In this document: positions 1-64,000 of the stretch, one piece after another
How the letters are laid out: every line of letters begins with the position of its first letter
Position numbering within the stretch: the first letter of the stretch is position 1
NCBI RefSeq assembly: GCF_028745735.1
Contig: NZ_JAQZSM010000022.1
Span: 1-64,000, forward strand
Length of the DNA stretch: 64,000 nucleotides
Reading direction: 5' to 3'
Source: Roseinatronobacter alkalisoli
Lineage (GTDB): Bacteria; Pseudomonadota; Alphaproteobacteria; Rhodobacterales; Rhodobacteraceae
Program-made: the position numbers and the translations under genes
Notes under the pieces: generated by a model
What the model was told of the DNA's origin: nothing
Database searches by the model: none
What the model saw: the letters and a program-made list of their open reading frames with translations, nothing else

Positions 1-560
1 GCCAGTCGCGCGACCATGCATGTTCATCTGTTCTTCGATGGCCTGCCGCAGATTCTGCACAGTGCGATCCTCGAGGATATCGATCACGACATGCCGTTCG
101 AGATCAACGATAATGGTTCCGTATGTTGGCGACTTTTCCAGCTCCAATCATCTATGCCGATGACTCTTGGCGGCGGGGCGGTGTTGTCCGCAACCTGCTT
201 GAGTTGCCGAAGCACCGTGTCATCGCTGACGCCGACGCCCAAACGGCGCAAGAGCCGTTCGGCAGGCCGCCCACCTGTCGCGTGCCCAAGATGCCTGACA
301 ATCTCCCGACACGGGAGGTGCAACGTTCGAATGGACGTGCTATCGAGAGGACATGGTCTGAAAACGTCCGGCGCGGGCAAGCCGAAGCCAAACATCGCCA
401 CCGGCAAACCTGGAGTGCCAACGTGACCCTGTCGCCATGTGCAGGGAAATCCTGCAGTCGCCGATGCCGCCATCCGTGACGGCGTCGAGACTGCAATCCA
501 GAGTCTGGGCAGATGCCATTTGGTGTCAGACTGCCCGATACAATCCACCCGCCGGAATCA
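1..560 (-). pseudogene. ISL3-family transposase remnant, N-terminal half
   Basis: On the minus strand this encodes the N-terminal half of an ISL3-type transposase, but in pieces. One frame gives DCIGQSDTK near 540 and then GGRPAERLLRRLG and RVIGIDDWSWK; another gives CPRRTFSDHV. The GIDDW block is typical of ISL3 DDE transposases. At about 120-125 a one-base deletion moves the reading frame, and the continuation GTIIVDLERHVVIDILEDRT is in the next frame. At least two frameshifts are therefore visible, so it should be inactive. The copy runs off the left edge of the window, so its C-terminus is not seen. Confidence 0.75.
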
Positions 561-624
561 CGTCGCTCAACGCTTTGAACCGACACATCGCTCCCGGGCG
601 ACCAATGCTTCTTCGAAATCATGA

Positions 625-1813
625 CTATCCCTTCTGAATTTTCCAGTTTCAGGATAGTGGCGCCACACAGAGAGTGACGCAGAACCCAATTAAGGGCTAC
701 GCGACACAGGGCTTTGACGCGCCTGGCTGCTTCTCGTAATCCTCGGGTTTCGGCACGCAATCGGTCACAATCGATTTGGAGAACTTTGAGGATTGTCGCG
801 ACGGTCACCACTTTCCCATGCCAAAGGTACCAGCGCATTGTCTCGGCAGGCCGCTCGAAGAGTAGTAACAACCCTGAAAAGCCCTTCGATTGCAGGAGCC
901 CTTGCACCGCATTTTCAATGTGCTTGACCCGCATCGAGATATGCCACCAATCCAGTATGTGGGAGACGGGACCTCGAACGGCACGCCGCACTAGGTTTGG
1001 CAAGGCTGGCTCGCCGTCTGAAATCACGGTCACCTTGCTTTGGCCATCCCAACCTTGTGCAATCAGGTCATTTCGGAGTTATCTGGCAGGCGACGCAGCG
1101 GCTTGTTGAACGAGACCAAATCGTCGGCTCATATTGAGGCTTTCAGCCTTGCCGACCACAACATCAAGGTGCCGTTTCTGGTATTAAGGCCGACATCGTA
1201 TGTGCGCACCATCCAGGAAAACAGTGGTTGGGGAGGATGCCGCGTCTGTATCCGCGTCTCCTTGACCGTCTTCGTCGAAGCCGAGTTTGTGGGCAATGCG
1301 CCCCAAACGATTTCGAATTGTCGTGTTCAACTGAGCCGAACAGGGCAGGAACATTTCGATCAATCGAGCGGCTTCTCGAAACGAGTGCCTCGATCCCAAT
1401 TCGGCCTGCAGTCGCCGAAGTTCTGGCGTTGCACGATCGGGAAAAAGACCAGCAAGTAGTGATTGCGGCCCATGGGTCTCAATCCCAGCCACCGTTTGGC
1501 ACGAGCAGCGCCGAATTCTCGGCGACTTCACGCGAAATCGATCGAATAGCGTGTCGAATACGCGGCCTCAATCATCATGGATCGCGCGTCGTCGACCACA
1601 GTCGTCGCAGTTCCGGCGAGCGGTCAGCGCGTCATAGATCTGTTCTTGCAGGATCGCTTCCCGCAATCGCCTTAGCAATTGCTTTGCCTCGTCGAGAAGT
1701 AGACCAAGGTTCACGGGTCCCAACGCGTCAGGCGCACAGCAGAGCCGACCGATATTGCGCCTACGCGTTTCTCCATCGTCAAACGTCGTCTCAACAAAAA
1801 TATTTACATCCAT
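625..1813 (-). pseudogene. ISKra4-family transposase remnant
   Basis: Minus-strand pieces reassemble an ISKra4-type transposase: an N-terminal segment starting at 1813 and ending in a zinc-ribbon-like NCDDCGRRRAIHDD; a middle segment (1184-1531) with PELRRLQAELG, HSFREAARL and VFLDGAHIRCRP; then YQKRHLDVVVGKAE; and a catalytic-region segment from 1033 with VISDGEPALPNLV and HILDWWHISMR. Between 1184 and 1034 the frame carries two in-frame TAA codons, and the segments 1813-1568 and 1531-1184 are in different frames. The C-terminal end is replaced by the neighbouring ISL3 remnant. Inactive. Confidence 0.75.
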
Positions 1814-1925
1814 GGTGGGTTACGCCTCATTCTGAAACCCTTACCCCAACACGTAGACCACCAAGTTTTGCCCACTCCCCCGCAGGTATTGCATAGCCCT
1901 TGGTTCTTTGATCAGTCCCCAGCAT

Positions 1926-2564
1926 TCATATCCTGACTGCGCGTTGCCGGGCGCTGGTCAGGTGGGCGAGAAGGGCGTTTTCTGCGGCCTCCGGATCCCG
2001 GCTTTCTATGGCCGCGATGATCGCCAGATGTTCATCCATGACCGAAACGGCCAGCTCTGGTAGCATTCTGGTATCCTCGTTCCGGATCAGCCGGACTTTG
2101 ATGGCATTGGTACGGTAGATTGTTCTGATCAGGTCATTGCCCAGCATATCGATCATTCGGTCGTGAAAATCCCAGTCGGTTTGCTGCGCCTGTGCTAGAA
2201 TATCGGGGGTGATGCCCGAAGCGGCCGCCGCACGCGCAGCTTCATGATCAGCGCGCAAGGCAGCGATCTCCGCGTCCGAAACGACGGTTACAAAATGGCG
2301 CACGGCCTCGCGTTCCAGCATGATGCGCAGCTGAAATGCATTGCGGATCAGTTCCATATCTACATGCATGACCTGCAACCCACGCTGGGGCACAGATCGG
2401 ATCAGGCCATCCGCTTCCAGCCGGGGGATCATTTCGCGCACAGCGCCAAGGTTCATCCCGGTCAGGGCAACCAGCTCCCTTTGTGAAATGAACTGTCCCG
2501 GTGAAATCTGCCGGGACAGCAAGTTTTCGGTGAAGGCATCATAGGCCAGTTCCCGCAGCTTCAT
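1926..2564 (-). CDS. GntR-family (FCD/FadR-type) transcriptional regulator
   Basis: A 212-residue DNA-binding regulator. Residues ~1-70 form a GntR winged helix-turn-helix (SQRELVALTGMNLGAVREM, then LEADGLIRSVPQRGLQV). Residues ~80-205 are an all-helical FCD ligand domain with the usual metal-type histidines (DFHDRMIDML, MDEHLAIIAAI). FCD regulators normally sense organic acids or sugar acids. It lies 26 bp downstream of the DapA-family gene on the same strand and is probably co-transcribed with it, so it is the likely local repressor of the divergent dapA-like and FAD dehydrogenase/TRAP operons. The ligand cannot be read from sequence. Confidence 0.9.
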   Translation of the reverse strand: MKLRELAYDAFTENLLSRQISPGQFISQRELVALTGMNLGAVREMIPRLEADGLIRSVPQRGLQVMHVDMELIRNAFQLRIMLEREAVRHFVTVVSDAEIAALRADHEAARAAAASGITPDILAQAQQTDWDFHDRMIDMLGNDLIRTIYRTNAIKVRLIRNEDTRMLPELAVSVMDEHLAIIAAIESRDPEAAENALLAHLTSARQRAVRI

Positions 2565-2590
2565 AACGTCCGCTCCCTGTTTCCTGATGT

Positions 2591-3487
2591 TCAGCCCTTC
2601 AGAAACCTTATAGTACTAAGCAAACTTGCGACCAGCGTCGAGTCTGCCTGTTCCAGCGGGGGCCGCGTGCCTGACCAGCCGGGATCGTCGTGCAGGCCGC
2701 CGACCAGCGCCTTGACCAAAGGTGTGACGGGGGCCGAAACCACGCGGTCCACAAGAGCGTCCATATCAGGGTCGGCGGCCCCGGTGCGGATTATTTTGTC
2801 AACACGGGCGGGCAGAAGGTTGCCCATGCCACTGATCGCGCCAGCCCCGCCAAGGGGGGCGGCGCGCGCAAGCAAACGTTCGTCACCCACAAGAATGGCC
2901 AGATCGTCCATCGGCAGCAGGCTTGCGGTGTGATCCCAGTCACCAGCACTGTCTTTGACCCCAAAAATCGTATCGCTGAACCGGTCCTTCAGTTGGCGCA
3001 CCAGGGGCGCGTCAAAGGCCACCCCCGTAACCTGTGGGATATGGTAGAGGATGATCTGCATGTCGCGCTTTGTCGCGCTGATCAGTCGCGTAACCCATTC
3101 GCCCAGCCCCGTTTGCGAAACACCCTTGAAGTAGAAAGGCGGTGCCAGAAGCAGGCGTTCCACGCCGCGGGCCTGTGCCGCCGCGATCTGCGCGCCGGCC
3201 GTTTCGAAGTCCGAGGCGACAATTGCGACCGTGATTTTCGCCGACGGCACACCGGCATCTCTCACTGCATCGAGCAAACAGGCCCGGTCGGTCGTTCCCA
3301 ATGACGCCCCTTCACCCGTGGTACCAAAAAGCGTCAAGCCGTTCAGCCCTTCTTGCATCAGAAACTCTGCATGGGTAGCCGCGCGGTCGGTATCGATCGC
3401 ACCGTCTGCCGTAAAGGGTGTCACCATCGCGGCGGACAGTCCGAAAAGATGGGCCCGCGGAGCGCGCGCGGTGAGACTGGTGGGCAT
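2591..3487 (-). CDS. DapA-family (dihydrodipicolinate synthase/N-acetylneuraminate lyase) aldolase or dehydratase
   Basis: A 298-residue class I (Schiff-base) TIM-barrel lyase. Family landmarks are present: GTTGE at residues 55-59, the catalytic tyrosine in LYHIPQVTG (Tyr148) and the Schiff-base lysine in FGVKDSAGDW (Lys178). Length is normal for the family. Members include dihydrodipicolinate synthase, 2-keto-3-deoxy sugar acid aldolases, ketodeoxyglucarate dehydratase and hydroxyproline-pathway enzymes. Its position beside a GntR regulator, an FAD-dependent hydroxyacid dehydrogenase and a TRAP transporter argues for a catabolic keto-acid lyase rather than lysine biosynthesis. The specific substrate is not determined. 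Confidence 0.88.
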   Translation of the reverse strand: MPTSLTARAPRAHLFGLSAAMVTPFTADGAIDTDRAATHAEFLMQEGLNGLTLFGTTGEGASLGTTDRACLLDAVRDAGVPSAKITVAIVASDFETAGAQIAAAQARGVERLLLAPPFYFKGVSQTGLGEWVTRLISATKRDMQIILYHIPQVTGVAFDAPLVRQLKDRFSDTIFGVKDSAGDWDHTASLLPMDDLAILVGDERLLARAAPLGGAGAISGMGNLLPARVDKIIRTGAADPDMDALVDRVVSAPVTPLVKALVGGLHDDPGWSGTRPPLEQADSTLVASLLSTIRFLKG

Positions 3488-3529
3488 GATCAGGAATCCT
3501 GTTTATACATTCACTGACATGTTAGCGTG

Positions 3530-3580
3530 TTGACATTAACAGTTCAATTGCTACCTTGTCAGCAATTCGACAAGGGGGGG
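3530..3580 (+). promoter_or_regulatory. Candidate promoter with overlapping palindromic operator
   Basis: In the 100-bp divergent space between the dapA-like gene and the FAD dehydrogenase. TTGACA at 3530-3535 is followed after 16 bp by TACCTT (3552-3557), a plausible -35/-10 pair reading rightward. An inverted repeat, CCTTGTC-N8-GACAAGG at 3554-3575, overlaps the -10 and start region, a typical repressor position. A purine-rich AAGGGGGGG (3572-3580) precedes the ATG at 3588 and may act as ribosome binding site. The linked GntR protein is the obvious candidate binder; this is inference. Confidence 0.45.
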
Positions 3581-3587
3581 CTCGTGG

Positions 3588-4994
3588 ATGAACGTCAGAT
3601 ATGATACAATTCCGTCATTGCAGGCGTTTCTCGACGCTTTGCCTGAAGCGGTTCGTTCCACACGCATCGATCCTGTTCCCCCGAGAAATCACAATGACTG
3701 GTCTGCGCTGATGCCTGAAGCGCCGGCAGCGCTGTTTTGTCCCCGCACAACCGAGGATATTGCGGTGCTTCTGCGCGCCGCGAATACGCATCGGATTTCT
3801 GTTGTGCCGCAAGGCGGTCTGACTGGCCTATGCGGTGGGGCACGTCCGGTATCATCCGGAATAGCACTGTCACTGGAGAAGATGGTCGGCATCGAGGAGA
3901 TCGATCCTGCCTCGGCCACAATCACCGTTCTTGCGGGAACCCCACTAGAAGTTGTGCAGAACGCCGCTGCCGAGGCAGGACTGTACTTTCCCCTGGATCT
4001 CGGGGCGCGGGGATCCTGCACCATCGGAGGTAATGCCAGCACCAACGCGGGGGGGAACAGGGTGATCCGATATGGCCTGATGCGCGATCTCGTGCTGGGG
4101 CTTGAAGCGGTGCTGTCCAATGGGACGGTGATTGATGCCACCACCAAGCTGATCAAGAACAACACTGGATACGACCTGCGCCAATTATTTTTAGGGTCTG
4201 AAGGCACGCTCGGGATCATCACGCGGCTTGTGCTGCGGCTGCAGCCCGCGCCGGGCTGCACTCATGCTGCGCTTTGCGGTATGGGTGACTATGCGTCTGT
4301 CCTGCGTCTTTTAGACGGGGCGCGGCGCAAACTGGGGCCGACGTTGTCCGCCTTCGAAGTAATGTGGCCGGATTATTGGCAGATCGCTTGCGATGTGCCG
4401 GGCGTGCGTAGTCCACTAACGCAGCAGCACGTTTTCCGCGTCCTGATCGAAGCGCAGGGCACGAATGAGGCGATCGACAGCGCGCGCTTCACGACCTTTC
4501 TCGAAGAGATGTTCGACGACGGAGTGTTGGAGGATGCGGTCCTGTCCCAAAGCCTTTCAGACATCAAGACCTTCTGGGGCGTGCGTGATGCGTGTTCCGA
4601 GTTCAAAGTCACACTTGGGCCGCATTTGGCCTATGATGTAGGATTGCCGACTAGGCAGGCAGATGAATTCGCGAAGGCGTGTGCGGCTGCCATCACACAG
4701 GCAGTTCCGGGTGGTAAGTCAGTGTTTTATGGCCATGTTGCGGACGGAAATCTGCATCTACTTGCTTGGCTGCCCGGTGCAAAGTACCAACCGGCCAAGG
4801 CGTTCGACACTGCCGTCTATTCAACTGTCCGGGAGTTTGGTGGCTCCGTTTCGGCAGAGCACGGCATCGGAACAACCAAGAAGCCGTATCTTGAACATTC
4901 CCGCACTGCGCAAGAGATCGCGCTGATGCGTCTGATCAAGACCGCACTGGACCCGAATGGTATCCTTAATCCTGGTAAAGTGATCGACCTATGA
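3588..4994 (+). CDS. FAD-binding oxidoreductase (GlcD/D-2-hydroxyacid dehydrogenase family)
   Basis: 468 residues, VAO/PCMH-type flavoprotein. The N-terminal FAD domain shows VVPQGGLTGLCGGARPV and later CTIGGNASTNAGG and GSEGTLGIITRLVLRL. The C-terminal FAD-linked oxidase domain ends with FYGHVADGNLHLLAW and SAEHGIGTTKKPYL, the two motifs that define the D-lactate/glycolate/D-2-hydroxyglutarate dehydrogenase group. It should oxidise a D-2-hydroxy acid to the 2-oxo acid and pass electrons to quinone or an electron-transfer partner. Its stop overlaps the dctQ start (ATGATG), so it is translationally coupled to the TRAP genes; the transporter's substrate and this enzyme's substrate are probably linked. 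Confidence 0.9.
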   Translation: MNVRYDTIPSLQAFLDALPEAVRSTRIDPVPPRNHNDWSALMPEAPAALFCPRTTEDIAVLLRAANTHRISVVPQGGLTGLCGGARPVSSGIALSLEKMVGIEEIDPASATITVLAGTPLEVVQNAAAEAGLYFPLDLGARGSCTIGGNASTNAGGNRVIRYGLMRDLVLGLEAVLSNGTVIDATTKLIKNNTGYDLRQLFLGSEGTLGIITRLVLRLQPAPGCTHAALCGMGDYASVLRLLDGARRKLGPTLSAFEVMWPDYWQIACDVPGVRSPLTQQHVFRVLIEAQGTNEAIDSARFTTFLEEMFDDGVLEDAVLSQSLSDIKTFWGVRDACSEFKVTLGPHLAYDVGLPTRQADEFAKACAAAITQAVPGGKSVFYGHVADGNLHLLAWLPGAKYQPAKAFDTAVYSTVREFGGSVSAEHGIGTTKKPYLEHSRTAQEIALMRLIKTALDPNGILNPGKVIDL

Positions 4995-5533
4995 TGACAG
5001 CCCTGAGATTTTTGGAGGTCAATTTCGAGCGTTTTATCCTCGCCGCGATTCTTCTTGCGCTAGTTCTGATCCTGGCCGCGCAGGTTATGTTTCGCTATCT
5101 GATCGGGTCACCACTGGTCTGGTCCGAAGAACTGGCAAGATATCTTCTGATCTGGTGCACGTTCATTGGGGTCAGTCTTGCTGTGCGGGAGGGACGCAAC
5201 ATTTCTGTCGATCTGTTGCCAGTTCTGGCGGGTCAGGCGTGGCTTCGGACCTTCGGAGTTGTCGCACTGCTCGGATCTGCGATCTTCTTTGCGTTGATGG
5301 TTTGGTATTCTGTCCCTCTGACGCGAAGAATCGCACAGATCGGACAAACATCCCCTGGACTGAACCTGCAGATGTGGATCGTCTATGCTGCGGTGCCAGT
5401 CGGTATGGGGCTGGCACTTCTGCGCGCAATTCAAGCCCTATGGAAAATCGCGCGGGGCGGCGAAGTGCCGGGACTGAACGTTATGGCAGATGTAGTGCCT
5501 GAGGCCAGCGCTGCAGAAAGGCCGCGCGCATGA
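4991..5533 (+). CDS. TRAP transporter small permease (DctQ family)
   Basis: 180 residues with four hydrophobic segments (about 15-35, 45-65, 85-110, 125-150), the standard DctQ topology. The conserved VWSEELARYLLIWCTFIGVS stretch lies after helix 1, followed by REGRNISVDLL. It forms the membrane complex with the DctM protein encoded next, powered by a sodium or proton gradient. It overlaps the preceding FAD dehydrogenase by 4 bp and the following dctM by 4 bp, so all three are coupled. Confidence 0.93.
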   Translation: MMTALRFLEVNFERFILAAILLALVLILAAQVMFRYLIGSPLVWSEELARYLLIWCTFIGVSLAVREGRNISVDLLPVLAGQAWLRTFGVVALLGSAIFFALMVWYSVPLTRRIAQIGQTSPGLNLQMWIVYAAVPVGMGLALLRAIQALWKIARGGEVPGLNVMADVVPEASAAERPRA

Positions 5534-6807
5534 TCCCAGTCTATGCCCTAGGTTTTTTCCTGCTGGTAATGCTTTTCAGCGTCCCGGTTGCTTTTTCGCT
5601 GGGCTTTGCAGCATTTTTGCCGGGATGGATTGGCGCACCGACCAACCCCGGCCAGGTCGTGCGCTCCATCGTAACTGCACTTGACAGTTTTCCACTGCTG
5701 GCCGTGCCGCTGTTTATACTTGCAGGTGAGATCATGACGCGGGGCGGATTGGCGAAGCGGCTGTTTTCCTTTGCAGATGCCCTGTTTGGAAGGTTCAGGG
5801 GCGGCCTTGCAATGTCCTCGGTTGTGGCCTGCATGTTGTTCGGCGCGATATCGGGAAGTTCTCCTGCGACAGTGGCGGCCATCGGATCTATGGCAATACC
5901 GCTTCTTGTGTCCCGGGGCTATGACCTTCGCTTCTCCACTGCGTTGGTTACTGCTGCGGGAACGCTTGGGGTGATCGTCCCACCATCCATACCGATGATC
6001 ATCTACGGCATGGCGGCTCAGGTCAGTGTCTCGGCGTTATTCATTGGAGGAATCATACCCGCACTGGTTATCGGTTCGCTACTGATGGGCTATGCCCATG
6101 TATATGGGCGGCGCAATGCGCATCGGATCACGTCGGATACAGGCCGGGTTTCAGTTCTCTCTGCATTCCGCCGCAGTTTCTGGGCGCTGATGGCCCCGGT
6201 ATTTGTGTTGGGGGGCATTTATGGCGGAGCTTTCACCCCGACCGAGGCTGCGGCCATCGCCTGCATCTATGGTCTGGTCATTTCAATGCTGGTGTTCCGT
6301 GAACTGACAATCCGCGACCTGGGTAGCGTACTGGTAAACACGGCGCTTACCATCGGGCCGATCCTTATCATAGCTGGAACAGGGGCCGCGCTTGGCCGGG
6401 TGTTGACGCTTATGCAGGTGCCCGCGACCTTGGGGGAATTTGTCGGGGGGGCGATTGATGAACGACTGATCCTACTGTTGCTGATCAATCTGGTGCTGCT
6501 TGGTGTTGGCATGGTGATGGAAACCCTCTCGGCGATCATCGTCCTGACGCCAATTCTGTTGCCGGTGCTGGCACCCTATGGTGTCGATCCCGTTCACTTT
6601 GGAATGATCATGGTGGTCAACCTTGCCATTGGCTTTGCCACACCGCCAGTGGGCGTCAATATTTATGTGGCTTCCGGTATCACCAAACTGTCGGTTCTGC
6701 AGATATGTCGCGGGCTGTTGGTGCCCATTGCGCTGCTCCTCGTGGGGCTGCTTCTTGTCACCTATGTGCCGGGGCTGACGCTCTGGCTTCCGGGCCTTGC
6801 GGGTTGA
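5530..6807 (+). CDS. TRAP transporter large permease (DctM family)
   Basis: 425 residues, about twelve hydrophobic helices. Family signatures include the internal repeats with GAISGSSPATVAAIGSMAIP and FATPPVGVNIYVASGI, plus IVPPSIPMIIYG. It is the ion-coupled transport channel of a tripartite ATP-independent periplasmic transporter for carboxylates. Gene order FAD dehydrogenase-dctQ-dctM-dctP, with 4-bp overlaps, indicates one transcript. Substrate unknown; a hydroxy or keto carboxylate is likely from context. Confidence 0.95.
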   Translation: MIPVYALGFFLLVMLFSVPVAFSLGFAAFLPGWIGAPTNPGQVVRSIVTALDSFPLLAVPLFILAGEIMTRGGLAKRLFSFADALFGRFRGGLAMSSVVACMLFGAISGSSPATVAAIGSMAIPLLVSRGYDLRFSTALVTAAGTLGVIVPPSIPMIIYGMAAQVSVSALFIGGIIPALVIGSLLMGYAHVYGRRNAHRITSDTGRVSVLSAFRRSFWALMAPVFVLGGIYGGAFTPTEAAAIACIYGLVISMLVFRELTIRDLGSVLVNTALTIGPILIIAGTGAALGRVLTLMQVPATLGEFVGGAIDERLILLLLINLVLLGVGMVMETLSAIIVLTPILLPVLAPYGVDPVHFGMIMVVNLAIGFATPPVGVNIYVASGITKLSVLQICRGLLVPIALLLVGLLLVTYVPGLTLWLPGLAG

Positions 6808-6843
6808 TCCGCGGGGCTTTCACCCCATGAAATGGAGGATTTC

Positions 6844-7848
6844 ATGAAACTCAAGTCCCTTTCCGCAGCAACCCTGCTCGCTTTGGGTACAGCGCTGCCT
6901 GTCGTGGCGCAGGAATATACCATGATCCTGGCGCACACGCTCAATGATACAACGCATCCGCTTTATCAGGCCTTCAAAAAGATCGAAGCTGATATCGAAG
7001 AGGCCTCGGATGGCCGTATCGACGTTCAGCACCAACCAGGCGGCGCACTGGGCGGTGACCGCGAGTTACTGGAGTCAATGCTGCTGGGCGACATTCAGTT
7101 TGTGCCCACGTCAACGTCCGGTGCGGTTCAGTTCGTACCTGAATTCGCGGCCTTTGAAATACCTTACCTGTTTCCGACAGATACAACCCAACTGCGCGCC
7201 ATATTAAACGATAGCGAGTTCACGACGGCTGTCGAAACAGCGCTCGAATCCCGTGGCATACACTTTGGCAGTTTCTACAATGGTGGGTTCCGGCAACTGA
7301 CAACATCGACTGTCCCGGTGCGCTCACCTGCTGACATCAAGGACAACAACCTTCGTATCAGGGTTCCCGAAAACCGGTTCTCGGTGGCCACCTGGGAGGC
7401 AATAGGCGCCGCGCCGACCCCTATTGCTTTTCCTGAACTCTACGGGGCTTTGCAGCAGGGCGTGGTGGAGGGACAGGAAAATCCCTTCGGTCACATCATC
7501 TCGCAGCGTTTCTATGAGGTGCAGAACTATCTGACGACGACCAATCATATTCTCCTGGCCAACGTAAACCTGATCAACAAGGAATGGTATGACGGCCTGC
7601 CCGGCGATCTTCAGGCTGTTGTTGATCAGGCTTTGGCTGATGCCGAGACCTTTCAATGGGAACTTCAGGATCAGATGCTGAATGAGCAACGTTCAGCAAT
7701 CCTCGAGCATATGGAGATTATTGACCTGACTGAGGAGGAACTGTTGCAGTTCCGGGACGCCACGGCATCTTTGCAGGACATGGTGCGCGAGCAGATCGGG
7801 GACGAGATGGTCGACACTCTGATCGGGGCCATCGACGCCCAACAATAA
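6844..7848 (+). CDS. TRAP transporter substrate-binding protein (DctP family)
   Basis: 334 residues from the ATG at 6844, chosen because a GGAGG lies just upstream and a clean signal peptide follows (MKLKSLSAATLLALGTALPV, then VAQ cleavage). The mature protein has DctP landmarks: HPLYQAFKKIEADIEEAS, GGALGGDRELLESMLLGD, NNLRIRVPEN (the arginine that pairs with a substrate carboxylate) and LYGALQQGVVEGQENPFGHI. It delivers a carboxylate to the DctQM permease. It is the last gene of the operon and is followed by a strong hairpin. Confidence 0.94.
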   Translation: MKLKSLSAATLLALGTALPVVAQEYTMILAHTLNDTTHPLYQAFKKIEADIEEASDGRIDVQHQPGGALGGDRELLESMLLGDIQFVPTSTSGAVQFVPEFAAFEIPYLFPTDTTQLRAILNDSEFTTAVETALESRGIHFGSFYNGGFRQLTTSTVPVRSPADIKDNNLRIRVPENRFSVATWEAIGAAPTPIAFPELYGALQQGVVEGQENPFGHIISQRFYEVQNYLTTTNHILLANVNLINKEWYDGLPGDLQAVVDQALADAETFQWELQDQMLNEQRSAILEHMEIIDLTEEELLQFRDATASLQDMVREQIGDEMVDTLIGAIDAQQ

Positions 7849-7864
7849 GGGGAAGACCATACGC

Positions 7865-7898
7865 CCCCCCGGGCAGTGCCAATTGCATTGGCCGGGGG
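7865..7898 (+). terminator. Stem-loop downstream of dctP
   Basis: A hairpin just after the dctP stop. The inner stem GCCAAT/ATTGGC has loop TGC; the outer stem CCCCCG/CGGGGG has a bulge on the left arm. There is no long U-run after it, so it may be an mRNA 3' stabiliser or a weak terminator. Confidence 0.45.
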
Positions 7899-7929
7899 TT
7901 CTGAACCTGTGACCTTGACCGCGAAGATT

Positions 7930-8300
7930 GGTTCCGTCGCTACTTTTCAGTTGGGTGGAGAGCAGGCTTGCGCCGGACATAGTTGTGCTGCGAACTGCTG
8001 AAATGCAGTCAAGCCGTTGGTGCCCAATTGGCCCTTTCGGATCATGTGCGCGGTCTCGATGCCTTTGAGCGTGGCAGAGACTGAATGAAGCGCTTTGAGG
8101 CCCGGCATTCGCCCCGTGCTTCACTTGATGAACCGGTGGTCCTGCGCGCGGGTATTGTTCAGGTATTTGACCTACAGGAGCTTTATGGTTTTTCCGCTGG
8201 TGCCAATTGCACGCCGGAAGCGCCGCGCCGCCGGCTTGTTACGGCGCTCAGACCGCATATGCGATAATTTCACGGGCATCGCGAAAGCCCTTCAGGTGCG
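7930..8300 (-). pseudogene. IS6-family transposase remnant (mosaic)
   Basis: Minus-strand debris of an IS6 transposase related to the intact copy at 52560-53249 (type A). It reads SERRNKPAARRFRRAIG, then after an internal deletion VKYLNN and RAQDHRFIK, one TGA, and STGRMPGLKAL, GIETAHMIRKGQLGTNGLTA. The upstream end (about 8255-8300) instead reads LKGFRDAREIIAYAV, which matches the N-terminus of the other IS6 type (type B, 39109-39819). A degenerate type A terminal repeat (GGTTCCGTCGCTAC) sits at 7930. Stops and a deletion make it inactive. The rest of the 7849-8484 gap shows nothing clear. Confidence 0.7.
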
Positions 8301-8484
8301 GCGTTGATGTCGGTTTCTTCATACTTCGCCCTCTAACAAAGTCAGAGCGGCAATCAACTTGCCTATGCTTCAGCAGCCTGGATCGTCCCATGCGCCGGGC
8401 GCATTCAGGCGGTCCCATTTCCCTCGTAGTTGCATATCGTCGAGGCTGGCACCTTTGCGTATAGCCCCGCCATTGAACGCGGGG

Positions 8485-9564
8485 TCAAGGCGTCTGACGG
8501 TCTTTGATTTGTGCATCCCTGATCAGCGCGGCCACGCGATAGAACCCATGTGCCATCTTGGAATAGGGCGTGCTGAGGAACAGTGCCAGAACCGCGCCAA
8601 GGTGAATCGCCAGCAGCGCTGGAACCGCGTCAGTTCCTGTAAAGGCATAAAGCGCCAAACCGCTGAATCCTGTCAGCCCCAGCAAAAGCACAAAAATCAT
8701 CTCTGCACCCCAGACAGCGGGGGCACCCAGCCCACGATCTGCCCTGAGCTTGAGCCAGATCAGCCCGGTCGCACCGGCCGTAAGCAGCACACCACCCGGG
8801 ACGCCAAAAAGTTTCGGCAACGAGAACAGCGGATACGGCGCGTGCATGTCAAAGACATAATGCAGTACCGTACCGCTGGATGTGGAGGCGAAGCACAACA
8901 AAAAGCCCCACATCACGGCCTGATGTGCATGGCGGCGGGCATTGCTGAAGCGGTCCTCGTCTTCAAAATTGCAGCCCTGCCCTTGACCGCCCGCAAGGTT
9001 GCGCATGCTGGCTGCGCTGCGCCCGGCCTCCAGCAGATGCGCAAGGGTGACGCGCGTACCGCCAACTTCAGCCCAGTAGCGCGTCAGGCCGATGCCGATG
9101 GCCGTTAGCGGTAGCAGAAAGGCGGGCAGGAAAATTGCGACCATGGCGGTGTGGGACAGCACAGCATAAAAGCCCTTGCCGCTGGCCGGTTGCAGCGCGG
9201 CGGCCGCCCAGAACAGAAGAGCGATGCCGACAACCAGCGCCCCCGCCAGCGCCACGCCCGAGCGATGGAACACCCGCGCCGCAGCCCTGGGCCAGGCGAA
9301 GCGTTCCCACGATTCCTGCCGCGCCTCGGCAAGGGCGGCAGGCAGGTTGAGGGCAAATTCATGCGGCTCGACATACTGGCAGGCATAATAGCAGCCGCGG
9401 CAGTTGTGACAGAGGTTGGCGAGCTGCGTGATGTCGCCGGAGGCAAAGGTGCGTTCCTTGAACATCGCCGGGAAGACCGAACAATAGCCCTCGCAATAGC
9501 GGCAGGCGTTGCAGATATCGACCTGCCGTGCGGCCTCGGTAAGGATCGGTGTGTCAAGCGACAT
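8485..9564 (-). CDS. tcuB: Tricarballylate utilization protein B-like Fe-S/heme membrane electron carrier
   Basis: About 359 residues from an ATG at 9564 (MSLDTPILTEAARQVDICNA). The N-terminus carries two cysteine clusters for Fe-S centres, CNACRYCEGYCSVFP and CHNCRGCYYACQ. The C-terminal two thirds have several hydrophobic helices with histidines suited to heme ligation. This is the TcuB/CitB family; TcuB re-oxidises the reduced flavin of TcuA and passes electrons to the quinone pool. Its start overlaps the end of tcuA by 11 bp. Annotated by family and gene order; the actual tricarboxylate could be tricarballylate, citrate or another acid. Confidence 0.88.
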   Translation of the reverse strand: MSLDTPILTEAARQVDICNACRYCEGYCSVFPAMFKERTFASGDITQLANLCHNCRGCYYACQYVEPHEFALNLPAALAEARQESWERFAWPRAAARVFHRSGVALAGALVVGIALLFWAAAALQPASGKGFYAVLSHTAMVAIFLPAFLLPLTAIGIGLTRYWAEVGGTRVTLAHLLEAGRSAASMRNLAGGQGQGCNFEDEDRFSNARRHAHQAVMWGFLLCFASTSSGTVLHYVFDMHAPYPLFSLPKLFGVPGGVLLTAGATGLIWLKLRADRGLGAPAVWGAEMIFVLLLGLTGFSGLALYAFTGTDAVPALLAIHLGAVLALFLSTPYSKMAHGFYRVAALIRDAQIKDRQTP

Positions 9565-10945
9565 GGGAAGCGGCCTCCTGTCCTGCAATACGGCCAAAGA
9601 CCGTGCCGATGGTCATGCCGAACCCGGCAAGGTATCCTTGGCCCAGTATCGAACCGGCCATGATCTCGCCCGCCGCCCACAGATTGGCGAACGGCCCATC
9701 GGCACCATAGACACGGGCGGTTTCATCGACCTTGAGGCCCAGATAGGTGAAGGTCACGCCGGGGCGCAGGCTGTAGCCATAGAACGGGGGCTGGGTGATC
9801 GGGCGGGCCCAGTTGGTCTTGGGCGGGTCCAGCCCCTCGGTTGCCAGCCCGTCCAGTTCAGTCGGATGAAAGCTGCCGTCCGGGTCGGTCGGGCAAGCTG
9901 CGTTGAAGCTGTCGACGGTCGCTTTCAGCGTCTCGCCGGGAAGGCCAAGTCGGCGCGCCAGATCTTTGATCGTATCGGCCTTGATCGGCGGGAAGACCGA
10001 CGGCATGAACAGTTCAAGCGACTGCGAGTCGATGATCGAATAGCCCACCTGTTCAGGCTGGGCGGCAACCAGACGCCCCCAGATGGCGTAGCGCTTTGGC
10101 CAGACATCTTCACCCTCGTCGTAGAACCGCGCGCCTTGATTGTTGACCACGATAGAGAAGGGCACACAATCCAGTCGGGTGACGATGCCGCCGTCGAATT
10201 TTGGCGCACGCCCGTCGATGGCGACGGCGTGGCACTGTGTCGGATCGCCAACGCTTTCGGCACCTTGATCCAGCATGTCCCTGAGAACAACGCCGCGGTT
10301 ATAGGGTGTGCCACGGATCAGAAAGTTGCGCGCCGAGGGGCCCCAGGCGCGGCAAAGCCAATCGATATCACCCTGAAACCCGCCCGAAGCGAGGACGAAC
10401 GCACGCGCTTGCAGGGTAGCGGTTTCACCTTTGCTGCGAACATCCACGCCGGTCACCCGGTTACCATCGAGATGTATATGCGTCACTTCGGCGTCATACA
10501 GTACCGTGACACCCAGGTTTTCTGCGGTGCGGTAATAGGCGTTTACCAATGCCTTGCCTCCCCCCAGAAAGAACGCATTGGTCCGACTAAGCGACAGCGT
10601 GCCCGACAGCGACGGCTGGAAGCGCACGCCATGTGCCTCCATCCATGGTAGGCATTTCTCGGATTCCCGGATACACATGCGCGCCAGATGCCGGTCTGTT
10701 TTACCATTTACCACGCGCATCAGGTCGTCGAAATACTCATCCTCAGTGTAACTACCGGTCAGAACCGACAACGGCCCCTGATGCATGCAGCGAAAGTTGC
10801 GGGTGTGGCGTGAATTACCCCCGCGATAAACCTTGGGCGCGCTTTCCAGCAGGAGGACACTGCACCCCTTTTCGGCCCCCTCGATGGCCGCGCAAAGTGC
10901 GGCATTGCCACCGCCGACAACGATCAGGTCATAGGGTTCAGACAT
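9554..10945 (-). CDS. tcuA: FAD-dependent tricarballylate dehydrogenase-like flavoprotein
   Basis: 463 residues from the ATG at 10943-10945, chosen because the Rossmann dinucleotide motif follows at once (YDLIVVGGGNAALCAAIEGA). It belongs to the fumarate reductase/succinate dehydrogenase flavoprotein superfamily: GGNSRHTRNFR near residue 45, ASGGFQGD, and a C-terminal AAGEIMAGSILGQGYLAGFG FAD motif. TcuA oxidises tricarballylate to cis-aconitate. It overlaps the regulator upstream by 8 bp and tcuB downstream, so the three genes form a coupled operon. Confidence 0.88.
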   Translation of the reverse strand: MSEPYDLIVVGGGNAALCAAIEGAEKGCSVLLLESAPKVYRGGNSRHTRNFRCMHQGPLSVLTGSYTEDEYFDDLMRVVNGKTDRHLARMCIRESEKCLPWMEAHGVRFQPSLSGTLSLSRTNAFFLGGGKALVNAYYRTAENLGVTVLYDAEVTHIHLDGNRVTGVDVRSKGETATLQARAFVLASGGFQGDIDWLCRAWGPSARNFLIRGTPYNRGVVLRDMLDQGAESVGDPTQCHAVAIDGRAPKFDGGIVTRLDCVPFSIVVNNQGARFYDEGEDVWPKRYAIWGRLVAAQPEQVGYSIIDSQSLELFMPSVFPPIKADTIKDLARRLGLPGETLKATVDSFNAACPTDPDGSFHPTELDGLATEGLDPPKTNWARPITQPPFYGYSLRPGVTFTYLGLKVDETARVYGADGPFANLWAAGEIMAGSILGQGYLAGFGMTIGTVFGRIAGQEAASHVA

Positions 10946-11657
10946 TATGGAAATCAGGCTCCTGCGGTTTGGCCTCGCGCAGCTGACGTAGCCGGGCTGC
11001 GTGCGCGCGCTGTATGTGGCGGCGCATGGTGTGCTCGGCCTCGTCCTCGTCACGGGCTTTCAGCGCCGATATGATGGCAAGGTGTTCTGTCACTGCGACT
11101 TCGGCGCGGTCCGGATCCTCCATGGTGGACCGGCCTAGAACCAGCAAGGTTTTCTGCACCGCCAGTACTGCGCGCAGAAGAAAGCGGTTGCGCGCTGCGT
11201 TCATGATTGCGGCGTGGAAATTCTGGTTCTGGTGATAGCGTTCCTCAGATGTTTTGGCATCCATCATGGCACTCTGAATCGCTTCGATCTCCTCAAGCTC
11301 AACAGCAGACGCGGCGCGGGCGGCGAACCGGGCCGACGTGCTTTCGAGCACGGCGCGCATCTCATACAGCTCAGATATTTCAGAGCGGTCAAGTGCGCGG
11401 ATCGTGATGCCCAGGCGCGGAGTGTGAACCACCAACCCCTCGGTTCCAAGCTGGTGGATCGCCTCGCGGACCGGCGTGCGCGACATGCCGAAACGCTCTG
11501 CGAGCTCGGCTTCTATCAGACGATCCCCGGGTGTCAGAGCGCCTGCGCGTATGTCGTGCACAATTCGCATATAGGCATTCTGCCCTGGCGGAAGGTCGGC
11601 CTTTTGATGCGTGGCACTGGGGGTTGTCATGGCACCTGTTTCCGTTGTGTCAGCCAT
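10938..11657 (-). CDS. GntR-family (FCD) regulator of the tcu operon
   Basis: 239 residues if it starts at the ATG at 11657; a longer version upstream lacks support. Residues ~30-95 hold the GntR winged helix (LIEAELAERFGMSRTPVREA) and the C-terminus is an FCD domain (NQNFHAAIMNAAR, VTEHLAIISAL). It overlaps tcuA by 8 bp. In Salmonella the tcu regulator TcuR is LysR-type, so a GntR protein here is a different regulator in an equivalent place. It ends in EPDFHNV. Confidence 0.88.
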   Translation of the reverse strand: MADTTETGAMTTPSATHQKADLPPGQNAYMRIVHDIRAGALTPGDRLIEAELAERFGMSRTPVREAIHQLGTEGLVVHTPRLGITIRALDRSEISELYEMRAVLESTSARFAARAASAVELEEIEAIQSAMMDAKTSEERYHQNQNFHAAIMNAARNRFLLRAVLAVQKTLLVLGRSTMEDPDRAEVAVTEHLAIISALKARDEDEAEHTMRRHIQRAHAARLRQLREAKPQEPDFHNV

Positions 11658-11665
11658 GGATACAT

Positions 11666-11685
11666 TTGCATACGATTGGATGCAA
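11666..11685. promoter_or_regulatory. Inverted repeat upstream of the tcu regulator
   Basis: TTGCAT-N8-ATGCAA lies 9 bp upstream of the regulator's start. The position and symmetry suit autoregulation by the GntR protein itself. Candidate only. Confidence 0.35.
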
Positions 11686-11954
11686 TATGAAAATTCCGGG
11701 CAACATTGGCTTTCATTTGCCCAATTTAGGCTTTGGCGATGCTTCATCTTCTGCGTAGTTTTACCAGCCTGGGCGTGACGCTTTACGCATACCACTGATC
11801 AAAATGCGCGTATGCGTGTTACACCGTGCCCGCGATAGCCGCGGACCGCTACCGCAAGCACCGGTCAGATGCCGTTCGCACAACGGCCTGATTGAGGGGC
11901 TTCATTAAAGGTGTGGCTGTCACAGGGATTGCCAGGCACGACGTGCGCGCCGGC

Positions 11955-12231
11955 AATTGGTCAGGACTCGTTCTTGTTTCATAACCAGAACATCACGATG
12001 GCAGCGAGGGCTATGGCCGAAAGGAAGACCTTCGGGCTTCGGTCATGTCGGGTTGAACCCTTCGCCAGTCCTTCAGTTAACCGAACATGATCTCGATCCT
12101 GTTACGGCGCTTGTCGTATTTGAAGGCCTTCCCCGGAGCATTCCGGCCCGGGATATAAGGCTTTATCCGCTTGTCCCCCATCGCTTCCAGCGGTTGTAGA
12201 GCCTGAAGCACAAGATCAATGGGTCCAGACC
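11955..12231 (-). pseudogene. IS5-family transposase C-terminal remnant
   Basis: The minus strand reads GDKRIKPYIPGRNAPGKAFK, YDKRRNRIEIMFG, a stop, LKDWRRVQPDMTEARR, and then in another frame FLSAIALAAIVMFWL. This is the C-terminal end of an IS5-type (IS427-like) transposase with at least one nonsense change and one frameshift. GGGTCCAGACCC near 12220-12231 resembles an IS5 end. The adjacent stretch 11686-11954 shows no gene. Confidence 0.65.
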
Positions 12232-12987
12232 CTAATCCTGCGCAATCGCACGGTTCAGTTCCAGCATCTCTGACATTGCTTTGCGAGCAGCTTCGTGATC
12301 GCGGGCTGCGATGGCATCGGCCACTGCGATGTGTCCCTCGCGGCTAACCTTTTCGTTGTCGGGGTTCACCACGCCGAATTCATAGGATATCCGAAGCATA
12401 GTCAAGATGATCTGGCGCAACTGGCGCATGACGTTGTTTCTGGTCATGTCAAGTAATGTGACGTGAAACTGGCAGTCAGCCGCGAACAATGTCTCGACAT
12501 CCACCTGGCCCGGATGAATGGCATGTGCAGCCGCCTGTAGAATCTTCACCTGTTCGTCGGTTCCTCGCTGGGCGGCGAGCGCCGCCGCAGCCGGTTCGAG
12601 TACGGTGCGCAATTCCGTTGTTTCTGCAAATATCTGTTTGATGCGTGGGTGCGACGGATCGTGCCAGGAAACAACGTCACCGTCCAGAAAGTTCCATTCC
12701 TCGATTGATCGGACCCGCGTTCCATAGCGGCGCGCGGTGCGTAAAAGTCCTTTACCCGACAGCACTTTCACCGCGTCCCGCACAGTGGCCCGGCTAACCC
12801 CCAATGAGTCCGCCAGTTCTTCTTCAGTCGGCATCACCTCATCGGGGGAATATACATCATTGGTGATGCGTTTCCCCAGAGTTTCGACAGACCGCTTGGC
12901 CACGCCTGTTGGCAGCGAAGACATGAATTCCGTCGGTATCCTGAGGTCGAGATGTCGGCGCGGCGGGTTTTCAATGGTCTTGCGCAT
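12232..12987 (-). CDS. GntR-family (FCD) transcriptional regulator
   Basis: 251 residues from the ATG at 12987, preceded by GGGGAA at a suitable distance; a GTG three codons upstream is an alternative. The N-terminal winged helix shows EELADSLGVSRATVRDAVKV and GLLRTARRYGTRV. The FCD domain has CQFHVTLLDMTRN and EGHIAVADAIAARD. It is divergent from the second TRAP operon, so it probably controls uptake and dehydration of a sugar acid (compare DgoR/ExuR-type FCD regulators). Confidence 0.88.
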   Translation of the reverse strand: MRKTIENPPRRHLDLRIPTEFMSSLPTGVAKRSVETLGKRITNDVYSPDEVMPTEEELADSLGVSRATVRDAVKVLSGKGLLRTARRYGTRVRSIEEWNFLDGDVVSWHDPSHPRIKQIFAETTELRTVLEPAAAALAAQRGTDEQVKILQAAAHAIHPGQVDVETLFAADCQFHVTLLDMTRNNVMRQLRQIILTMLRISYEFGVVNPDNEKVSREGHIAVADAIAARDHEAARKAMSEMLELNRAIAQD

Positions 12988-13012
12988 GGTATCCACTTCC
13001 CCAATTTTTCTT

Positions 13013-13051
13013 TACATATGATCTAGAGTGAGTCATCGTCTGATCTATGTA
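13013..13051. promoter_or_regulatory. Imperfect inverted repeat in the gntR/TRAP divergent region
   Basis: TACATATGATC (13013-13023) faces GATCTATGTA (13042-13051) in the gap between the GntR gene and dctP. The arms are complementary except for one extra base. It is a candidate operator for the adjacent GntR regulator. Confidence 0.35.
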
Positions 13052-13139
13052 GCGCCACCCGGCCTGCACTGGCAACGCTCTGGCAACAAAAACAACACTA
13101 TTTGCCAGCGATCCCAGATCGAACGGAGGAGGAGGAACA

Positions 13140-14168
13140 ATGAACATGAGAAGTGCAATCTGCGCCGCTGCCCTGGCCGCCGCAACTTTCGCTTTCGGTG
13201 CGACCTACGCGGATGCCACCGAGATCAAATTTGGCATCGGCATTCCTGAAGGGGACTTCCCGGAATATAATGCCCTTGTGCGCTTTAAGGAATACGTAGA
13301 GTTCAAGACCAATGGCGAACTGACCGTGCGGCTTTTCCCCAATAACCAGCTTGGTGGGGAACGCGAGATGATCGAGATGGTCCAGCAAGGCAGTCTTGAA
13401 CTCAGCTTTCCCGCAGACGGCGCCATGAGTGGGTTTTATGCTCCGATGCAGGTCTGGTCGATTCCTTACCTGTTTGAATCCGCGCCAGTGGCATGGAGGG
13501 TGCTGGAAAGCGAATTCGCGGAGAATATGAAAGATGATATTCTGAGACAGACCGGAATTCGTGCGTTGGCGTTTTCGCAAAACGGCTTCCGGTCCTTCAC
13601 CAACAATATCCGCCCGCTGATCAACCCCGAAGACATGGGCGGCCTTAAAATCCGCACCATGGAAAGCCCCGTCTACATGGAACTGGTGAATTCGCTGGGC
13701 GCGACCGCGGTGCCGATCAGCGGTGCTGAAGTGGTCATGGCGCTGCGTCAAGGCGTGGTCGACGGACAGGAAAACCCGCCAGCCGTGGTTTACGGAGGTG
13801 GCCATGGTGAGGTTCAGAAATACTATACCCTCAATGAACACACCTTTGGCCTGCATGTCATTATTGCCAATGACGATTGGTTCAATTCGCTGGAACCAGG
13901 CCATCAGCAGGTTATTCAGGACGCGGCACTTCTGATGGCGTGGACAGAGAACCTTCAGAAAACCGAAGGGGATTGGCGCTTCAGCCGCCAGTTGGCAGAG
14001 GAACTGGGGATGGAAATCCATGTGTCGACCCCAGAACAAAAGGCAGCCTTCAAGGAGATCACACAGCCCGCTGTGCTGGAGTTTATCCGCAGCAATGTCG
14101 GCGACGAACTGGTCGATGATCTGATTTCAACGGTCGACGCTGCAAAGGCCTCCCTTTACGGAAATTGA
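13140..14168 (+). CDS. TRAP transporter substrate-binding protein (DctP family), second system
   Basis: 342 residues, with a strong GGAGGAGGAGG just before the ATG and a signal peptide (MRSAICAAALAAATFAFGAT, then YADA). DctP features: NQLGGEREMIEMVQQG, GGLKIRTMESPVYMELVN with the substrate-carboxylate arginine, and EVVMALRQGVVDGQENPPAV. It is the first gene of a TRAP operon and is followed by an intercistronic hairpin. Likely ligand is a sugar acid, judging by the dehydratase three genes downstream. Confidence 0.94.
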   Translation: MNMRSAICAAALAAATFAFGATYADATEIKFGIGIPEGDFPEYNALVRFKEYVEFKTNGELTVRLFPNNQLGGEREMIEMVQQGSLELSFPADGAMSGFYAPMQVWSIPYLFESAPVAWRVLESEFAENMKDDILRQTGIRALAFSQNGFRSFTNNIRPLINPEDMGGLKIRTMESPVYMELVNSLGATAVPISGAEVVMALRQGVVDGQENPPAVVYGGGHGEVQKYYTLNEHTFGLHVIIANDDWFNSLEPGHQQVIQDAALLMAWTENLQKTEGDWRFSRQLAEELGMEIHVSTPEQKAAFKEITQPAVLEFIRSNVGDELVDDLISTVDAAKASLYGN

Positions 14169-14177
14169 TCATATCCA

Positions 14178-14217
14178 GCCCGTGGCCTTGTCATTCTGTC
14201 GTAGGCAGGCCACGGGC
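14178..14217 (+). promoter_or_regulatory. Intercistronic stem-loop between dctP and dctQ
   Basis: A perfect 10-bp stem, GCCCGTGGCC (14178-14187) with GGCCACGGGC (14208-14217), lies just after the dctP stop and before dctQ. Such hairpins in transporter operons stabilise the binding-protein mRNA so that it is made in excess over the permease. No U-run follows, so full termination is unlikely. Confidence 0.55.
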
Positions 14218-14283
14218 ACCTTCTGCCTGACTTTCCTCTGAACATTGCGGCCCGCGCGGCCAAACTAACGCATGGGTTAAGAC

Positions 14284-14823
14284 ATGACGCGTATTGCCAC
14301 AAGCGCCGCCCGGCTACTTGCGAGAAGCACAGAAGTAATTGCGGCGCTGCTGTTGATGGCAGTAACGGTGCTGAACCTGACACAGGTTGGCGGGCGCTAT
14401 TTCTTCAGCACAGGTTTCAGTTGGACCGAAGAAGTCATGCGATATTCGATGATCTGGCTGATGATGCTGGGCAGCGTCGCATGTATCTTCAGGGTCGAAC
14501 ACATGGGGATCGAAGCGCTGGAAGGGCTGGTCAACCCGAAGCTCGTCCGTTTTGTGAAGTCGGCCTTGTATTCGGTCGCCGCAATTTTTTGTGTCGTAAT
14601 CATCTATTATGGTCTGCCGCTGGCAATGCGCAATGCGGCGCAGACCGCGCCTGCCTCTGGAATTCCGATGATCATCCCTTACTCGGCATTGCCTGTCGGG
14701 GCGGCCCTTATGCTGGTGCAAATTGCGTTAAGCTGGCTTTCCGGTTTTGAACCTGATGACGGTGGCGCGGCCAATAACCACATGCATGGGGCAAACACCG
14801 GCAAAAACGGGGTTGGCCAATGA
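14284..14823 (+). CDS. TRAP transporter small permease (DctQ family), second system
   Basis: 179 residues with four hydrophobic helices and the conserved FSWTEEVMRYSMIWLMMLGS stretch, then FRVEHMGIEAL. It pairs with the DctM protein whose start overlaps its stop by 4 bp. The C-terminal ~25 residues are a hydrophilic tail. Confidence 0.92.
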   Translation: MTRIATSAARLLARSTEVIAALLLMAVTVLNLTQVGGRYFFSTGFSWTEEVMRYSMIWLMMLGSVACIFRVEHMGIEALEGLVNPKLVRFVKSALYSVAAIFCVVIIYYGLPLAMRNAAQTAPASGIPMIIPYSALPVGAALMLVQIALSWLSGFEPDDGGAANNHMHGANTGKNGVGQ

Positions 14824-16094
14824 TCTGGGTCGCAATTCTGGGGCTTGGCCTGCTGTTCATCGGTATCCCCGTCGCATTCGCAATCGGCCTTGCCGGTATG
14901 CTTGGGGTCTGGCTGGCGGGCATCCCGTTGTCAGTCACTGCGACGCGGCTGTTCACCGGGGTGGACAGTTTCATCTTTCTTGCTGTGCCCTTCTACATTC
15001 TAGCGGCCGAAATCATGGGTCAGGGCGGCATTACCGCGCGTCTGATCTCAATTGCATCGTCGGCGACAAGCTGGCTGCGCGGAGGCACCGCTTATGCCAA
15101 TATCGGAACCTCGGTCCTGTTTGCGGGAATTTCCGGTTCGGCAGTGGCAGATGCTGCAGCCTTGGGGCGCGTATTCACGGAAGAAATGCCGAAGGAAGGC
15201 TATACAAAGGAATATTCAGCCGCAGTCACCGCGGCCTCTTCAATAGTCGGACCGATCATTCCACCATCAGGGCTGGCCATCATCATGGCCGCTGTGACGG
15301 GCCTTTCAGTCATCGACCTGTTTCTGGCGGGCATCCTGCCAGGCCTGCTGCTAGGGGGTGCTTGCGCGGGGGTTGTTGCGATAGATGCGTTTCGCAAGCG
15401 CGTGCCAAAACCGCGGCGCATGATGTTCAACCGCGAAGGTGCAGTGCGCATGATCATTGAGGCGGTTGCGGTTTTGACCCTCCCGGTCATCATCATCGGT
15501 GGCATGCTTGCCGGCATCTACACGGCCACAGAAGGAGGCGGAATCGCTGTAGCCTATGCAATTTTCCTGTCCATGGTCGTGTTTCGTGTGATGGATATGA
15601 AAGGGTTGTGGCGGGCGTTCTTGCGCGCGGCGCGGACATCGGCCACCATCTATCTGCTTGTTGCGGCCGCAACCATCCTGTCCTACGCACTGAACCTTTT
15701 GGGAATCGCATCCTGGGTTTCATCAGCCGCCAGAGTGTTCGAGCATAGTCCTTTGCTGTTTTTGTTCGCCGTGGCGGTCCTGATGCTGATCCTTGGCACG
15801 TTTCTGGATATCGGTGCCGCAATCCTTATCTTCGCGCCATTGCTGATGCCGGTGGTATATCAGCTTGGCATTGACCCTATGCAGGCGGCCATGGTGATCA
15901 TGCTGACCTTGGCGATGGGCCTTGTCACGCCCCCTGTCGGGGTGGTGCTGTTTGTCATGATGCGCGTCGGCCGTGTGCGGATGTATCCATTGATCCGCGC
16001 CCTGGTGCCGTTTTTGCTGGCACAACTGGCGGCCATTGGTCTCGTTTGCCTTATTCCGGGCATTTCAAGCTATCTGCCCAATCTTTTAAACTAA
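14820..16094 (+). CDS. TRAP transporter large permease (DctM family), second system
   Basis: 424 residues, about twelve hydrophobic helices. Typical DctM motifs: FAGISGSAVADAAALG, SSIVGPIIPPSGLAIIMAA and LVTPPVGVVLFVMMRVG. It forms the ion-driven channel with the small permease and is followed by a sugar-acid dehydratase-like gene 42 bp downstream. Confidence 0.95.
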   Translation: MIWVAILGLGLLFIGIPVAFAIGLAGMLGVWLAGIPLSVTATRLFTGVDSFIFLAVPFYILAAEIMGQGGITARLISIASSATSWLRGGTAYANIGTSVLFAGISGSAVADAAALGRVFTEEMPKEGYTKEYSAAVTAASSIVGPIIPPSGLAIIMAAVTGLSVIDLFLAGILPGLLLGGACAGVVAIDAFRKRVPKPRRMMFNREGAVRMIIEAVAVLTLPVIIIGGMLAGIYTATEGGGIAVAYAIFLSMVVFRVMDMKGLWRAFLRAARTSATIYLLVAAATILSYALNLLGIASWVSSAARVFEHSPLLFLFAVAVLMLILGTFLDIGAAILIFAPLLMPVVYQLGIDPMQAAMVIMLTLAMGLVTPPVGVVLFVMMRVGRVRMYPLIRALVPFLLAQLAAIGLVCLIPGISSYLPNLLN

Positions 16095-16136
16095 CGCCCC
16101 GCAAGACACGGGCTTTTCGCAAGCCAAGAGGACTTC

Positions 16137-17309
16137 ATGAAAATTACCAGCATCAGCACTGTGGTTGTAAACGCCATTCACCGGAACTGGGTATTTGTGA
16201 AAGTTCAGACAGACCAGCCCGGCCTTCACGGCTGGGGAGAAGCAACGTTGGAATGGAAGACCCGCGCGGTTCTTGGCGCGGTGGAAGATCTGGCTCAGTT
16301 TGTCATTGGCGCAGACCCGCGCCGGATTGAACATATCTTCAGCAAGATGACCAAATTCAGCTTCTGGCCCCTTGGGTCGATTGGCATGACGGCTGTATCC
16401 GCCATCGATCAGGCGCTTTGGGACATCAAGGCCAAGGATCTAGGTGTGCCGGCGTGGCAACTTCTGGGCGGGCAGGTGCGCGAAAAGGTCAGGGTCTATA
16501 CCCATATGCGCCGCGCCCGCATCGGTGCGCAGGTCGGGACTGCCGATATCGGCGCGTTCTGCGATGCGGTTCAGGAAACCGTTGAAATGGGGTATAATGC
16601 CGTTAAGCTGGGGTTCGTGCCTTATTCAGGATACGAGGCTCCGCTGCCGGATCTGCTGCATGTCGAAAAGCTGGCGCAGGCGGTACGCGAAAGGGTCGGC
16701 CCCGATGTTGCCATCATGACGGATTTTCACGGGCGTCCCGCATCGCCCGAAGTCGCGAAGGCCTATATCGATGTCATTGCCCCGATCAGCCCGCTTTTCG
16801 TCGAAGAGCCGATTCAGCCGGGCAACGCAATTGCAATGGCGGACCTTGCGCGGCGGGTTAATTGTCCGCTTGCTACGGGCGAACGGTTATTCACGCCACG
16901 TGAATTTGCCGAGCTTGCCGAACACAGGGCGGTTGCACATATCCAGCCTGATCTAAGCCATTGTGGCGGTTTGACCGGCGGGCGCAAGATTGCCGCCATA
17001 GCCGAGGCAGGACAGATGGGTATCGCGCCACATAACCCTATGGGGCCTGTCGCGGGTGCGGTCGCGCTACACTTCGATGCGGCGACACCAAATTTTGTCA
17101 TTCAGGAAGAAGCTGTCGGGCTGGTGCCATGGTTTGACGAAATTTTCTCACATCCCATGCGTCTTGTGCAGGGATATTGGGAGATCCCCGATGGTCTCGG
17201 CTTTGGTGTTGAAATAAACGAAGCTGCGGCCGCCCGCCACCCCTTCAAGCCAGAGATTGTACCCGCGTTGGAGGCGCTGCTACCTGACGGTACGATCGCG
17301 AATTGGTGA
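16137..17309 (+). CDS. Enolase-superfamily sugar-acid dehydratase, galactonate dehydratase-like
   Basis: 390 residues. The N-terminal capping domain and C-terminal barrel match the mandelate racemase/muconate lactonizing family. Metal and catalytic residues can be placed: Asp196 and His198 in TDFHGR, Glu224 in FVEEP, Glu249 in ATGERL, and His299 in APHNPMGP. The Asp-x-His pair and GER/HNP pattern are those of D-galactonate dehydratase; the KxK motif of mandelate racemase is absent (NAVKLGF instead). It probably dehydrates an acid sugar imported by the TRAP system upstream. RBS AGAGGA precedes the ATG. Confidence 0.88.
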   Translation: MKITSISTVVVNAIHRNWVFVKVQTDQPGLHGWGEATLEWKTRAVLGAVEDLAQFVIGADPRRIEHIFSKMTKFSFWPLGSIGMTAVSAIDQALWDIKAKDLGVPAWQLLGGQVREKVRVYTHMRRARIGAQVGTADIGAFCDAVQETVEMGYNAVKLGFVPYSGYEAPLPDLLHVEKLAQAVRERVGPDVAIMTDFHGRPASPEVAKAYIDVIAPISPLFVEEPIQPGNAIAMADLARRVNCPLATGERLFTPREFAELAEHRAVAHIQPDLSHCGGLTGGRKIAAIAEAGQMGIAPHNPMGPVAGAVALHFDAATPNFVIQEEAVGLVPWFDEIFSHPMRLVQGYWEIPDGLGFGVEINEAAAARHPFKPEIVPALEALLPDGTIANW

Positions 17310-17450
17310 TGGTTAAAGCGTTTCGGAAGATCCGTGAATCCTGGGTTTTCCAAGCCTTCGAATTTATGCTTCATCATGTTTGAGAGAATGGATCATGTCA
17401 GCTCCTTCGCCGGTCGCACTATGCAGATAACGAAGTAGCAGCTGTATTCT

Positions 17451-17955
17451 TCAGGCAGTTTGAGCGGTCCATTTCTGGCGAGCTTTGCACATTGCGTTTG
17501 CGATTGTGATGAGCTTGCGTGCGACAGCCGTGATGAAGACCTTATGTGGTTTTCCGGCGGCGCGAAGACGGTCGGAGAAGACCTTCAGGACTGGATTGTG
17601 ATAGCTGGCGACGAGTGCGGCTTGGAACATCACATGCCGCAACAAGCGCCGTCCACCTGCAATGGCGCGCTTGCCGCGCATAGCGCCACTGTCCTGTGCG
17701 ATGGGCGCGAGGCCAGTGAGTGCTGCGGCCTGTTCCCCGAGATTTGGCCGAGCTCGGGCATTTCGGCAATCAGCATGGTGCTGGCGACCGGGCCGATCCC
17801 AGGGACAGACCGCAGAATGTCCGCAGTCGCGGCAAGCTCTTCATCCGAGGCGATAGTCTGCTTTATCTGCGCGTCCAGCGCTGCAATCTGGTGATCGAGA
17901 AGGCCTTTCAGCTCGGCATCCATGGCTTCAAACATATCTGCCGATCCCAGTTTTC
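17451..17955 (-). pseudogene. IS110-family transposase C-terminal remnant
   Basis: The minus strand gives a helical segment ending in LRSVPGIGPVASTMLIAEMP (the Transposase_20 helix-hairpin-helix region), then shifts frame near 17690-17750 and continues RGKRAIAGGRRLLRHVMFQA to TAQTA. This is the C-terminal half of an IS110-type transposase; the DEDD N-terminal half is missing because the fragment is fused to an IS6 piece at about 17955. The 17310-17450 stretch shows nothing clear. Confidence 0.7.
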
Positions 17956-18270
17956 CATGCGCCATGAGACAGCAGTCGGACGCTTTTTTACTTGGGCCTT
18001 TACCGCAATCAAGGGGGAATACTTTACCACCCAACGGTTCAATGTCGCGTGGTCAACATCGACCCCACGCTCCTGCATAATCTCTTCAAGATCGCGATAG
18101 GAAACAGGGTAGCGCAGATAGAAAAACACCGCGAACAGGATTACCCGATTTCAGATAATGTGCGCCTTTGAAATCTATCATTGTGCCATCCAAGCATCGG
18201 TGCGAGCACATCTCCGAACGCGATGCATCCGCGGCGCAAACAGAAAACCAAAAAACTTTGCGACAAAACC
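17956..18270 (-). pseudogene. IS6-family (type A) transposase N-terminal fragment
   Basis: The minus strand reads MIDFKGAHYLKS, then after a one-base insertion FFYLRYPVSYRDLEEIMQER, GVDVDHATLNRWVVKYSPLI and KKRPTAVSWRME, where it stops matching and runs into the IS110 remnant. It is the first third of the same transposase as 52560-53249. The outer terminal repeat TTTGCGACAAAACC (18257-18270) has one mismatch to the type A end. Confidence 0.72.
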
Positions 18271-18286
18271 TATCTACAGCACCTTC

Positions 18287-19240
18287 TCATGGCGTGGACC
18301 TGGCGGCTCGGAAGGCAGCAACCAGATCGCTGAGTTTGTCCAGATCCTCGTGGTCAGAAGGGATAGGATAGCGGCTGGGGTGCTTCGGCGGCGCCGCAGA
18401 CTTGCGCCACTCGGTCGGGGTGGTCCCAAAGCTGCGTCTGAAAGCAGTGTTGAAGGCGGTGATGTTGGGAAATCCGACATCCATAGCGATGGACAGCACC
18501 GTCACTCTCGGTTCGTTTCTGAGCCGGTCAGCGGCACGTATCAGACGCAGTTGAGCCAGGAACCGGGAAAAGCTGGTCTTGGCCTGCGACCGGAATAACC
18601 GGGCTAAATAATCCGCAGAGGTCCGGTGCGCTGCTGCGACATCGCCGAGACTGATCGGCTGATCGTAATGATCAACAATAAAATCCATTGCGCGGCGCAG
18701 GGCTGCCCCGATCTCGTTGCCTTCCTGCGGGTCGAACATGTTTTCAGAACTTTCCAGCACGACCCCGCCATCCAGTTGCAGCAAAAACCCCAGCATGCGC
18801 AGCGCGTGGGATTCCACCTGCAAGGCCCAGCCGCTCCTTTGCTGCACCGCATCCAGGTGCAGGCGCGCAGCCATTGCGGCAAGTTCCCGCTGTACGCCTG
18901 ATCCGGGCGCAGCGGGCATCGCAAAACGGCGGCGCTGAAAATCGATATCGGCACTGGCGATTGTCGGGTCGATCTGCACGACCAGCATGCGGTTGCTTTC
19001 GCCGACGCGCTGCGTTCCGTGCGGTTGCCAGCAATGGGCCAGCCCCACATCGCCTTCGGACAGGATGCGCGTTTCACGATCGGTTTGCAAAAACAGCCGA
19101 CCCTCGAGCATGACGATTAGTTCAAAAGCACCATGCAGATGCAGGCCCACGTCGCCTACGCTGTGCAGAAAGCTACGCACCCTGAGATTTTCAGGGAACG
19201 GCACAAGCTCGATGGAACGCGCTGAGACCAAGCCTTTCAC
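18287..19240 (-). CDS. AraC-family transcriptional regulator
   Basis: 317 residues. The N-terminal cupin-type sensing domain (residues ~20-110: LHLHGAFELIVMLEGRLFLQ, GDVGLAHCWQPHGTQ) is followed by two helix-turn-helix motifs at the C-terminus (ISLGDVAAAHRTSADYLARL and MDVGFPNITAFNTAFRRSFG, then TPTEWRKS). It is encoded just downstream of the GH3 glucosidase and MFS permease on the same strand, so it probably activates that glycoside-use operon in response to a sugar. Confidence 0.9.
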   Translation of the reverse strand: MKGLVSARSIELVPFPENLRVRSFLHSVGDVGLHLHGAFELIVMLEGRLFLQTDRETRILSEGDVGLAHCWQPHGTQRVGESNRMLVVQIDPTIASADIDFQRRRFAMPAAPGSGVQRELAAMAARLHLDAVQQRSGWALQVESHALRMLGFLLQLDGGVVLESSENMFDPQEGNEIGAALRRAMDFIVDHYDQPISLGDVAAAHRTSADYLARLFRSQAKTSFSRFLAQLRLIRAADRLRNEPRVTVLSIAMDVGFPNITAFNTAFRRSFGTTPTEWRKSAAPPKHPSRYPIPSDHEDLDKLSDLVAAFRAARSTP

Positions 19241-19254
19241 CCCTCCATAGCTGG

Positions 19255-19276
19255 AAGGCGGCCCATGGGCCGCCTT
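19255..19276. terminator. Palindrome between the GH3 gene and araC
   Basis: A perfect self-complementary sequence, AAGGCGGCCCA and its complement, followed on the plus strand by TTTGTGTT. It lies 28 bp past the GH3 stop and 14 bp before the AraC start, so on the minus strand it may attenuate read-through into the regulator. Confidence 0.55.
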
Positions 19277-19303
19277 TTGTGTTGTGTCTGTTCCGTCACC
19301 GGA

Positions 19304-21979
19304 TCAGATATTAACCTCACCAGTCAGGTGGATGTCCAGAGCACTGGCACCGACAAAGATCTTCAGCGTGCCTTGGGCTTCCTGCCATCCATCTTGCCAG
19401 TGAGCCAGCGGCCGTTCCACCCCTTCGCGCGGCAGGGTGAACTGCACTTGCCGAGACTCGCCGGGTTTCAGGCTGACCTTGGCAAAGGTACCAAGCCGAC
19501 GGACGGGCTTGTCCTCTCCGGGAAGTTCAAGATACAGTTGGACAACCTCTTTGCCCTCCCTGCTGCCGCGGTTGGTGAGGGTGACACTGGCGCGAACCTC
19601 CGAAGCAGTCGCCTCCAGTTGCAGATCGGCATATGTGAAAGCCGAATAGCCCAGACCAAAGCCAAAGGGATAGGCAACCTCAATCTCGCCGTGGACAAAG
19701 CCGCGATAGCCCGAAAGCACCCCTTCGCGGTAGTGAACCACGCCTTCGGTGCCCGGATAGCAGGTGGCATCCGGGAACAACGCCATCCTGTCGTCTTTCG
19801 GGAAGGTCAGCGGCAGCCGCCCCGAAGGATTGACCGCGCCGGTGACAACGCGGGCCACCGCCGCGCCCTGTTCCTGCCCCAGATAGCCACCATGCAGAAT
19901 GGCAGGAACCCGTGCATCCCAGCCGTCGGTGCAGATAGGGCCGCCTGACTGGTTGACGACCACGACATTGGAATTGGCCTCTGACAGCGCCCGGATCAGG
20001 GCGGGCTGGTTGTTCGGAAGCCGCAGGTTCGGACGGTCGCCATGTTCGGATTCGAACACCCGTGTCGCCACGATGACGAGATCGGCACCTTGTGCAGCTT
20101 CGACCGCGGCGCGTTGCAGGTCGCTTGCCAATGGAACCGGCGGTTCCCAGCCAAGGCGAATCTGCGCGCCGGTCAGCACGCCCTGCGAGGGCGAGTCGGG
20201 CTGGTGGTCGATGCGCAGGGTATGACCTTCGGGCCGGTCCGTCAGGTCAACCTTGATGCGGAACACCTTCGGATCGCCGCCGGCAATGTTGCTAAGCGCG
20301 CCGCTGCCGGTGAATGCCCCGCCAGAGCCATTGCCGATGCCGATGCCGAGCTGAGGCGCATCCTCGTCAATCTCGGCCGCGTTGGGCGCGGTGCTGAGAG
20401 TTTCTGTCGCCGCGCCATGGTGGCGCTCGGAAAAGATCTGCTTGCCGTTCAGCCAGACGCTGGTCGTGCCCAGCATGGTGATGGCCAACTCGTAGCTGCC
20501 AGAAACCGGAACCACGAGACTGCCCTCAAAACGCACTGCCGTGTTGACGCACAACTCATAGGGAATGTTGGGATAGCGGTCTGAATTGCTGCCCGTGCCC
20601 ATGAAGTTATAGAACCCCAGGTTGACTGAGACCTGGGGCATGGTCAGGACGGAATGCGGGGAACCGTCAAAATGCAGGTTGGTCCAGAACGAGGCTTTGA
20701 CGCCTGGCTGTCCGTCGGGCGTGCGCAGGAAACTGGACGGGATGCTGTCAGGCCCATCCAGTAGGTCGGCGGCCGAGACTGGATCGGAACCCTGGGCAAA
20801 GACCACCTCGGCATCGGCACCCAGCAGCTTTTCAAAGCCTTGCAGCATGGAACTGCCACCAGCCGGGCGCACTTTACCCGAGCCGCCGCCTGCGGTTGAC
20901 AGATTGTCGCCGTCAGCTCCGACCACCAGAACCTTGCGCAGGGTTTTGGGGGCGCGCGGCAGGAACCCGCCGTCATTCTTCAGCAGCACTAGCGCCTCTT
21001 CGGCGATCTCGCGTGCGGTGGTGGCGTGTTCCGCAAAATTCATGTCCGACACCGACGGGGTCCATTCAAGGATTCCGATGCCCGCCAGAGGCCGCAAAAT
21101 GCGGCGGCACATCTCATCAAGATGGGCCAGTGGCACGTCGCCCTGTTCAACCACCTCTTTCAGACGTCGCCCGTAAAAAGTGCCCGTCGGTTCCTCTTGA
21201 TCCAGACCCGCAAGAGCAGCAGGTACGGTCGAGTGAACGGCGCCATAGTCACTCATCACCCAGCCCCGGAAACCCCATTCCTGGCGTAGAACCGTCGTAA
21301 GCAGCCAGCCATGTTCACAACTGTAGGTGCCGTTGACCTTGTTGAACGCCCCCATCAGCGAGCCGACTTCAGTGCCGCGCACCACGGCCTCGAACGGAAG
21401 CAGATACAGCTCGCGCAGCGCCTTTTCCTCGATCTGCACGTCGATCGAATAACGCTGATATTCCTGGTTGTTGCAGGCGAAGTGTTTGAGACAGGCTGCC
21501 ACGCCCTTGGACTGGATAGCCTCGATCTGCGCCGATGCCATCCTTGCGTTCAGAACCGGATCCTCGCCAAATGATTCAAAGGTGCGTCCACCAACCGGAA
21601 CCCGGGCAATGTCGACTGCCGGGCCCAGGAACACATTGTGTCCGCTGGCCCTGGTCTCGTGGCCCAGAACCTCGCCATAGCGACGGGCCAGGTCCAAATC
21701 CCATGTTGCGGCCAGCGTGATGGGCGCAGGCAAGGCGGTGGCCGACTGACCGTGTACGTCCGGATTGCCGATCCGGATACCCGCCGGGCCATCGGCCATG
21801 GTCATCTCAGGAATTCCAAGATGCGGCAGGGCAGCGTTGTAGAAGCCGAAATGGTGGTTGATGTCACCGGTGACCAGATCAATCTTGTCATCCAGCGACA
21901 TGCGGCCAAGCAGCGTCTCGACATCGGTTTCGACTTCTGGCGAATGACGCCAGTCCTTGTTCGGGAGCGGTTTATTCAT
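19304..21979 (-). CDS. Glycoside hydrolase family 3 beta-glucosidase with PA14 domain
   Basis: 891 residues from the ATG at 21977-21979, which follows CAGGAG and begins MNKPLPNKDWRHS. Domains in order: GH3 N-terminal barrel (LLGRMSLDDKIDLVTGD, FVD-type KHFACNNQEYQRY, catalytic Asp in GWVMSDYGAVHS); GH3 C-terminal alpha/beta domain, interrupted by a PA14-type insert (about residues 400-550, ASFWTNLHFDGSP ... YELAITMLGTTSVWLNGK); and a fibronectin III-like end. No signal peptide is visible, so it probably acts in the cytoplasm on glucosides taken up by the adjacent MFS permease. Confidence 0.92.
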   Translation of the reverse strand: MNKPLPNKDWRHSPEVETDVETLLGRMSLDDKIDLVTGDINHHFGFYNAALPHLGIPEMTMADGPAGIRIGNPDVHGQSATALPAPITLAATWDLDLARRYGEVLGHETRASGHNVFLGPAVDIARVPVGGRTFESFGEDPVLNARMASAQIEAIQSKGVAACLKHFACNNQEYQRYSIDVQIEEKALRELYLLPFEAVVRGTEVGSLMGAFNKVNGTYSCEHGWLLTTVLRQEWGFRGWVMSDYGAVHSTVPAALAGLDQEEPTGTFYGRRLKEVVEQGDVPLAHLDEMCRRILRPLAGIGILEWTPSVSDMNFAEHATTAREIAEEALVLLKNDGGFLPRAPKTLRKVLVVGADGDNLSTAGGGSGKVRPAGGSSMLQGFEKLLGADAEVVFAQGSDPVSAADLLDGPDSIPSSFLRTPDGQPGVKASFWTNLHFDGSPHSVLTMPQVSVNLGFYNFMGTGSNSDRYPNIPYELCVNTAVRFEGSLVVPVSGSYELAITMLGTTSVWLNGKQIFSERHHGAATETLSTAPNAAEIDEDAPQLGIGIGNGSGGAFTGSGALSNIAGGDPKVFRIKVDLTDRPEGHTLRIDHQPDSPSQGVLTGAQIRLGWEPPVPLASDLQRAAVEAAQGADLVIVATRVFESEHGDRPNLRLPNNQPALIRALSEANSNVVVVNQSGGPICTDGWDARVPAILHGGYLGQEQGAAVARVVTGAVNPSGRLPLTFPKDDRMALFPDATCYPGTEGVVHYREGVLSGYRGFVHGEIEVAYPFGFGLGYSAFTYADLQLEATASEVRASVTLTNRGSREGKEVVQLYLELPGEDKPVRRLGTFAKVSLKPGESRQVQFTLPREGVERPLAHWQDGWQEAQGTLKIFVGASALDIHLTGEVNI

Positions 21980-22028
21980 TGTCGTCTCCTGTTCATTCAA
22001 TTGGTTTGAAATCTTGGTGGTCATGAAA

Positions 22029-23237
22029 TCACCGGACCGTACGGATGGGGATGATGGCAAGCGCACCGATAATCGCGAAAACGCCCGCAGCGATGAACAA
22101 CGCGGTATAGTTCTTGCCGTCAGCCACGGCGCCAAGACCGAGGAAAATCGGCGCGATGGCCGGGGCAATCGACTGCGGCAGCGCATTGGCGATGTTGAAG
22201 ATACCTAAATCCTTGGCGGCGTTGGCACCCTTGTTGGGCAGAACAGCCGCGACAAGCGCCAGGTCGACGGCCACATAGACCCCCTGCCCGATCCCGCAGA
22301 TGGTGGCACCAATCACGAACTGATTGAAATCCGTTGCCAACCCGATCACGATCAGACCTGCTCCATAGATGACTGCCGATATCAGCACAAAGATCTTGCG
22401 ACGCCCGAACAAGTCCGAAGCCCAGCCCGCAAGCGCACTGCTGACGACAGTTGCAATGGTCAGGGCAAGGGTCGCCTTGAACAGATAGGTAGGTATTTCC
22501 GCGGGCGCGATGCCCAGCACATCGATCAGATAATAGACCTGATAGGAAATCAGTGTAGCGAGACCTATGAACAGCAGAAAGCGGCTGACGAAGGCCCAGG
22601 AGAAATCGGGCGCGGTCTTGGGGTTGATCCAGAAGTCCTTGGCAAAGCGGACCAGATCGATCGGGGCGGCGTCTTCCTTGGCCAGCCGACGGTCTTTCAG
22701 CGTCAGCATGAATAGCAGAAGCCCGCCTGCGCAGGCAAACATCGGCCAGGTAAACATCTTGACAACATCGCCACCCGAAAACTGGGCAACATAAATTCCA
22801 GCCAGAATGCCACCCTGAATACACATTCCCAAGAGGCCCGAAACAACCCCGCGCTGCTCTTCGGGAACCTGATCCGGCAAGACGGCCGTGATCGACGTCA
22901 GGCCACCCGTGACGATCAGCCACGTGCCGATCGCTGCCACCGCAAAGCCGCCCAACATCCATGGCTTGCGCATCCCGAAAACAGAAGTCGTGCGGTCACT
23001 GAAGTATCCAGCGACCGGGTTTGCGATCAGCGCTACAATGGCGCCGATGCCGAGGATGAAGGCCAGATTGGTTTCCTTGTTGGCTGGGTCGATCTGCTCG
23101 ACACGCAGAGCAAACGCCACCACGACCGGCGTCAGAATGGCCATCCACATGGTGAAGAAGGCAATGACAAAACTGGCAATGAACGAAATTCCCACCCTTG
23201 TCTGCGGCATAAGCCCGGCTGTAGATACAACGTGCAT
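22029..23237 (-). CDS. MFS transporter, probable glycoside permease
   Basis: 402 residues, about twelve hydrophobic helices. The cytoplasmic loop signature appears as [20 protein letters not shown] after helix 2 and [20 protein letters not shown] after helix 8, both typical of the major facilitator superfamily. It is the first gene of a three-gene minus-strand set (permease, GH3, AraC), so an oligosaccharide or aryl-glucoside is the likely cargo. Exact substrate is unknown. Confidence 0.88.
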
Positions 23238-23554
23238 ATAGATTTCTCTCCGGAAAACTGTGAATGTCTGTATTCTGGTTCCGGTTCTTTTTGCCGGTTT
23301 CTACACAAATATGTTACAAGGAAGCCTCGGTCTTTCGGCATTCAGGACCTGAAGCTGATCAGAAACCGAACATTGTTACATGTCGCCCGTGATTAGCGGC
23401 CCGGCAAATCCGTGCCCGACCTGCCGCTCGATACCGGGTGCAAATATTGCCAAACCACGCTTGCGCGATGGCCGTGCAACATAGCTCTTGTTGCTTCGTT
23501 AGTGGCAAAACCCTGAGATTGGCAGTTAGCGGCCGCCGACTTCGTCAGGCAGCT

Positions 23555-23827
23555 CTGCGCATGTTTGCACTTAGGGGGGAGTACTTCGCGATCCAGCGGA
23601 CAAGTGTTGCATGGTCTACATCGACGCCACGTTCAGCTATGATCTCCTTTAGATCCCGATACGACAGGTGTAGCCGACATAGAAGAGCACCGCGAAGAGG
23701 AACACGTCCTCTGAAAATTGCGCGCCCGTGAAAAGAACCATCTTTGCACTCCAATTGGTACAGCGTGGGGTTAGAGTCGCCTGTCCTCCCAATCCCCTGC
23801 TCAAACGCCAAAAATTGCGACAGAACC
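23555..23827 (-). pseudogene. IS6-family (type A) transposase N-terminal fragment
   Basis: The minus strand encodes the start of the type A IS6 transposase: LSYRDLKEIIAERGVDVDHA and TLVRWIAKYSPL, with frame damage in the first 30 codons. The terminal repeat TTGCGACAGAACC is intact at 23815-23827. The C-terminal two thirds are missing. The rest of the 23238-23890 gap shows no gene. Confidence 0.7.
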
Positions 23828-23890
23828 CACCGAACGCTATTCGGAGCATCCTGATGTCCATCGGTACGGATCATCCTTCACTTGTCGGAT

Positions 23891-24631
23891 TCAGGAGCGG
23901 GACGGAAGGCCGGTTCGGACTGCCAGCGCCGCAAGTTCTGCGCGGTTGGCACAGTGCAACTTTTCAAAGCATTTCTGCACATGGGTGCGGACGGTGGCAA
24001 AGCCGATTTCCAGAAGCCTTGAGATGTCCTTGTCGCTGCAACCGCGGGCAACGAGGACAGCAACCTCGCGTTCACGCGCAGTCAATAGTAAAAGCGGGTC
24101 CGATCCAAGCACGTACTCTGCCTGCTCCAGATAGGGGCACAGAACTCCTAGGAGCCCGATCTCTCGGTAGCCAAACTCGGGTCGCGAGGCACGACGCCAG
24201 ACACGGAGGTCGGCAGCGGAACGTTCCCCACCTTTGGGAAACAGATTGATGCCGTGGTCCATCCCGTCCTTCCGCAGGAAATCGTTGAAGAATTCCGACT
24301 GGCACAGCTGCTTGCGCGGAATGACTTCCTCGACGAAAGCGGGGCGCCAAAGCGCGCGCAATTTCAACGACATCGGGTCGTGATACTGGAACCAGTTCAG
24401 GTAGCGATCAATGTTGGCCGGATCCTGGTTAAGTATGAACGGGTCCTCGAATGCGTTCGTCGTCCTGTTCCAGCGAAACGAGGCAAGAAAATCCGCCCGC
24501 AGCAGTTTCAGGATCGATGGGAACACTTCTTCACGCAGGTCCGAAACGGGTTCGGGCTGGCAAAGACGCGCGACGATTCCGGTGAGCAACTGAACCTCTT
24601 CCGAGGTCATATCGTAGATCGCTTGCGTCAT
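23891..24631 (-). CDS. LuxR-family transcriptional regulator
   Basis: 246 residues from the second ATG (24631), because GGAGG lies 6 nt upstream of it and directly abuts the first ATG. Residues ~175-235 are a LuxR/NarL helix-turn-helix (LTAREREVAVLVARGCSDKD, RLLEIGFATVRTHVQKCFEK). The ~170-residue N-terminus shows no receiver aspartate pattern; it may be a GAF/PAS-like sensor. It sits downstream of the aldehyde dehydrogenase on the same strand, so a role in controlling the aromatic-acid pathway is possible. Confidence 0.85.
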   Translation of the reverse strand: MTQAIYDMTSEEVQLLTGIVARLCQPEPVSDLREEVFPSILKLLRADFLASFRWNRTTNAFEDPFILNQDPANIDRYLNWFQYHDPMSLKLRALWRPAFVEEVIPRKQLCQSEFFNDFLRKDGMDHGINLFPKGGERSAADLRVWRRASRPEFGYREIGLLGVLCPYLEQAEYVLGSDPLLLLTAREREVAVLVARGCSDKDISRLLEIGFATVRTHVQKCFEKLHCANRAELAALAVRTGLPSRS

Positions 24632-24748
24632 CGACATCCTCCTCTTTCGGAGTGGGCAGGCCAGCGGACAAGTCGTCCTCGCCGTCTGGACGGCGGCGAG
24701 GCTGTATCAAGGCGCGTGACGGCCAATTCGATGCTGGCACGCGCTATG

Positions 24749-26194
24749 TTAGAACGGGTAATGCTGATCAGGATCTTCGATGGTGATCCAGCGTGTCAAG
24801 GTAAATGCGTCAAGTGCGGCCTTGCCCCCAAACCGACCATAACCCGAGTTCTTAACGCCGCCAAAGGGCATCTGGGCCTCGTCCGAAACGGTCGGACCGT
24901 TGATGTGGCAAATGCCGCTTTCGATCCGCTCTGCCACCGCCATGGCGCGGCGAATGTCGCGGCTGAAGACCGCGGCCGAAAGGCCATACTCGGTATCATT
25001 GGCGACACGCACCGCTTCATCGTCGTTGGCGACACGGATGATCGGCTTGACCGGACCGAAGCTTTCTTCCTGATAGATCGTCATATCGTCAGAGACGTTG
25101 TCGATCAGTGTGGCCGCAACGACCGATCCGTCACGCGCGCCACCCGCGACGACCTTGCCGCCCTTCGCTTTGGCGTCGCCGATGATCCGGTCCATCTTTT
25201 CGGCCGCCTCTGGCGTGATGAGTGCGCCGAGCACGACCTTCTCGCGCGGGTCGCCGTAGGGCAGCGCGCCTGCCTTGGCGGCAAGGGCGGCCACAAAGGC
25301 GTCGGCGATGCCTTCGTGAACGATGATCCGTTCGGTCGACATGCATATCTGGCCCTGGTTCATGAAAGCGCCAAACGCGGCTGCATTCACGGCACCTTCA
25401 AGATCAGCGTCGTCGAGGACAACGAGGGGCGCCTTGCCTCCCAGTTCCAGAAGCGCTGGCTTCAGATGCTCTGCTGCCTTCATTGCGATGATCCGGCCAA
25501 CCCGGGTCGAGCCGGTGAAGTTCACATGCTTGACTTCGGGGGCCGCGATCAGCGCCGCAACAATCTCGCCCGCATCTTCCGGCGCGTTGGTGATGACGTT
25601 GATCACGCCGTCAGGCAGCCCCGCCTCGGTCAGCGCGTCGCCAATGGCGCGGTGGATGAAGGGCGACAGCTCCGAGGCCTTGAACACCACCGTGTTGCCA
25701 CAGGCAATCGCCATGGCCACGGCCCGAACACCAAGGATGACAGGAGCATTCCAAGGCGCAATGCCAAGGCAGACGCCCAGCGGGCGGCGTATCGCCATGG
25801 ACAGGCAACCCGGTTTGTTCGATGGAATGACGTCGCCAGTGATCTGCGTGGTCATTGCGGCGACTTCGCGCAGGATGTCGCCTCCCAGCTTGCAATTAAA
25901 ACCAAGCCAAGGCCCGGTTGCTCCGGTTTCGGCGATCCCGCCCGCGATGATATCGGGGGTCATGGCGTCCAGCTTGTCGGCTGCCTTGTTCAGAATGGCC
26001 CGGCGCTGGCCCGGGGCTGTTGCCGCCCATGCCGGAAATGCCGCGTGGGCCGCAGCAACGGCACGAAGTGCATCGGCAACCGAGGCCGCCGGGGCCTGGG
26101 TCGCGATCTCGCCCGTCACCGGATCGTGGCGGTCGTAGGTCCGCCCGCCTTCGGCCTCGACGGCCTTGCCTCCGATCAACATCGAAATCTTCAT
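24749..26194 (-). CDS. Aromatic aldehyde dehydrogenase (vanillin/benzaldehyde dehydrogenase-like)
   Basis: 481 residues from the ATG at 26194, which has GAGGAGG upstream. All ALDH catalytic residues are visible: Asn149 in GIAPWNAPVILG, Lys172 in VVFKASELSP, Glu250 in LLELGGKAPLV and nucleophile Cys284 in NQGQICMSTE. The APWNAPVILGVRAVAMAIAC stretch is characteristic of the vanillin-dehydrogenase-like group, whose members oxidise benzaldehydes to benzoates with NAD(P). It starts 25 bp after the ThDP decarboxylase-like gene, so the two are co-transcribed; decarboxylase then aldehyde dehydrogenase is the same order of steps as mdlC and mdlD in the mandelate pathway. Confidence 0.9.
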   Translation of the reverse strand: MKISMLIGGKAVEAEGGRTYDRHDPVTGEIATQAPAASVADALRAVAAAHAAFPAWAATAPGQRRAILNKAADKLDAMTPDIIAGGIAETGATGPWLGFNCKLGGDILREVAAMTTQITGDVIPSNKPGCLSMAIRRPLGVCLGIAPWNAPVILGVRAVAMAIACGNTVVFKASELSPFIHRAIGDALTEAGLPDGVINVITNAPEDAGEIVAALIAAPEVKHVNFTGSTRVGRIIAMKAAEHLKPALLELGGKAPLVVLDDADLEGAVNAAAFGAFMNQGQICMSTERIIVHEGIADAFVAALAAKAGALPYGDPREKVVLGALITPEAAEKMDRIIGDAKAKGGKVVAGGARDGSVVAATLIDNVSDDMTIYQEESFGPVKPIIRVANDDEAVRVANDTEYGLSAAVFSRDIRRAMAVAERIESGICHINGPTVSDEAQMPFGGVKNSGYGRFGGKAALDAFTLTRWITIEDPDQHYPF

Positions 26195-26219
26195 GGTTTC
26201 TCCTCCTCGTTTTCGGTTT

Positions 26220-27941
26220 TCAGTTGTCCGGACGGATGGCAATGTTCAACAGCACCTGGCGTCGTTCGGTGGTCGCCACCCGGATCGCTTCGTTCAAGAC
26301 GGCGGGCAGGTCCTCTCCTTGGTCGACCGTCGCGGTCCAGGCCCGGCTGGCTTCGGCTGTCCGGGTGAAATCGGGGCTCGGTCGCAGGCTGGTCAGTGGC
26401 ACGGAATTGGCCTGTTTTGCCTCGCCCGTTGGATAGAGCCCCAGCACGGATTGCCGGACCGCGCCCCATTCGCCGTTGTTCAAAATCATGACGATCACCG
26501 GCAAAGCATGGGCTTCTGCAATCTGGTGGCAGGCCGTGGGGTTGGCGAACATGTAGCTGCCATCCCCCATCGTGGCAAAGACCAGCCGGTCAGGGTCGGC
26601 AAGTTGCCCGCCGAGTGCCGCGGGAAACCCCCAGCCCAATCCGCCCGAATGGGGTTCCTGAAAATAGCTCTTGTGATCTTCGACATCGAGATGGGCCAAC
26701 GGGCATCCCAGCTCGTGAAACACCGTGGACTTGCGCCCCTTGCCTGCCTGTTCTTTAATCGCTTGGCCCAAACAATGGGCGACCCATGCCTTGGTCATCG
26801 GCCCACCCTTGCCGCGTTCCGCCGTCGCAACAAGGGCCGCACGGGTTGCCGCCGATTCGGCGGCGATTGCCTTGCGCCGGACGTCTAGAGTCACCTCATC
26901 GCGCGGCAGGGCAGACATGGTGTCGATCAGGGCGAGCAGGCTGGGCCCGGTTTCCCCGACCAGCGTGACATGGGCCGGGAAATTGCGGATCGGTGTGCGG
27001 CTGAACAGCGGATCGGCGCCAAGCTGGATCACGGTCACATCGGGATGCAACTGCACCTGGTCCGGCCACCAGGGCGCCAGCGAGTCGATGACCAGAACCA
27101 CATCGGCCTCGGCCAGGGCGTCAGTGGGATCTTGGCCTATGTGCATCGGATGCGACAAAGCAAGGGTGGGCGTGTTGGCCCAGTATTGCGACACGGGCAG
27201 CGCCCAGCTATCGACAAAGGGTGCAAAGGCGGCAAAGGCCTCGGCACTTCCGGCCCCGCGTTGCGCAATGATCAGCGGAGATTTCGCGCCTGCCAGCAAG
27301 GCCGCTGCCCGTGCCAGTGATGACGCTTCGGGCGCAGCGATGGCGGGCGCCATGCGCGAGGGTTGGTCAAGACCATACTCGGCCGTCTGTTCGCACAGGA
27401 CCTCGCGTGGGAGGCTAAGATAGACCGGCCCCTTGGGCGTCGATTCCGAAATGGCCCAGGCGCGCTCGAACACTTCCGAGACCTGCTCGGGAAAGCGCAA
27501 CTCGTACTCCCACTTGGTGCATTCGCGCACGAGCGCTGCCTGATCGAACATCTCTTGCCCCCAGCCAATCGGCACGGTGCGCGCGCCAAAGCGGCGGCTT
27601 TCGGTCACCGGCGTGCGGCCTGACATCAGGATCATCGGAATTTGGTCGCACCAGGCGTTGATCGCCCCCATGGCCCCGTTCGCCAGACCGACATTGGTGT
27701 GCAGCATCACCGCTGCCTGCTTGCCGGAAATCTGATAGTAGCCATGCGCCATGCCAACCGCCACGCTTTCATGCGGGCAGATGATCGGCTCGGGCAAGTC
27801 AAGTGCCCGGCGACCAGCTTCGACCAGACCTTCCACAATCGGCGGGAAATCGGTGCCAGAGTTCACAAAGACATGTTCGACACCCAATGCCTTGAGCTTG
27901 CCGAAGATTGCCCCGCCTGCCGTGATCATTTCGTCGCTCAT
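26220..27941 (-). CDS. ThDP-dependent 2-oxoacid decarboxylase-like enzyme (benzoylformate decarboxylase/acetolactate synthase superfamily)
   Basis: 573 residues. The N-terminal domain carries the cofactor-activating Glu58 in PHESVAVGMAHGYY and a histidine, His81, in VMLHTNVGLANGAMG, matching in position the active-site His70 stretch of Pseudomonas benzoylformate decarboxylase. The C-terminal cofactor motif GDGSYMFANP ... ILNNGEWG lies at about residues 460-490. It is ~45 residues longer than classical benzoylformate decarboxylase, so substrate assignment is by context: between a mandelate-dehydrogenase-like enzyme and an aromatic aldehyde dehydrogenase it would decarboxylate an aryl 2-oxoacid to the aldehyde. 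A C-C ligase role is the alternative. Confidence 0.82.
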   Translation of the reverse strand: MSDEMITAGGAIFGKLKALGVEHVFVNSGTDFPPIVEGLVEAGRRALDLPEPIICPHESVAVGMAHGYYQISGKQAAVMLHTNVGLANGAMGAINAWCDQIPMILMSGRTPVTESRRFGARTVPIGWGQEMFDQAALVRECTKWEYELRFPEQVSEVFERAWAISESTPKGPVYLSLPREVLCEQTAEYGLDQPSRMAPAIAAPEASSLARAAALLAGAKSPLIIAQRGAGSAEAFAAFAPFVDSWALPVSQYWANTPTLALSHPMHIGQDPTDALAEADVVLVIDSLAPWWPDQVQLHPDVTVIQLGADPLFSRTPIRNFPAHVTLVGETGPSLLALIDTMSALPRDEVTLDVRRKAIAAESAATRAALVATAERGKGGPMTKAWVAHCLGQAIKEQAGKGRKSTVFHELGCPLAHLDVEDHKSYFQEPHSGGLGWGFPAALGGQLADPDRLVFATMGDGSYMFANPTACHQIAEAHALPVIVMILNNGEWGAVRQSVLGLYPTGEAKQANSVPLTSLRPSPDFTRTAEASRAWTATVDQGEDLPAVLNEAIRVATTERRQVLLNIAIRPDN

Positions 27942-28190
27942 GCTTGTCCTGCCTTCGTTTGGCTTCGATACTGCGAAGTCGGTTCACCCAGCCACACAAA
28001 GCCAGGAACGTCCGGCTCAACGGCAGGGGAAGGGAAACTACCTCTCCTCAACTGGCAATGGCACCGTCCAGTGCATCATTCCCGGCCCGTTCGGCTTTCC
28101 CCGCGCCGAACAAATTCCCCGTAGGGCCGATGTAAAGGATAGCGGCAAAGCGAAATATTGTCTAAATTATCATTGATATGGAGTTCATTG

Positions 28191-29105
28191 ATGAAATCAA
28201 TACGACTTGAGTCCTTCGACCTGAATCTGATGAAGCTCTTCGTCGCACTGGCCGAAACCGGATCGGTGACGCGTGCCGCAGCGCAGATCGGCCTGACCCA
28301 GCCGTCGGCAAGCAATGCGCTGCAACGGATGCGGCTTACGCTGGGTGATCCGCTTTTCGTTCGCAGCAAACGCGAGATGGTCCCGACGCGCTATGCCGCC
28401 CTGATCCTACCGACGGTTCGCGCGACACTCTCCGCGCTGTCCGAGGCGCTGAACCACGCGGCAGATTTCGAGCCACAGGAGAGCCGCAGGAGATTCAGAG
28501 TGTCGCTTTCGGGACTCGGAGAGGCGGTGTTCCTGCCGGTTCTGGCCACGATGGTCGGGAACGCGGCACCTTTTGTCGTGCTGGAGAACGATCCGGTTCC
28601 GTTGTCGAAGCTGGGAGAAAGCCTGCTGTCGGGACGCATTGACCTGGCGCTTGGGCTGGTTGCGGTTACGGCGCCCGGAATACGCAATCTGCCGCTGTAT
28701 CAGGAAAGCTATGTTGCTATCAGCGCACCGGACAGGGAACAGGTGCCGCAAACAATCTCTGATCTGCGCAACGAGCGGCTGGTTCTTGTGGCCCCTGCGG
28801 CAACCTTTGGCCGCGAGATTCAGACGATCCTGACGCGGTTAGGCCTTCAAGGCAACGTCGCGCTGATCGTGCAGGAATTCGCCGCCCTGCCCGAACTGCT
28901 GCAGGGCGGGCGCTACCTCGCGATCGTACCGGGCATCTATGGTGAAAAGCTGGCCCGCTCGGGTCGTGCCAAGGTATTGCCGGTGGCATTCGGTCATCCG
29001 GAAACGCCCGTCAACATGGTTTGGGCCAACCACGCCGAGTCAGATGCCGGTTTTCGCTGGTTTCGCGATCTGGTGGAACGGAGCCTTGTCGGGCAGACGC
29101 CTTGA
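28191..29105 (+). CDS. LysR-family transcriptional regulator
   Basis: 304 residues from the ATG at 28191, with TGGAG upstream; an earlier start would add eleven unsupported residues. The N-terminal winged helix is clear: NLMKLFVALAETGSVTRAAA and IGLTQPSASNALQRMR. Residues ~90-300 are the LysR inducer-binding domain. It is divergent from the ThDP/aldehyde dehydrogenase pair and convergent with the amidase/ABC/nitrile hydratase operon, the usual place for the activator of a catabolic cluster. The AT-rich stretch 28150-28185 upstream could carry its operator. Confidence 0.9.
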   Translation: MKSIRLESFDLNLMKLFVALAETGSVTRAAAQIGLTQPSASNALQRMRLTLGDPLFVRSKREMVPTRYAALILPTVRATLSALSEALNHAADFEPQESRRRFRVSLSGLGEAVFLPVLATMVGNAAPFVVLENDPVPLSKLGESLLSGRIDLALGLVAVTAPGIRNLPLYQESYVAISAPDREQVPQTISDLRNERLVLVAPAATFGREIQTILTRLGLQGNVALIVQEFAALPELLQGGRYLAIVPGIYGEKLARSGRAKVLPVAFGHPETPVNMVWANHAESDAGFRWFRDLVERSLVGQTP

Positions 29106-29156
29106 AGCACGGATGTTGATCTGAAGTCGTCTCACTAACCATGATGCGAATGCTGC

Positions 29157-30554
29157 TCAGGAGGAAGCCGCAGACATCACCCGTTCGAACGCCATTGCTG
29201 CGCCAAGCACCAGGGAATCGCATCCGGGCGGTGCGTCCAGTGCCAGACCCACCGGAAGCCCCCTGTCTGTCTTTCCGACAGGAACGGACACACCCGTGAA
29301 GGCGGCATTCGACAAGAGGTCGGCGTTGTGGATGATTGCGTCAAAAACCGAAAGGTCCTGATCGCCCAGACGCAGGGTGCCGGGCCCGTCCAAATCCGGC
29401 GCTTCGAACAGAGTGGTGGGACAAGCCAGTAAGTCGATCCTGTTGCGTGCGAACAGACCAGCCCCAGCAGCAATCAGGGCAGGACGATGGACGGTCGCCG
29501 CCACACGGTAGGCTTCTTCGGTGATGCGCGTCGTCGGATCTCGCTGGCTGTCGAAGATCACCCGAACGTCGGGGCTGGAAACCAGATCGCCGACCTTCGC
29601 ATAGTCGAGATCAAGCCCGTGCTTGGCCAGAAAGGCCTCCAGCTCGATCCGCCCTTCGTAGACTGGGACAATCATGGCGCTTTCGAGGTGCGGACGAACA
29701 AGGTCAAATGCGTCCACATTGACAAGTTCCGCCCCTTCCTCCTCGGCAAGGTGAAGGGCGGCCCGGCAAAGGGCGGCCACTTCGGGTGCAGCATTTTCCC
29801 AGAAGTAGCGTTCAGAAACGCCGATCCGCAATCCTTTGAGGGACCGGTGTCCGGTGGTTTGGCCCGTCACGCAACGGTCAATCAGCGCCAGGTCGCGGGC
29901 GGAACGGGCCAGCGGGCCCGGCGTGTCGCGGCTGGTCGAGATCGGGACAATGCCATCGGTCGGCCAGCGACCCAAAGTCGGGCGATACCCCCAGACACCG
30001 CAAAAGGCCGCCGGTACCCTAACCGAGCCACCAGTGTCGGTGCCGATCGAGACCGGCCCCAGACATGCAGCAACGGCTGTTCCGGAACCGCCGCTGGACC
30101 CGCCGGCAGTTTTGCTTCGGTCATGGGGGTTACGGGGGGTTCCAAAGGTCGGGTTCTGCGAGGTCGCACCATAGGCCAGTTCATGCATACCGACCTTGCC
30201 AAGCATGATGGCCCCTGATCGGCGAAGCTGTTCCACCACCGGTGCGTTGCAGTCGGGCCAGAAATTGCTCAGTGCCTTGGTGCCCGCCGTCGTGGGGTGA
30301 CCGAATACGTTGATGCTGTCCTTGAACGAGATCGGCACACCATGAAGCGGCCCCAGGGCCTGTCCGCTGGCCGACCTACAGTCCGCATCACGGGCGTCTT
30401 CCAGAACCCGCTCGGGGTCGATGCTGGTGAACGCATGCAGGTCCTGGTTCTTTGCGATTTGCTCCAGAACACTCTGTGCCAGTCCCTCGGCGCGTAGTCG
30501 GCCTGCGGAAATCGCTTCGGCGGCTTCCCAGGCAGTCAACTCTTCAACTAACAT
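29157..30554 (-). CDS. Amidase (amidase-signature family), mandelamide hydrolase-like role
   Basis: 465 residues. The Ser-cisSer-Lys triad can be placed: Lys78 in VPISFKDSINVFG, cis-Ser153 in AGGSSGGSGTAVA and nucleophile Ser177 in GTDTGGSVRVPAA; spacings of 75 and 24 match the family. It hydrolyses an amide to acid and ammonia. It is the last gene of the minus-strand operon and overlaps livM by 7 bp. In Pseudomonas putida the mandelate cluster also carries an amidase-signature mandelamide hydrolase (MdlY), and here a nitrile hydratase that makes amides lies in the same operon. The specific amide is inferred, not shown. Confidence 0.88.
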   Translation of the reverse strand: MLVEELTAWEAAEAISAGRLRAEGLAQSVLEQIAKNQDLHAFTSIDPERVLEDARDADCRSASGQALGPLHGVPISFKDSINVFGHPTTAGTKALSNFWPDCNAPVVEQLRRSGAIMLGKVGMHELAYGATSQNPTFGTPRNPHDRSKTAGGSSGGSGTAVAACLGPVSIGTDTGGSVRVPAAFCGVWGYRPTLGRWPTDGIVPISTSRDTPGPLARSARDLALIDRCVTGQTTGHRSLKGLRIGVSERYFWENAAPEVAALCRAALHLAEEEGAELVNVDAFDLVRPHLESAMIVPVYEGRIELEAFLAKHGLDLDYAKVGDLVSSPDVRVIFDSQRDPTTRITEEAYRVAATVHRPALIAAGAGLFARNRIDLLACPTTLFEAPDLDGPGTLRLGDQDLSVFDAIIHNADLLSNAAFTGVSVPVGKTDRGLPVGLALDAPPGCDSLVLGAAMAFERVMSAASS

Positions 30555-31534
30555 TTTCGGCCCCTAGATTCAGTCGGGTTGCGCTGAATGGGCAAGAGGT
30601 CCTGCCCGATCAGCTGCCGGATTCCACCCCAGGCGCCTTTGGGAAACAGGAGTGTTACAAGAATTGCCATCAGACCGAGGAGGATGAAGTAGACCGAGCC
30701 TAGATCGGACAGGGTTTCCCGTAGAAGAAAATACACCAAGACACCGACGATTGGACCTTCCAGCGTTCCGATTCCGCCCAGGATGACGACAAAGAGGGTG
30801 ATTGCCATCCAGTTCATCGAGAAGGCCGTTCCGGGTCCGATCTGCAATGCGAGCATGTAATATGCACCACCTCCGGCGCCCGCGACTGCCGCCGCGATCA
30901 TCATCACCAGCCCCTGAGTGCGGCGAAGGTCAATTCCCATGGCTTCGGCAGCTGTAGCATTGTCGCGGATTGCCCGCAGCGCCAAACCGACGCGGCTGCG
31001 CATCAAGAAGACGCAGACCACAAGCGCTACGATCAGGACCAGCGCAGCCGACCCGTAGGTTCCGTACATCCGAAGTTCGCGCGGGACGCTGCGCATGGCG
31101 GTCAGCGAGATTCCACCGCCGCCACCCAGAACCGAAGTTTGGAAGACGGAAAGCCGGACCACTTCGGAGATCACCCAGGAGGCAATGGCAAATTGTACGC
31201 CTTGAAGCCGGGACAGGATTGGCATGATGGCCAAAGCAATCAAGGCGCACAGCGCTGCCGAAAGCAGGATGAACGGGAAGGGCAAGACCTGAAATCCGTT
31301 AGCCGCCATGAAGACAGCATAGCCGCCGATCCCGACAAAGACCTGGAAGCCCATGAAGACCATGCCGCCAAAACCGGCCAGAAGGTTCCACATCAGTGCG
31401 ATGGCCAGAACGGCGGCCATTTCGGCCACGAGGTTAACCGTCTGACGCGAACCCAGGATTGGCACCAGGATCAGCAAAAGAACGATGATCGCCAGTACGA
31501 TGAAGGATCTGTTTATGGAGGGCAGGCGCATCAT
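30548..31534 (-). CDS. Branched-chain-type ABC transporter permease (LivM family)
   Basis: 328 residues, about eight to nine hydrophobic helices, with the LivM signature GLALRAIRDNATAAEAMGID and GGIGTLEGPIVG. It forms the inner-membrane channel with the LivH protein encoded immediately upstream (4-bp overlap). These transporters carry amino acids, amides, urea or aromatic acids; with nitrile hydratase and amidase in the same operon, an amide, nitrile or aryl acid is likely. Confidence 0.9.
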   Translation of the reverse strand: MMRLPSINRSFIVLAIIVLLLILVPILGSRQTVNLVAEMAAVLAIALMWNLLAGFGGMVFMGFQVFVGIGGYAVFMAANGFQVLPFPFILLSAALCALIALAIMPILSRLQGVQFAIASWVISEVVRLSVFQTSVLGGGGGISLTAMRSVPRELRMYGTYGSAALVLIVALVVCVFLMRSRVGLALRAIRDNATAAEAMGIDLRRTQGLVMMIAAAVAGAGGGAYYMLALQIGPGTAFSMNWMAITLFVVILGGIGTLEGPIVGVLVYFLLRETLSDLGSVYFILLGLMAILVTLLFPKGAWGGIRQLIGQDLLPIQRNPTESRGRKC

Positions 31535-32388
31535 TGTCTCCTGCGCAAGGACATCAGGCCACCTGGCAAGGCAAGCAGCACGACAAGAAAGACGAGGTGG
31601 CCGACAAGGGGACCGTAGCTAGGATTGATCAGGGACCCCGCAGCCTGCGAGAGACCCAGCAAAATACCCCCGGCCAGAGCCCCCCAGATCGAACCGACGC
31701 CGCCAAGGATCACTGCCTCGAAGGCAAAGAGCATCCGTTCGGGACCAGTCGAGGGGTCAAAGTTTCCGCGCATGCCGTAGAAACCGGCTGCGATTGCGGA
31801 AATGGCAAGAGTGAGGCCCATGGCCACAGCAAAGATGCGGCTTGTCTTAATCCCCATCAGTTGCGCCGTCTGATCGCTGTCCGACGTGGCGCGGATGGCA
31901 CGTCCGAACTTGGTCGAGCCGAAGACCGCGCTTGTCGCCCAGAAGATCGCGAACGCGACGACCAGCGTCAGCAGGGGTAGAACCCCAAGACTAAGGCCTG
32001 CGATCTCGATGGATGCCGCGCCCAATGGGCCGGGATTCAGGTTCCGCGTGTCGGCGCTGAACAGTTCCAGCATGACGTTCTGCAAAATGATCGACAGGCC
32101 AAAGGTCACCAGGATGGGCGGCATTTCACCACGGCCCAATGTGCGTTGGATCACCAGTCGCTGCAGGACGAACCCGACGACAAACATCACAACCGCAACC
32201 ACGGGCAAGACCATCAGCGGGTGGACTCCAAGGAGGAGTGAGCCCTGCAGGGTCAGATAGGCGGAGAAGACGATGAAATCGCCGTGGGCCAGATTGATCT
32301 GGCGCATAAGCCCCAAGGTCAGCGCCAACCCAAGACCGTAAAGCCCATAGAGAGCACCAATGAAGACCCCGTTGATCAGTACTTCCAT
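31531..32388 (-). CDS. Branched-chain-type ABC transporter permease (LivH family)
   Basis: 285 residues of hydrophobic helices with the LivH landmarks GLGLALTLGLMRQINLAHGD near the N-terminus and FGRAIRATSDSDQTAQLMGI in the cytoplasmic loop, then EAVILGGVGSIWGALAGGIL. It pairs with LivM. It starts 3 bp after livF. Confidence 0.92.
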   Translation of the reverse strand: MEVLINGVFIGALYGLYGLGLALTLGLMRQINLAHGDFIVFSAYLTLQGSLLLGVHPLMVLPVVAVVMFVVGFVLQRLVIQRTLGRGEMPPILVTFGLSIILQNVMLELFSADTRNLNPGPLGAASIEIAGLSLGVLPLLTLVVAFAIFWATSAVFGSTKFGRAIRATSDSDQTAQLMGIKTSRIFAVAMGLTLAISAIAAGFYGMRGNFDPSTGPERMLFAFEAVILGGVGSIWGALAGGILLGLSQAAGSLINPSYGPLVGHLVFLVVLLALPGGLMSLRRRQ

Positions 32389-32391
32389 GAT

Positions 32392-33087
32392 TCAATCCAT
32401 CCCGAAATAGGCGCTTGAAATTTGCGCGCGGTCTGCCCCGGCCGAGGGACCGCTGAGGGGTATGCCGCCATGCCGCATACAGGCATAAATGTCCGACGAA
32501 GCCAGCGCCCGGCTGATGTCCTGTTCGACGATGATCAGTGTCATGCCCTCTGCGCGCAAACGCGAGATGGCGGTATAGACAACGTCGACAGCAGCCGGCG
32601 ACAAGCCCAGCGAGAGTTCGTCGCACAGCAAGACAATCGGATTGGACATCAGCGCACGCCCAATGGCCACCAGTTGTTGCTGGCCACCCGACAGCGAAGA
32701 AGAGGGCCGCTTGCGCAGCGGTTCAAGGGTGGGAAAGACCGAATAGACCCTTTGCAGGTCCCAAGTCCCCTTGCGATCGCAATGCGCCCCGATCATCAGG
32801 TTTTCTTCCACCGTCAACGACGGGAAAAGTCGGCGCCCCTCGGGAACCATGGCGAGGCCCATGGAAACGATATCGGTGGGTGTCAAACCCGAAATGACCG
32901 AGCCGTTCAACGTCACCTTGCCGGATCGCGGCTTAACGAATCCGGTCAGGACCGAGAACGTCGTGGTCTTGCCAGCACCATTTGACCCGATCAGCGCCAG
33001 TGTCTGGCCCTCGGCGACGTGAAGCGACACGCCAAACAGAACCGACAATGCGCCGTAACCGGCATGAAGATCATTAATCGAGATCAT
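32392..33087 (-). CDS. Branched-chain-type ABC transporter ATPase (LivF family)
   Basis: 231 residues from the ATG at 33085-33087 (MISINDLHAGYGALSV). Walker A ALIGSNGAGKTTTFSVLTG, signature SSSLSGGQQQLVAIGRALM, Walker B IVLLCDELSLGLSP with the usual EDL/EPS position occupied by CDELS, and a switch histidine replaced by IIVEQD (LivF-type Gln). The start overlaps the livG stop by 14 bp. It energises the importer together with LivG. Confidence 0.92.
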   Translation of the reverse strand: MISINDLHAGYGALSVLFGVSLHVAEGQTLALIGSNGAGKTTTFSVLTGFVKPRSGKVTLNGSVISGLTPTDIVSMGLAMVPEGRRLFPSLTVEENLMIGAHCDRKGTWDLQRVYSVFPTLEPLRKRPSSSLSGGQQQLVAIGRALMSNPIVLLCDELSLGLSPAAVDVVYTAISRLRAEGMTLIIVEQDISRALASSDIYACMRHGGIPLSGPSAGADRAQISSAYFGMD

Positions 33088-33826
33088 GCTGTTCGGGCTC
33101 CATCCCAAAGTAGATTTGCCGGACCTTGGGCAGTTGCATTGTTTCATGAGGCTGGCCCGCGGCGATGATGCGGCCCTCGCCCAGCACCGCGAGTCGGTGC
33201 GCTGCGTGCGCGAGAACGTGCACAAGGTGTTCGATCCAGATCACCGCGATGCCCCGAGCTGCCAGTGCCGTGATGGTTTCGACCAACCCTTCCGCCTCTT
33301 TGTCGGTCAGGCCGCCTGCGATCTCATCCAGCAATAGCACCGCGGGCTTGGTTGCCAGCGCCCTTGCCAATTCCAGCCGCTTGCGATCAAGAAGAGACAG
33401 TTCGCCAGCCTGAGCATCGGTACGGTGCGTAAAGTCACAGAGATCGAGTGTTTCCCGGATCAGTACCTCAGCCGCATGATCGGGAAGTCCGGCGCCAAAC
33501 TTCGCCGCGACCAACAGGTTTTCGTAGACCGACATCTGGGAGAATGTCTGTGGCACCTGAAACGTGCGTCCGATTCCGTTCTTCGCCCGTTCCGCGGCAC
33601 TAAGATCGGTGATGTCACGTCCCTGCAGCACGATCCGGCCGGCCGAGGGTGCGTGCGCCCCGGAGATCACACCGAATAGCGTGGTCTTTCCCGATCCGTT
33701 CGGGCCGATGATCCCCAGTATTTCGCCTGCAACGGCCTCAAGGCTGACATCCTCGAGCACGTTGGGACCGCCATATGATTTGGCAATTCCTTCGACAGCA
33801 ATCGCTGATATGGCGGCCCCGGTCAT
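33074..33826 (-). CDS. Branched-chain-type ABC transporter ATPase (LivG family)
   Basis: 250 residues. Walker A GIIGPNGSGKTTLFGVISG, signature AGELSLLDRKRLELARALA, Walker B VLLLDEIAGGLTDKEAE and switch IEHLVHVL. The LivG-type C-terminal extension ends in LPKVRQIYFGMEPE. Signature LLDRK in place of the standard GGQ is common in this subfamily. It follows the binding-protein gene by 3 bp. Confidence 0.92.
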   Translation of the reverse strand: MTGAAISAIAVEGIAKSYGGPNVLEDVSLEAVAGEILGIIGPNGSGKTTLFGVISGAHAPSAGRIVLQGRDITDLSAAERAKNGIGRTFQVPQTFSQMSVYENLLVAAKFGAGLPDHAAEVLIRETLDLCDFTHRTDAQAGELSLLDRKRLELARALATKPAVLLLDEIAGGLTDKEAEGLVETITALAARGIAVIWIEHLVHVLAHAAHRLAVLGEGRIIAAGQPHETMQLPKVRQIYFGMEPEQHDLD

Positions 33827-33829
33827 GGC

Positions 33830-35128
33830 TCAGATACCCACGCCCAGCTTGAACGTGTCCTCGATCGGCACTTCAGGCGCGGCGGCGTTGTAGGTCACTT
33901 TCAGTGCATAGCTTCCATCGGGCTGCAGCCGCCACTGGCCGCCTGCAATCTTCAGCTTTGCGACGTTCTTGACCGGGCTGCCAGCGAAGTCGATGTCGCC
34001 GATGATCGTGGTCATGTTGGTGTTCCTGATCACGTCCTGCACCGAATCCGGATCCATCGGGTCGGCGGCATTTTTCAGTGCGTTGATCCCAAGTTCCCAC
34101 AGCGCATGGACAACGCCGATCGGCTGCGTCCAGGGTCTGCCGCTGGTGGCGGTGTAGTCGCCGGCCAACTCTTGCGAGCTTTGCCCGGTGAGGGTCGACT
34201 TGTAGGGATAGGCCGGCGTCCACCAGATCTCGGTAGACATGCCGTCGCCGCCGTTGCCCAGGGCCGCAATGCCTGCCGGAAACAGCAGCGCTTTGGCCGG
34301 GGTCGCTATCTTGGGCTTGAAGCCCAATTGCTGTGCCTGCCGCCAGAAGATCGCCCATTCCGATGGGCTGAATAGACCGGTGACAATATCACAGCCCGCG
34401 TTGCGAAATGCAGTGATCTGGGCCGAGAAGTCATCGGCACCAACCTGGAACTCGCCCACATCGGTGATCTCGTAACCGCCCGCCCCCAACGAAGCCGGGA
34501 AGCCGATGTCTTTGCTGCCGAAGACCTTGCCGGGAGGGTCGTTCGACCAGACAGTCGCGACTTTCTTGTTGGTGTCCTGGCCATCCCACATGCCGATGAA
34601 GGTCGAGATGATATCCTCGATCCCCCAGAAGAAATGGTTGACGTATTCGAACCCGACGGCGGGGTCGCCACCCTGCGGAAACATCCAGCCCTGCCAGGGG
34701 TCCATCGTGGTGATGCACGGAACCCCGGCCACCTCGCATTGCGCCGAGACCGGAACAGCTGTGCTGGCACCCTGCGCGAGCATCAGATTGACCTCTTCGC
34801 CGTTGATCAGGCGGTTGGCGGAGGTCGCGGCCCGGTCCGAGTTCGACTGGTCGTCGACTTCGGAGATCTCTACTTCATAGGTCTTGCCGTTGACTGTCAG
34901 GCCGCTTGCCAAGGCGGCGCGGACCTTCTGCAACATAAACGGATCAGATTCGGCAAAAGGTGCCAGCGAGCCAGTCTGTGGGCTGACGTAGCCGATACGC
35001 AGAACGTCTGAACCGGCCAGTGCTGGTGCAGCAAGTCCGGAACTCAGCCCCAAAGTGGCAGCAGCACCACCCAACCCTTGTAACGCTTCCCGCCGGGTCA
35101 TGCCGGCGACACGAGAACGCCTTGTCAT
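33830..35128 (-). CDS. ABC transporter substrate-binding protein (Peripla_BP_6/LivK-like)
   Basis: 432 residues. An N-terminal twin-arginine-like signal (TRREALQGLG, then a hydrophobic stretch ending in APALAGSD) precedes a periplasmic type I binding fold (VLRIGYVSPQTGSLAPFAES, NRLINGEEVNLMLAQG, VATVWSNDPPGKVFG). GGGGAGA-type RBS sits upstream of the ATG. It is the receptor for the LivFGHM proteins encoded downstream. The family binds branched-chain amino acids, amides, urea or aromatic acids; this one's ligand is unknown but it lies between nitrile hydratase and amidase. Confidence 0.9.
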   Translation of the reverse strand: MTRRSRVAGMTRREALQGLGGAAATLGLSSGLAAPALAGSDVLRIGYVSPQTGSLAPFAESDPFMLQKVRAALASGLTVNGKTYEVEISEVDDQSNSDRAATSANRLINGEEVNLMLAQGASTAVPVSAQCEVAGVPCITTMDPWQGWMFPQGGDPAVGFEYVNHFFWGIEDIISTFIGMWDGQDTNKKVATVWSNDPPGKVFGSKDIGFPASLGAGGYEITDVGEFQVGADDFSAQITAFRNAGCDIVTGLFSPSEWAIFWRQAQQLGFKPKIATPAKALLFPAGIAALGNGGDGMSTEIWWTPAYPYKSTLTGQSSQELAGDYTATSGRPWTQPIGVVHALWELGINALKNAADPMDPDSVQDVIRNTNMTTIIGDIDFAGSPVKNVAKLKIAGGQWRLQPDGSYALKVTYNAAAPEVPIEDTFKLGVGI

Positions 35129-35298
35129 ATTGTTTTTCTCCCCTGTTGTATCGCCGCACCCATTCCGGATGTCTGATCGATAACATTGTTGTCTTTGAAG
35201 TTTACAAGGGCTTCGGGCGGACCGGTATCAGCAGAATTGTTGAGAGAATTCGGCGTCATTGAACAGGTACGGCTGCGCGAGGCCTAACGCCTACTGGC

Positions 35299-35320
35299 CT
35301 GCACCTGCATGCAGGTGCAG
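35299..35320. promoter_or_regulatory. 22-bp perfect palindrome inside the operon gap
   Basis: CTGCACCTGCA followed directly by its reverse complement. It sits in the 345-bp gap between the nitrile hydratase accessory gene and the ABC binding-protein gene. It may be an operator for an internal promoter, or it may form a cruciform or hairpin in the mRNA. Confidence 0.5.
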
Positions 35321-35440
35321 ATGGTCTGCCTATGTCCTGGGCTTTGAAGGCCAAGCCTACTTCAGCCAAACTTTCCGACGTCGCCCAAGACTCTCGCCAA
35401 GCCAGTACTACAAGAAAATGGGATGCACCCAAATTGGCAG
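35321..35440 (+). pseudogene. AraC-family regulator C-terminal remnant
   Basis: The plus strand reads YVLGFEGQAYFSQTFRRRPR then LSPSQYYKKMG, closely resembling the second helix-turn-helix of AraC/XylS regulators (GF-x-SQSYF-FRR-G-SPSQYR). No N-terminal domain or start is present. It is a stub lying antisense within the catabolic operon. The rest of the 35129-35473 gap holds the palindrome and no other gene. Confidence 0.5.
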
Positions 35441-35473
35441 ATCAGACTTCAGCAACCGCCGACATTTTGACCT

Positions 35474-35941
35474 TCACTGCCCGACACGGCGCGCAGGGCT
35501 GATCGCCACCGGACCATGGTGATGGTCGTGATCGTGGTTATGGCTGTGGTCGTGATCCAGTTCCTCAAGCGCGCCTGACGGGATCGGCTCAAGTCCCTTG
35601 CGGAATTCGATTGCCTTGCCGTGTTCGGTATAAAAGTAAGACCGGCGCCAATGCTCCTCGTAGTCCGTCACTTCGGTCGTAGAGATCAAGCCACGCGCGG
35701 CGATAATCTTTTCCAGCGCCTGCATCCACTGACGATAGTAGGAGGTGTTGATATCCTCATCTGCCGTCTGCGGCGATGCGGCGATTTCTGCCGAAAACGT
35801 ACCGACCCAGTCGTTCCAGGTAAAATGGCCCGCCCGCGACAGCTGCATGGTCAGGGCAAAGGCTTCTGCCTGCCAAGGCTCGGAAAAGGCAGGCCCATCT
35901 TCCAGCCATTTCGGATCAACTGTCGGCCCCGCAGTGGTCAC
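35474..35941 (-). CDS. Nitrile hydratase accessory/activator protein with His-rich tail
   Basis: 155 residues. Residues ~15-110 resemble the N-terminal domain of nitrile hydratase beta (EPWQAEAFALTMQL, HFTWNDWVGTFSAEI, YYRQWMQALEKIIAARGLIS), as in the small cobalt-type activators (P14K/NhlE-like) that load metal into the alpha subunit. The C-terminus has about ten histidines alternating with aspartates (LDHDHSHNHDHD and onwards), which looks like a metal-binding or delivery tail. Start overlaps the beta C-domain gene stop by 4 bp. Role in cobalt insertion is inferred from family and context. Confidence 0.82.
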   Translation of the reverse strand: MTTAGPTVDPKWLEDGPAFSEPWQAEAFALTMQLSRAGHFTWNDWVGTFSAEIAASPQTADEDINTSYYRQWMQALEKIIAARGLISTTEVTDYEEHWRRSYFYTEHGKAIEFRKGLEPIPSGALEELDHDHSHNHDHDHHHGPVAISPARRVGQ

Positions 35942-36291
35942 TGGTCATCTCCGGCAAGAAGGTAGCTCTCCCAGAGACTGAGGTATACCGCACCCGGCCC
36001 ATCGCTGCCCTTGCCCCACAGATTTTTGCTGTCAAAGCGCACGCAATAGAGATGTTCTGGACATTCACCCCGCCCCATCGAATGCGCGTCGGGAAAAACA
36101 TGCGCACCTTCATACCCGACAATTGTGCCAGGCTTGTCACGCGCATAGCCCGGCAGGCGGGTGTGCGTAGAGACCGTGTCGTTGATCGTCCTGACCGTTT
36201 CACCGACTTGGAATACGGGCGATGTCTCGACAGGGCGGAGGGTGGGCGCACCGGTGGCCACTGCCACCGCAACCATTTCCTTAGGCAGCAT
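35938..36291 (-). CDS. Nitrile hydratase beta subunit, C-terminal domain as a separate protein
   Basis: About 117 residues if it starts at the ATG at 36289-36291 (MLPKEMVAVAVATGAP); a start at 36312 is possible. It is the SH3-like C-terminal half of nitrile hydratase beta: FQVGETVRTIND, PGYARDKPGTIVGYEGAHVF, and the highly conserved GRGECPEHLYCVRF and AVYLSLWESYL. It overlaps the gene for the N-terminal half by 11 bp, in a different frame. In most bacteria the two halves are one ~220-residue chain; separate chains are known for thiocyanate hydrolase and toyocamycin nitrile hydratase. Confidence 0.88.
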   Translation of the reverse strand: MLPKEMVAVAVATGAPTLRPVETSPVFQVGETVRTINDTVSTHTRLPGYARDKPGTIVGYEGAHVFPDAHSMGRGECPEHLYCVRFDSKNLWGKGSDGPGAVYLSLWESYLLAGDDQ

Positions 36292-36604
36292 CTCCAGCCC
36301 CCTTTGCCGCAAGTTCTGCGATCCGCGTCTGATACTCTTCCTGCGAGAAGACTCCCTTGGAAATCAGCAGATCTTCAAGCGAATGCAGCCAATGTTCGAA
36401 ATAAGTTGTGGTCAGATATTCGACGGCCGGAATTTTCTCCATCGAATGCCGGCTTTCGTCGATGTTGAAACAGCCGGCCGCCAGCGAAAGAATATTCACG
36501 GCAAAGGTATCGGCTTCCCACTCTGCCTTGAACCGGGTGTCGTCATCCGCCAGGTCAACTGGTCCAAAACCCTGAATTCCGCCCAGATCGGCGATTGATC
36601 GCAT
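36281..36604 (-). CDS. Nitrile hydratase beta subunit, N-terminal domain as a separate protein
   Basis: 107 residues. It matches the helical N-terminal half of nitrile hydratase beta: DLGGIQGFGPVD, FKAEWEADTFAVNI, and NIDESRHSMEKIPAVEYLTT, where the Arg after DES is the position of the beta arginine that hydrogen-bonds the modified active-site cysteines. It ends AAKGAGDAA with a genuine stop, and the C-terminal half starts in another frame within its last codons. It follows the alpha gene by 11 bp. Confidence 0.9.
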   Translation of the reverse strand: MRSIADLGGIQGFGPVDLADDDTRFKAEWEADTFAVNILSLAAGCFNIDESRHSMEKIPAVEYLTTTYFEHWLHSLEDLLISKGVFSQEEYQTRIAELAAKGAGDAA

Positions 36605-36615
36605 GATCTTACCCC

Positions 36616-37233
36616 CTAGCCTACCACAACGTCCGTCAAAACGCTGACCCCGATCATAGAGTCACGCGTCACGAGCGCCTCCAATTGTTCCTCGGTCCAG
36701 CCATCCGTGCCGGTCGGGCGCTCGGGCAGAACCATATAGCGGATCTCGGCGTTGCTGTCGTAGACCCGCACTTCGCAGTCCTCGCTGATTTGCAGGCCAA
36801 ATTCGGCAAGTACGGCGCGCGGCTCAATGACAATACGACTGCGATAGGCCGCAGACTTGTACCAGGACGGTGGCAGTCCAAGGACGGTCCAAGGATAGCA
36901 CGAACACAAGGTGCAGACGATCACGTTATGCACCGCCGAAGTGTTTTCAAGAATGTGCATCGCCTCGCCCTGCAAGCCACCGATCCCCATTTCCTTCAGG
37001 GCCCCAGTGCCATCCGCCAGAAGGCGCTTCTTGAAAGCGGAATCGGACCAGGCGCGCGCGACAACCCGGGCACCGATGCGTGGACCAAGCTTGTTTTGAA
37101 AGATGTCGACGATTTCCGTCACAGCTCCGGGATCAATCTTGCCCTTCTCCACCATCAGCGTCTCGATCGCCTTTATGCGCAGCGCAAGCGAGGATGGCGG
37201 CAGTGTATGGTCGTCGTGGCCCATGGCAGTCAT
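36616..37233 (-). CDS. Nitrile hydratase alpha subunit, cobalt type
   Basis: 205 residues, normal length for the family. It carries the metal-binding claw at Cys107-Thr-Leu-Cys110-Ser-Cys112 (VCTLCSC); Thr in the second position is the hallmark of the cobalt class, Ser of the iron class. The claw is followed by [20 protein letters not shown], typical of nitrile hydratases. The N-terminal part ([19 protein letters not shown]) is the helical arm that wraps the beta subunit. It hydrates nitriles to amides in the cytoplasm; cysteine oxidation is expected after translation. It lies between a mandelate-dehydrogenase-like gene and the split beta genes. Confidence 0.93.
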
Positions 37234-37291
37234 GCTTCTCTGTCTTTGGCGTTTTGTTCAGTCTATCCGCAGCCAAGCGCACAATGCATCC

Positions 37292-38440
37292 TCATTTTTG
37301 TGGATGTGCTGCCCGCGCTTCGGTTGCCAGGTGACGGGGCGAAAGCAAGTCGGCGCGCGGGCATCCAACCAGCGCAAGAGTGGTATCGAGTTCCGCTTTC
37401 ATCAGGTCCAGGACCTCGCAGACACCGGCCTCGCCGGCCGCGGCCAAACCGTACAGCAGCGCCCTGCCGGACATCGTTATGACCGCGCCCGAAGCGACGG
37501 CCTTGGCAATGTCAGCCCCAGAACGGATGCCGCTGTCCATCAGGATCGGAATTTGCAGGGCCGCCAACGCGTCCTGCAACAGGCTGATCGGGGCCGGGAC
37601 GTCCTCAAGCTGTCGACCGCCATGGTTCGAAAAGACGACGGCGTCCGCGCCCGCCTTCTCCAACCGCAGAGCATCTTCGACGCAGAGGACACCCTTGACG
37701 ATCAGCTTGTGCGGCCAAAGATCACGCAGTGCTGCAAAGGCCTCCCAGTCAAAGCCTGCGTCCATCCGGCGCGCCATGAGCGCCGATTGGGATGCGACAT
37801 CGGTCGCGTCCGCCGAGGCGAAATTGGCAAGCTGCGGCAGGCCATGCCTGACCTGCGCCAAGCTCCAGAGCGGGTGGGTTGCCGTATCGAAGAGGATCTT
37901 GGGAGACAGCTTGAAGGGTACCTTGAAACCCGAACGCAAATCGCGTTCCCGCTTGCCGTTGACCGCAACATCCGTGGTCAGGATCAGGGTCGAATAGCCA
38001 GCCTTCAGCGCGCGTTGGACAAAGTCGCGTGCCTGGTCACGGTTCATGACGTAAAGCTGGAACCATTTTTCGGCATCGGTCGCACGTGCCACGTCTTCGA
38101 TTGTAGACGTCGAAGCCGTCGACAGACAGAACGGTATGTCATACTTGGCAGCTGCCCGCGCCAGCGCGCGATCGCCATCGGGCCACAAGACTCCGTTCAG
38201 GCCGGTCGGCGCGATTGCCAAGGGCATGGCATAGGTCTTGCCGAACAATTGTGCAGACTGATCGCGATGATCCACCGCGACAAGCCGGTGCGGATCGAAC
38301 AGGATGTCATCCAATGCGTCGCGATTGCGGCGCAAGCCGCGTTCGCTGCCTGCGCCACCCTCAAGGTAATCAAAGACCATCCGCGGCAGGCGGCGACGCG
38401 CACGCCTGCGCATGTCCTCGATGTTGACAAGATCGACCAT
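37292..38440 (-). CDS. mdlB: FMN-dependent (S)-mandelate/2-hydroxyacid dehydrogenase
   Basis: 382 residues from the ATG at 38438-38440, preceded by GGAGGAAGC. It closely follows Pseudomonas putida (S)-mandelate dehydrogenase in blocks such as RLPRMVFDYLEGGAG, IAPTGLNGVLWPDGDRALAR, LTTDVAVNGKRERDL, PLWSLAQVRHGLPQLANF and FDWEAFAALRDLWPHKLIVK. Catalytic residues align with a one-residue offset: Tyr130, Arg164, His273 and Arg276 (SNHGGRQ). It oxidises an aryl 2-hydroxyacid to the 2-oxoacid at the membrane, feeding quinone. It is the promoter-proximal gene of the nitrile hydratase operon. The symbol is by similarity recalled from memory; L-lactate is the alternative substrate. Confidence 0.85.
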   Translation of the reverse strand: MVDLVNIEDMRRRARRRLPRMVFDYLEGGAGSERGLRRNRDALDDILFDPHRLVAVDHRDQSAQLFGKTYAMPLAIAPTGLNGVLWPDGDRALARAAAKYDIPFCLSTASTSTIEDVARATDAEKWFQLYVMNRDQARDFVQRALKAGYSTLILTTDVAVNGKRERDLRSGFKVPFKLSPKILFDTATHPLWSLAQVRHGLPQLANFASADATDVASQSALMARRMDAGFDWEAFAALRDLWPHKLIVKGVLCVEDALRLEKAGADAVVFSNHGGRQLEDVPAPISLLQDALAALQIPILMDSGIRSGADIAKAVASGAVITMSGRALLYGLAAAGEAGVCEVLDLMKAELDTTLALVGCPRADLLSPRHLATEARAAHPQK

Positions 38441-38614
38441 TGCTTCCTCCGCAAAATCTCGCGCCGCGCGTTCCGCCGTGGCATATCGGCGCCCGGCGCC
38501 ATAAAGACGTTGCATGGTGCCGAAACAGGACCTGAATCTCCGAAAACTACCCTCCCGCAGACAGACGCACCATCCACAGTTCTGCTACCATTGGTGACGC
38601 AAGCACTTGTTGTG

Positions 38615-39061
38615 GCATTGCCAAGTTATTGCTGGTTGGTTGTAGTCGTGGCGGTTCTCGTCATTTATGCCGTCATTTCGTGGGCATAGTCGTTCCATAG
38701 CCGGAAGGCATCTGCCCGAGCGTGTCGATTGTACTTTGCGATGAGACGGTAGCGGCGGGGTTTGAAGATCGTATTGATTTGGTCATGTGCGGCAAGGAAA
38801 CGCTGCGCTTGTCCGGATGATTCGAACCGTCCCATTATTTTCTCCCGTCTTCGGGTCTGCCTGTGGCTGCCCTCGATCCGGTTGTTGAGATCCTTGCGGG
38901 CGCGATGGTCAGCATTGGATGCCCGCTGTGCGATCGGCTTTGCATAGCTACGCAGCTTGTCGGTGACGACCACTCTCGGCTGGCCAAATTGAGTGATCAA
39001 CCGTGTCAGGAAGCGCTTTGCAGCCTTGGCATTGCGGCGCGTCTGGACGAGAATGTCGAGC
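38615..39061 (-). pseudogene. IS6-family (type B) element, truncated
   Basis: The minus strand encodes the C-terminal ~130 residues of a type B IS6 transposase (LDILVQTRRNAKAAKRF, VVVTDKLRSYAKP, NNRIEGSHRQTRR, FNDYAHEMTA-like end). Its outer end GGCATTGCCAAGTT is at 38615. The N-terminal ~100 residues are missing because the intact type B copy abuts at 39062. The 38441-38614 stretch is the upstream region of the mdlB-like operon. Confidence 0.8.
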
Positions 39062-39870
39062 GGCATTGCCAAGTTGTTTGCGCGGCGTGACTTCGCTACG
39101 GTTGAGGTATGAAATTACCGACGTCCATGCGGCGCCTGAAGGGTTTTCGTTTTCCACGCGAGATTGTCGCCTACGCTGTCTGGGCGTACCATCGGTTTGC
39201 GCTGAGCACGGCGGATGTCGAGGATCTGCTTGCCGAACGAGGCGTCATCGTGAGCCGTGAAACGATCCGTCTCTGGGTCAACCGGTTTGGCGCGCATTTC
39301 GCGGCCTGTATCCGTCGGGACCGTCCCCGCCCAAATGACAAATGGCATCTGGACGAGGTTGTGATCCCCATCAACGGGGTGAAGCACAGGCTCTGGCGGG
39401 CGGTCGATACCAACGGCGATACGCTTGATATTCTCGTGCAGACGCGTCGGAATGCCAAAGCTGCCAAGCGCTTCATGGCAAGGCTGATCGCGCAGTTCGG
39501 CCAACCAAGGGTCGTCGTTACAGACAAACTGCGCAGCTACATCAAGCCGATTGCCCATCAAGCGCCGGAGGCTGACCACCGGGCCCATAAGGGCATTAAC
39601 AACAGGATTGAGGGCAGTCACAGGCCAACACGACGACGAGAAAAGATCAGGGGCCGGTTTAAGTCGCCCAGACAGGCACAACGTTTCTTGGTCGCGCATG
39701 ACCAGATCAACACCATCTTCCGCCCTCGACGCTACAAACTGACCGCCATCTCATATCGCCACGCCCGGGCAGATGCTTTCTGTCTCTGGACAGACTATGC
39801 CGCTCAGATGACTGCTTGATATATCCAGCCAGGACCTTTCAAATCCAATGCTCAACAACTTGGCAATGCC
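39062..39870 (+). mobile_element. IS6-family insertion sequence, type B, complete
   Basis: 809 bp bounded by inverted repeats GGCATTGCCAAGTTG (39062-39076) and CAACTTGGCAATGCC (39856-39870). The flanking 8 bp (TGTCGAGC left, GTCGGGAG right) do not match, so no target duplication remains. It lies inside or against a truncated inverted copy of itself. Confidence 0.88.
39109..39819 (+). CDS. IS6-family transposase (type B)
   Basis: 236 residues, normal length for IS6. An N-terminal helix-turn-helix region (FALSTADVEDLLAERGVIVS) is followed by the DDE core: Asp in KWHLDEVVIPING, Asp in VVVTDKLRSY, Glu in NNRIEGSHRPTRRREK. It is intact and could be active, and it is the likely source of the type B fragments elsewhere in the window (52457, 55489, 8255). 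Confidence 0.92.
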   Translation: MKLPTSMRRLKGFRFPREIVAYAVWAYHRFALSTADVEDLLAERGVIVSRETIRLWVNRFGAHFAACIRRDRPRPNDKWHLDEVVIPINGVKHRLWRAVDTNGDTLDILVQTRRNAKAAKRFMARLIAQFGQPRVVVTDKLRSYIKPIAHQAPEADHRAHKGINNRIEGSHRPTRRREKIRGRFKSPRQAQRFLVAHDQINTIFRPRRYKLTAISYRHARADAFCLWTDYAAQMTA

Positions 39871-40082
39871 GTCGGGAGTTCTATCGACATTGCTTTTATT
39901 TCAGGATGTTCAGAAGGCCGGTTTCCGTCCATATGACGCGCATTGGCTTGGTGAGTGGTGACAAGAATGACGACAACTTTCAGCATGAAATGCGAAAGGC
40001 ACGCGCAATGATCCATGTTTTCGACATGCAACTGGGCAAGGCAGAGAAACCGGTGGAAATGCCGGAGTGGAGCAAACGATGA
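39871..40082 (+). pseudogene. Probable toxin C-terminal tail, 5' end removed by the IS
   Basis: After the IS right end, the plus strand reads TRIGLVSGDKNDDNFQHEM, then KARAMIHVFDMQLGKAEKP and ends EWSKR. The stop (40080-40082) overlaps the ATG of the Imm11-like gene, a coupling typical of toxin-immunity pairs. Family is not recognisable from this tail, so toxin identity is inference from context only. Confidence 0.4.
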
Positions 40083-40741
40083 CACAGACCTCTTCCGACG
40101 ATAAACCGGTGATCTGGTATACAAAGTGGATGACCGGCGGTGACACCCATATATCTTTTGATTATCGATGCCCGGGCGGCTTTCCGAGCAGGCTGGAGTT
40201 TTCCAGAGCGACAATGTCGTGCAGGCCCACTGATGAAAGCAATGCGCCAGAATTTGTTTTTTTCAGCCGTCACGACAAAATCAAAGCATCCTGTCGCGAT
40301 GCGTTCAGCATTACTGGTGGCGTCCTTGTCTGTTCGCCGGCCTTTCGGGATGTGTTGATCCGCTTCGATCTGGGATCATCGCGGCTCTACGAGGTGCCGA
40401 TCTATCGCGATGAAAACAAGACGCCCTCTGGCATTGCGCCGCATTATGTGCTGCATATGACCGAAGGCAAGCTAGGCTGCTTTGTGCCAGAGGAGTCGAG
40501 CGGCGTTGAGCAGATGCGGCATCCTCTCGATAAAATTGCGAAACCGGGCAATCCCTGGCGCGAAGCACTGGATCAGGACGTCCAACTGGCAATTCGTGCT
40601 GACGCCGCGCAAGGTGCGGATCTGTGGTGTGATCCGAAGCTTAGGAATCGGATTTTCCTGAGCGACAGATTGGCGCGTGCCGTCAAGGAGGCCGGGTTGA
40701 AAAGCCCAGCCTTCCGCTTTGTGCGCGCAAAAGTGGTTTGA
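40079..40741 (+). CDS. Imm11-like immunity protein
   Basis: 220 residues from the ATG at 40079. The C-terminal half resembles the Imm11 (DUF1629) family: FVPEESSGVEQMRHPLDKIA-type middle and a closing ADLWCDPKLRNRIFLSDRL, AVKEAGLKSPAFRFVRAKVV, where Imm11 proteins end in a similar FLSDRL-ALK-AG-x-F pattern. No signal peptide or membrane helix, so cytoplasmic. Its upstream toxin has been destroyed by the IS insertion, making this an orphan immunity gene. Assignment by recalled family pattern. Confidence 0.6.
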   Translation: MTQTSSDDKPVIWYTKWMTGGDTHISFDYRCPGGFPSRLEFSRATMSCRPTDESNAPEFVFFSRHDKIKASCRDAFSITGGVLVCSPAFRDVLIRFDLGSSRLYEVPIYRDENKTPSGIAPHYVLHMTEGKLGCFVPEESSGVEQMRHPLDKIAKPGNPWREALDQDVQLAIRADAAQGADLWCDPKLRNRIFLSDRLARAVKEAGLKSPAFRFVRAKVV

Positions 40742-40782
40742 TCCGTTTTTCTTAATTCCATCTTTTATTCGAGGCTCTACAC

Positions 40783-42129
40783 ATGACAAATTTCAGCTTT
40801 CAGGCGCACCACACCTTTCCAGCCAGCTTGTTAGAACGGTTTGCACCGGAAATCTCGGCGTTGTTCAATGACAATCCGATCAATCCCTTCTCTGCGAATG
40901 CAGCCAGGAATTTTGTCCCGCTTTTCGAAGATCCCGCTATGGCGCAGGCTTGGGCAGCCGCGCATCCATCAGGATCAGGCGTTTTTGGTGCCAACATTCA
41001 TCCAAATGGCAACCCACACACTGGCTTGCGTGCTTTTCTGGCAGCAGAACTAGTGAACATTTTTGATGTCGAACTTGGATTTACTGAAAATCAACGTATT
41101 GCATCCCTGAATCAGCTGTAGGAGTTTGCGCGGGATGTGGCGATCAATGGTCAGCCGCCGCTCAGCTCCACAAGCGCTTCTGACTTCGCGTCAGCCTACA
41201 ACAACAATGGCTGGCGACCAGACTTTTCAAATTCTCAATCGATCGATACTATTGCGGACACAGTCCGGACAAATGCGCAAAGCATGACTGCTGCGGATAT
41301 CGTGACGAATCAGCAGGTTCGATTGAACACGGTCATAGAGCTCAATAACAATGTAGCAGCGACCCACCCAGATCCAGAAGCTCGACTGGTTTTTGAACAG
41401 CGTGCAGAAATACTCAGAAGCTATCAGGCCGCTTTGGAGGAAAGTGGTTCCACTTTTAGAGGTTTGGGTCCGGATGTAGGTGACTTTGGAGTGCAAGCGA
41501 CCATTGAGCAAGGTAAATTGTCTGGGGCATTAACTTCTAATAGCCAGATCAGTAGTACGCCCGGCTCGGGAAATTCAGTCGCCTCTTCGTGGTCAAGCGA
41601 GCAACTCGACACAGCTCATGCAAGGACAACTCAGTTTTCGCAAATAGTTGATGCATTCAAGAATTTCGGTGTGAATCCGGTCGTCTTGGGGTCCGCAGTA
41701 GAAGGATTGCGGCAACTGGGCGTCGTGGGAGACCTGGTATCTCTCGGGATCACAGCTGTAAACGCGTCTTCGCTATATGAGCAAGGAGACATGCAAGGCG
41801 GAAATCGGCTCTGGACCGAATTCGCTTTTGAAACGTCCGGGGGTATTGCGGCTGGAACCGCAGCCGCTTTTGTAATCGGTGGCATCGTTGGTGCACCGCT
41901 GTGGGCAACAATCGCAGCAGTCGTTATTGTTGGCCTTGCTGCAATTGATGCAGCCCAATCCCGTCCACTGGTCAAAGCGGCCATCTCAAGCTCCGGCATC
42001 GACGACTATACAAGGGTTGCTCTATTGCGCGCCTTCGATAAGGAGCCACGTCTGCTTGCCGCGGTTGATCACATCACCCGGCAGCGCGCGAAAAGCATAG
42101 GCGCGATGGCAGTCGAATCTCATAATTAA
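40783..42129 (+). pseudogene. AHH-like toxin-domain protein interrupted by one amber codon
   Basis: A single 448-codon frame with one in-frame TAG at 41119-41121. The first 112 codons (MTNFSFQAHHTFPASLLERF) contain an A-H-H element like AHH/HNH nuclease toxins and a NIHPNGNPHTGLRAF stretch with further histidines. After the TAG the frame continues (EFARDVAINGQPPL) for 335 codons, including a hydrophobic, Gly/Ala-rich segment near the C-terminus (GGIAAGTAAAFVIGG then PLWATIAAVVIVGLAAID) that could span a membrane. It follows the Imm11-like gene on the same strand. Either a recent nonsense mutation or stop-codon read-through. Function is uncertain. Confidence 0.5.
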
Positions 42130-42280
42130 GGGCAAAAAATATCCCCGAACGCGTCGTGTTTCAGATTTAAGGGCAACGCGACACCGTGGGTCAAAATCTC
42201 AAGAAAGTTCTTGAACGGCTGTCACCGACCGAGGAGAACGCAGATAGTCCGGAGCTGGGTGTGTGACGGACATGCGCAGT

Positions 42281-42880
42281 TCACCATTCAAAGCGGCTGC
42301 GCAAGACCTCAATCACGATTTCAGGCGCCACAAAGGCCTTGTTGATGCCATCTTCGCTATAGGCGGACTCGCCCTTCAGCGGACCGCTTACCAGTGGAAG
42401 GGCGGCCCAGACGGACGCCAGACAATTGCCCAGTTGCGAAACGGGCGTGCTGCGCTCATAAAAGCCGCACTGGTACATCAGGAAACGCGCCAGATATGTC
42501 TGAACTTCGGGATCAAAAACCAATGCATCTGAGATGTCGTGCGTCTCGACCAGATCGCGCATGGTCAGGTAAATGAACTGATAACGCCCGACCGCCGACG
42601 AGATCGTGCCCATGGCCCTTATGTCGCGCTGATAATCCAGCACCTCTGCCAAGGTCATCTCGGTTAAGGGGCGCGTGGGCAAGGCAGGGGCGAAGTGCGA
42701 TATTGACCCAAATCCACTCGGGCCTTCGAGATTTCCCATGAGGTTCAGAAACTCCACGTCATTGGCGGCAAAGCTTGTCGCAGGGTCTGCTGTGGCCGTT
42801 TGCGACCCGATTGCTGCGACAAAGCAGAGGATCTTTGCAAAACAAGATAATGCACGCTTAGGTTGCGCCATTTGTGCCAC
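42281..42880 (-). CDS. Secreted lysozyme-like protein (phage lambda-type, GH104-like)
   Basis: 199 residues with a signal peptide (FAKILCFVAAIGSQTATADP). The mature part has the fold landmarks of lambda-type muramidases: FLNLMGNLEGPSG with a catalytic-position Glu, then MTLAEVLDYQRD, TISSAVGRYQFIYLTMRDLV, and FDPEVQTYLARFLMYQCGFY. It should cut peptidoglycan in the periplasm, for example to let a large surface structure through. It is divergent from the exported-protein cluster starting at 43108. The 42130-42280 gap shows nothing clear. Confidence 0.72.
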   Translation of the reverse strand: MAQMAQPKRALSCFAKILCFVAAIGSQTATADPATSFAANDVEFLNLMGNLEGPSGFGSISHFAPALPTRPLTEMTLAEVLDYQRDIRAMGTISSAVGRYQFIYLTMRDLVETHDISDALVFDPEVQTYLARFLMYQCGFYERSTPVSQLGNCLASVWAALPLVSGPLKGESAYSEDGINKAFVAPEIVIEVLRSRFEW

Positions 42881-43107
42881 AAAATTCTCCGCCGAAGGGT
42901 TATAGGCGCTTTGCGCTTGCTTATTTGTGAATTATCACAACAGTTGAATATCACAATAGGTGAATATCTCTGCATCGGCAATGCAGATTTAGTACTGCAC
43001 CGCAAAAGTGATTCCCCGAAAACTGCAGTGTCTACCTATGCTCCGCGGTAAGACCCCGAAAGCTCACCCTACCTTTGGCGGGTGATGAATCATATGGAGG
43101 ACTACAG

Positions 43108-43665
43108 ATGCGAGCCAATCAAGGCATGTTCGACCGAGGCTGGCTGCGTGCCTGCATTCTTGCGTTTGCTCTGATCCCTGCACATGTGATCGCCCAGACA
43201 GACGCGCCCGCCGAAGACCCCCCAACCAGCGTTCAGGTAACACTTTTCGGCTACACGCTGGAGCCGGAACTGACAGAGACCGGCGAGCCGGTTCTGGATG
43301 AGGACGGCGAGCCGGTCATCTTGCGTGTTCCGCTGGACGAAAGTGTCGTCACCCCCGGTGATCAGGTGCTTTACGTCATCACACTCGACAACCCGACCGA
43401 AGACCCCGCGATGAACCTGCAGCTCGGCGCGCAGGTTGCCGCCGAACTGGTGCTTGACCCGTTCAGCTTTGCCGCGCCCGAGGGGCTGGTGATTGAGTGG
43501 ACCGATGAAGAAACCCCTGATCTGTTTCGCCCGATATTTGAAGAAATCGATGACGAACAGGTCATGACCGCCGATCTGGATGCCTTGCGCGCGCTGCGAC
43601 TGACGCTGCCTGAATTGCCGCCATCCGAGCAGATGAACATCGAATACACCGTGACCCTGCGCTGA
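43108..43665 (+). CDS. Exported protein of the surface cluster, DUF11-like
   Basis: 185 residues from the ATG at 43108, which has GGAGG upstream (an upstream in-frame start lacks one). Signal peptide: MRANQGMFDRGWLRACILAF and onward to AHVIAQ. The mature protein is acidic, with one beta-rich repeat of the DUF11 type (VTPGDQVLYVITLDNPTED, ending PPSEQMNIEYTVTLR). Function not recognised. It is the first gene of a four-gene plus-strand series of exported proteins. Confidence 0.75.
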   Translation: MRANQGMFDRGWLRACILAFALIPAHVIAQTDAPAEDPPTSVQVTLFGYTLEPELTETGEPVLDEDGEPVILRVPLDESVVTPGDQVLYVITLDNPTEDPAMNLQLGAQVAAELVLDPFSFAAPEGLVIEWTDEETPDLFRPIFEEIDDEQVMTADLDALRALRLTLPELPPSEQMNIEYTVTLR

Positions 43666-43701
43666 CCCCCGCGCATCCGACCTTGTAAGGAGTAAACCCA
43701 C

Positions 43702-44811
43702 ATGATCCCCCATCCCTTCAGAATTCTTGCCCTGAGCACGGCCCTTGCCGTCGTGTTTTCAGGCGGTGCGATGGCGCAAGCTGATCCCTCAGAACAGACC
43801 GCGCCAGGCGTGTTGATCGAAAATACGATCGTCCTGAGCTATGATGGCGCTGATGGCGTGACGATTGATCTTCCTGATGAAGATCTGCCAACGGCCTCCT
43901 TCACTGTTGCCCGAAAGATCGACCTTTCGGTAACTGCGCAGGCAAGCGAGGGAGAAGTAACGGTGGCCCCCGGCCAGGCACCTTTTAGCTTCGACTTTGC
44001 AGTCAGGAACCTTGGAAACGGCGCGCAAGGTTTCAACATCAATGTGACTAATCTCGGCAACCTGCCAAACGATCAAGATACGCTCGCGGGGTTGACCTAT
44101 AGCACTACAGTAACCTCTGATCTTGGCACCTATTACGTGTTAGTGAACGAAGCGATTTATGATGTAACCGGTGGGACCAACGCGGGGAATCTAGATCCGG
44201 GCGACGAATACACCGTCAGGATCGTTGCCAATATTCCCATCATCGCCACAGATGGTCTGGCCGATTTTTTCGAGGTAACGGCAATCGCACTTGTTGCGGG
44301 AAGTAACACCGTCGTTGACGAAATTCGCACTAACGCTCTGGACAGTGAAAGTCCTAACGTGGTGTTTGCAGATGAAGCGACGACTTGGAGCTTCGGTGGT
44401 GAGCCTGGTGATGCGGAGACTAACGGACAAGATGCGGACCGCACCAACCTGCGCGTCACTGCCCCTGTGCTCACGGCGACAAAGACAGCCCTTGTCCTTA
44501 GCGAAAACCTGCCCGGCAGCACTTTTAACTGCGCAACCGGTGGAACTGCAACCGGCGCGCCACTTGCTGCGATCCCCGGCGCCTGCGTCGAGTATACGAT
44601 CACTATTGAGAATACTTCGACCAGCGAAACGGCAGCCGCCAATATCTCGATCACCGATGCGATTCCTGGCAACACAGCTTATGCTGGCCACACGGCGGGC
44701 GATTTCACAGTGACGACGACCGGAGCGCCGGTCACTTCGGTTACAGCCGATCTGGCAACATTGGCTGCAGAAGCAACGGCATCCTTCACCATCCGCGTGC
44801 TTATCGACTGA
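43702..44811 (+). CDS. Exported DUF11-repeat protein
   Basis: 369 residues, AAGGAG RBS and signal peptide (FRILALSTALAVVFSGGAMA). The mature chain is made of beta-sandwich repeats: a first (residues ~40-130) with VTIDLPDEDLPTASFTVARK and SFDFAVRNLGNGAQGFNINV, and a C-terminal DUF11 repeat (~250-369) with PGACVEYTITIENTSTSETA, ITDAIPGNTAYAGHTAGDF and a closing ASFTIRVLID. DUF11 repeats build rod-like surface proteins. No anchor is visible, so it may bind the large protein encoded next. Confidence 0.82.
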   Translation: MIPHPFRILALSTALAVVFSGGAMAQADPSEQTAPGVLIENTIVLSYDGADGVTIDLPDEDLPTASFTVARKIDLSVTAQASEGEVTVAPGQAPFSFDFAVRNLGNGAQGFNINVTNLGNLPNDQDTLAGLTYSTTVTSDLGTYYVLVNEAIYDVTGGTNAGNLDPGDEYTVRIVANIPIIATDGLADFFEVTAIALVAGSNTVVDEIRTNALDSESPNVVFADEATTWSFGGEPGDAETNGQDADRTNLRVTAPVLTATKTALVLSENLPGSTFNCATGGTATGAPLAAIPGACVEYTITIENTSTSETAAANISITDAIPGNTAYAGHTAGDFTVTTTGAPVTSVTADLATLAAEATASFTIRVLID

Positions 44812-44888
44812 TCGCAATGACAAGCGCGCGGCTCGCTCTGGGCCGCGTGCGCTCCCGTTTCAGTATTTTGCAGCGGATACCCCCTTGC

Positions 44889-47800
44889 ATGGTCTCTCCT
44901 ATCCTCTCTGCAATTCGCCGTCTGGGTGCGGCGGCTCTGGCCCTTGTGGTCGGGCTGGCTGCTGCGTCGGCGGTGGCGCAGGGCACGCCGGTGGGAACCG
45001 AGGTGGTCAATATCGCCCATGTCACATGGCAGGTGGGCGGGATTGATCAGGGTGAAGGGCTGTCGCCCGAGGCCCGCTTCACTGTTGCACGCCCGCAATC
45101 GAGTGGCGTTCTGACAGCGTGGGAACTGGACAAGGGCCTGACGGATGGCCCGTTCGAGACGATCTTGTTTCCGGGTGCCGAATACTGGCAGAATGCGTGG
45201 TTGCCCCTGCCCGAACCGGTTGACCGCTCGACCCTGACCGGCACCCCCACACCCGTCGACCGCAGCGCGCCCTTGCGTGTGTTCCGTACCGACCGCATCC
45301 GTCTGGGTGTGCCGGTTTTTTTCACGCTCGAAGATTCCGGGCTGAACCTTGTCCCGTCCCAAATCGAGACGGCCATTGTCACGCTGACGGATGCCTTGAC
45401 AGGTGACAGCGAAACCCTGCGCCTATATGAAACCGGCCCCGATACAGGCGTGTTCACGGGCTGGATCAACACCATCAACGCCCCTTCGCCCAGTGGCGAC
45501 GGACAGCTTGCGACGCAGGCTTTTTCGGTCATCACCGTACGCTATGAAGCCCCCGGCAACCCGAACAATAATCTGGTTGCCGAAATCCATGTCGGCCAGG
45601 TCAATCCGTCGGGGCTGGTGTTTGACAGCCAGTCCGGCGCGCCGCTCAGCGGTGTCGAACTAACGCTGATCGACATGGCCACAGGCGCACCTGCCCACGT
45701 GTTTGGCGATGATATGGCGGCGCAGTATCCGCCCACGCTTGTGACAGGCGGACAGGTGACGGACAGCGCGGGCCAGGTTTATGAGTTTCCGCCCGGCGCA
45801 TACCGCTTTCCCTATGTCGCACCGGGCCGGTACCGGATTGAGATTGCCGAGACGGGCCTTGACAGCCACAGAGCGCCCAGCCTGCGGAGTGACGCAGCGC
45901 TGCAAGCGCTGCCGGGCGCGCCTTTTGCGCTGGTCGCGGGTTCACGGCTGGAGCCGTTCGATGTGGTGCCCGGACTGCCCATGCGCATCGACATTCCCAT
46001 GGACGCTCTTGCGATTGCCCAGATCACCCGCGATGCCTCACATTCCAAAGCCGCGATTGGCGAATTTTTCGAGTACAGGGTCACTGTCACAGTGTCCGAA
46101 GGCGGGGCATTGACGATATATGACACGCTCCCTGATGGCGTGGCCTTCGTGCCCGGAACCCTTCTGATTGATGGCCAGCCCCTCACCCCGCAGATTCTTG
46201 CTGGCGGCAGGCGGCTGGCCTATGCTCTGCCTTCAGTGCTCGCAGGCCAGACCATTATCGCCACTTACGGCGCGCAAGTGGTCCCGCCCGCGCAACCGGG
46301 GCAGGTTCTCTTGTCTGGCAGTGAAATCCAGACTGCAGGCACGCGCAGGCTGCGCGCCGATCATGCCTTGCGAGTGCGCGATGCGCTTGGGTTGGATCAG
46401 GTTGCCATTCTGGGGCAGATCAGCGCGGGCGGGTGCGGCGGGGCCAATCCCGGCTATGATCTGTCAGGCATTCGGGTGCTGCTGGAAAACGGCGAGTTTG
46501 CCGTTACTGACAGTGACGGGCGCTTTACCTTTCGCGACATCTATCGCCGCCCGCGCGTGGTGCAGATGGATGTGACCACCCTGCCCGATGGCGCGCGGCC
46601 CGTGTTGTGCTATGCCTCGACCCGCAGTGCAGGCAGCGCGATTTCGCAATTCGTGGAGTTGCGCCCAGGTATGATGGGTCGGGTCGAGTTCTATCTTGAA
46701 TTCGATCCGGAGGATGAGAGCGCCTTTGACCCTGCCCCGCCCCCTGCCCCGGCAGAGGCCGACCGCTCGCCTCTGGTACGGTTTGATCAGGACTGGCTGA
46801 ATCGTCACGGCGCGCGTCACGGCGCAGGTTTCCTCGCCCCCGCCCATGGGCATTTGCCGAGGTCCGAGGCGATAGACGTGGTCTATCTGCGCCCTGTTGG
46901 CGCAAAGTCCGAGTTGCTGGTCAATGATGAGGCCGTGCCCGGCATCCGGCGCGAACCGACACTCCGGTCCTCTGACGGACGGTGGGAGATGATCCGCTAC
47001 CGCGCCGTGCGGATTGGTGAAGGGCGCAATGCGCTGGCACTGGTCATCACCGGCAGCAATGGACAGGTGTCGCACCGCCAAACGCATGATGTCCTGTATG
47101 GTTTGCGGCCCGCGCAACTTGAACTTGTGCGCGCTGCAAGCACTCTGGAAAGCGACGGGCGCAGCCAACCGCAGATTACCCTGCGCCTGACCGATCGCGC
47201 GGGCATTCCCATACGTCCAGGCACACAAGTGACTGTGATGATCGAGGCCCCTTTCGGCTTTGCGCCCACAGGGCCAGTGCGCCGATCATCGCCTGCCTCA
47301 GAGCGCGCGCCGCGCAGCCGCATAACTGCCACAGTGCAAAACGATGGCATCATCCCGCTGACCCTTGCGCCGACTCTGGAAGGGGGCGCGGCACGGCTGA
47401 GCATCGCCGCCACTGGCCGCGAGCTGAGTGTGCGCGTGCCAATCTCCGCTGCGGCGCGCCCCTGGGTGCTGGTAGGTCTGGCCGAAGGCACGCTCGCGCA
47501 CAAACGCGTACGCGACCACATGCGCCGCGATGGCGAAATCGGCAATGCGCTGTCAGGCCGTGTGGCGCTGTTTGCCGAAGGCTTGGTCAAGGGCGAATGG
47601 CTTATGACCCTGCGCTATGACAGCGCGCAGGACAGCGACAGTTTCTACGGGATCGACCCTGATGCAGAGTACATTGTCTATGGCGACCGCTCGACCCAAG
47701 GGAATGCCGCGCAAAGCCGCTTTCCCCTCTATCTGCGGCTGCGGCGCGAAGGCGCGGAATTTCTGATCGGTGATTTCAACACCAACCTGAACGCGGGCGG

Positions 47801-49862
47801 TATTGCTATCAACCATGAAGTCACCGGTGCGCGTGCGGTGTTCGAGGATGAACATTGGCGCGTGATGGCCTTTGCCGCTCAAGTCTCGAACGCGCTGGTC
47901 GAGGATCGCATCCCGCTGAATGGCACCGTCGGCCCCTACCCCCTCAGCCGCACGGACATCATCCCACATTCGCAGACAGTGCTTCTTGTCACTGTCTCGC
48001 GGTTTGATGCGTCCGAGGAATTGCAAAGCCGCACACTCGCGCAGGGGCTCGACTATGTTCTCAGCTACACGACCGGCCAGTTGTTTCTGCGCCGCCCGAT
48101 ACCCGCCTTCACACCAGAGTTGCACCGCAACATTCTGGTGGTTGACTACGAAGCGGATGAAGATTTGCGCAATGGCTTGATCGCGGGTATCCGCGCCGAG
48201 GCCGAACTCAGCCCCCGCCTGCGCGCAGCCGTGACCGCTGTGCATGCCCGACGTGTGGAAGGGCAAGCTCTTTCGATCACGCTGTCCGGGTTTGACCTCA
48301 GCTACCGGGCCACGGATGAGCTGACACTCAGCGCCGAAATGCTGCATGCGCGGCGCAGCTTTGCCACCCATAGCGATACCGGCCTGCGCAGCGAAGTGCG
48401 CGCCGAATTTGAACGCGATGGCACTCAGGTCGTAGCCTATCTGCGCCGCCAGCGGGGCCATGTCGCGCTGACCGCATCTGACGCCGATATCGACACCATC
48501 ATTTCCGGGCTGAGTCTGCGCCACCAGCTATGGGCAGACCCCGAAACCCCGTCAGAGCGGTGGCTTCTGGAAGGGCAGCTTCTGGCCGAGAATGATCGCG
48601 CCAATGACGTGCGTAGGCGCGATGGCGAGGTTTTGCTGACACGTGAGCGCGAACGCAAAACCCAATCGCTGGGCTTCAGGGGCATTCACACAAACGACGC
48701 CACGGGCCTGACCCGCGACCTGCGCCTTGTCTACCGGGGCATTGGCACATCGGAAGATGGCCGCCTGACACAGGCTTTAGGCACCGAAGTCTCGCTCCGG
48801 CCAGATGCCCCGCGAGCAGGCGACAAGCTGGACCTGACCTTCGGCTATCTTCTGACCGAACGCTGGTCCGTGTTCGGCACATTCGAGGTGGAAAGCCAGC
48901 GCCAGACCAGCATTGAGGCGCGGCGTTTCACCTTTGGCGCTGAGTTCACCCCCGAGGAAGGGCGCGCCTATCGTACCGCCCTGTCATGGGCGGGCGATGG
49001 TCAAAACCAGGGTCAGGCGCTGTTTCTGGGCGCGGATCACGGCTACACCCTGCGCGAGGGGCTAACCGCCTATCTGGGCGGTGATGTGCAATGGGATCTG
49101 GGGGCTGCAGGCGTGCCGATGGGCCAGTCCATCGGCAACCCCTATATCGCGGAAAGCTTCATCGCCCTGCGCGCGGGCCTGCGCCATGAAGCCGAAAGCT
49201 GGGGCGCGGGTGCGGATACGGAATGGCGCCGGACGCGCGACACGGACACCGGCAATCTGCGCCTGCGCATGGATGGCGAGCTGTCCGAAACATGGAGTGC
49301 GGGCGCAGAAGGCCTGCTGGGTCTGACCCGCAATTCCGGCGCAGACTGGCGTCATGATCTGAAACTACTGGCCAGTGCCGCGCACCGCGCTGGCCCACGT
49401 GACCCGATCACGCTGCTGCAAGGCGAATTGCGCCAGCGCGATCAGGACGGGGTCGAGAGCCTGAGCGCGATCGGCTCGGTCTACCGCTCGCAATACCTGT
49501 CAGACACGGAATTCCTGAACCTGCGCTACGGGCTTAAATATGACCATGCGCGTTTGAGCAGCGGCACAGTGAATGACGTGCTGAACCTTGTCGGGGCCGA
49601 GTATCGCCGCGACATATCTGAGCAATTCGATATCGGCGTGCATGCCAGCATGCTGCATGCCGCACGCACAGGCCGGATGTCCAACAGCCTTGGCCTGTCG
49701 ATGGGGCTGACACCGTTTGACAATGGCTGGCTGTCACTGGGCTATAACTTTACCGGCTTTCACGACCCCGATTTCTCGGCCCTTGGCCATACCGATGCAG
49801 GTCCCTTCGTGCAGTTCCGCATGAAATTCGATGCCGACAGCCTGCGGGGGATGTTCAAATGA
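44889..49862 (+). CDS. Very large exported protein with DUF11 and SdrD-like domains and a probable beta-barrel C-terminus
   Basis: 1,657 residues from the ATG at 44889 (MVSPILSAIRRLGAAALALV signal; cleavage after AVAQ). Residues ~1-400 are beta-rich with DUF11-like segments (LNLVPSQIETAIVTLTDALT); ~400-500 a DUF11 repeat (EFFEYRVTVTVSEGGALTIY, LPDGVAFVPGTLL); ~530-600 an SdrD/CNA-B-like module (GIRVLLENGEFAVTDSDGRF). From about residue 870 to the end, alternating polar and hydrophobic strands with short turns (YIVYGDRSTQGNAAQSRFPL, YLRLRREGAEFLIGDFNTNL) look like a large outer-membrane beta-barrel, ending VQFRMKFDADSLRGMFK. Likely the membrane anchor or export pore of the cluster. Stop overlaps the next start by 4 bp. 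Confidence 0.8.
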   Translation: MVSPILSAIRRLGAAALALVVGLAAASAVAQGTPVGTEVVNIAHVTWQVGGIDQGEGLSPEARFTVARPQSSGVLTAWELDKGLTDGPFETILFPGAEYWQNAWLPLPEPVDRSTLTGTPTPVDRSAPLRVFRTDRIRLGVPVFFTLEDSGLNLVPSQIETAIVTLTDALTGDSETLRLYETGPDTGVFTGWINTINAPSPSGDGQLATQAFSVITVRYEAPGNPNNNLVAEIHVGQVNPSGLVFDSQSGAPLSGVELTLIDMATGAPAHVFGDDMAAQYPPTLVTGGQVTDSAGQVYEFPPGAYRFPYVAPGRYRIEIAETGLDSHRAPSLRSDAALQALPGAPFALVAGSRLEPFDVVPGLPMRIDIPMDALAIAQITRDASHSKAAIGEFFEYRVTVTVSEGGALTIYDTLPDGVAFVPGTLLIDGQPLTPQILAGGRRLAYALPSVLAGQTIIATYGAQVVPPAQPGQVLLSGSEIQTAGTRRLRADHALRVRDALGLDQVAILGQISAGGCGGANPGYDLSGIRVLLENGEFAVTDSDGRFTFRDIYRRPRVVQMDVTTLPDGARPVLCYASTRSAGSAISQFVELRPGMMGRVEFYLEFDPEDESAFDPAPPPAPAEADRSPLVRFDQDWLNRHGARHGAGFLAPAHGHLPRSEAIDVVYLRPVGAKSELLVNDEAVPGIRREPTLRSSDGRWEMIRYRAVRIGEGRNALALVITGSNGQVSHRQTHDVLYGLRPAQLELVRAASTLESDGRSQPQITLRLTDRAGIPIRPGTQVTVMIEAPFGFAPTGPVRRSSPASERAPRSRITATVQNDGIIPLTLAPTLEGGAARLSIAATGRELSVRVPISAAARPWVLVGLAEGTLAHKRVRDHMRRDGEIGNALSGRVALFAEGLVKGEWLMTLRYDSAQDSDSFYGIDPDAEYIVYGDRSTQGNAAQSRFPLYLRLRREGAEFLIGDFNTNLNAGGIAINHEVTGARAVFEDEHWRVMAFAAQVSNALVEDRIPLNGTVGPYPLSRTDIIPHSQTVLLVTVSRFDASEELQSRTLAQGLDYVLSYTTGQLFLRRPIPAFTPELHRNILVVDYEADEDLRNGLIAGIRAEAELSPRLRAAVTAVHARRVEGQALSITLSGFDLSYRATDELTLSAEMLHARRSFATHSDTGLRSEVRAEFERDGTQVVAYLRRQRGHVALTASDADIDTIISGLSLRHQLWADPETPSERWLLEGQLLAENDRANDVRRRDGEVLLTRERERKTQSLGFRGIHTNDATGLTRDLRLVYRGIGTSEDGRLTQALGTEVSLRPDAPRAGDKLDLTFGYLLTERWSVFGTFEVESQRQTSIEARRFTFGAEFTPEEGRAYRTALSWAGDGQNQGQALFLGADHGYTLREGLTAYLGGDVQWDLGAAGVPMGQSIGNPYIAESFIALRAGLRHEAESWGAGADTEWRRTRDTDTGNLRLRMDGELSETWSAGAEGLLGLTRNSGADWRHDLKLLASAAHRAGPRDPITLLQGELRQRDQDGVESLSAIGSVYRSQYLSDTEFLNLRYGLKYDHARLSSGTVNDVLNLVGAEYRRDISEQFDIGVHASMLHAARTGRMSNSLGLSMGLTPFDNGWLSLGYNFTGFHDPDFSALGHTDAGPFVQFRMKFDADSLRGMFK

Positions 49863-52453
49863 GGGGGGGCATATGGCAAGCGCTTGGCGCGGCCGCCATG
49901 GCACTGATCCTGTCCACTGGCACAGCAGTTGCTGACCCGCGCTGCGCCGCAGTCGCAACCGGCGGCACGGTCAGCCTTATTCAGGATGGTGGGCAGTTCT
50001 TCTGCGTCCACCAGTTCTCTACTGCAGGGACCAGCACCTTCAATCTTTTTCGCACGCGCACAGTCCAGCATCTGATCGTGGGGGGCGGTGGCGGTGGCGG
50101 GGATGGTGGGGGCGGTGCGGGCGGTTTTCTGACGAATACGGTTGGACGCAGCGCCGCAACCTATCCTGTAATTGTCGGCGGCGGTGGTGCTGCATCCACT
50201 TCTGGAGGAAATCGCGGTTCAAGTGGCGGAGACAGTTCAGTTTTCAGCATCACTGTCGGTGGCGGTGGTGGCGGTGGGCACGCAAACGTTCTGGGAGGGG
50301 GGGCTTCAGGTGCGAATGGCAGGGCTTCCGGTGGCAGCGGTGGTGGGGCCGGGATAGTGCTGTTAGGAGCATTTGGTGGGTCTGGCAGCTCACCGGGCAA
50401 TAACGGGGCGGGCAGTTCCGCCTTTTCTTCAGGCGGTGGTGGTGGCGCTGGCGCAAACGGATCTGGCACCAATGGCGGGGCCGGACTTTCCAGCACGATT
50501 ACGGGTTCGACAGTCATCTATGCCGGTGGCGGTAGCGCTTTGGGTGGCACCCCCGTTGCAGGGCAAAACTGGTTCGGCGGGGGGGGGCAGCACATCGGCA
50601 GCACTTCGACATCTACTGCGGGTCAAAGTGGCGTTGTCATCTTGCGCTACATCGCCAATTTCCCACCAACAGCGAATGCGGGACCGGATATCGCAGTAAC
50701 CGCCGGTTCTCCAATTGTACTTAACGGCAACGGCTCGAATGATCCCGAGGACAATATCATAAGCTACGCTTGGACACAGATGCCAATTAGCACGGTTACA
50801 CTGACCGACGCGGATACTGTGCAAGCCAACTTTACAGCGGGTGAACCCGCAAACGGCTCTTCCGAAACACTAACCTTTCAACTGACCGTCACCGATGCCT
50901 TCGGTGCGAGTTCGACCGACCAGATCACTGTCACGGTCCTGTCCTCTGTCAACCCGCCTCCGCCCTCCGGCAGTGGTGGGAATACAGTCACTCAGTTCAA
51001 CGACCTCAGCGAGAATGTGACATGGAGGGTACATAGCTTCACCGAAAGTGCAGATTTCAATCTTAACAGCGCGGGGACGATTGAATACCTGATCGTCGGC
51101 GGTGGCGGTGGCGGTGGTGCCGTCGCTGGGGGTGGCGGGGGCGCAGGCGGGGTTCGGCCGAACACAAGCCTCCAACCTGCCGGGACATATCCAGTCACGG
51201 TCGGAAGTGGCGGGGCCGGGGACTCGCGCACAACCTGGCCCACCGCCCCTGTTCAGGGCGGTGCCGACGGCCAGCCCAGCAGCGTCTTCGGTGTGAGCGC
51301 CTTGGGCGGAGGCGGGGGTGGGACCTACAACTCAAGCACGTTGATAGGCAATGGTCGGACTGGCGCGTCAGGCGGCGGAGGCTCGCATCAGGGAACAGGC
51401 GGCACGGGGACTGCCGGGCAAGGGTTCAATGGCGCAACCGGAACAATCGGCTTGGGCGACTCTTCAGGGGGAGGCGGGGGCGGTGCCGGGCAATCCGGGG
51501 CAGCGGGCACCACCTCGTTCGCAGGCCGGGGTGGCGACGGTATCTCATCGGACATCACCGGGGACGAAATCTTCTACGGAGGCGGAGGCGCAGGCGGCGG
51601 TGATATTCGGGACAATCTGGTTCAGTCAAACAGCGGCGGCCTGGGCGGTGGCGGCGCTTCGCGCAACAATCAGGCGGCGGGCGAGAACGGCGTCAATGGC
51701 CTTGGCGGCGGCGGCGCGGGCGGCAGAGTCGGGGATAACGGCATAGCCTCTCAGGGCGGCACGGGCGGCTCTGGAGTCGTGATCCTGCGCTATGTTATCA
51801 ATACCGGCCCCACCGCCAATGCCGGGCCGGATGCCACAGCCTTTCCCGGTCTGCAGGTGACGTTGGACGGGGCCGGCACATTTGATCCCGACGGAAACAT
51901 CGTCAGCTACGCGTGGGCTCAAACCTCTGGCCCGCCTGTTGCGCTGGGCGGTGCGTCCTCCCTCACCCCCAGCTTCACCCCGGCCCAGCCTGTAAGCGGC
52001 GCGCAGGACACCCTTGTATTCCAACTCACCGTGACGGATGATTTTGGCCTGACCTCGACCGATACCGTCACCATCACAGTGCAAGGCGTCGCAGACCTGA
52101 CAGCCAGTAAGACGGTCACGGTATTCTCAGAAGACGGCAGCAATTGTGAAAACCTTAACGCGACCCCTCCCACCGAGCCGGGAAACCCCGCCGCAATTCC
52201 CGGTGCCTGCATCCAATATGTAATCAGCGTCGAAAACAGCGGCCCCGTCGCGGCACAAGGCATCACTCTGATTGATGCGTTGCCCGAAAGCCTGAAATTA
52301 CGCGTCACTGAACTAGGATCAGGTTGGGGAACGGGAACATCACTGGTTTTCACACAGGGCTGCTCGGGCATAGAATGCAGGGTTGAGATCAGGGACGGTG
52401 TCATCGAAGCAAATACGTCAGCAACGCTCACAATCCGCGCCACGATTAATTGA
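49859..52453 (+). CDS. Exported glycine-rich/PKD/DUF11 surface protein
   Basis: 864 residues, signal peptide (AAMALILSTGTAVADPRC). Two glycine-rich domains (residues ~60-265 and ~375-637) start with near-identical cores (HLIVGGGGGGGD; YLIVGGGGGGGA) and end SGVVILRYI/V. Each is followed by a PKD-like domain (~272-360, NAGPDIAVTAGSPIVLNGNG; ~654-741, NAGPDATAFPGLQVTLDGAG). Residues ~747-864 are a DUF11 repeat with CIQYVISVENSGPVAAQGIT. This is the pattern of a repetitive adhesin or surface coat protein. It is translationally coupled to the probable outer-membrane protein upstream. Confidence 0.82.
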   Translation: MRGGIWQALGAAAMALILSTGTAVADPRCAAVATGGTVSLIQDGGQFFCVHQFSTAGTSTFNLFRTRTVQHLIVGGGGGGGDGGGGAGGFLTNTVGRSAATYPVIVGGGGAASTSGGNRGSSGGDSSVFSITVGGGGGGGHANVLGGGASGANGRASGGSGGGAGIVLLGAFGGSGSSPGNNGAGSSAFSSGGGGGAGANGSGTNGGAGLSSTITGSTVIYAGGGSALGGTPVAGQNWFGGGGQHIGSTSTSTAGQSGVVILRYIANFPPTANAGPDIAVTAGSPIVLNGNGSNDPEDNIISYAWTQMPISTVTLTDADTVQANFTAGEPANGSSETLTFQLTVTDAFGASSTDQITVTVLSSVNPPPPSGSGGNTVTQFNDLSENVTWRVHSFTESADFNLNSAGTIEYLIVGGGGGGGAVAGGGGGAGGVRPNTSLQPAGTYPVTVGSGGAGDSRTTWPTAPVQGGADGQPSSVFGVSALGGGGGGTYNSSTLIGNGRTGASGGGGSHQGTGGTGTAGQGFNGATGTIGLGDSSGGGGGGAGQSGAAGTTSFAGRGGDGISSDITGDEIFYGGGGAGGGDIRDNLVQSNSGGLGGGGASRNNQAAGENGVNGLGGGGAGGRVGDNGIASQGGTGGSGVVILRYVINTGPTANAGPDATAFPGLQVTLDGAGTFDPDGNIVSYAWAQTSGPPVALGGASSLTPSFTPAQPVSGAQDTLVFQLTVTDDFGLTSTDTVTITVQGVADLTASKTVTVFSEDGSNCENLNATPPTEPGNPAAIPGACIQYVISVENSGPVAAQGITLIDALPESLKLRVTELGSGWGTGTSLVFTQGCSGIECRVEIRDGVIEANTSATLTIRATIN

Positions 52454-52456
52454 AGT

Positions 52457-52505
52457 AGCATTGCCAAGTTGCTTATAGCGCGTGACTTCGGTGGAAGCTG
52501 AGGCC
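52457..52505 (-). repeat. IS6 type B terminal fragment
   Basis: GCATTGCCAAGTTG followed by a GCGTGACTTCGG stretch matches the left end of the intact type B element (39062-39110). It is cut off after ~48 bp by the type A element that begins at 52506, so only an end remains. Confidence 0.65.
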
Positions 52506-53334
52506 GGTTCTGTCGCAAATTTTCAACATGGTTGAGTGGTAGGCTGACGCTGGACAGACTTATGCTGCGAGCAGAGCGAATTGCTGAAATGCGTTCAAGC
52601 CATTGGCGTGGAATTGCCCCTTACGGATCATGTGCGCGGTCTCGATCCCATCGAGAGTGGCGGAAGCAGAAAGGAACGCTTTGAAGCCGAGCATCCGCCC
52701 CGTGATGCGCTTGATGGACCGATGATCCTGCTCAATGATATTGTTCAGATATTTAACCTGTAGGATCTTGATCATCTGACCTGTTCCGGTGAGTTTGAGG
52801 ATAACATTCACGGCTTCCAGCCCAGCCAGGTTTGCGCCGCTTTTGTCGATCACGATGCGGTCAGGGACACCATTGTTACCGATGGCGCGCCGGAAGAAGC
52901 GCCGCGCCGCCGGCTTGTCGCGGCGCTCAGACAGCATAAAATCAAGGGTTTCGCCGTTTCGATCCACCGCGCGGTAGTGATACATCCACTTGCCCTTAAC
53001 CTTGATGTACGTCTCGTCCATGCGCCACGACTTCGCTGTCGGTCGCTTTTTCGTTTGTGCCTGAGCCGCGATTAAAGGCGAGTACTTTACTACCCAGCGG
53101 TTCATCGTTGCATGGTCAACATCGACACCGCGCTCCTGCATAATCTCTTTAAGATCACGATAAGAAACCGGATATCGCAGATAGAAAAACACTGCGAACA
53201 AGATCACCGATTTCGGATAATGCGCGCCCTTGAAGTCAACCATCGTCACCGTCCAGTCATCTCTGCGAAGTCACCTCCTACAGCGCTGCACCCTGCCGGG
53301 CTACACGAATGCCCGAAATATTTGCGACAGAACC
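52506..53334 (-). mobile_element. IS6-family insertion sequence, type A, complete
   Basis: 829 bp with terminal repeats GGTTCTGTCGCAAA (52506-52519) and TTTGCGACAGAACC (53321-53334). The 8-bp flanks (CTGAGGCC left, GTTCGAGG right) differ, so no target duplication survives. It is the best preserved of five type A copies or fragments in the window. Confidence 0.9.
52560..53249 (-). CDS. IS6-family transposase (type A)
   Basis: 229 residues. Helix-turn-helix region YRDLKEIMQERGVDVDHATM, then the DDE triad: Asp in SWRMDETYIKVKGKW, Asp in RIVIDKSGAN, Glu in NNIIEQDHRSIKRI. It appears intact. Its ends recur at 7930, 18257, 23815 and 54441, so homologous recombination between copies is possible. 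Confidence 0.93.
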   Translation of the reverse strand: MTMVDFKGAHYPKSVILFAVFFYLRYPVSYRDLKEIMQERGVDVDHATMNRWVVKYSPLIAAQAQTKKRPTAKSWRMDETYIKVKGKWMYHYRAVDRNGETLDFMLSERRDKPAARRFFRRAIGNNGVPDRIVIDKSGANLAGLEAVNVILKLTGTGQMIKILQVKYLNNIIEQDHRSIKRITGRMLGFKAFLSASATLDGIETAHMIRKGQFHANGLNAFQQFALLAA

Positions 53335-54022
53335 GTTCGAGGTCACTCAACACGGCGTCGGAACCAACCGGTACAGCTATTCCTTCAACGACCCGGTCAA
53401 CAAGCTCGATCCGAATGGGAATGAGGCGTTCGTTGTAATTAGCGGTAATGGCAGTAGGTCAATGTGGGCGTATGATCATGCATCCATTGTTGTGGTTAAT
53501 CAAGGGGGCCCGAACGCGATATATGATCCCAACGGATCTTTTATGCCAACCTCTGAAGGAGTAAAATCCAGATCTGTGATGGGTACTAGAGAACTTTTGG
53601 GAGGAGGTGACGCGATCTCGAATTTCGGTTCATTTCTGTCATATCAAACTGGCGATGGCACTAATCCAGTCGCTATATACGGATTGAACACAAGTCCTAC
53701 ACAGGACGAAATTTTGATCGGCTGGGTCTTGAACAGTGCAGGGGGCACGTTTCTGTACTGTGCAACTGCCTGTTCTGATGCTATCAGAGAAATTCCTGAA
53801 TTCAGCGATCTTTCTGGATCAATGTTCCCCCAGAGACTTGCGCGTGAGATGCAATCTCTCGTGGCAACCGGCAGAGTCCGGGAAGTAAAAGAATTTGAAC
53901 CTCGGCAGCTGTTTGGGCAGGCGACTTCTCCGAATGATGGAGCTTCTATGCTGATAGACGACCGCTCTGACAGAGATAGCGATGATAGTGGAGATAGCGA
54001 TGATTATATGCAGAATAAGTAA
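53335..54022 (+). pseudogene. Rhs toxin C-terminal tip (orphan)
   Basis: The open frame begins inside the IS end (ATG at 53309) and reads into native sequence with GTNRYSYSFNDPVNKLDPNG, the junction motif at the end of an Rhs core. The ~200 residues after it are the variable toxin domain: YDHASIVVVNQGGPNAIYDP with a histidine and GGTFLYCATACSDAIREIP with cysteines, an order that suggests a permuted NlpC/P60 or papain-like hydrolase. The Rhs shell (usually more than 1,000 residues) is missing upstream. An orphan tip like this can be a reservoir for recombination into an intact Rhs gene. The cysteine-hydrolase assignment is inference. Confidence 0.65.
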
Positions 54023-54428
54023 GTTTATCTTTTATTTCTTTGGCGTCGCAATATTTTTGTACGCGCTATTTTTGTTGACCGCAGTTGTAATAGGAGAGCC
54101 TCTGTCGACCGACAACATAAGGCCTGAGATAAATACAGTTTTTATGTTTTTCTTTGGATCTGCAATAGTTTCTATTTTGGTATTGTATCGTGTGAAATTT
54201 GTACTGTCAATTTTTACAATTCTGTTGTTTTCATTTATTAATAAACTACTTTTCGGATTCATTTCATATGTTCTGTTTGAAACCCAACCTCTTAGACGTA
54301 GTTTATTTGGTTTGATATCGCCAGTGTCATCACTCTTGCTCGGGTTTGTTGTTTCTTTAGTGCCGCTCTTAATAGCGTATTTAGCGCTCTTTTTTATGCA
54401 TCGAGCTCTACTGGATAGAAGATCGTAG
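54000..54428 (+). CDS. Probable membrane immunity protein for the Rhs tip
   Basis: 142 residues from the ATG at 54000, which has GGAG 7 nt upstream; the gene overlaps the toxin stop by 23 bp. Four hydrophobic segments (FIFYFFGVAIFLYALFLLTA; VFMFFFGSAIVSILVLYRV; a third around FTILLFSFINKLLFGF; and LLLGFVVSLVPLLIAYLALF). It is clearly AT-richer than its neighbours, a sign of separate origin. Position directly after the toxin tip indicates an immunity protein protecting the membrane or periplasm; no family recognised. Confidence 0.65.
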   Translation: MIICRISKFIFYFFGVAIFLYALFLLTAVVIGEPLSTDNIRPEINTVFMFFFGSAIVSILVLYRVKFVLSIFTILLFSFINKLLFGFISYVLFETQPLRRSLFGLISPVSSLLLGFVVSLVPLLIAYLALFFMHRALLDRRS

Positions 54429-54440
54429 AAAAAGGCTATC

Positions 54441-54592
54441 GGTTCTGTCGCAAATATTTCGGGCATTTGGGTAGCCCGGCAGGGTGCAGCGCTGTAGGAG
54501 GTGAGTTCTCTGGGATGATTGGATGGTGACGATGGTTGACTTCAAAGGCGCGCATTATCCGACATCGGTGATCCTGTTCGCGGTGTTCTTCT
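54441..54592 (+). repeat. IS6 type A left-end fragment
   Basis: Starts with the terminal repeat GGTTCTGTCGCAAA and runs through the untranslated leader into the first ~20 codons of the transposase (MVDFKGAHYPTSVILFAVFF), where it is cut off by the IS66 remnant. It is in inverted orientation to the copy at 52506-53334, so the two bracket the toxin-immunity pair. Confidence 0.8.
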
Positions 54593-55488
54593 ATCGTAAG
54601 CGCGACGTCGTGACCCTATGCGGCGAGGCTTGACGGCTGGTTGAAGCGCCATGGCATGAGGTCTTCGATGCCGCTCTGCGGGTGGCGCGCAGGGTGGTGG
54701 CGAGATAGTCGACGGGGTTCACGTCGGACATCTTGCAGGTGGCGACCAGCGAGGCCAGCATGGCCCAGTTCTCGGCGCCTTCGTCGTGACCTGCGAAGAG
54801 TGCGTTCTTGCGATTGAGGGCGATGGGGCGGATCAGGTTCTCGACCCTGTTGGAGTCGATTTCCACGCGTCCATCGGTCAGGAAGGTTTGCAGCCCATCC
54901 CAGTGGTTATGGATGTAGGTCAGCTTTTCGCCTAGCCGGGATTTGCTGGATATCTTGCGGCGTTGTGCCTGAAGCCAGTCGCCAAAGGCAGCGACCAGCG
55001 GCGCGGTGCGGGCCTGGCGGGCGGACAGACGCTGGCCGGGCGAGACGCCACGGATATCGGCCTCGACGGCATAAAACTCGGCGATGCGGCGCAGACCTTC
55101 GGCAGCGATGTTGGAGCCATCGCGGTCGAAGACTTCCTTCAGCTTGCGCCTTGCATGCGCCCAGCGATGGGCCACCCGAACGGGATCGCCGCCCTTGCGG
55201 GTAGGCTTGGTCAGCCGGTTGTAGCCCTGGTATCCGTCGATCTGCAGGACGCCATCGAAGCCGGTCAGGAAGGTTTCGGCATTCTCGCCCGCGCGGCCGG
55301 GGGCGTAGAAGTAAACCACTCCGGGCGGGTCCTCGCCGCCCCAGGGGCGGTCATCGCGGGCCAGTGCCCAGAGATATCCAGTCTTCGTCTTGCCGCGCCC
55401 CGGGTCCAGCACCGGGGCTGTCGTTTCGTCCATGAACAGCTTGCCGGACCGTTTCAGGTGGGTGGCCAGCCGGTCGACCACTGGCTTC
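54593..55488 (-). pseudogene. IS66-family transposase (TnpC) C-terminal remnant
   Basis: The minus strand encodes the catalytic half of an IS66 TnpC: MDETTAPVLDPGRGKTKTGY, LQIDGYQGYNRL, HARRKLKEVF, DGRVEIDSNRVENLIRPIAL, GAENWAMLASLVATCKMSDV. The N-terminal half is missing, replaced at 55489 by a type B IS6 element. Near the end (about 54690) the frame shifts and the expected IEDLMPWRF ending lies in another frame. Inactive. Confidence 0.8.
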
Positions 55489-56293
55489 GGCATTGCCAAG
55501 TTGTTTGCGCTGCGCGATTGGCGTAGGTGTGCGGTCATGAGTATACCATCCTCTCTGCCGCGCCTGAAAGGCTTTCGTTTCCCCCGCGAGATCGTCGCTT
55601 ATGCGGTCTGGGCCTATCACAGGTTTGCGCTCAGCACGGCGGATGTCGAGGATCTCTTGGCGGAACGGGGGTGTCATTGTCAGCCGAGAAGCTATACGTC
55701 TTTGGGTCAATCGGTTTGGCGCGCATTTCGCGGCATGCATCCGCCGGGACCGTCCCCGACCAAATGACAAATGGCATCTGGACGAGGTCGTGGTCTCGAT
55801 CAACGGGGTAAAACAATGGCTCTGGCGGGCTGTCGATGCTGATGGGGACACGCTTGAAATCTTGATTCGAGAGGCGCCGCAACGCCAAGACTGCAAGGCG
55901 TTTGCTGAACCGGCTGATCGCGCGTTTTAGTCAGCCGAGGGTTGTCATCACCGACAAGCTGCGCAGTTATATAAAGCCGATTGCGCGTCTGGCGCCCGAT
56001 GCGGACCACCGCGCTCACAAAGGCCTCAACAACTGGATCGAGGGCAGCCACAGCCCTACCCGAAGGCGGGAGAAGATCATGGGCCGCTTCAAGTCTCCAT
56101 GCCAGGCGCAGCGCTTTCTCGCCGCACATGACCAAATCAATACGATCTTCAAACCCCGCCGCTACCGACTGACAGCCACGTCCTATCGCCCCGCCCGTGC
56201 TGATGCCTTCGGGTTGTGGGTCGAGTATACCCGTGAAATGACCGCATGAATGCACGAGGTGCAGATCACCGTCCCAAACAACTTGGCAATCCC
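55489..56293 (+). mobile_element. IS6-family insertion sequence, type B, with frameshifted transposase
   Basis: 805 bp between GGCATTGCCAAG (from 55489) and CAACTTGGCAATCCC (56279-56293; one mismatch to the intact copy). The transposase starts near 55537 (SLPRLKGFRFPREIVAYAVW), shifts frame at about 55670 within a G-run (extra G), reads DKWHLDEVVVSINGVKQWLW, then shifts again at about 55885-55905 before IARFSQPRVVITDKLRSYIK and NWIEGSHSPTRRREK. It lies across the IS66 remnant. Confidence 0.82.
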
Positions 56294-56333
56294 AAAGATT
56301 ATCCGCTCATCTGCCAGGACTAAACCACCGGTG

Positions 56334-57662
56334 TCACAGTGAAATACTCCCAAGCGCGCGGTCAAGACTGCTCAAGAACAGGTCCACATGACCGGCCTCG
56401 CAGATCAGGGGCGGGCGCACTTTGAGCGTGTCCTCATTCGCCCCGGTGGTGGAGATCATCACCGCGTCCTCGCGCAGCGCATTGACCAGATCCAGCGCCA
56501 GCTTGCGCCGCGCCGCCGGCGCGCTGTCCGGGGCGCCAATGTCGATACCGAAAAACAGCCCAGCGTTCCGGATAGCGCGCAGGGTGGGCTGGCGGGTGGC
56601 CAGCGCTTCCAGTCCTTTGTGCAGCCGCGCGCCCATGGTCTGCACATGGCCAAGGATACCGTCGCGTTCGATGATCGTCAGCACTGCATCGGCACAGGCG
56701 ATGCCAATGGTATTGCCCGCAAATGTGTTGGAATATCGCGCGGTGACGCCGAAGCGCTCCATCGGTGCCTTTCGCCCTACCACCGCGCCGATGGGGAACC
56801 CGTTACCCATCGGTTTGCCGAGTGTCACGAGGTCGGGCACGATCCCATGGTGCTGAAACCCCCACATATGCGCGCCGGTGCGGCCGAAACCTGGCTGTAC
56901 CTCGTCGCAGATAATCAGCCCACCCGCGTCGCGCACGGCCTGGGCACCACCCGCGATGAAGCCCGGCGGGTCGGTCCAGACGCCATCGCTGGAAAAGATG
57001 CTGTCAAGCAGCAGCGCCGCAACGCCGATGCCCCGGCGCTTTAGGTCATGGATCGCGGCGCGCACCTCGGCCTCAAAATGCGCGGCGGCCTGTGCCTCGG
57101 GCACGCCTGCGGGGCCGGGCAGAGTGACCATCCGCACGAAGGGACTAAGCTGCACCGCTTCGCCCAGATTGGGAGAGACACCCGCCACCGCAGCACTGGT
57201 GCCGTGATAGGCATAGGACGACACGATCACCCCCTCGCCGCCGCTGGCCAGCCGCGCGATGCGCAGCGCGAGGTCGTTCGACTCGCTGCCCGTGCAGGTG
57301 AAGACCACGCGGTCGATCTCGTCGGGGAAGGTGGCGGTCAGCCGTTCAGCGTAGTCGACCAGCCGGGGCTCAAGGTAGCGCGTGTTGGCGCTGATCCGTC
57401 CGGCCTGATCGGTCATGGCGGCGTTGACCTCGGGGTTGCAGTGACCCAGCGAGGGGACATTGTTGTAGAAATCCAGATAGGCGCGCCCGTCAGGGTCATA
57501 AAGCCACATCCCCTCGCCGCGCACAAAATGTACGGGCTTTCGGTATTGCAGCCGGTAAGAGGCCCCCAAAACCGCATCGCGGCGGGCGATCAGCTCGGCC
57601 TCGCGCTCTGGAAGCACGCTGTCACCGGGGCGGAAACGGTTGGGCATGAGATCGGTTGTCAT
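56334..57662 (-). CDS. Class III PLP enzyme, ethanolamine-phosphate/5-phosphohydroxylysine phospho-lyase-like
   Basis: 442 residues. Class III aminotransferase fold with GHCNPEVNAAMTDQAG near residue 75, TGSESNDLALRIARL, the cofactor-binding aspartate in IICDEVQPGFGRTG and the Schiff-base lysine at about residue 280 in TLGKPMGNGFPIG. The pattern (NTRYLEPRLVDYAERL; SYAYHGTS) is like AGXT2L1/AGXT2L2, which are phospho-lyases rather than transaminases. Its gene overlaps the kinase gene by 4 bp; kinase then phospho-lyase is the order used for hydroxylysine and ethanolamine phosphate. A plain omega-aminotransferase is the alternative. Confidence 0.82.
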   Translation of the reverse strand: MTTDLMPNRFRPGDSVLPEREAELIARRDAVLGASYRLQYRKPVHFVRGEGMWLYDPDGRAYLDFYNNVPSLGHCNPEVNAAMTDQAGRISANTRYLEPRLVDYAERLTATFPDEIDRVVFTCTGSESNDLALRIARLASGGEGVIVSSYAYHGTSAAVAGVSPNLGEAVQLSPFVRMVTLPGPAGVPEAQAAAHFEAEVRAAIHDLKRRGIGVAALLLDSIFSSDGVWTDPPGFIAGGAQAVRDAGGLIICDEVQPGFGRTGAHMWGFQHHGIVPDLVTLGKPMGNGFPIGAVVGRKAPMERFGVTARYSNTFAGNTIGIACADAVLTIIERDGILGHVQTMGARLHKGLEALATRQPTLRAIRNAGLFFGIDIGAPDSAPAARRKLALDLVNALREDAVMISTTGANEDTLKVRPPLICEAGHVDLFLSSLDRALGSISL

Positions 57663-58726
57663 GGGATCTGGCCTGTCAGATGAGGGTGGGGCAAGGCCAA
57701 TGCGGCCGTGACGGCTGCGGTGGCAGAAGTGTCGTCCAGCGCAGAGAGGATTTCAAGACCCCGTTCCGCGCGGCCAAGGTTCTTGTTGATATAGGCGGCC
57801 TCGTCGGGAAAGAGATGCGAGCGCCAGCGGTTAATCAGGATCAGCGCCGCCTGCCGCGCGCGCATCAGCCCGACCAGAAGCTCCGCCTCAAGCGCCGACA
57901 ATGGCTGAACCGAGGCATAGCCCGCCACCAGCGGTGTCGCCCCGCCAAGGGGTTGCAAAGGGTCGGTGACCATATAACCGCCGGCAATTGCCAGATCCTG
58001 CAAGCGCGGGTTCCAACCGCCATCGCCGAAGTCGATGAAGCTCGGCCCATCAGCGGTGAGGATCATATTATGGGGGCTCGGGTCGTTATGGGTGACCTGC
58101 CAGTCGAGATCGGGCAGGCGCGGCGCGATATGGGTGGCGTAATCCGCCATGGCCGCGCGCACCTGATCGGCCAGTGGGCCGGGGGGCAGGTGGGTGGCGA
58201 AATCCATCAGATGCGGCCAGCAGGCGATGTTCCACAAAACCGGACGGCGCGCAGCGAGCACCTCGGCACGCTCCAACGCCTGCCCCAGCCGTGCCACCGC
58301 TGCGCCGGTGTCAAAGATTAACGCCTCGGTCAAGGGCGCGCGGTGCAGGGCTTCGCCCTCCAGCCGGGTTTGCAGGTAGCCGCAGGCGCCCTCGGCCACG
58401 AACATCAGCTTACCCTGGCGCGTAGGTACCAGTTCGGACACCCTGATTCCCGGAGCGCCCTGAACAGCGGCAAGGGCTGCGCTTTGAAAGCGAAAACTCT
58501 CAATCGCCTCGGGCCGGGTTGCGGTCTTGAAAATCAGGGAGCGACCATCATGCAGGCGAACCTCGGCGGTGCGCTCCACCTCGGAAGAAAGTGGGGTGAT
58601 TTCACCCGTCAGGCCATAATGGCGATCCAGCAGCGCGGCGGCGCGTTCGGCTTCGTCAGGGACGGCGCGACGCGCAAGGTTACGGGCCGCCGTCTGAAAC
58701 CAATGCTGAGCGGCGACGGCATTCAT
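57659..58726 (-). CDS. APH-family kinase, hydroxylysine-kinase-like
   Basis: 355 residues. Aminoglycoside-phosphotransferase fold with catalytic Asp in WQVTHNDPSPHNMIL (about residue 215) and metal-binding FIDFGDGGWNPRLQD. Flanking blocks (VLWNIACWPHLMDF; LVAGYASVQPLSALEAELLV; LMRARQAALILINRW) are arranged as in hydroxylysine kinase (HYKK/AGPHD1), not drug-resistance APHs. It would phosphorylate a hydroxyl-bearing amine for the phospho-lyase encoded next. Overlaps by 4 bp at both ends. Confidence 0.78.
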   Translation of the reverse strand: MNAVAAQHWFQTAARNLARRAVPDEAERAAALLDRHYGLTGEITPLSSEVERTAEVRLHDGRSLIFKTATRPEAIESFRFQSAALAAVQGAPGIRVSELVPTRQGKLMFVAEGACGYLQTRLEGEALHRAPLTEALIFDTGAAVARLGQALERAEVLAARRPVLWNIACWPHLMDFATHLPPGPLADQVRAAMADYATHIAPRLPDLDWQVTHNDPSPHNMILTADGPSFIDFGDGGWNPRLQDLAIAGGYMVTDPLQPLGGATPLVAGYASVQPLSALEAELLVGLMRARQAALILINRWRSHLFPDEAAYINKNLGRAERGLEILSALDDTSATAAVTAALALPHPHLTGQIP

Positions 58727-59706
58727 GGCGCGCCTGGCAGGTTCCGGGCGTAAACCTCGGCCAGATCGACCAGATCCCAGTTACCGCCGGTGAGCAGCAC
58801 ACAGACCTCTTCATCGGGCCGGACATTGACCGCCCCGGCGAGAAGCGCGCCAATCCCGATGCTGGCCGCAGGTTCCGCAATCAACTTGGCGTCGCGTGCA
58901 ATGGCGTGCATGCCAGCTACGATATGTTCATCTTCGACCAGCACGATTTCATCGACATGACGTTCGATGATCGGCCAGGGGTTCTGCGCGGGAACGCTGA
59001 TGCGCAGCCCGTCGGCGATGGTGTTGCCCAGCGGCAAGGACACGCGCCGCCCTTCGATCCGGCTTTGATAGTATTTCGGCGTCAGCGCCGGTTCGGCGGC
59101 GACCACCCGCACATTGGGGTTCAACCCTTTGATCGCTGTCGCAACGCCGGAAATCAGCCCGCCACCGCCCAGTGGCACGATGACGGTGTCCACGTCGGGC
59201 AGATCGGCAAAGATTTCGCAGCCGATGGTTCCCTGCCCTGCCATCACACGCGGGTCTTCGAAACCGTGGATTGTCTCCAGCCCGCGTTCCTCGGCGATGC
59301 GGTAGACCTGTTCCCAACGCGCGGCGGTGTCGCCGTCGAACAGGATGACCTCGGCCCCCAGCGCCCTCGTATTGGCGATTTTGAGCGGCGGCGTATTTGT
59401 TGGCAAAACCAGCGTGACACTGGTGCCCAGCATCCGTGCGGCCCATGACAAACCCTGTGCATGGTTGCCCGAAGATGAGGCGATGAACCCCCGCGCCACC
59501 CGCTCCGGCGGCAGTTGCAGCGTGGCGTTCAGCGCACCGCGGATCTTGAAGGCCCCGGTGACCTGCAGGACCTCTGGCTTCAGCCAGACTTGGCAACGCG
59601 CCGCGGAGTCAATCTTGTCGGCGCGCAGAAGCGGGGTATGGCGGATATAGGATTTGATGCGCTCGCGCGCGTCAAGGATGTCCTGAAGGGTCAGGGATTC
59701 TGTCAT
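58723..59706 (-). CDS. Threonine/serine-type hydroxy-amino-acid dehydratase (fold II PLP)
   Basis: 327 residues. Lys54 in VTGAFKIRGALNA is the PLP lysine, SSSGNHAQGLSWAARMLG binds the substrate carboxylate and VPLGGGGLISGVATAIKG the PLP phosphate. There is no ACT regulatory domain, so it is a catabolic or racemase/dehydratase type (similar to EutB, serine racemase or hydroxyaspartate dehydratase). Located between an ornithine-cyclodeaminase-like gene (3-bp gap) and the kinase gene, so it probably removes water and ammonia from a hydroxy amino acid in this pathway. Confidence 0.85.
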   Translation of the reverse strand: MTESLTLQDILDARERIKSYIRHTPLLRADKIDSAARCQVWLKPEVLQVTGAFKIRGALNATLQLPPERVARGFIASSSGNHAQGLSWAARMLGTSVTLVLPTNTPPLKIANTRALGAEVILFDGDTAARWEQVYRIAEERGLETIHGFEDPRVMAGQGTIGCEIFADLPDVDTVIVPLGGGGLISGVATAIKGLNPNVRVVAAEPALTPKYYQSRIEGRRVSLPLGNTIADGLRISVPAQNPWPIIERHVDEIVLVEDEHIVAGMHAIARDAKLIAEPAASIGIGALLAGAVNVRPDEEVCVLLTGGNWDLVDLAEVYARNLPGAP

Positions 59707-59709
59707 CGG

Positions 59710-60705
59710 TTACGACTCTGGTGCAAGGAAATCAAAGGGCATGCCAATCCTGCGTTCCTGTGCAAGCTGCAGGATCAGGGCGGCGGTGGTGGTATCCTGA
59801 ATGGCCATGCCGGTGGAATCGAAGATGGTGACCTGATCGCGGGTTTCCCTGCCCGCGGCGTGACCCAGAAGCACCTCGCCGATCTCGGCATGTACATCCG
59901 TCACCAGCCCCGCGCGGATCGCGTGCTGTACCTCGCCTTTCTCACGGCATTGCGCGCGGCTGTCGGCAATGATGCGCGCTGTGCGGAAAATATCGGGGGC
60001 AAGCTCCTGCTTGCCTTTCTGGTCTGCCCCGATGGCCACCACATGCGTGCCCGGTTGCAGCCATCCTGCCTGCAGGACAACGCCACTGGCGCGGGTGGTG
60101 GTCACGACGATGTCGGCCTCGGCCACGGCCAGTTGGGCGCTGTCTGAGGCGATGACCGGCAGACCGAATTCGGCCTCAATGTCCGTTTTGAACGCGGCGA
60201 GCCCCGCCGGCGAGCGACCCCAGGCGTGAATGCGGTCGATTTCGCTCACCTCGCGGATGGCGCGAACCTGCATGCGTGCCTGATTGCCAGTGCCGATCAT
60301 CGCCAGCACCCGCGCATCCGCGCGCGCCATGGCCCGGACCGAGACCGCCCCCGCCGCGCCGGTACGAAACCCTGTCAGCAGGCTACCGTCCATCGCGCAG
60401 AGAAGCGCACCACTTGCGCCGTCGAACAACAACACCGTGCCCATGCCATTGGGAAGGGCAAAGCGGCCCGGATTATCGCGGAACCCGCCAGAGGATGCCT
60501 TGAGCGAAACCCGTTCCATTCCCGCATGGTAGCAGGCTTTGAAGTCAATCTCGGCCCCCGATTGGGACATGTGCAGGCCCATATATGGGGGCTGTTCGAC
60601 CTCGCCGCCGGAGAAGGCGCGAAACGCGTCCTCGACCGCTGCAATGACGTCGGGCATGCGGATCAGACCACGAACCTGTTCTTTGGTAAGAAGAAGGGTT
60701 GCCAT
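59710..60705 (-). CDS. Ornithine cyclodeaminase/mu-crystallin family protein
   Basis: 331 residues. NAD-binding motif VLAMIGTGNQARMQVRAIRE, the N-terminal KACYHAGMERVSLKASSGGF and GMGTVLLFDGASGALLCAMD, and C-terminal QVTIFDSTGMAIQDTTTAAL. The family includes ornithine cyclodeaminase, alanine dehydrogenase, EutC and iminosuccinate reductase. As the first gene of a four-gene operon with dehydratase, kinase and phospho-lyase, it may act on the imine or keto product. Substrate is not determined. Confidence 0.88.
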   Translation of the reverse strand: MATLLLTKEQVRGLIRMPDVIAAVEDAFRAFSGGEVEQPPYMGLHMSQSGAEIDFKACYHAGMERVSLKASSGGFRDNPGRFALPNGMGTVLLFDGASGALLCAMDGSLLTGFRTGAAGAVSVRAMARADARVLAMIGTGNQARMQVRAIREVSEIDRIHAWGRSPAGLAAFKTDIEAEFGLPVIASDSAQLAVAEADIVVTTTRASGVVLQAGWLQPGTHVVAIGADQKGKQELAPDIFRTARIIADSRAQCREKGEVQHAIRAGLVTDVHAEIGEVLLGHAAGRETRDQVTIFDSTGMAIQDTTTAALILQLAQERRIGMPFDFLAPES

Positions 60706-60974
60706 CTGTTCCTCCTAGCGCCGGGTGAAACTTGGGACAGGGTCGAGGGCGACAAAATCGGACATGGTACCTTCTGTTCTGTTGTGCTGATGGCCTTGAT
60801 ACGGGTGTTCCCTGCGAATGGTCTAACCCTGTCTGACTGGATTTGCGTGCCGATTCGACGCAGCTGGCAGCGAAAGATGGCGTTGAAGTTCTGCATCGCA
60901 ACAGAATCTGCCGTACAAGGCGCTACAGGTTGCTTGTCCTCTTGCGATGGGCCCAATGAATGTCCTCGCGCTGC

Positions 60975-61866
60975 CTATCCACTGGCGGGGCTGGCAGTTT
61001 TCTGATCAAGGATGGCCTTCGCGATGTACAGATCCTGAAGTGAGATGCCCGAGCTGTCAAATATCGTGACCTCCCTTTCATTGAGGCGGCCCTCCGCATT
61101 GCCAGACAAAACCGCTCCGATGGCGGTCGGGGGTGCCTTGGGGTCCGCGTGCTGGAATTCGCCGATGCGTACCGACTGTTCCGGAAGATCGCAGAACAGA
61201 CGGGCGCGTGGGAAAAGATCGTCGGGAAGTTCCTGTTTGCCCTTGGAGTCCGAGCCCATTGAGGAAATATGCGTTCCCGGACGGACCCATTCGGCCTTGA
61301 ACAGCGGCCGGGTGGCCGTCGTCGCTGTGACAATGATATCTGCGACACGGACAGCCGCTTCCGCCGTCGCGGCCTCGGCCGGTAACCCTGCGCTGCGCAA
61401 CCGTTCGACAAAAGCATCGGTGCGCGCGGGGTCTCTGCCGACCACCAGCAGACGGGACAGCTTTCGGATGCGCGCGACAGAACGCGCCTCGTAGGCGGCC
61501 TGATGACCGGTTCCGAACAGGGTCAGGACTCGCCAGAGCATCGGTTGCCACCGCATCCGCTGCGGCGGTGCGGTAGCAACCGATGCGTCCGGTGTTCTGG
61601 TCGATCAGCAGAATGGTCGAGGCATGGCGCGGTAGACCATGTGCATCATTTGTTGGAAAATCGCCACCGACCTTCAGCCCGGCCAGTTCTACACCCGAAG
61701 CCGATTTGATGGTGAAACGGTTCTGCGGGTCACTGGCATGGGCGATCACTACCGGAAAACTTGTAGCATCCGGCGCGACGGCGGCGATGAACGCATCGCG
61801 CACCGCCTTGAAGGCAAGTTCCAGCGTAACGATGGCAGAAGACTGCGCTTCAGTTATGACCATCAT
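60975..61866 (-). pseudogene. Second ornithine cyclodeaminase-family gene, frameshifted
   Basis: From the ATG at 61866 the frame reads MMVITEAQSSAIVTLELAF and on to GCYRTAAADAVATDALA; at about 61525 a small deletion shifts the frame and it resumes VLTLFGTGHQAAYEARSVA (the dinucleotide motif) to EREVTIFDSSGISLQDLYIA and a normal end at 60975. Otherwise full length (~295 residues). Inactive unless frameshifted. The 60706-60974 gap shows no gene and separates the intact operon from these decayed ones. Confidence 0.82.
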
Positions 61867-61876
61867 GGCTATCCCC

Positions 61877-62994
61877 TTACCAGCCGCCGAAACGGGGCCA
61901 TATCTGCATTGGCCCGCCGTCCTGCGGCAGCACGTTGTAGCGGTCATGCTGCGCGGCCGTTGCGCAGGCGTGGTTGGGCAGGATCCTCAGGCGGGTGCCG
62001 ACGGGCAGGTCCGGCATTACACCATCCACACCGGAACGGTGCGAGATGATCCCATGCTCCTGATTAACGCTACTTACAATAAGGTCGGGCAAAACGCGGC
62101 CATTCACGTAGCAGACCAGACCATAGCCCTGATCCACATCCTGCACCGCCGTGCCGCGATCGCGCGACAGGGTCATCCAGCCCGCGTCAATCATCGTCCA
62201 TCCCCTTGCCGGCTGATGTCCAATGACGGTCGTCAGCACGCTGATAGCGATGTCGTCCACGGCGCAGACGTCTATCCCCGCCATCACGAGGTCGAAGAAC
62301 ATGTAGACCCCGGCCCGCAGTTCCGTCACGCCAGTCAGATCGCGCGCGGCGTGGGCGGTCGGGGTTGATCCGACACTTACGACCGGGCACGGCAGCCCCG
62401 CGTCATGCAGCACCCCGGCGGCCGAAACGGCGGCTGTGCGTTCCAGTTCTGCAAAGTTGGCATGAGCAGTCCGCCGCAAACATTGTAGCTTTCGCCCGCA
62501 TGGGTCATCACACCGCGCAGACACCCGGCGTCGTGTAGGGTGCGTCCGATCCGGACCAGTGAAGGATCATCCGGTCGAAGCCCGCCGCGATGTCCGTCGC
62601 TGTCAATTTCGATCAGGGCGGGAACGTCCGACTGCACCACGGCCTGCGCCTGCGCTTCGCAGTCGAGGATCACCACGAGATAGCAGCCACGCGCACGCAG
62701 CGCCTGCACCCGTTCCAGCTTCTGCGGCGAGATTCCGACTGCGTAGAGAATATCATCGTGCCCTGCGTCGAAGAACACTTCTGCTTCGGCCAGGGTCGAC
62801 ACCGTAATCGGACCGGGCATACCGCCCGTCAACCGGCGTGCGACTTCGACGGATTTCGCAGTTTTCACATGAGGGCGTAGCGAAACACCCAATCTTTCCG
62901 CGCGCTTGGCCAGTCACGCGATGTTCTGCATCATCCGCTCCTCGTCCAATAGCAGCGCTGGTGTGGGCAGAGCGGCTGGGCTGGTCAGGTCCAT
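61877..62994 (-). pseudogene. DSD1-like (D-serine dehydratase/D-hydroxyaspartate aldolase fold III) gene, broken
   Basis: Starts MDLTSPAALPTPALLLDEER at 62994, then a TGA at 62914-62916 (reads NIA-stop-LAKRAERLG; probably from CGA), then LRPHVKTAKSVEVARRL with the PLP lysine and THAGESYN. A frameshift at about 62470 moves it to HANFAELERTAAVSAAG, TELRAGVYMFFDLVMAG and the conserved end ILPNHACATAAQHDRYNVLP (metal His and Cys). About 372 codons in all. The alanine-racemase-type barrel and C-terminal His-x-Cys mark the D-threonine aldolase/DSD1 family. Confidence 0.82.
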
Positions 62995-63465
62995 GTCGGA
63001 CGGTTGCCGAACCTGAGAATCACGCAGCGCAAACTTGCCTCGAACCGCCGCTTCCTTGTCGCGTCGCCCGAGTATGCCAGACGCTTCGGCCTTCCGCAGC
63101 GCCCCGAAGACATGTCGGCCCACAGAGTCGGCGTGGTTCACGAGAACCGGGCCGACACCACCCTTTGGCCACTGACAGGTCCGGACGGTGTTGAGAGAAG
63201 CCTGCGCGTGCAGCCGGTCTTTGGTTGCAACGATGGCTAAGCGCTGCGTGGCTGGGCGCTGGATGGCTACGGTATCGTCGAACGCTCTGAATGGAGTGTT
63301 TCGACCGATCTGAGTGCCGGCAGATTGGTGCGCGTGTTGCAGGACTGGTCGCTTCCGGACGCCGACATCTTGGCTTTGCTGAACCCACGCGCCGTACGCT
63401 CGCTTCGTATAGATAAGTTCGTTGACCGGCTCACGGCGGAGATCGGCGCGGCGCCAATGATCTGA
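62995..63465 (+). pseudogene. LysR-family regulator C-terminal remnant
   Basis: The plus strand reads ASNRRFLVASPEYARRFGLP, DTTLWPLTGPDGVERSLRVQ, a TAA at 63238-63240, ALRGWALDGYGIVERSEWSV and ends at 63465. This is the inducer-binding half of a LysR regulator with one nonsense change (GAA to TAA is the simplest reading) and no helix-turn-helix. It was probably the divergent regulator of the DSD1-like gene. Confidence 0.75.
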
Positions 63466-63735
63466 ACGACGCGCGCCTTCAGGCCGCCACAGAGCAAGAT
63501 CACCAGCTTTCCGCCATCTTGACCAAAATAGACGCGATAGTCCGGTCCGAACATGATACGTCGTTCCGAGACCCCCTGCCCTACCGGCTTCACGTCGCCC
63601 AGATTACCAGTCTCTATTCGGGCAAGCGCGGTGCGGAATTTCAGAGCGGCCGCCGTGTCAAGACAGTCGGACCAGTCCGTGAACGGCGCTTTTCCATCCT
63701 CGGTGGTATAGATGACGAGCTCGATTATATGTTAT
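63466..63735 (-). pseudogene. RelE/HigB-type toxin remnant
   Basis: The minus strand encodes IELVIYTTEDGKAPFTDW, LARIETGNLGDVKPVGQGVS, MFGPDYRVYFGQDGGKLVIL and LLCGG, a clear RelE/HigB addiction-module killer protein. The codon where a start would be expected is ATA, and the C-terminus after LLCGG is replaced by antisense LysR sequence. No antitoxin gene is visible beside it. Confidence 0.65.
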
Positions 63736-63739
63736 ATAG

Positions 63740-64000
63740 TAACGCATGAGGTACCAATAGAGCAAGATGTTCTTGCCCTTGATCCCAACGCCAATATTCT
63801 GGCTTGGGCGCGCGGGCGCACAGAGGCAGGACGGCAGGTGCCGTTTTCGGTTCATTCCCGCCCTCAAGCCGAAGACACAGTGGCCTTGATCGACGGGTTG
63901 GCCTCAGAGGCCGATTATCTCATCATCGCTCTGGAAGGGTCGAAGGATCAGATCGTCACCTTTGCCCTGTCGCGCACAGACCTGTGCATCATCCCGATGG
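63740..64000 (+). pseudogene. ParA-like ATPase fragment, N-terminus missing, open at window edge
   Basis: The plus strand frame reads EQDVLALDPNANILAWARGR, PQAEDTVALIDGLASEADYL, IIALEGSKDQIVTFALSRTD and LCIIPM, continuing off the window. It matches the middle of plasmid ParA/MinD-type ATPases (switch D-x-D-PN region and IIPM). The Walker A N-terminus is absent and no start codon is available upstream, so it was probably cut at its 5' end. It hints at a plasmid partition locus beyond the edge. Confidence 0.6.

Follow-up and report, generated by a model that had tools for sequence, protein, structure and literature searches.

Could the genes of one locus carry an aryl hydroxynitrile all the way to an aromatic acid? 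The question arises from a 64-kb window (the whole stretch of DNA analysed) of Roseinatronobacter alkalisoli, in which the initial annotation had placed a nitrile- and mandelate-type gene set within a 13.7-kb block at 24749-38440. The genes it named are there, all on the minus strand except that for a LysR regulator, but the conserved block is longer than was supposed and reaches left to 18259, adding an AraC regulator, a GH3 glycosidase and an MFS transporter. We would put at about two in three the probability that it is a mobile module for aryl cyanohydrin catabolism, the substrate of which is perhaps met as a beta-glucoside.

A conserved 18-gene module

The module occupies positions 18259-38594 of the window (~20.3 kb) and was matched by blastn in contig NZ_QBFD01000017.1 of Sulfitobacter sp. 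DFL-14 in two pieces, 18259-23456 at 89.6% and 23816-38594 at 91.9% identity. The co-occurrence of nitrile hydratase (NHase), MdlB, ThDP and aldehyde dehydrogenase (ALDH) genes in another genome, which had been suggested as a check, is found there for the whole block. Its features, and two just beyond its right end, are:

18259-38594: whole module common to the window and DFL-14 (blastn)
18287-19240, minus strand: AraC-family regulator (Pfam HTH_18, 1.9e-19; 91.5% identical to DFL-14, dN/dS 0.17)
19304-22024, minus strand: GH3 glycosidase, beta-glucosidase-like, with a PA14 insert (Pfam GH3 N/C)
22029-23237, minus strand: MFS transporter, weakly GPH glycoside-symporter-like (profile matches)
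23891-24637, minus strand: LuxR-type regulator (Pfam GerE)
24749-26194, minus strand: aromatic ALDH, salicylaldehyde/vanillin dehydrogenase group (PDB 6qhn, salicylaldehyde dehydrogenase, 571.6 bits; 9ihb, vanillin dehydrogenase, 569.7 bits)
26220-27941, minus strand: ThDP enzyme, PRK08327 family (NF006203, 634.5 bits, cut-off 456)
28191-29105, plus strand: LysR regulator (Pfam), divergent from the ThDP gene with 249 nt between
29157-30554, minus strand: amidase (NF005688, indoleacetamide hydrolase, 493.8 bits, below the cut-off of 532)
30548-31534, minus strand: LivM permease (Pfam)
31531-32388, minus strand: LivH permease (Pfam)
32392-33087, minus strand: LivF ATPase (Pfam)
33074-33826, minus strand: LivG ATPase (Pfam)
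33830-35128, minus strand: periplasmic substrate-binding protein of the Liv importer (Peripla_BP_6)
35474-35941, minus strand: NHase accessory (activator) protein with a His-rich tail (TIGR03889, 88.4 bits, cut-off 46)
35938-36291, minus strand: NHase beta, C-terminal half (NHase_beta_C, 7.4e-30), with its own ATG
36281-36604, minus strand: NHase beta, N-terminal half (alignment to 3qxe_B, a Co-type beta, over its residues 1-94, E 3e-20)
36616-37233, minus strand: NHase alpha, Co-type (TIGR01323, 295.5 bits, cut-off 249.85)
37292-38440, minus strand: MdlB-like FMN (S)-2-hydroxyacid dehydrogenase that keeps the membrane segment
38665-39072, minus strand: IS6-family transposase, part copy (read from the sequence)
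39109-39819, plus strand: IS6-family transposase gene (NF033587, 211 bits, cut-off 125)

The 18 genes stand in the same order, with all reading frames open, in these two genomes of different genera, and their dN/dS values of 0.06-0.33 (dS 0.15-0.34) are low, a degree of conservation that is more than chance. As the module DNA is 90-92% identical whereas a 4.7-kb stretch of rpoB is only 79% identical, the module has probably spread between the two genera by horizontal transfer. Outside both ends the sequences differ. On the DFL-14 contig the left flank measures 268 bases and the right flank ~16 kb, and the sole other match to the window there is one of 109 bases (52502-52610). Only these two copies were found, so the association of the genes rests on one transferred block; a plasmid search at near-DNA level with the whole cluster as query returned nothing beyond ALDH pieces, and tRNA and Rfam scans of the 64-kb window gave no match.

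Judged by gap lengths the module is not one operon but at least three same-strand runs plus the LysR gene. The MdlB-like and NHase genes lie 58 nt apart on one strand; promoter and terminator scans found no more sites than in shuffles (5 v 5.6; 15 v 17.1). The LysR and LuxR regulators had both been correctly foreseen, and the latter is 42% identical over 227 aa to a regulator beside the Liv genes of a Burkholderia anthina cluster discussed below.

Candidate mandelate-type enzymes

The match of the dehydrogenase to MdlB had been called the strongest link in the pathway, and so it proves. Its best PDB match is the (S)-mandelate dehydrogenase of P. putida (6bfg, E 1.1e-133, gapless over 373 residues), and at positions 26, 81, 131, 165, 274 and 277 of 6bfg, which we take to be catalytic, it carries Y, G, Y, R, H and R; on both counts it is of MdlB type. 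Such a gene is rare in the order, being present at E<=1e-100 in 1 of 292 genomes, the module's own. The second-nearest MdlB, that of Zhengella mangrovi (63-65%), has no other module enzyme within 10 kb in query searches. MdlB-type matches occur in 659 plasmid records, in ten of which the gene surroundings were looked at. No mandelate racemase (MdlA) lies within the module; an enolase-superfamily (MR/MLE) gene at 16137-17309 was rejected as one, since it lies outside the block and is galactonate-dehydratase-like (308.3, cut-off 311).

The ThDP enzyme, expected to resemble benzoylformate decarboxylase (BFD), is present, but it belongs to the PRK08327 family and not to that of MdlC, and is only ~26-28% identical to the BFDs of true mandelate clusters; the Glu and His aligned with the BFD HE and LH motifs are kept and the HQY loop is missing. 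We propose that it is a (4-hydroxy)benzoylformate decarboxylase. PRK08327 genes elsewhere have aromatic ALDH genes, TRAP or ABC importers and pca/pobA as neighbours, and on plasmids they lie beside pca genes, pobA and ALDH. Among 19 regions of this ThDP family in other genomes, 9 contain an ALDH of the module's group (at least 55%) and 10 a TRAP importer resembling that of Chelatococcus (DctM at least 60%). The own paralogue (L049) is left out of these 19 regions, and from a set of 18 loci ten whose MdlB identity was 45% or less (L096-L105) are left out of the 19-locus count. The ALDH that had been named is also present, in the salicylaldehyde/vanillin dehydrogenase group.

The amidase and ABC importer were likewise found as described, the latter a Liv-type system that with its binding protein spans 30548-35128; ligand assignment from PDB relatives of the binding protein was dropped, the matches being too weak. 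Indoleacetamide hydrolase is the amidase's best-scoring NCBIfam model. The enzyme belongs to the MdlY superfamily and may be a counterpart of MdlY. We propose that it is a hydroxyamide (mandelamide-type) hydrolase: its relatives sit in mandelate clusters, and its best-scoring plasmid relative (45%) lies in that of Rhizobium sp. RCAM05350.

A nitrile hydratase with a divided beta subunit

The cobalt NHase of the initial annotation stands as to its alpha subunit, which has the motif VCTLCSC and Co-type NHases as its best PDB matches, and as to its activator; the beta subunit is not intact as a single gene, both of its domains being encoded by two ORFs that overlap by 11 nt. Toyocamycin NHase, an enzyme of three subunits, may be likened to it. 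Thiocyanate hydrolase, also of three subunits, shares the Co motif, the activator and a beta cut into two chains, but the module enzyme scores as an NHase instead, and the former identity was rejected at 196.6 bits to the gamma subunit model TIGR03887 (cut-off 291.45). The open-licence literature yielded no survey of split-beta NHases.

Alternative explanations

A plain frameshift or sequencing error might have inactivated the beta gene, leaving a dead NHase in a decaying block, and indeed a single change of reading frame splits beta and the window's MFS gene lacks 18 residues. Yet the junction is identical in DFL-14, on which ground an assembly error was also rejected, the C-terminal half has its own ATG, and both halves are under purifying selection (dN/dS 0.08 for the N-terminal and 0.20 for the C-terminal half against DFL-14; changes per site of 3/243 v 11/78 for the former, Fisher p 2e-5, and of 15/262 v 22/89 for the latter, p 3e-6). 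Arg52 is kept in the first, residue 45 of the second is an Arg that by alignment offset corresponds to position 157 of fused Co-type beta, and an overlap split of the same kind occurs in ten other NHase loci; the count of split and fused genes on the tree was drawn from 63 NHase loci, with L125 and L129 left out for their doubtful labels. A dead NHase is, we think, very improbable.

It is unlikely, if less so, that independent pieces merely travel together: a nitrogen set of NHase, amidase and importer for nitriles or amides generally, a mandelate or aryl-glyoxylate set, and a glucosidase set. The several same-strand runs, with gaps of 653, 249 and 345 nt and separate regulators (AraC; LuxR/LysR), would fit such a patchwork, as would NHase, amidase and importers without mandelate genes, for example in Thioclava and in aldoxime-dehydratase clusters, and ALDH-ThDP-LysR without the rest at a contig end in one genome (G220). 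Opposed to it are the adjacency of the MdlB-like and NHase genes, the co-occurrence of amidase, Liv importer and MdlB on two unrelated plasmids that lack NHase, one of which shares the LuxR regulator, and the fact that every gene has stayed open and under selection since the two copies split. Nor does it seem likely that the substrate is some other aryl 2-hydroxy compound, such as an aryl C2 acid or amide originating from lignin, with the NHase and an IaaH-like amidase serving a side nitrile such as indole-3-acetonitrile. The amidase's best score points that way, as do benzoylformate clusters without MdlB, which in the excerpted text of PMC7760541 act on lignin fragments; but MdlB adjoins the NHase, and the IaaH-named amidase sits inside mandelate clusters and, according to the excerpt of PMC8955678, an indoleacetamide-hydrolase-like gene lies by the nitrilase and mandelate genes of P. 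fluorescens EBC191. Several observations do count against a cyanohydrin module: the ThDP enzyme is distant from true BFDs and has no MdlC-type HQY loop, the amidase falls short of the cut-off of its nearest NCBIfam model, the MdlB of Zhengella mangrovi stands apart from the other module enzymes, NHases of this kind serve other purposes widely in the order, with 213 of 390 genomes having them, and the Liv-importer genes of the parallel clusters are only 27-35% identical to the module's.

Proposed pathway and substrate

Under the cyanohydrin reading, the MFS transporter would import the glycoside and the GH3 enzyme would cut it in the cytoplasm, and/or the Liv importer would bring in a nitrile, amide or acid. 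A three-polypeptide Co-NHase (alpha, beta-N and beta-C, with its activator) would hydrate the cyanohydrin before it decays to HCN, the amidase would hydrolyse the 2-hydroxyamide with a gain of ammonia, the MdlB-like enzyme would oxidise the (S)-2-hydroxyacid, the PRK08327 enzyme would decarboxylate the aryl-glyoxylate and the ALDH would oxidise the aldehyde to the aromatic acid. The logic of hydroxynitrile to hydroxyamide, hydroxyacid, oxoacid, aldehyde and acid is thus as first proposed, while the family of the ThDP enzyme, the interval and the intact beta subunit are not. It is supported by the two independent parallel clusters, by the adjacency of ThDP and MdlB genes in Neorhizobium petrolearium and by conservation in DFL-14, and we consider this core route likely. 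What the data show directly is the gene content and families, the conservation of the block as a unit, selection, horizontal spread and the parallel clusters, while each substrate and each reaction order is inferred.

The acid would then pass from the module to chromosomal funnels, in the window's genome most likely as 4-hydroxybenzoate via PobA. Because that genome has pobA (648 bits, cut-off 539) and no match to benA (best 81 bits, cut-off 781) or boxB, we lean slightly towards a 4-hydroxyaryl over an unsubstituted substrate, 4-hydroxymandelonitrile (from dhurrin or taxiphyllin) being favoured; of the substrates suggested initially, genome content thus speaks for a related cyanohydrin rather than for mandelonitrile itself. 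The DFL-14 genome has boxB, and benzoate could therefore also be a product.

Entry as a glucoside is somewhat more doubtful, at a little under even odds. The GH3 enzyme has the SDY motif, which we take to be its nucleophile site, and is probably cytoplasmic because no signal peptide was seen by eye; its best NCBIfam beta-glucosidase model gave 455 bits (cut-off 1300), and no curated GH3 model reached cut-off. The MFS protein is 18 residues shorter than that of DFL-14 within a probable transmembrane stretch and so may be damaged in R. alkalisoli, making functional import of the glycoside less likely in that genome. It is tempting, though this is less likely than not to be right, to see in the whole a self-contained mobile module with which a bacterium would draw both carbon and nitrogen from an intact aromatic cyanogenic glucoside (e.g. 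dhurrin or taxiphyllin) with no release of cyanide, through import, intracellular deglucosylation, trapping of the cyanohydrin by a split-beta three-chain NHase and a mandelate-type route to 4-hydroxybenzoate in which the benzoylformate decarboxylase would be of a new kind.

Many plants defend themselves with cyanogenic glucosides, for which the bacterial fate usually described, in the excerpted text of PMC11311503, is cleavage by beta-glucosidase followed by release of HCN. If the proposal is true, a cell that hydrates the cyanohydrin internally would both detoxify it and feed on it, retaining the carbon and nitrogen of the nitrile, by a route encoded on one mobile unit; the PRK08327 family would gain a function, and a natural split-beta NHase would be on offer for biocatalysis.

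Comparison with known systems

Two plasmids carry parallel clusters (loci L171 and L172/L173). That of Rhizobium sp. RCAM05350 runs amidase, Liv importer, BFD, MdlB (54%) and mandelate racemase. That of Burkholderia anthina SO82 (NZ_CP126319.1), from sorghum rhizosphere, runs mdlC, ALDH (59%), pobA, MdlB (54%), nitrilase, amidase (37%), Liv importer and LuxR; it shares five kinds of homologue with the module and has pobA besides, but its nitrilase and mdlC stand where the module has NHase and the PRK08327 enzyme, and no GH3 gene is listed across stretches within 140000-176532. Plasmid pAtK84c of Rhizobium rhizogenes K84 likewise has MdlB (55%) with nitrilases, BFD and ALDH, but its mandelate racemase and benzoate dioxygenase mark a benzoate-type branch. 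On a Neorhizobium petrolearium plasmid a PRK08327 gene overlaps the MdlB gene and the ALDH is of the same group, whereas the importer is of TRAP type and NHase is absent.

With the mandelate pathway of P. putida (mdlABCD, mdlY) the module has in common an MdlB-type dehydrogenase and, as predicted, oxoacid decarboxylation, aldehyde oxidation and an amidase feeding in from the amide. It differs in lacking mandelate racemase, in drawing its ThDP enzyme from PRK08327 and its ALDH from the salicylaldehyde/vanillin group, in having NHase upstream, and in the addition of a Liv importer, GH3 and MFS. The initial annotation knew of no described cluster that starts this pathway with an NHase, and none was found in the open-licence literature, but a nitrilase-entry cluster is known: P. 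fluorescens EBC191 has an arylacetonitrilase and mandelate-pathway locus for which a route from plant mandelonitrile is proposed, with the indoleacetamide-hydrolase-like amidase nearby, and the excerpt of that paper mentions no glucosidase (PMC8955678). Our best reading is that in the module NHase and amidase would together replace this nitrilase entry to the mandelate pathway.

Results

The proposed route would take an aryl cyanohydrin to the hydroxyamide (cobalt-type nitrile hydratase, NHase), hydroxyacid (amidase), oxoacid (MdlB), aldehyde (ThDP enzyme) and acid (ALDH), and its genes lie where the initial annotation had placed them, but the extent given there, 24749-38440, was too short. 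A comparison of the MdlB protein with genome contigs yielded 18 loci, led by Sulfitobacter sp. DFL-14 (93%) and Zhengella mangrovi (63%), with the others at 54% or less. The DFL-14 contig aligns with window 18259-23456 at 89.6% identity and with 23816-38594 at 91.9%, and the two sequences diverge outside the limits of this shared block, 18259-38594. As the corresponding figure for 4.7-kb stretches of rpoB from the two genomes is 79.2%, the block appears to have undergone horizontal transfer. Transposase-like sequence lies near both of its ends (IS6 to the right of the block in the window, the others judged by eye). None of the 18 reading frames is interrupted in either copy; dN/dS is 0.064-0.325 and dS 0.15-0.34. 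MdlB of this kind is rare: at E<=1e-100 the window's own genome is the sole match among the 292 examined in the order, and it is present in 2/62 genomes of DFL-14's genus (DFL-14 itself and one at 51%) and in 4/260 of the class at E<=1e-90 (the window's own and three at 42-43%).

Downward from 38440, the minus strand carries MdlB, NHase alpha, beta-N, beta-C, an accessory protein, a binding protein, LivG, LivF, LivH, LivM (the ABC importer) and the amidase. LysR, on the plus strand, is tail to tail with the amidase and divergent from ThDP-ALDH, after which come LuxR and then MFS-GH3-AraC. The intergenic gaps imply at least three same-strand runs in the module.

Intergenic gaps in the module
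MdlB to NHase alpha: 58 nt
accessory protein to binding protein: 345 nt
ThDP to LysR: 249 nt
ALDH to ThDP: 25 nt
LuxR to ALDH: 111 nt
MFS to LuxR: 653 nt
GH3 to MFS: 4 nt
AraC to GH3: 63 nt

The window covers almost the whole of a 64.5-kb contig in a 4.8-Mb genome that has Rhodobacterales, Sulfitobacter for one, among its relatives; outside the module it also holds the following.

Genes flanking the module
13140-17309, immediately to the left: genes for a TRAP importer and for a galactonate-dehydratase-like member of the enolase superfamily
40067-40741: Imm11-domain protein (Pfam 2.2e-6)
41137-42129, after the Imm11 gene: 330-aa protein without a Pfam match
43702-52453: three large surface-type proteins in a row, of 369, 1681 and 864 aa, containing DUF11, PKD and Gly-rich domains
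56334-61947: genes for an aminotransferase, an APH-fold kinase, a PALP enzyme and an ornithine-cyclodeaminase-like protein, possibly an amino-acid-derivative catabolic set

The NHase beta subunit is encoded in two pieces, a 107-aa beta-N and a 117-aa beta-C, whose genes overlap by 11 nt, beta-C having its own ATG preceded by a purine-rich AAGGGGG. The junction is identical in DFL-14, and purifying selection is seen on both halves (Fisher p 2e-5 and 3e-6). A passage of PMC7193024 describes beta Arg52 and Arg157 as contacting the oxidised cysteines, and in our alignment both equivalents are kept, one per half. A split beta was scored in 14 of 63 NHase loci, or in 12 of 61, the window and DFL-14 included, once two doubtful loci are dropped; on the alpha tree the latter require at least six changes, three of them forced by well-supported branches. 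In the ten other split loci (L077, L116, L118, L120, L124, L126, L130, L132, L135 and L143) the halves overlap or abut, as in translational coupling. The shared junction, the selection, the kept arginines and the repeated splits together argue that this is a natural and recurrent form. For one of these loci, L143, PLSDB lists no beta gene, and annotation has possibly overlooked such genes or labelled them pseudogenes.

The ThDP enzyme, which had been likened to benzoylformate decarboxylase (BFD), belongs to the PRK08327 family, with a score above the cut-off. In alignment with BFDs, the HE-motif Glu and the LH-motif His are kept, but the HQY loop is absent, and Thr-Asp stands at the BFD Ser-Asn position. 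Matches at E<=1e-60 occur in 32 of 292 genomes of the order; 20 of these regions were taken, and with the window genome's own paralogue left out, ALDH of the window's group (>=55%) was a neighbour in nine of 19 and TRAP DctM (>=60%) in ten. Family members adjoin pcaQCHG..B-ALDH-TRAP on a Chelatococcus plasmid and TRAP-pobA-pcaGHC on a Roseivivax plasmid, and one overlaps MdlB on an N. petrolearium plasmid; at L050, a distant ThDP (46%) and an MdlB-like gene (40%) are also adjacent. These contexts fit a candidate aryl-glyoxylate decarboxylase. The closest solved structures to the ALDH are salicylaldehyde and vanillin dehydrogenases. The paralogue (L049, G000:C24:20451-22136, 51-52% identical) has other Liv-type and TRAP-like genes in its vicinity.

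Two of 21 plasmid records matching the amidase were looked at; most of the other matches among the 15 listed are named indoleacetamide hydrolase. The best-scoring relative, in Rhizobium sp. RCAM05350 (45%, split over two frames in that record), neighbours a Liv importer, LysR, BFD (89% to that of the Rhizobium rhizogenes K84 pAtK84c cluster), MdlB (54%) and mandelate racemase. A conjugative plasmid of Burkholderia anthina SO82, from sorghum rhizosphere, carries mdlC, ALDH (59% to the window's), MFS, pobA, MdlB (54%), AraC, nitrilase, MFS, amidase (37%), a binding protein, Liv genes and LuxR (42%). The two clusters show amidase, Liv importer and MdlB to be parts of one set, to which SO82 adds LuxR. 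Sorghum's dhurrin is a glucoside of 4-hydroxymandelonitrile, and the SO82 region (L172/L173, NZ_CP126319.1 140000-176532) is a candidate nitrilase-type cluster for that nitrile.

Discussion

With all 18 genes conserved in DFL-14 and parallel clusters elsewhere, the cluster first noted here is real and better supported than before. Among 19 distinct loci with an MdlB relative at about 50% or more (L082, L083, L086, L088-L095, L171, L172/L173, L178-L183; flanks of 0.3-15 kb, some loci being short), the only one with NHase was that of DFL-14, which is the same module. A nitrilase-type gene is present in five (L083, L089, L090, L172 and L183; in L183 the match is at 35% and lies 10 kb away).

The two parallel clusters support the proposed route from an aryl cyanohydrin, and genome content weakly favours a 4-hydroxyaryl substrate over mandelonitrile itself. 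Five loci (L083, L086, L089, L178, L180) combine K84-like BFD (>=58%) with K84-like benzaldehyde dehydrogenase, four of them with mandelate racemase; L180 has a pobA-like gene. A second group (L173, L179, L181, L182, L183) pairs a BFD 44-45% identical to that of K84 with an ALDH of the window's group (63-64% to the Chelatococcus enzyme); racemase occurs in none of the five and pobA in two (L173, L182). As the window lacks racemase and carries this type of ALDH, it resembles the second group. In its genome pobA scores 648 bits (cut-off 539), benA reaches at best 81 bits against a cut-off of 781, and boxB has no match, a combination that favours a 4-hydroxyaryl substrate for this host; for DFL-14, with pobA (632 bits), boxB (902 bits, cut-off 499) and no benA above the cut-off (best 194 bits), such a substrate would be less clearly favoured. 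As pobA is common in such bacteria, its presence is weak evidence. Entry from a glucoside is the boldest and least certain part of the proposal. Adding to the uncertainty, the MFS gene of the window itself (22029-23237) may be damaged, as relative to DFL-14 it lacks 18 residues in frame within a hydrophobic stretch.

NHase is described as alpha plus beta, or fused, in passages of PMC7193024 and PMC3323583, whose accounts there do not mention a split beta. Thiocyanate hydrolase has a comparable cut, its alpha chain being a weak match of beta-C (E 0.0034) and its beta chain of beta-N (0.047). The initial annotation had named no described mandelate cluster that begins with an NHase, and we found no description of one in searches of the openly licensed literature. 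Benzoylformate clusters without MdlB have been described (in part of PMC7760541). The kind of system is already known with nitrilase entry: according to a portion of PMC8955678, mandelate-pathway genes of P. fluorescens EBC191 lie close to its nitrilase, a combination thought to permit use of plant-released mandelonitrile. The module is thus best seen as a variation on the nitrile-to-mandelate pathway, with NHase as the entry, in which an apparently mobile block brings together a split NHase and a different candidate decarboxylase.
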